The notes under the pieces: model-generated
Seen by the model: the letters and a program-made list of their open reading frames with translations, nothing else
Told to the model about the DNA's origin: nothing
Database searches by the model: none
Program-made: the position numbers and the translations under genes
DNA from: Candidatus Woesearchaeota archaeon
GTDB taxonomy: Archaea; Nanobdellota; Nanobdellia; Woesearchaeales; UBA10216
Assembly (NCBI GenBank): GCA_013331515.1
Contig: DUGG01000018.1
Location: 1 to 13,097 of the forward strand
Length of the DNA stretch: 13,097 nucleotides
Direction: 5' to 3'
Shown: positions 1-13,097 of the stretch, in pieces
Layout: every line of letters starts with the position of its first letter
How positions within the stretch are numbered: position 1 is the stretch's first letter

Positions 1-186
1 GCAAACGTCATCTGGGGAGCAAGGGTCAGCGACCAGATGAAGGGCAAGATAACCGTGATGACAATAATCACCGGTGTAAAAAGCCCGTGGATACTCGGCA
101 AGGTGGATAAGCAACAAAGGGCGGCAGCAGGAATGCGCCCAGCGCATGCCCACATTGACGATGAGCTTGGCATAGAAATAGTCTAA
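1..186 (+). CDS. ftsZ: Cell division GTPase FtsZ, C-terminal end (partial)
   Basis: The frame is open from base 1 to a TAA at 184-186, giving the last 61 residues. It begins ANVIWGARVSDQMKGKI and continues with VMTIITGVKSPWILG, the conserved last strand-helix-strand of the FtsZ C-terminal domain. FtsZ is the tubulin-like GTPase that polymerises into the division ring at mid-cell. The GTP-binding half lies outside the window. The tail after the globular domain is short (about 25 residues, ending GIEIV) and has no obvious membrane-anchor helix. Transcription runs into a terminator-rich gap facing the convergent rio1 gene. The family call is secure; which archaeal paralogue (FtsZ1 or FtsZ2) cannot be told from this fragment. 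Confidence 0.95.
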   Translation, partial: ANVIWGARVSDQMKGKITVMTIITGVKSPWILGKVDKQQRAAAGMRPAHAHIDDELGIEIV

Positions 187-194
187 GGGCGGGC

Positions 195-278
195 GCAAAG
201 AAGTCACATTCACCAACTAGGTGAGCTTTCTTTGCCTTCATTTACCACCCCCAACAACCAACAATGAAGGCAAAAAAA
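195..278. repeat. Overlapping inverted repeats after ftsZ
   Basis: A perfect 12-bp inverted repeat pairs 231-242 (TTTGCCTTCATT) with 263-274 around a 20-nt C/A-rich loop. Allowing one mismatch it extends outward to about 227-278. The left arm also contains TTCTTTGC (228-235), which can instead pair with GCAAAGAA at 195-202, with a small TCACC/GGTGA helix inside. The two folds exclude each other. Lying in the 3' region between convergent genes, it most likely marks transcript ends for one or both strands. Confidence 0.5.
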
Positions 279-285
279 GAACAGC

Positions 286-338
286 GTCCTCAAGCGCAGG
301 CTTGGGGACCTTTTTCTTTTTTCCGTTTTTTGTTCACT
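286..338 (+). terminator. Hairpin plus U-tract terminator of ftsZ
   Basis: A 10-bp stem (286-295 with 300-309, one G-T wobble) with a GCAG loop is followed by two T-runs within 311-337. U-tracts are the main termination signal in archaea. On the opposite strand, a T7 tract at about 354-360 can end rio1 transcripts. Confidence 0.7.
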
Positions 339-391
339 TCTGGCGACGAGGAAATAAAAAAAGTATTGTTTGCCGTTGACTTCTATGAAAT

Positions 392-1114
392 TTAGGGCTT
401 CTTCGTCCCGACAGCCACTATTTCCCTGTAAACCTTTTCGTTGTCAATCTTGACGCCAAGGCGCCGGAAGAAGTCGGCAACATTTTCAATGTCCCGGCGG
501 AGGTAATCGTAAGCATTCGGGGAGTTCATTGGGGTCATCTGGGAGAAGTCTATGAGAACCGGGTGCTGGTCAAGGTTGAGAATGTTGAACTTTGAAAGGT
601 CTGAGTGGACGTAGCCGTAATGGTAAAGCTTCTTCATATCATCGATAACCTCCCCGAAAAACTGCTGAGGATTCTTTGGGCTGTCATCCTTCATCTTTTG
701 AGCCGGAGTCTCCCCAACCTGGGTCATCACGAGGATGTTCTTCAGGAAGGTAATTGGCAGCGGTGCCTTCACCCCGGCTTCTCTTGCTTCCATGAGGTTG
801 CGGTACTCGCGCTGGCACCATGCAAACACAATCTCCCTCTGCCGCCTTTTCAGGCCAGAGTAGCGCGGGTCAGGGGAGATGTAGCTGTACATCCTGTTAA
901 AATCGGCTGTTTCAAGGCGATGTATCTTCACAACCCTCCGGCTTCCATCAACTGAAGCAGCGGTGAAAACATTCGCTTCCTTGCCAATTGACAATGGCGA
1001 CATTGTGCCCTCAACAAAATGGTCCTTGCTGCCAAGGACATACAAATTGCGGATTGTGAACTGGTCAAAAACATCATTTAGTGTCTTGAATCGTTCAGGG
1101 TGCTTCTTTGCCAT
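392..1114 (-). CDS. rio1: RIO1-family atypical serine kinase/ATPase
   Basis: RIO1 is an atypical protein kinase/ATPase needed for late maturation of the small ribosomal subunit in the cytoplasm. Numbering from the chosen start, the sequence shows the RIO1 signature SIGKEANVF (residues 42-50), the ATP-anchoring lysine in VVKIHR (K63), the catalytic loop YVHSDLSKFNIL with D172 and N177, and the metal-binding aspartate in LIDFSQ (D189). The tail YDYLRRDIENVADFF is also typical of RIO1. Length is 240 aa. The frame is open for 19 codons further upstream, but that would overlap the stop of the preceding gene and its own TATA box. ATG at 1114 lies about 28 nt from the TTTAAA centred at 1142 and fits a leaderless mRNA. 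The gene follows the unrecognised 1141-1824 gene on the same strand after 26 nt but has its own promoter. Confidence 0.93.
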   Translation of the reverse strand: MAKKHPERFKTLNDVFDQFTIRNLYVLGSKDHFVEGTMSPLSIGKEANVFTAASVDGSRRVVKIHRLETADFNRMYSYISPDPRYSGLKRRQREIVFAWCQREYRNLMEAREAGVKAPLPITFLKNILVMTQVGETPAQKMKDDSPKNPQQFFGEVIDDMKKLYHYGYVHSDLSKFNILNLDQHPVLIDFSQMTPMNSPNAYDYLRRDIENVADFFRRLGVKIDNEKVYREIVAVGTKKP

Positions 1115-1138
1115 GGCAGAAGAGGAAAATGCGCGCCC

Positions 1139-1146
1139 CTTTAAAG
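1139..1146 (-). promoter_or_regulatory. TATA box of rio1
   Basis: CTTTAAAG (minus strand) is centred about 28 nt upstream of the rio1 ATG at 1114. It overlaps the stop codon of the upstream gene. Confidence 0.6.
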
Positions 1147-1824
1147 AGCTTTTTGATTGCCAGCCACCCAAATACTGCCTTGTGCAAACCCGTTCAAGTA
1201 CTGGTCCATGTAACTTTGGTGGATCTTGCCTTCACTGAGATTTGAGAGACATTCGTCACGTGTGGAGATGCCATACAGGCAGTTTGCCGTGATAACAACC
1301 TGCAGGAGGCCGCGAATGGCTATGCTCCTGTATGCTTGGCGTGCATCTACACCAGGCTTCTTTGTGAGTTCCATGGCAAGACGGGTCCCTTCCACCGGTC
1401 CGCAATCTTCAAGCGGGGTCCTGACAAGGGCGTTGTATGCCTTCGCAAATGCGGACAGCTCCTGATGTTGTTGCGGTGCAAGTGCATCAAGTTTAGCATT
1501 GTGGCTTATGTCCCTGTCATCGCTTTCAATTAGATGGGTAAGGAGATTCCTGTTGGTTTCCCCAAACGAATCGAGCGCAGCCTGCACCCGGGCATACAAA
1601 CCAATGTCCATGGCCCTCAGCAGATAGGGCTTTAACGCGCCATCCCTGTCTGCCATAGGCCCATAAATCATTGTGAACGGAATTTGAAACAGGTTGGGCG
1701 AAAATTCCGTCTTTCCATCAAAGCCCAGGGTTGTTCTCAGGCCTTCAAGATAAAACTGCTTTCTAGTCAGGAATGTGTCAATTATGTCAGCAGGCGTTAT
1801 CGTCAGCTCAAGTTCACTTGTCAC
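1141..1824 (-). CDS. Unrecognised 227-aa protein, leaderless GTG start
   Basis: I do not recognise this protein. It is soluble-looking and mostly helical, with no signal peptide, no clear membrane span and no catalytic motif I can name. Its middle is rich in Ala, Leu, Asp and Gln (for example DALAPQQHQELSAFAKAYNAL), and the last third includes AIRGLLQVVITANCLYGI, the most hydrophobic stretch. The frame is open upstream to 1890, but that part contains the promoter: TTTAAATA at 1847-1854 lies 26-27 nt before GTG at 1824. GTG 1824 is therefore the likely start of a leaderless mRNA. The gene sits just upstream of rio1 on the same strand. Its promoter is the 15-mer shared with two other genes of the window. 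It is probably a lineage-specific gene; function unknown. Confidence 0.7.
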   Translation of the reverse strand: MTSELELTITPADIIDTFLTRKQFYLEGLRTTLGFDGKTEFSPNLFQIPFTMIYGPMADRDGALKPYLLRAMDIGLYARVQAALDSFGETNRNLLTHLIESDDRDISHNAKLDALAPQQHQELSAFAKAYNALVRTPLEDCGPVEGTRLAMELTKKPGVDARQAYRSIAIRGLLQVVITANCLYGISTRDECLSNLSEGKIHQSYMDQYLNGFAQGSIWVAGNQKAL

Positions 1825-1846
1825 GGGCGTGGAAAAACTGGCTGGG

Positions 1847-1861
1847 TATTTAAATCTTTCT
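1847..1861 (-). promoter_or_regulatory. Promoter 15-mer AGAAAGATTTAAATA (BRE/TATA), copy 1
   Basis: On the minus strand this reads AGAAAGATTTAAATA, a purine-rich BRE followed by a TATA box. It is centred about 26 nt upstream of the GTG at 1824. The same 15 bases occur at 7496-7510 and 11151-11165. Confidence 0.75.
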
Positions 1862-1901
1862 GTTATTACCACTATAAAGTGAATACTCAATCATACAAAA
1901 C

Positions 1902-1909
1902 TTTATTAA
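1902..1909 (+). promoter_or_regulatory. Candidate TATA box of the intergenic RNA
   Basis: TTTATTAA on the plus strand lies about 26 nt upstream of 1931-1932, where the structured G+C-rich segment begins. The flanking sequence is strongly A+T-rich. The sequence is near-palindromic, so direction is not certain. Confidence 0.4.
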
Positions 1910-1930
1910 TAAGCTTACTACTCTTGCACC

Positions 1931-2146
1931 TACGTATTCAACGAGAGTGCGTATTTCGGTCCTTTTGTGACGGGGCTGAGTCAGCCTTGGATGAAGCAAG
2001 CCCACGTCGACAAAGGTCGACGGGGCCCGGTCGCAGCAGCGGCTTGGGAGCCACAATACGCATTCGGCCCGATACAGAGTTACCCGGACAAGCTTGCCCA
2101 ATTGGCTGGCTAGGAATCCGGGCGTTAGTGTCGGGACACACTTTTT
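1931..2146 (+). ncRNA. Candidate structured non-coding RNA, family not recognised
   Basis: The 530 nt between the promoter at 1847-1861 and dnaG hold no convincing protein gene. A G+C-rich, structured block of about 215 nt sits here between A+T-rich flanks. Helices seen are: an 11-bp long-range helix, 1945-1955 (GAGTGCGTATT) with 2055-2065, one G-T wobble; within it a hairpin 2000-2026 with GCCC, a bulged A and CGTCGAC around an AAAG loop; then CCCGGA 2083-2088 with TCCGGG 2117-2122 enclosing a smaller stem; and a 3'-terminal GTGT/ACAC stem at 2128-2139 followed by T5 at 2142-2146. Nested stems, a candidate TATA box 26 nt upstream and a terminal stem with a U-tract suggest an RNA gene read to the right. 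I looked for the RNase P (GAGGAAAGUCC-like), SRP helix 8 (GGAAG/AGCAGCC) and 5S or tRNA signatures and did not find them. It may be a divergent form of one of these or something lineage-specific. Confidence 0.45.
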
Positions 2147-2384
2147 ATCATTCATGATCAAGCAACCCGGTGATTAACGGGACAATAACGCGAAGATTAA
2201 AGGCACAAAGTGCCAGGACAGTAACGAGCACAACTACCATAACGGCGGCAAGCTGATATATCATTCACATTCCAACAAAGTTGGTTTATTTTGACAGTGG
2301 CATATCGGCTAATTAGGCCACAGCCAAAACACAGTTGTGACTTGTTCTAAGCTGGTGGCGTGCTAGGCATGAGGCGATTTGAAA
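2147..2384. other. Remainder of the dnaG upstream region
   Basis: No coding sequence is seen here. There are small perfect hairpins: CCCG/CGGG (2166-2181), GGCAC-AAA-GTGCC (2202-2214) and CCAAC-AAA-GTTGG (2272-2284). The last is followed by TTTATTTT (2285-2292), which could be a terminator of upstream RNA or the TATA box of dnaG, giving a leader of about 70 nt. The leader ends with a ribosome site before dnaG. Confidence 0.4.
2373..2378 (+). promoter_or_regulatory. Ribosome binding site of dnaG
   Basis: GGCGAT within GAGGCGAT matches the archaeal anti-Shine-Dalgarno (GGAGGTGAT) apart from one transition. It lies 6 nt before ATG 2385. This favours ATG 2385 over the in-frame TTG at 2379. Confidence 0.6.
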
Positions 2385-3770
2385 ATGGGAAAGATTAGTC
2401 CAGTATCGGCAAAGTACATAGTGCATACTACCATCCAGATAGATGGCGTGGTTGACAAGCCAGACGTGATTGGCGCCATATTCGGCCAGACAGAAGGGCT
2501 TCTCGGCGCAGACCTTGAATTGAGGGAGTTGCAAAGGTCTGGCAAGATAGGAAGGATAGAGGTCAATACAGAGATAAAGACAGGGAAGACATCAGGCTCA
2601 ATAATCATCCCTTCTTCGCTTGACAAGGCAGAAACAGCCATAATAGCCGCCGCCCTTGAGATAATACAGCGCATCGGACCCTGCAACGCAAGGGTGAAGG
2701 TTGAAAGCATAGAGGATGTCAGGGTCAGCAAAAGAAGCTATGTAATTGACCGCGCCAAGGAACTTCTTAAGACCATGATTGATACCGTGATGCCAGACTC
2801 CGGAGAGCTTGCTGAAGAGGTTTCAAAGGCGGTGAGAGTCATGGAAGTACAGGAATACGGTGCTGACCGGCTGCCAGCAGGCCCTGCAATAGATGAAAGC
2901 GAGGAAGTCATAGTGGTTGAAGGTAGGGCTGATGTAATGAACCTGCTTAAACACGGATTCAAGAACGTCATAGGCATGAACGGAACATCAGTTCCACCTT
3001 CCATATCCGAGCTGAGCAAGAAGAAAGTTCTTACAGCGTTTGTTGACGGTGACCGTGGAGGCGACCTTATCCTCAAGGAGTTGATAGATGTTGCGGAGGT
3101 TGATTACGTTACAAAAGCCCCTGATGGCAAGGAAGTGGAAGAGCTTGAGAAGAAGGAAATCCACAAGGCCCTCAGGTCAAGGGTTGTCCCTGAGCAGCTC
3201 AGGCTAGAGAGGCAGGAAAGGATTGAAAGGCAGGAACGAAACGAGCGCGAGACGCTGGCGCAACAGCCACAGCCAGGGGAGTTCAGGTATAAGGAGCCCC
3301 TGAAGCAGGAGAGGCCCCCGCAGCAGTTTGCAGGCGGCCCGTCAATCCCTGGAGTTGTTAACAGGCGGCCACAGGTTGTGCCCGGAAGACGGCCAATGAC
3401 TAGAGAGCAAAGGTTTGAGCGCGAACCGCGATTTGAGCAGCAGGAGCAAATGGAGCAGCCACGCGAGCCTAAACAGCTTTCTCAAAATGAGAAGAGCATA
3501 TTCAGGGAAATATCCGGAGCGCTAATAGGCACAAGGGGTGCTTACCTCTTTGACGAAAAGCTCAATGTGCTGGGCAAAGTCCCGCTGGCTGAACTGTCAT
3601 CAACCTTGCGAAGCCTGAACAATGTCTATGCCTTGGTTCTGGACGGGACAGTGGACAGGGAGTTGGCAAAGACGGCAGAACTGGCCGGAGTCAGGTGCAT
3701 AGTGGCCATGGACTCGGCCATACGGCCTGAAGAGACCAGAATGACAATCGCGACAATCAGCGAGTTGTAA
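2385..3770 (+). CDS. dnaG: Archaeal DnaG-like primase (Toprim protein)
   Basis: This 461-aa protein belongs to the archaeal DnaG family, Toprim-fold proteins that have RNA primase activity and associate with the RNA exosome through Csl4. The family N-terminus (GKISPVSAKYIVHTTIQIDG, residues 2-21) is followed by an alpha/beta region and the Toprim domain: VIVVEGRADV with catalytic E179, and AFVDGDRGGD with D221 and D223. Residues from about 265 to 365 form a Gln/Glu/Arg/Pro-rich linker (RLERQERIERQERNER, then several PQ and FEREPRFEQQE stretches). This linker is longer and more repetitive than I expect for the family and is probably disordered. The conserved C-terminal domain follows (FREISGALIGTRGAYLFDE onward), ending in ISEL. 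ATG 2385 is chosen because of the ribosome site six bases before it. Its stop faces that of the SurA-like gene across 16 nt. Confidence 0.95.
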   Translation: MGKISPVSAKYIVHTTIQIDGVVDKPDVIGAIFGQTEGLLGADLELRELQRSGKIGRIEVNTEIKTGKTSGSIIIPSSLDKAETAIIAAALEIIQRIGPCNARVKVESIEDVRVSKRSYVIDRAKELLKTMIDTVMPDSGELAEEVSKAVRVMEVQEYGADRLPAGPAIDESEEVIVVEGRADVMNLLKHGFKNVIGMNGTSVPPSISELSKKKVLTAFVDGDRGGDLILKELIDVAEVDYVTKAPDGKEVEELEKKEIHKALRSRVVPEQLRLERQERIERQERNERETLAQQPQPGEFRYKEPLKQERPPQQFAGGPSIPGVVNRRPQVVPGRRPMTREQRFEREPRFEQQEQMEQPREPKQLSQNEKSIFREISGALIGTRGAYLFDEKLNVLGKVPLAELSSTLRSLNNVYALVLDGTVDRELAKTAELAGVRCIVAMDSAIRPEETRMTIATISEL

Positions 3771-3786
3771 GTTGCAAACAGAAACT

Positions 3787-4431
3787 TTACCGCGGCACCG
3801 ACACTATCAGCACGTCCGCCTCGTCTTTCAGTGCAGCTATGTAGCCATCCCTTGCGGCCTGCTGGCGCTGGGCAGTAAGCAAGTCAACAATACCCTTCTC
3901 CGCCTGCTCAATGGAGATCCCTCTTGAAGCAAAGATGCTGGAGTTGTAGACCGCTTCCACATCCTTCCGCTTAATAACGAAGTTTTTGGGCACCTTGGCA
4001 TCAAGCAGCTTGTCTATCTGAAGTTGCTTCCTGAGAGCCGATTTCACTTTTTCGGCAGAGACATTTGCGGTCGCTAGTTCAGTTTCGGTAACATTGTTTG
4101 CCGCAAGAAACTGTTCATACCCTGCTGCGGCCTCCTCATCACTAACTACGACACGTTCCTTGACCGATTCCCGATAGAGAATTTCCCTTTCAATGAGGAA
4201 GGACAGCGCATCAGCCTTTGTCAGCATCGCCTGCTGCTCAGGCGTAAGCGTTGAATACTCGGAATCCACTTCGTCAGCATAAACGCTCACCCCGTTGACA
4301 AACGCGGAAATCTCCCGCCTTTCATCAGCGTGGCCTGCCTCTCCGGGTTTTTCCGTGCATCCTGAGATGACCATGGCAGCCACAATGGTCAGTGCAAGAA
4401 CAGCCAAAGCAGGGTTCATGGGTTTTGCCAT
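3787..4431 (-). CDS. Lipoprotein with SurA N-terminal-like chaperone domain
   Basis: The 214-aa product starts with a lipoprotein signal: MAKPM, a hydrophobic run ALAVLALTIVAAMV and lipobox ISGC with C25, so it should be lipid-anchored outside the membrane. The rest resembles the SurA_N/PrsA chaperone fold. It opens with FVNGVSVYADEVDSEYS, then a helix LSFLIEREILYRESVKERVVVSDEEAA, an Asn/Ala-rich middle, and a helical C-terminal arm (KRKDVEAVYNSS and onward). No parvulin peptidyl-prolyl isomerase domain lies between the chaperone segments, so a holdase role at the cell surface is the likeliest reading. ATG 4431 is chosen because it lies 26 nt from the TTTAAA at 4454-4459; the upstream in-frame TTG at 4443 is too close to the box. 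The gene is divergent from the pilin-like operon and might assist export of those proteins (inference). Confidence 0.75.
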   Translation of the reverse strand: MAKPMNPALAVLALTIVAAMVISGCTEKPGEAGHADERREISAFVNGVSVYADEVDSEYSTLTPEQQAMLTKADALSFLIEREILYRESVKERVVVSDEEAAAGYEQFLAANNVTETELATANVSAEKVKSALRKQLQIDKLLDAKVPKNFVIKRKDVEAVYNSSIFASRGISIEQAEKGIVDLLTAQRQQAARDGYIAALKDEADVLIVSVPR

Positions 4432-4453
4432 GCAATGGCGCAATCCCGCAACC

Positions 4454-4461
4454 TTTAAATA
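4454..4461. promoter_or_regulatory. Shared TATA element between divergent genes
   Basis: TTTAAATA (plus strand) is centred about 28 nt before ATG 4486. The palindromic TTTAAA in it is also about 26 nt before ATG 4431 on the minus strand. One box appears to serve both leaderless genes, so their transcription may be mutually exclusive at any moment. Confidence 0.6.
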
Positions 4462-4485
4462 ATTTCCGAATGGCAGTGCATAAAT

Positions 4486-5772
4486 ATGGGAAAGAGGCGC
4501 ATGCTGAAGTCTAGGAAGGCAATTGCCATGGACCTTGACTGGATAATAAGCCTGGGGCTTTTCCTCATCTATCTAGGCGTGTTCTTCATCGTCATAAGAC
4601 AGCTTCCAGCCCAGCAGAGCGGGGCGGGCGCTTTGCTTGCACGGGTGAGCGACGGGGTGGAAGAACAAGCGGCGTGGAGCGTGCAAAAGCTTCCTTTGTT
4701 TATCTTTTCAAACATGTCCGGGGCAGAGCCGATTATAGTGCGTTTTGGGCAGGATTGGCGGAACTTCTCATTCACGGACAACACAAGCTTTGATCAGCAG
4801 GACGGCAAGCTGATACTCGTGGCAACGCTCAAGGAAGGCGGGAACATGCTTGAGCTGGTTTCTTCAGGAGAGAATTACAGCCAGCCGGTGCCGGTGTTTG
4901 ACCTGGCGGCTGGCCAAAACTCGGCTTCCGTGAACTCACAACGGTTTGTTGCCGAGTTTGCCGGTTCAATGCTTGCCAGGGTTAACCACTTTGACCGGGA
5001 AAGGTTGAGCGACTTCAACATAAGCCTGGCCGGAACCGCACTAAAACCAGAAACAGCGGCAGCCGAAGCAAATGTTTCACAACTGTCAGCAAAGTACAAG
5101 CTCGCCTTTTCCCAGCTAAACCATTCCCAATTCGTGGTTGCCGGATACTCCAGAATAATAAGCTACGTGAATGCCGCCATTGGAGAACAGCACAACATGA
5201 CAGTCACTATGACGCTGCGCAACTACACTTTCTTTCACATAAACAACGCCGTGGCAGGAACAATCAACTACACAGGCAACCAGTGCCAGACTGCCCTCTC
5301 AAGATATGCGGACTTTTACGATTCAACAAGCGGGGTTACGCTTATCGCTCCGGAAGGGGCTAATGTCAGCTTCTGCGCTGCCAACGAAACAGTCCGGTTC
5401 GGGATGGAATTTTCCATTGAAAACGAAACACGCTATGAACTGATATTCCACATGGGTGACTTCAACGGCACGCTTAAGCAGGTCTCACCATACAAGACCG
5501 CTTTTGGAATGGTGGAAAACTTCACTGGCATATCCCTGGGTCTATATCGGAAGGTGAATGAAACAGGATATGCAACACTCAAGAGCAAATGGAATTACCC
5601 TGCCGCGAGGGATTTTGCTTTTACCCTGCTCAACCAGAGCGGTTCGGTGGTGTTCAATTACCAACCAAAAATCCCAGGTTCAACCAACGTCTTCACTCGT
5701 GAGACAGAGGTTTTCACCCTTGACAAGTACGGCCAGAAAGCCAAGCACAAGCTCAGGGTGAGAGGATGGTAG
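4486..5772 (+). CDS. Large membrane-anchored extracellular protein with pilin-like N-terminus
   Basis: The 428-aa product has a basic start (MGKRRMLKSRKA), then a single hydrophobic helix at about residues 17-38 (MDLDWIISLGLFLIYLGVFF), followed by an all-extracellular domain. The arrangement resembles archaeal class III (type IV pilin-like) signal sequences, and a cleavage site might lie around RKA/IAMD. The exported part is rich in beta-type sequence and carries 17 N-X-S/T sequons, so heavy N-glycosylation at the surface is likely. There are only two cysteines in its middle (NQCQTA and SFCAAN), a possible disulfide. It overlaps the next gene by 7 nt, so the two are translated from one message. 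No enzyme motif is seen. I call it a pilus or cell-envelope component; the exact role is unknown. The start fits the TATA box at 4454-4461. Confidence 0.7.
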   Translation: MGKRRMLKSRKAIAMDLDWIISLGLFLIYLGVFFIVIRQLPAQQSGAGALLARVSDGVEEQAAWSVQKLPLFIFSNMSGAEPIIVRFGQDWRNFSFTDNTSFDQQDGKLILVATLKEGGNMLELVSSGENYSQPVPVFDLAAGQNSASVNSQRFVAEFAGSMLARVNHFDRERLSDFNISLAGTALKPETAAAEANVSQLSAKYKLAFSQLNHSQFVVAGYSRIISYVNAAIGEQHNMTVTMTLRNYTFFHINNAVAGTINYTGNQCQTALSRYADFYDSTSGVTLIAPEGANVSFCAANETVRFGMEFSIENETRYELIFHMGDFNGTLKQVSPYKTAFGMVENFTGISLGLYRKVNETGYATLKSKWNYPAARDFAFTLLNQSGSVVFNYQPKIPGSTNVFTRETEVFTLDKYGQKAKHKLRVRGW

Positions 5773-6146
5773 GGAAGCAGGCAGTGTTCAGGACGCTTGA
5801 AGCGCTCGTGGCAATATTTATCACGTTCCTCTTCCTGCTTGTTTTCATACCCCAGCAGCGCGAGCAGTCCTTCCAGCAGCCACCGGCAAACGTGCTCGCA
5901 GGGCTAAGGAACAATGATGAATTTAGGAACTGCATCCTGCAAAAGAACAGCACATGCATTAACCAGAGCATAGAGCGACAGCTTGAGGACAAGTACGACT
6001 TCAAGTTCAACATATCTGGCAACCCAAGGGAGCCGCCGCCCCAGCTTCCTCAGAAAAGGGTATATACCAACGCATTCCTCATAGCCGGAAACACGACGAA
6101 CGTCACGAATACGGCAGTGCGGCTCTACTTCTGGGAGAAAAGATGA
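5766..6146 (+). CDS. Small pilin-like surface protein
   Basis: This 126-aa protein begins MVGKQAVFRTLEALVAIFITF, and the hydrophobic helix runs to about residue 28 (FLFLLVF). A glutamate (E12) at the head of the helix recalls the conserved Glu5 of type IV pilins. The rest is extracellular with five N-X-S/T sequons and two cysteines (NCILQ, STCIN) eleven residues... apart in the loop after the helix, a possible disulfide. Proline-rich PREPPPQLPQ divides it. ATG 5766 overlaps the stop of the upstream gene by 7 nt, with a GGTGAGAGG ribosome-like stretch directly before it, so translation is likely coupled. It is probably a minor pilin or partner of the 428-aa protein; a specific filament type cannot be named. 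Its stop faces the 90-aa gene across 10 nt. Confidence 0.7.
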   Translation: MVGKQAVFRTLEALVAIFITFLFLLVFIPQQREQSFQQPPANVLAGLRNNDEFRNCILQKNSTCINQSIERQLEDKYDFKFNISGNPREPPPQLPQKRVYTNAFLIAGNTTNVTNTAVRLYFWEKR

Positions 6147-6156
6147 TGAATCCTGC

Positions 6157-6429
6157 TCAATAGGGCACTACTTTCATATTATCATCGTCACTGTTCCTGC
6201 CGCCTTCGTCACCGGCTTTGTCAATGAAATCATTGACATCGGTGCCTCCGCCGAGCTGCTGTTGCTCTGATGTCGGCGAATCCGGGTTGCCAAACATGTC
6301 AAACAAGCCCTCACCGGAAGCCGGAGGGGTGCGCTCAGCAGCAGATTCGCCAATCAGCGCCAGAAGCATCTTAATCAGCTTGCGAATATCTTCAGGAGAG
6401 TCCTCTCTTGTGTCTATGCTTATCTTCAT
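6157..6429 (-). CDS. Small acidic protein of a DPANN-type family (90 aa)
   Basis: The product has two parts. Residues 1-27 (MKISIDTREDSPEDIRKLIK and MLLALIG) form a beta strand and an amphipathic helix. This beginning looks like a short domain I associate with small proteins of DPANN archaea. The remainder is low in hydrophobics, rich in Gly/Ser/Asp/Pro, contains GLFDMFGNP, and ends with DDDNMKVVPY; it is probably disordered. No enzymatic motif is visible. It lies 7 nt downstream of the methyltransferase-like gene on the same strand, with AAGGTAAGGA just before its ATG as a probable ribosome site inside the upstream gene's end. The two are therefore one operon. A helper or adaptor role for its neighbour is possible but unproven. 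Confidence 0.75.
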   Translation of the reverse strand: MKISIDTREDSPEDIRKLIKMLLALIGESAAERTPPASGEGLFDMFGNPDSPTSEQQQLGGGTDVNDFIDKAGDEGGRNSDDDNMKVVPY

Positions 6430-6436
6430 GCATTCC

Positions 6437-7474
6437 TTACCTTTGAAACAGGTTTATTAACCTTTGTACAAGTCCTGTGCCGGACGCGCCTGTGGCTGGC
6501 GGCTGCGAATCAAACCTTGCGTAAACAGCATCAATCCGCCCAAGCGGAACATCCCACCCGGTTATTGTCCTGATAAACTTTTTGTCATAACCCGCTTCGT
6601 AAACAGCGCGCTTGGAAGAGAAAAGCGCCGAGTCGTCAGAAAGCAACCCTGATACCGGTCCAAACCCCGTGCCATCAAGCTGCTCGTTCACGCTTTCTTT
6701 TGAAACTCCGACAAGCACAATCCCTGAAGCTCCAATCTTCGAAAGCGCCTCTGCATTGCGCAGCGAGAAACGCTTCTCGGCAGGAAGCTGGTCGGTAGAA
6801 AAACCAGCGCCATGATAAGCATACCTTGATGAAACGACAAGGATTCCGCCCTGCGGCGCAAGCACACTGGCGCAATTTTGCAGGACTTTCTCCTTGTTCC
6901 CTTGCATCAGCCTGTATAGCTCTTCATGCACCGGCTCGTCCAAAGAGCGTGACATTTCCAACCTCCTGTGCAGGTCAGGGTAATCCTTCCTGACCCGGAA
7001 CTCGCCCATTTCCCCTCCGCCAATGGCAAAGTTGTACCCCCCGCTATCAAAGCTGCCCCACATCACGACCATGCCAAACCTCAGGCCGTTAAGCTGAGAG
7101 TCAGGATGAAGCAAATCCTCAATGCTGCCGCCAAATGTTTTAAGCCCGTCACGCTCTGCTGCAAAGAACGGTGGTTCCTCAGCGTGTTCAGAATTGTACT
7201 GCCAGCTGATCTGGCTGTCAAGCCCAAATGTGGTCGCGCCCAGGTGGCGCAAACCTGCTGAAACGGCCAGGTTGGCACCGTAGCCGACATCAAGCGTGTT
7301 CTTCCCACGGACACCGCCTAAAAGCCCGGCAAGTTTTTCGGTTGCGGTAGCAATTCTTTCGTCGTCGTGAAAGAAGCCTTCTGTGCTCTGGTAGCTGTTC
7401 GGGTTCCATCTGGCAATGGTGAGCTTTCCCGGGAAAGGGTTGCCTCCATTTTCGTCAATGAACTTAAGCTCCAT
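6437..7474 (-). CDS. Class I SAM-dependent methyltransferase-like protein (345 aa)
   Basis: A Rossmann-type SAM-binding signature is visible: LDVGYGAN (L61-N68) as motif I, in which the third glycine of the usual GxGxG is replaced by Asn, then 18 residues on GLDS (D86) as the acidic ribose-binding position. Later come GMVVMWGSF (a motif IV-like strand) and GGILVVSSRYAYHG (a motif V-like strand). The N-terminal FIDENGGNPFPGKLTIARWNP and a long C-terminal region (from about residue 230) are not recognised. The substrate is unknown. The start is well supported: ATG 7474 lies 25-26 nt from TTTAAATA at 7496-7503, typical for leaderless mRNA. It forms an operon with the 90-aa gene downstream. Its promoter carries the 15-mer shared with two other unrecognised genes. 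Confidence 0.72.
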   Translation of the reverse strand: MELKFIDENGGNPFPGKLTIARWNPNSYQSTEGFFHDDERIATATEKLAGLLGGVRGKNTLDVGYGANLAVSAGLRHLGATTFGLDSQISWQYNSEHAEEPPFFAAERDGLKTFGGSIEDLLHPDSQLNGLRFGMVVMWGSFDSGGYNFAIGGGEMGEFRVRKDYPDLHRRLEMSRSLDEPVHEELYRLMQGNKEKVLQNCASVLAPQGGILVVSSRYAYHGAGFSTDQLPAEKRFSLRNAEALSKIGASGIVLVGVSKESVNEQLDGTGFGPVSGLLSDDSALFSSKRAVYEAGYDKKFIRTITGWDVPLGRIDAVYARFDSQPPATGASGTGLVQRLINLFQR

Positions 7475-7495
7475 GAGTTTATTAATGAATAGTCC

Positions 7496-7510
7496 TATTT
7501 AAATCTTTCT
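7496..7510 (-). promoter_or_regulatory. Promoter 15-mer AGAAAGATTTAAATA, copy 2
   Basis: On the minus strand AGAAAGATTTAAATA lies 25-26 nt upstream of the ATG at 7474. It is identical to the elements at 1847-1861 and 11151-11165. Confidence 0.75.
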
Positions 7511-7588
7511 TTTTTAACTATTGGCTAGTGGTGAGTTGTTGCGTCCATGTTTTTTTGGAGTATGACACAAACGGTGATTGACGATAGC

Positions 7589-7621
7589 GCGGGGTGCAAT
7601 ATCCCGCACCAGACTTTTTTT
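7589..7621 (+). terminator. Orphan hairpin with T7 tract
   Basis: GCGGG (7589-7593) can pair with CCCGC (7603-7607), or GGTGC (7593-7597) with GCACC (7606-7610). Seven T follow at 7615-7621. No plus-strand gene lies upstream; the nearest is on the minus strand. It may end an unknown short plus-strand RNA starting near the TTTAAA at 7498-7503, though another T7 at 7550-7556 lies in between. Confidence 0.4.
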
Positions 7622-7667
7622 GGTAATTGTGAGCTGTCTTTTGGTACGGAAGGAAAAACGCAAAAGG

Positions 7668-7675
7668 ATTAAAAA
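7668..7675 (+). promoter_or_regulatory. TATA box of the archease operon
   Basis: ATTAAAAA is preceded by purine-rich CAAAAGG (a BRE-like stretch) and is centred about 27 nt before ATG 7699, so the mRNA is probably leaderless. Confidence 0.6.
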
Positions 7676-7678
7676 CCA

Positions 7679-7693
7679 GGGCAAGTTTTGCCC
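7679..7693. promoter_or_regulatory. Dyad between TATA box and archease start
   Basis: GGGCAA-GTT-TTGCCC is a perfect 6-bp dyad lying between the TATA box and the predicted start point. A protein bound here would block the transcription complex, so it is a candidate operator for the RNA-ligase operon. Confidence 0.4.
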
Positions 7694-7698
7694 CTTAA

Positions 7699-8133
7699 AT
7701 GAACAAATCCCAAAAGTATGAATACCTGCCCCACACCGCGGATGTCAAGTTCAAGGCATACGGAAAGACGCTGGAGGATGCATTCACCAATGCAGCCCTG
7801 GCGATGAGTGGCGTGATGGTGGAAACACGGAAGGTAAAGCCGAAAACTACCAAGAAAATCTTTGCAGGGGGAAATGACCTGGAATCGCTGCTGCAATGCT
7901 TCCTTGAGCAGTTCATAATACTCCTTGACACGGATAACTTCTTCCTTTCGGACATAAAAAAAATCACAATTAAAAAAGAAGGCGGCACTCACTTCCTGAT
8001 TGCGACCGTTGCCGGTGACGAGGCCAAGAACTATGAAACAATAGGGCCGCAGGTAAAGGCGTGCACATACAATGACATGTTCGTGAGGCAGGAAGGCGGG
8101 AAGTGGGTTGCACAGGTGGTGGTTGACATATGA
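7699..8133 (+). CDS. Archease, RtcB ligase activator
   Basis: The 144-aa product is archease. The family start is clear: KYEYLPHTADVKFKAYGKTLEDAF, with the metal-binding HTAD motif at H12-D15. The C-terminal KACTYNDMFVRQEGGKWVAQVVVDI, ending in an Asp-Ile pair, is also typical. Archease speeds guanylylation of the RNA ligase RtcB, allows multiple turnover and relaxes its NTP preference. RtcB joins tRNA and other exons after cutting by the splicing endonuclease. Here rtcB lies 784 nt downstream on the same strand, with an alpha/beta hydrolase gene between. The stop codon overlaps the ATG of the hydrolase (ATGA at 8130-8133), showing operon structure. The length is that of the family and all visible key residues are present. 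Confidence 0.95.
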   Translation: MNKSQKYEYLPHTADVKFKAYGKTLEDAFTNAALAMSGVMVETRKVKPKTTKKIFAGGNDLESLLQCFLEQFIILLDTDNFFLSDIKKITIKKEGGTHFLIATVAGDEAKNYETIGPQVKACTYNDMFVRQEGGKWVAQVVVDI

Positions 8134-8867
8134 AGCTGCAGAAGAAAACCGTGACGGTGGGGAAAAGCAAAGTCAGATACCTTCATGGGGGAAAGGGAAA
8201 GCCGATGCTTTACCTGCACGGTTGGCCAGCTGCTCCGCCAGTATACGGCAAATCCCTTGAAATACTGGCCGAGAATTTTACAGTTTATGCACCATACCTG
8301 TTTGACATGAAATGCAACACCATACAGGAAATTTCAGCCTGCGTGAAATCAATGGTCTCCCAGCTTGGCGTATCAGGGTGCGCTGCAGCAGGGATATCGT
8401 TCGGAGGAGCAGTCGCCGCAGCAGCGGCCATGGACAAGGAGACAATATCAAATCTGGTGCTCATAGGTCCAGCGGGGCTCCCAAGGCAGGCCTCTTTCGG
8501 AAAAATGCTAGTTAACCTGATAATGACATCAGCAAGGATGCTTGCACATGGGAAAACAAAGACAATTACGCACAGGATGTTATCCGTTGCCACATTCATT
8601 TCTCAGCTCAGGCAGTCTGAAACGCGCAGGCTTTTCAACGAGATAAGGAGCAGCAAAAACACACATGCCTGTTACATGTTTCAAGCAATACAAGTAGCAA
8701 CAACCATAATCTGGTGCATAAATGACGATGTCTTTCCATATTATAATGCGCCGATACTCCAAAACCTCATCAAAAACTCGAAGATGATTTCTGTCAAAGG
8801 CGACCATTACTGGGCAATGCACGAGCCGGTGCAGTTCGCCGAAATCGTCGCAAACGCGTTGAAATAA
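8130..8867 (+). CDS. Alpha/beta hydrolase fold protein
   Basis: This 245-aa soluble protein carries the alpha/beta hydrolase marks in order: oxyanion region LYLHGWPAAP (about residues 27-36), nucleophile elbow GISFGG with S90, the acid-loop INDDVFP (D199 or D200) and histidine KGDHYWAMHEP (H226). A complete Ser-Asp-His triad is therefore available. A helical cap lies between residues 115 and 190. The substrate cannot be told; esterase, thioesterase or lipase-like activity is possible. Its ATG overlaps the archease stop by 4 nt, so it is translated with archease and sits just before rtcB. No link of such hydrolases to RNA ligation is known to me. The close packing is a hint only. Confidence 0.88.
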   Translation: MKLQKKTVTVGKSKVRYLHGGKGKPMLYLHGWPAAPPVYGKSLEILAENFTVYAPYLFDMKCNTIQEISACVKSMVSQLGVSGCAAAGISFGGAVAAAAAMDKETISNLVLIGPAGLPRQASFGKMLVNLIMTSARMLAHGKTKTITHRMLSVATFISQLRQSETRRLFNEIRSSKNTHACYMFQAIQVATTIIWCINDDVFPYYNAPILQNLIKNSKMISVKGDHYWAMHEPVQFAEIVANALK

Positions 8868-8868
8868 C

Positions 8869-8876
8869 TTTTTAAA
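8869..8876 (+). promoter_or_regulatory. Possible internal TATA box for rtcB
   Basis: TTTTTAAA directly follows the hydrolase stop and would give a start point near 8899, at the edge of the ribosome site. rtcB may have its own promoter besides read-through from archease. Confidence 0.45.
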
Positions 8877-8898
8877 GCAATCACTGTAATCAAAGTAC

Positions 8899-8906
8899 GG
8901 AGGTGA
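8899..8906 (+). promoter_or_regulatory. Ribosome binding site of rtcB
   Basis: GGAGGTGA is a perfect match to the archaeal anti-Shine-Dalgarno, 10 nt before ATG 8917. The spacer 8907-8916 is a perfect 10-bp palindrome (AGCTTAAGCT). Confidence 0.75.
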
Positions 8907-8916
8907 AGCTTAAGCT

Positions 8917-10369
8917 ATGGAAATAAAGAAAGTCTCTGAATACGAGTGGGAAATACCTAAGCACGGCGGCATGCGAGTCCCTGCGAGAATCTTTGCATCA
9001 GAAAAACTGGTGAAAAAGATAGAGCAGGACAGGACTTTGGTGCAAGCGGCTAACGTAGCCCACTTAAAAGGGATACAGAGATACTCTTACGTCATGCCCG
9101 ACGCCCACGAAGGATACTAAACCAGCCACTGCTGGTTCAGCCTTTGACGGCTTTCCGATTGGAGGCGTCGCTGCATTTGACACGGAGGAAGGAATAATCT
9201 CTCCAGGCGGGATCGGTTACGACGTCAATTGTGGAGTCAGACTGGTTCGTACTGATTGGATAATCGGCGATATCAAGCCGAAGATAAAACAGCTTCTTGA
9301 CACGCTTTTCAATGAAGTGCCTTCAGGGGTTGGGAGAGGCGGGATAACAAGGCTTTCCGATTCTGAAATGCAGGAAATACTTGCCAAAGGAAGCAGGTGG
9401 AGCCTGGAACAGGGTTACGGCACAAAAGCAGATTTGGACGCCACAGAAGAGTACGGCTACATGAAGCAGGCAGATCCGCAATTCGTCTCCCACACTGCAG
9501 TTGCAAGAGGAAAGCCGCAGCTTGGAACCCTTGGAGCAGGCAATCACTTCCTGGAAATCCAGGCAGTTGATGCAATTTATGATGAGAAAACAGCAGCCGA
9601 ATTTGGCATAACCGGAAAGGGCCAGGTTACGGTGATGGTGCATTGCGGAAGCCGCGGGCTGGGCCACCAAATAGCTTCGGATTACATCCGTGAAATGGAA
9701 AAGGCATATGGTTTTGAAGGGCTGCCTGACAGGGAGTTGATAAACGCGCCATTCCAATCAGAGCTGGGCCAGAAATATTTCAAGGCAATGTGCGCTGGCA
9801 TGAACTATGCATTTGCAAACAGGCAAATGATAGTCCACTGGATAAGGGACAGCTTCAGGAAGATCATGGGCTCAGATGACGGGATGAGACAGGTGTATGA
9901 TGTCTGTCATAACATCGGCAAACTGGAGAAACACAAGGTTGATGGGGAAACAAAGGAGCTGTGCGTGCACAGGAAAGGTGCGACGAGAAGCTTCGGCCCT
10001 GGCAGGGAGGAAGTAAATGAAATCTACCGCTCAACAGGCCAGCCGGTATTCATTCCTGGAACCATGGGCACGGCAAGTTATGTGATGGTAGGAACAAACG
10101 AATCTGAGGAGAAAAGCTGGGGCTCAACCGCGCACGGGGCAGGCAGGGAGATGTCAAGGGCTGAAGCCATACATCGGTTCAGGGGGGAAACGGTTGCAAA
10201 GGAGCTGGAGCAACGGGGCATACTGGTGAAGGCGGCAAGCTGGAAAGGCATAGCAGAGGAGCATGTGCCAGCATACAAGGACGTTGACGAGGTTTGCAGG
10301 GTTTCCAACGAGGCAAAGCTCGGGAAGCTGGTTGCACGGTTAGTGCCGCTTGGCGTTGTAAAAGGATAA
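8917..10369 (+). CDS. rtcB: RNA-splicing ligase RtcB, interrupted by a 31-nt BHB intron (exons 8917-9115 and 9147-10369)
   Basis: RtcB is the GTP- and Mn-dependent ligase that joins 2',3'-cyclic phosphate to 5'-OH RNA ends, as made by the archaeal splicing endonuclease on tRNA. Exon 1 encodes residues 1-66 plus one base and ends in the invariant PDAHEGYG motif. Exon 2 resumes with GFPIGGVAAFD. The joined product is 473 aa, the usual family length. Metal and catalytic residues are all present: D92 and C95 in YDVNCGVRL, N199/H200 in GAGNHFLE, H232 in VMVHCGSRG, H321 in VCHNIG, and the guanylylated H386 in TAHGAGRE. Without removal of 9116-9146 translation would stop at TAA 9118-9120 after 67 residues. 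Exon 2 is a clean, fully conserved frame, which argues against decay. Alternative readings (a +1 frameshift adding ten residues, a sequencing error, a pseudogene) are less likely because the insert folds as a bulge-helix-bulge whose canonical cuts restore the frame exactly. Confidence 0.93.
9116..9146 (+). other. Bulge-helix-bulge intron in rtcB (31 nt, phase 1)
   Basis: The fold is made of these parts. Exon helix C9108-G9149 and G9109-C9148. Central 4-bp helix 9110-9113 (AAGG) with 9141-9144 (CCTT). 5' bulge 9114-9116 (ATA). Intron helix C9117-G9140, T9118-A9139, an A9119/C9138 mismatch, then seven pairs 9120-9126 with 9131-9137. Loop CACT at 9127-9130. 3' bulge 9145-9147 (TGA). This is the 3-4-3 substrate of the archaeal splicing endonuclease, which cuts after the second base of each bulge: after 9115 and after 9146. 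The joined exons read GGA TAC GGC, giving the family's Glu-Gly-Tyr-Gly. The split tyrosine codon makes it a phase-1 intron. The weak point is the exon helix, only two G-C pairs before an A/G mismatch. Confidence 0.88.
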
Positions 10370-10371
10370 TA

Positions 10372-10409
10372 GCGAATCTCGTTAATTATGGAACATTTGC
10401 GTGATTCGC
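10372..10409 (+). repeat. Inverted repeat after rtcB
   Basis: GCGAATC (10372-10378) pairs perfectly with GATTCGC (10403-10409) around a 24-nt loop, directly behind the rtcB stop. It probably belongs to the 3' end structure of the message. Confidence 0.4.
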
Positions 10410-10412
10410 CAA

Positions 10413-10459
10413 ATAGCAAATTGCAAGTAAAAAGTTCAAATATTTTTGCAATTTGCTAT
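10413..10459. terminator. 14-bp inverted repeat between convergent genes
   Basis: ATAGCAAATTGCAA (10413-10426) is perfectly mirrored at 10446-10459 around a 19-nt A/T-rich loop. It stands between the stops of rtcB (plus) and the phosphoesterase (minus) and so probably ends both transcripts. Confidence 0.6.
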
Positions 10460-10471
10460 AAGCACCTGAAG

Positions 10472-11074
10472 TTAAATCTCAATAACCTTTCCAACCTTGC
10501 TGACATTCAGGACCCTTGTTGTGCCAATCGTTTCTTCCAGGCCGGATGCCTCATGCACGTGGCTGCACAATAAAAGGTCCGGCTTGAGCATCTCAATTGC
10601 CTTAGTCACCCCGGAGCTGCCTTTAACAAACTCAGAAAATTGCTCCATCATTGACTCGGCAGGGTGGACGTGGGTGACCATTATCCTTTTCCTCGCGTCC
10701 TTGACATACTTGTGCGACTTGTACAGGTGATAGAAAATCTCATTTTCTGAAAGCTGGAACAGGCCAATGTTTGCGCCACCACAGCCGAATAATCCAACAT
10801 CCCCGTGCTTCAGGCCGTAACCATGGAGGTTGGTGGCTCCGTATTTCTTTGCGAGAAAATCGGCTGTAGCGACTGTTTCATGATTGCCCGGTACCAATGC
10901 CACCTTCCTGCCATTCTTCACAAAAGGGCCAAGTATGTTGTCAGTGCTCCTTTCCCCCAGAGTGAGGTCGCCGCAGAGCACAACCAGGTCAACATCCTCC
11001 ATTTCAGCTTGAACAGCCAGCGATTCAATCAGGGAGCTGTTGCTGTGTATGCAGCCGGCGGCAAGGATTTTCAT
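10472..11074 (-). CDS. Calcineurin-like metallophosphoesterase with altered first metal motif
   Basis: The 200-aa product has the metallophosphoesterase motifs in order: CIH (residues 8-10, in MKILAAGCIHSN), CGDLT (D36), PGNHE (N64, H65), THVHP and SHVHEA near the C-terminus. It would bind two metal ions and hydrolyse a phosphodiester or phosphomonoester; the substrate cannot be named. The first motif is normally DxH, and here the metal-binding Asp is Cys (C8), which could change metal choice or activity. All other ligands are kept. ATG 11074 is chosen because the TATA box TTTATATA (11098-11105) lies 27 nt upstream; the frame is open to an ATG at 11110 but that includes the box. The family relative is the YfcE/MJ0936 type (residue 1-200 fits that size). 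Confidence 0.87.
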   Translation of the reverse strand: MKILAAGCIHSNSSLIESLAVQAEMEDVDLVVLCGDLTLGERSTDNILGPFVKNGRKVALVPGNHETVATADFLAKKYGATNLHGYGLKHGDVGLFGCGGANIGLFQLSENEIFYHLYKSHKYVKDARKRIMVTHVHPAESMMEQFSEFVKGSSGVTKAIEMLKPDLLLCSHVHEASGLEETIGTTRVLNVSKVGKVIEI

Positions 11075-11097
11075 GAGGCAGGGCAAACGCGGACTAC

Positions 11098-11105
11098 TAT
11101 ATAAA
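11098..11105 (-). promoter_or_regulatory. TATA box of the phosphoesterase gene
   Basis: TTTATATA on the minus strand is centred about 27 nt before ATG 11074. It decides the start in favour of the leaderless ATG at 11074. Confidence 0.65.
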
Positions 11106-11150
11106 GCCATCGCCGCTCCAGCAAAATAGTTACTTTAAAGTGATAAAAAT

Positions 11151-11165
11151 AGAAAGATTTAAATA
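11151..11165 (+). promoter_or_regulatory. Promoter 15-mer AGAAAGATTTAAATA, copy 3
   Basis: It is identical to the elements at 1847-1861 and 7496-7510. Its TATA part is centred 26 nt upstream of GTG 11188. Confidence 0.75.
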
Positions 11166-11187
11166 TGGCTTGTGCACCCTCAAAGAT

Positions 11188-11964
11188 GTGGCTGTCAATT
11201 TACAATCTGATCCGCATGCAATTGCAGATTTTAACAACAGGGTAACAAGATTAAACAGGCTGGTTAATGCAAAAACCATCCTGGGAAATGACCTGGGAGA
11301 TGCCATCCTGCAGAACCATCCTGATCCCCTGTATGTTGTCATTGCCTTTGCGCACGCGGGAACTGAGGCCCAAACTGCATACTTGCCTGAAGCCGCCAAT
11401 CACCGCCGCATCATGCATTATCCGCTTTACGCCCTGATTGTAGGAAAACTGGATAAAGTTGATAGCACCGAGCATATCGCATTCTCGCCATTTGCCCGCA
11501 CAAATGAGCAAACTCTGTTTTTGTCTGATGCTTCAGTAAGCTTCCTTTCACCTGCTGCTTACTTGCGCGAGAACGAATTCTCCGTTGAACAGACCAGATA
11601 CATTAAGAACTTGAGGGATACTGTTCTTCACCAGCTCGGCATAGGTGTTGTCCGCTCTGAAAACAACAAGATAACAATCCCCACATCAGTTTCCCGGGTT
11701 GATTCACTTGCGCTTATTGTTAACAATCTCTTCAGGCCTTCCACTGCCGCCCTGATACAGGGAGCGGTTCCAGGTGACGTATCGTGGTATCTGCCAGTCG
11801 TAGGCCAACGCACTCAAAGAATGGGAAGGTCGGAAAAAGTTCCTGAAGCTGTTTTCACCGGAATGCCGCTCGGGTCATGGAGCATTTACTGCCTTTCGCA
11901 ATCACAATACAATCTGCTGCATAGTGCCAATCCACCTTCCAGATTAACCCAGTCTCTCTCCTAA
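11188..11964 (+). CDS. Unrecognised 258-aa protein, leaderless GTG start
   Basis: I do not recognise this protein. It has no signal peptide or membrane span. The first third is helical (IADFNNRVTRLNRLVNAKTI), followed by a more hydrophobic alpha/beta stretch (LYVVIAFAHAGTEAQTAYL, HYPLYALIVGKLDKV). The C-terminal part is rich in Ser, Gln and Asn and includes PGDVSWYLPVVGQ. No catalytic motif is evident. The open frame extends upstream to 11140, but that part contains the promoter element. GTG 11188 lies 26 nt after the TATA centre, as in the gene at 1141-1824, so it is the likely start. The gene is convergent with the TsaC/Sua5 gene, 30 nt apart. It is probably lineage-specific. Confidence 0.7.
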   Translation: MAVNLQSDPHAIADFNNRVTRLNRLVNAKTILGNDLGDAILQNHPDPLYVVIAFAHAGTEAQTAYLPEAANHRRIMHYPLYALIVGKLDKVDSTEHIAFSPFARTNEQTLFLSDASVSFLSPAAYLRENEFSVEQTRYIKNLRDTVLHQLGIGVVRSENNKITIPTSVSRVDSLALIVNNLFRPSTAALIQGAVPGDVSWYLPVVGQRTQRMGRSEKVPEAVFTGMPLGSWSIYCLSQSQYNLLHSANPPSRLTQSLS

Positions 11965-11994
11965 AAAGCGTTGGTTCTGATAAAGAAGCATCTC

Positions 11995-12567
11995 TTACCT
12001 TTCTACCAGCTCCACTTCCTTCTCAAATAGCTTCACGATGGTCGATGGCCTGCCCTCCTTTTCACCTTCGTAAACCATGAAGTCGACTTTTTGCCTGATA
12101 CTCTCGTCGAGGTCATCAATGGCTGTCATGTACTGCCGGCCTGTCAGATTGGCGGAAGTGCTAAGAACAGGAAAGCCAAGCTCCTTCACCAGATCTGAAA
12201 TCCAATGCCTTGGAATCCTAATTCCCAAAGTGCCGCTCCCAAGATTAACTGATGAAGCGATGGCAGATGCCTTTTTCAGGCGAAGTATGAGCGTGTATGG
12301 CCCAGGAAGCCGATCAAGCCACTTCTCTCCTTCAGCAGAAACTTCACAATTGTCATAAACCCACCGCTTTGACGGCGCAATCACTGAAAAAGGCATTGAA
12401 TTCCTTTGCTTGGCATCCCTCACCCTGCGGACAGCAGCTTCATTGGTTGCATCACAGCCAATGCCATAAATTGTATCTGTCGGATGGATGAAGACCGAGC
12501 CCTGGCTTATTAGTTTCAGATACCTGACTTTTTCCAATAGAAACTCCTCCTTTGTGATAACTTCCAC
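11995..12567 (-). CDS. YrdC-domain threonylcarbamoyl-AMP synthase (TsaC/Sua5 family)
   Basis: This enzyme makes L-threonylcarbamoyl-AMP from threonine, bicarbonate and ATP, the first step of the t6A37 modification of ANN-decoding tRNAs; the KEOPS complex completes it. The YrdC fold is evident: IHPTDTIYGIGCDA (residues 27-40), the KQRNSMPFSVI region with K53 and R55, PGPYTLIL, LGIRIPRH, and PVLSTSANLTG with S137. GRPSTIV follows near the end. At 190 aa it is the short, YrdC-only form, lacking the C-terminal Sua5 domain common in other archaea. The start is GTG 12567, which lies 26 nt from TTTATATA (12590-12597) and suits a leaderless mRNA. With rio1 and rtcB it belongs to the RNA/ribosome genes spread through this window. 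Confidence 0.92.
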   Translation of the reverse strand: MEVITKEEFLLEKVRYLKLISQGSVFIHPTDTIYGIGCDATNEAAVRRVRDAKQRNSMPFSVIAPSKRWVYDNCEVSAEGEKWLDRLPGPYTLILRLKKASAIASSVNLGSGTLGIRIPRHWISDLVKELGFPVLSTSANLTGRQYMTAIDDLDESIRQKVDFMVYEGEKEGRPSTIVKLFEKEVELVER

Positions 12568-12589
12568 AGGAAGCGGTTGTGCAATAAAC

Positions 12590-12597
12590 TATATAAA
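12590..12597 (-). promoter_or_regulatory. TATA box of the TsaC/Sua5 gene
   Basis: TTTATATA on the minus strand, centred about 26 nt before GTG 12567, supports a leaderless GTG start. Confidence 0.65.
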
Positions 12598-12641
12598 TTT
12601 TTCATAAAACCAGCCATTGGTTTCATATGGGAATGGAATGG

Positions 12642-12678
12642 TTGTTGCGGGAAGAAAAAGCCGGTGGCCCCGCAACAA
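12642..12678. repeat. 10-bp inverted repeat downstream of the 57-aa gene
   Basis: TTGTTGCGGG (12642-12651) pairs perfectly with CCCGCAACAA (12669-12678) around a 17-nt loop. No T-run follows on either strand, so it may be a 3' end stem or a processing site rather than a simple terminator. A smaller AAACCA/TGGTTT stem lies at about 12607-12623. Confidence 0.45.
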
Positions 12679-12686
12679 ATACTGGT

Positions 12687-12860
12687 TTACGCTTTTAGAA
12701 ATCCCAAGGTGGGTTGTAAATCTGGAATGCTGCGCACAAGCCTGAGCTCCAGCTTCCTGCCATCCTTCAACTCATTCAGCGCCCTTATGCTGAGCTCCTT
12801 CACATGCCTGAAAAACAGGTCACTTACCATCCCGGCGTTTAACTCAGTAGGCAAAGACAT
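12687..12860 (-). CDS. Unrecognised 57-aa protein with perfect ribosome site
   Basis: The product begins MSLPTELNAGMVSDLFFRHV and is mostly amphipathic helix with a mixed-charge middle (KELSIRALNELKDGRKLELR). It has no membrane span or known motif. Evidence for a real gene is the perfect GGAGGTGA at 12866-12873, five bases before ATG 12860. The box at 12940-12947 would give it a leader of about 57 nt. The GTG at 12875 is in frame but lies inside the ribosome site, so ATG 12860 is preferred. It stands between the TsaC/Sua5 gene (same strand, 119 nt downstream) and a divergent gene. It could be a complete small protein or the remnant of a larger one; function unknown. Confidence 0.6.
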   Translation of the reverse strand: MSLPTELNAGMVSDLFFRHVKELSIRALNELKDGRKLELRLVRSIPDLQPTLGFLKA

Positions 12861-12865
12861 ACAAA

Positions 12866-12873
12866 TCACCTCC
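12866..12873 (-). promoter_or_regulatory. Ribosome binding site of the 57-aa gene
   Basis: GGAGGTGA on the minus strand, five bases before ATG 12860, decides the start of the gene. Confidence 0.7.
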
Positions 12874-12939
12874 ACAACAGCAGCAACTGCGTGTATCCTT
12901 TCGCAGCAGCTATGCTATCCAGAATACGTCCCTCTTCTG

Positions 12940-12947
12940 TTTAAATA
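12940..12947. promoter_or_regulatory. TATA element between divergent genes at the right edge
   Basis: TTTAAATA on the plus strand is centred 25-26 nt before GTG 12969. Its palindromic TTTAAA could also drive the minus-strand 57-aa gene, with a longer leader. Confidence 0.55.
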
Positions 12948-12968
12948 CCCTGTCCGGGCGGTTGTCCA

Positions 12969-13097
12969 GTGGCCAGTGCAAACCAGCAGCCGGCAATTCT
13001 GCTCGTAGCGAAATGTGCAGTCATATCCGGCAGGACTTGCGATTTGGTCAAGTCTTGTAATGACTACTTGATAAGCAACGTCCGGGAATTGCTTGCG
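12969..13097 (+). CDS. Unrecognised protein, N-terminal 43 codons (partial)
   Basis: From GTG 12969 the frame is open to the window edge. It begins (V/M)ASANQQPAILLVAKCAVIS and continues with GRTCDLVKSCNDYLISNVRE. It has a short hydrophobic strand ILLVAKCAVI, three cysteines, then a helix. The GTG lies 25-26 nt behind the TATA box at 12940-12947, the same geometry as the leaderless GTG genes at 1824, 11188 and 12567. That spacing is the main support for this start. The family cannot be told from so little. Confidence 0.55.
   Translation, partial: MASANQQPAILLVAKCAVISGRTCDLVKSCNDYLISNVRELLA

Follow-up and report, generated by a model that had tools for sequence, protein, structure and literature searches.

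The locus examined here raised the question of how an intact RNA ligase RtcB could be made from a gene whose reading frame stops inside a conserved motif and continues in another frame. The window, i.e., the whole stretch of DNA analysed, comprised 13,097 nt of Candidatus Woesearchaeota archaeon (GCA_013331515.1, contig DUGG01000018.1, positions 1-13,097 of the forward strand), an uncultured archaeon, and its host genome was 68% complete. Based on all analyses, it was concluded with a probability of about 0.9 that the gene is interrupted by a 31-nt predicted bulge-helix-bulge (BHB) intron, for which the tRNA-splicing endonuclease EndA is the likely cutting enzyme and RtcB itself the likely ligase. 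Such an intron had been claimed in the initial annotation, and at the level of sequence it appears well supported by the recurrence of the interruption in 33 genomes, the covariation of its helices, the mixed insert lengths modulo 3 and an empty site in a relative, G018.

The interrupted gene and the restored protein

The rtcB frame opened at ATG 8917 and ended at TAA 9118-9120, directly after PDAHEGY. The match to the PF01139 profile ended at profile position 26 at this stop and resumed at position 26 from 9149 in another frame, in agreement with the stop and the frame change that had been annotated at the same coordinates. The unjoined message would encode a 67-residue product. The longest rtcB frame in the list of open reading frames of the window was a 350-aa piece starting at GTG 9317, and gene finders would truncate such genes in the same manner. 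Two PF01139 matches were recorded in the genome, and these were the two exons of rtcB.

The excision of 9116-9146 (31 nt) resulted in an RtcB of 473 aa, the residues 3-473 of which were aligned with P. horikoshii RtcB (1uc2) at an E value of 7.2e-176. No gap was present at the junction, where VMPDAHEGYGFPIGGVAAFD of the joined window protein was aligned with VMPDGHQGYGFPIGGVAAFD of the P. horikoshii protein. The junction split a Tyr codon (GGA T^AC GGC) within the motif PDAHEGY^GFPIGG (PDxHxGYG). The canonical cuts had been annotated after 9115 and 9146, with joining there as the sole outcome that restores the motif. Joining there did restore the motif as GGA TAC GGC, but the frame alone fitted three junctions (9115/9147, 9116/9148 and 9117/9149), which, owing to a 2-nt repeat (AC), yielded an identical joined sequence, and it was the BHB that singled out 9115/9147 among them.

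Other kinds of intervening element were considered for the window as well. No Rfam family was matched at the gathering score anywhere in it, and a known self-splicing or other Rfam RNA was rejected on that ground. An intein was rejected since the insert was 31 nt only and contained an in-frame stop. The features of the window are collected in Table 1; the genes at 6437-7474 and 11140-11964 matched no Pfam family.

Table 1. Coordinates of the features of the rtcB locus and of other genes in the window
Feature	Position	Strand	Remark
RIO kinase family match	392-1171	-	Pfam
Toprim family match	2379-3770	+	Pfam
Archease gene (PF01951)	7699..8133	+	upstream of rtcB, same strand
Alpha/beta-hydrolase gene	8130..8867	+	between archease and rtcB
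rtcB exon 1	8917..9115	+	ATG to Tyr codon base 1, 66 codons + 1 nt; low dN vs high synonymous change
Central helix, 5' strand, 4 bp	9110..9113	+	pairs with 9141-9144, exon with intron
5' bulge	9114..9116	+	predicted cut after 9115
31-nt insert, predicted BHB intron	9116..9146	+	in-frame TAA 9118-9120 when retained
Intron hairpin	9117..9140	+	pairs 9117-9118/9139-9140 and 9120-9126/9131-9137; loop 9127-9130
Central helix, 3' strand	9141..9144	+	pairs with 9110-9113
3' bulge	9145..9147	+	predicted cut after 9146; partly paired in minimum-energy fold
rtcB exon 2	9147..10369	+	Tyr codon bases 2-3 to TAA; low dN vs high synonymous change
Sua5/YrdC family match	11995-12567	-	Pfam

Fold of the insert and its recurrence among relatives

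The 4-bp helix, the 3-nt bulges and the 9-pair intron helix described initially could all be formed at their annotated positions, the 4-bp central helix being flanked by a 3-nt bulge at each exon-intron border. The inner helix consisted of 2+7 pairs separated by a single A.C mismatch (9119/9138). The predicted cut between the second and third bulge residues would restore the RtcB family motif. Among 100,000 shuffles of the insert, 71 placed a canonical BHB on the junction that restores the frame.

The RNA 9095-9160 had a minimum free energy (MFE) of -21.1 kcal/mol (z -3.0). In this fold the 5' bulge and the central helix were kept, and the 3' bulge lost two bases to the pairs G9109.U9145 and C9108-G9146. 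The strict BHB with both bulges open was calculated at -17.6 kcal/mol, which was 3.5 above the MFE, so it was not the minimum-energy fold; the additional enforcement of a 2-bp outer helix gave -12.8 kcal/mol. For 48 introns, a set from which the 18-nt insert of G295 was left out, the cost of keeping both bulges open had a median of 0.85 kcal/mol and was at most 4 in 47. The same BHB geometry was formed by 17 structures on both strands of the window, the rtcB site included. The geometry alone is thus not rare; what decides is its coincidence with the reading frame, together with the comparative evidence.

The PF01139 profile was searched in 145 genomes, the window's own included, and was matched in at least 135. 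A chosen sample of 32 stretches, either broken-looking or belonging to the window's family, was taken for splice-aware alignment. The family comprised 19 genomes, 17 of which had a PF01139 match and were aligned; G002, G003, G004, G005 and G007 belonged to the same genus as the window's genome. The interruption at GY^G (site A) was present in eight family members (G000, G002, G003, G005, G007, G013, G016 and G017). G010, G011 and G018 carried no insert, the rtcB of G006 was cut by contig ends and that of G009 was damaged. After restriction to inserts of 25-40 nt located at or beyond residue 50, a canonical BHB was located on the frame-restoring junction in 13 of 13 family introns, counting site A together with a second site, B.

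A covariance model of site A was matched in 22 of the 352 genomes of the order and not in the other 330, and in 16 of 378 genomes drawn from the class, 11 of them new. The total reached 33 genomes, the window's own included, and the match was always located in rtcB at the same codon. Eight of these were the family loci, and each of the other 25 had an RtcB match in the locus. A frame-restoring insert at GY^G was tabulated in 32 of the 33, and G216 was judged by eye. In this wide tabulation, inserts outside 18-45 nt or outside the motif region were dropped, and, of the junctions whose protein products differed by no more than one residue, the one with the best BHB was taken.

The 32 tabulated inserts were 23-33 nt long, with lengths modulo 3 leaving a remainder of 1 in 14, 0 in 10 and 2 in 8. 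Every one of them, if kept, led to a stop within seven codons. All four pairs of the central helix were formed in 31 inserts and six or more inner-helix pairs in 28, and a 2-bp outer helix in only 13. The Tyr codon pre-existed in 8 inserts and was created only by joining in 24. The strict BHB test was passed by 30 of 43 inserts of the site-A genomes, sites other than A included, against 0.12 expected from shuffles in which the choice of the junction was repeated.

Some of the rtcB loci were incomplete in other respects. Those of G065, G422 and G527 were fragments or contained further frame breaks. The rtcB of G216 (L201) had lost about 24 codons between the two motifs, beside its intron, and that of G009 (L041) about 32 residues between the motifs and also had a frame break; a deletion or an assembly collapse may account for each.

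The same insert with compensatory changes, which had been named as a feature to look for in close relatives, was found, as the identical junction was broken in the 33 genomes and the helices covaried in 10 aligned site-A inserts. In this alignment 93.8% of the cells were paired compared to 79.0% after shuffling (0 of 500 shuffles as high), and 8 of 16 pairs were changed on both sides against a shuffled mean of 4.0 (5 of 500 as high). The covariation score was equal to 0.514 versus 0.221 for the shuffled sets (0 of 500 as high), and in slid registers 19-56% of the cells paired. Within the central helix, where exon pairs with intron, 2 of 4 pairs were changed on both sides in the 10 genomes. Site B alone, for which 321 of 5000 permutations scored as high, was not telling because it was too uniform.

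When site A was mapped on a tree of 68 RtcB proteins, 14 changes were required, at least 8 of them on well-supported branches, and the site was present in both of the groups separated by the midpoint root. This tree was built by a quick method from chosen rows, some of them partial, with G065, G422 and G527 left out, and its uninterrupted rows were mainly the best-scoring PF01139 matches and no random draw. An exact empty site was provided by G018, whose CACGAAGGATACGG equals the joined sequence of the window; G018 was intron-free, whereas its congeners G013 and G017 carried the intron. The distribution of site A may reflect either several independent gains at one codon or numerous losses of an old intron. 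The recurring use of identical codons bears on the origin and spread of BHB introns.

Splicing machinery and competing explanations

The window's genome contained one PF01974 (EndA) gene, located on G000:C30 and encoding 195 aa from its ATG, a size that suggests a homotetramer subunit. PF01974 was matched once each in 16 of the 18 genomes searched and not at all in two, and archease was also found in 16 of 18. Archease is described as an activator of RtcB (PMC3973293), and RtcB with archease as an archaeal tRNA-exon ligase (PMC3973293; PMC4090602). The ATP-dependent RNA ligase TIGR01209, the one ligase family searched besides RtcB, was matched in 0 of 18 genomes, and two control archaea were positive. 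The whole sequence of G016 (95% complete) contained a single rtcB locus with introns A and B both in it.

In the window's genome, ARAGORN predicted introns of 10-59 nt, some of them doubtful, in ten distinct tRNA genes (L096-L108). The strict BHB test was fitted by the intron of tRNA-Glu only. Hence, the host enzyme is perhaps less strict, or the ARAGORN predictions are imprecise.

We proposed that EndA would cut the rtcB mRNA after 9115 and 9146, and that RtcB with archease would join the exon ends, creating the Tyr codon T^AC. As neither a second rtcB nor a TIGR01209 ligase was found, every new message for RtcB would depend for its completion on RtcB already present, in a closed loop in which the output of RtcB would be coupled to the activities of RtcB and EndA. 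If true, such a loop would act as a positive feedback on the RtcB level. The closed loop is deduced from an absence and is weakened by the incompleteness of the genomes, as a second ligase could be missed in one that is 68% complete. A wider reading is considered probable, namely that the sole RNA ligase of many woesearchaeal and related archaea can be made only from mRNA which it has itself sealed. This would be an obligate self-templating loop in which the splicing competence is inherited as protein, and rtcB would be the best-marked case of minimal mRNA introns that recur at the same codons in a small number of conserved genes (rtcB, carB). With the splicing ligase itself encoded by the host gene, this would be a chicken-and-egg circuit.

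The interruption might also be read through without any cut in the RNA, by translational bypassing, in which the ribosome hops over the hairpin, or by programmed frameshifting. A hairpin beside a stop codon does resemble bypass elements such as that of phage T4 gene 60, and in the window the Tyr codon already exists ahead of joining, with the AC repeat at either end of the insert. However, in 24 of the 32 site-A inserts no Tyr codon exists until the exons are joined, and all three length classes modulo 3 occur, so that neither a hop nor a fixed shift would restore GYG throughout. Together with the covariation of the exon-intron pairs at the BHB, this renders a ribosomal explanation very improbable. 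A decayed gene or an assembly error is hardly credible, even though G216 and G009 lack a stretch between the motifs and three further loci are fragmentary or broken elsewhere, because the identical site is broken in 33 genomes and covaries. Moreover, in 7 comparisons dN was 0.04-0.25 and the synonymous change was high for either exon, which argues strongly that the rtcB with the insert is under purifying selection and is not a pseudogene.

The intron could be real and its exons joined by a ligase other than RtcB, in which case there would be no self-dependence. The single alternative family searched and the partial genome of the window leave some room for such an enzyme, but the empty TIGR01209 search with its positive controls, and the role described for RtcB with archease, make it rather unlikely. 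The resealing of a BHB intron by RtcB itself is the reading preferred here.

Other interruptions of rtcB and carB and their known parallels

Site B was located in the second motif, at GGIGY^DINCG, in five family genomes (G002, G007, G008, G014 and G016), and it was seen in eight genomes in all by the wide tabulation. A site-B covariance model was matched in 6 of the 352 genomes of the order, five of which were the known loci; the sixth match (G305, E 6.8e-4) had no RtcB match and was dropped. Further inserts were found at PDGH^W in G088, G137 and G063, with an imperfect central helix, at GFD^IN in G084 and G543, and in FDINC in G216, G271 and G397. The tabulated inserts fell in codons of the two motifs, that region being the one covered by the filter.

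A first search of G016 for BHBs that would join coding frames returned 247 candidates versus 497 with a decoy pairing and was uninformative, since the decoy gave more. A stricter scan of the same genome (1.43 Mb), run without a decoy and missing relaxed BHBs and introns of more than 90 nt, left 50 candidates. The eight best of the 50 by energy per length included both rtcB introns and one insert in carB, the gene of the carbamoyl-phosphate synthase large chain. The joined frames were inspected for 16 of the 50, and besides rtcB only carB looked convincing, by its motif.

The carB profile TIGR01369 was matched in 34 of 59 genomes; it had no match in the window's own genome (68% complete). Fifteen carB loci were aligned, G017 among them as the reference and four lying unread on the opposite strand. 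Hairpin inserts of 21-32 nt were found at two conserved motifs in six genomes, at GEAGE^FDxSG in G016, G012, G009, G007 and G036, and, in G007 and G027, at SGA^IKIG or one base further on, with G007 carrying both (L228, L229, L231 at G016:C1:530338-530358, L233, L240 and L245). By look, their folds were BHB-like. Among the aligned loci, carB of G010, G051 and G003 had no inserts, and that of G048 showed an alignment break near the start only. In G016:C1 the frame joined to carB reached about 400 residues further upstream, a part which by eye we take to be LAGLIDADG-like.

The closest known parallel is the BHB intron in the cbf5 pre-mRNA of Crenarchaeota, in which, according to PMC2738675, cleavage takes place between the second and the third residue of the bulge, and which was lost in some lineages. 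Both are BHB introns of a protein gene whose predicted cut lies between residues 2 and 3 of the bulge, and both show gain or loss among relatives. The cbf5 case differs in its gene and lineage, its mostly unconventional BHB, its hetero-oligomeric endonuclease and its partial cDNAs (PMC2738675), whereas the rtcB inserts are hairpins of 23-33 nt, up to two per gene, in the ligase's own gene, and are known here from sequence. As of 2020, only one additional archaeal BHB intron had been reported, in cbf5 mRNA, according to PMC7714728, which itself added a cut 5' UTR of Haloferax. The excerpted parts of an RtcB review (PMC10630183) name no rtcB intron, and no report of one was found in a search limited to excerpts of open-licence PMC articles. 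In the present case a further protein gene is broken recurrently at several sites, along with carB in some relatives; together, the rtcB and carB interruptions would make archaeal mRNA splicing less exceptional than thought.

The archaeal tRNA and rRNA BHB introns share the motif and likely the enzymes EndA and RtcB, but in rtcB it is an mRNA that carries the intron and a reading frame that results. The XBP1 mRNA of animals, as described in PMC10630183, is similar in its short 26-nt insert, in the frame shift upon its removal and in the joining of exons by RtcB. It is cut by IRE1 and not by EndA, its message does not code for RtcB, and no kinship is claimed.

The inteins of RtcB are found in the same gene and the same motifs, but they are removed as protein and are mostly 1.4-1.5 kb long versus about 30 nt for the rtcB inserts. 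The intein remark of the initial annotation held in kind, since large intein-like inserts were present in the fetched loci, in the two motifs that also carry the small introns. Inserts of 1.4-1.5 kb were located near site B in G004 and G015. By their ends, the inserts of 1.4-1.5 kb in the DxNC motif of rtcB at L035, L046 and L064, one of 0.4 kb in the same motif at L057 and a 1.5-kb insert in the first motif at L056 were intein-like.
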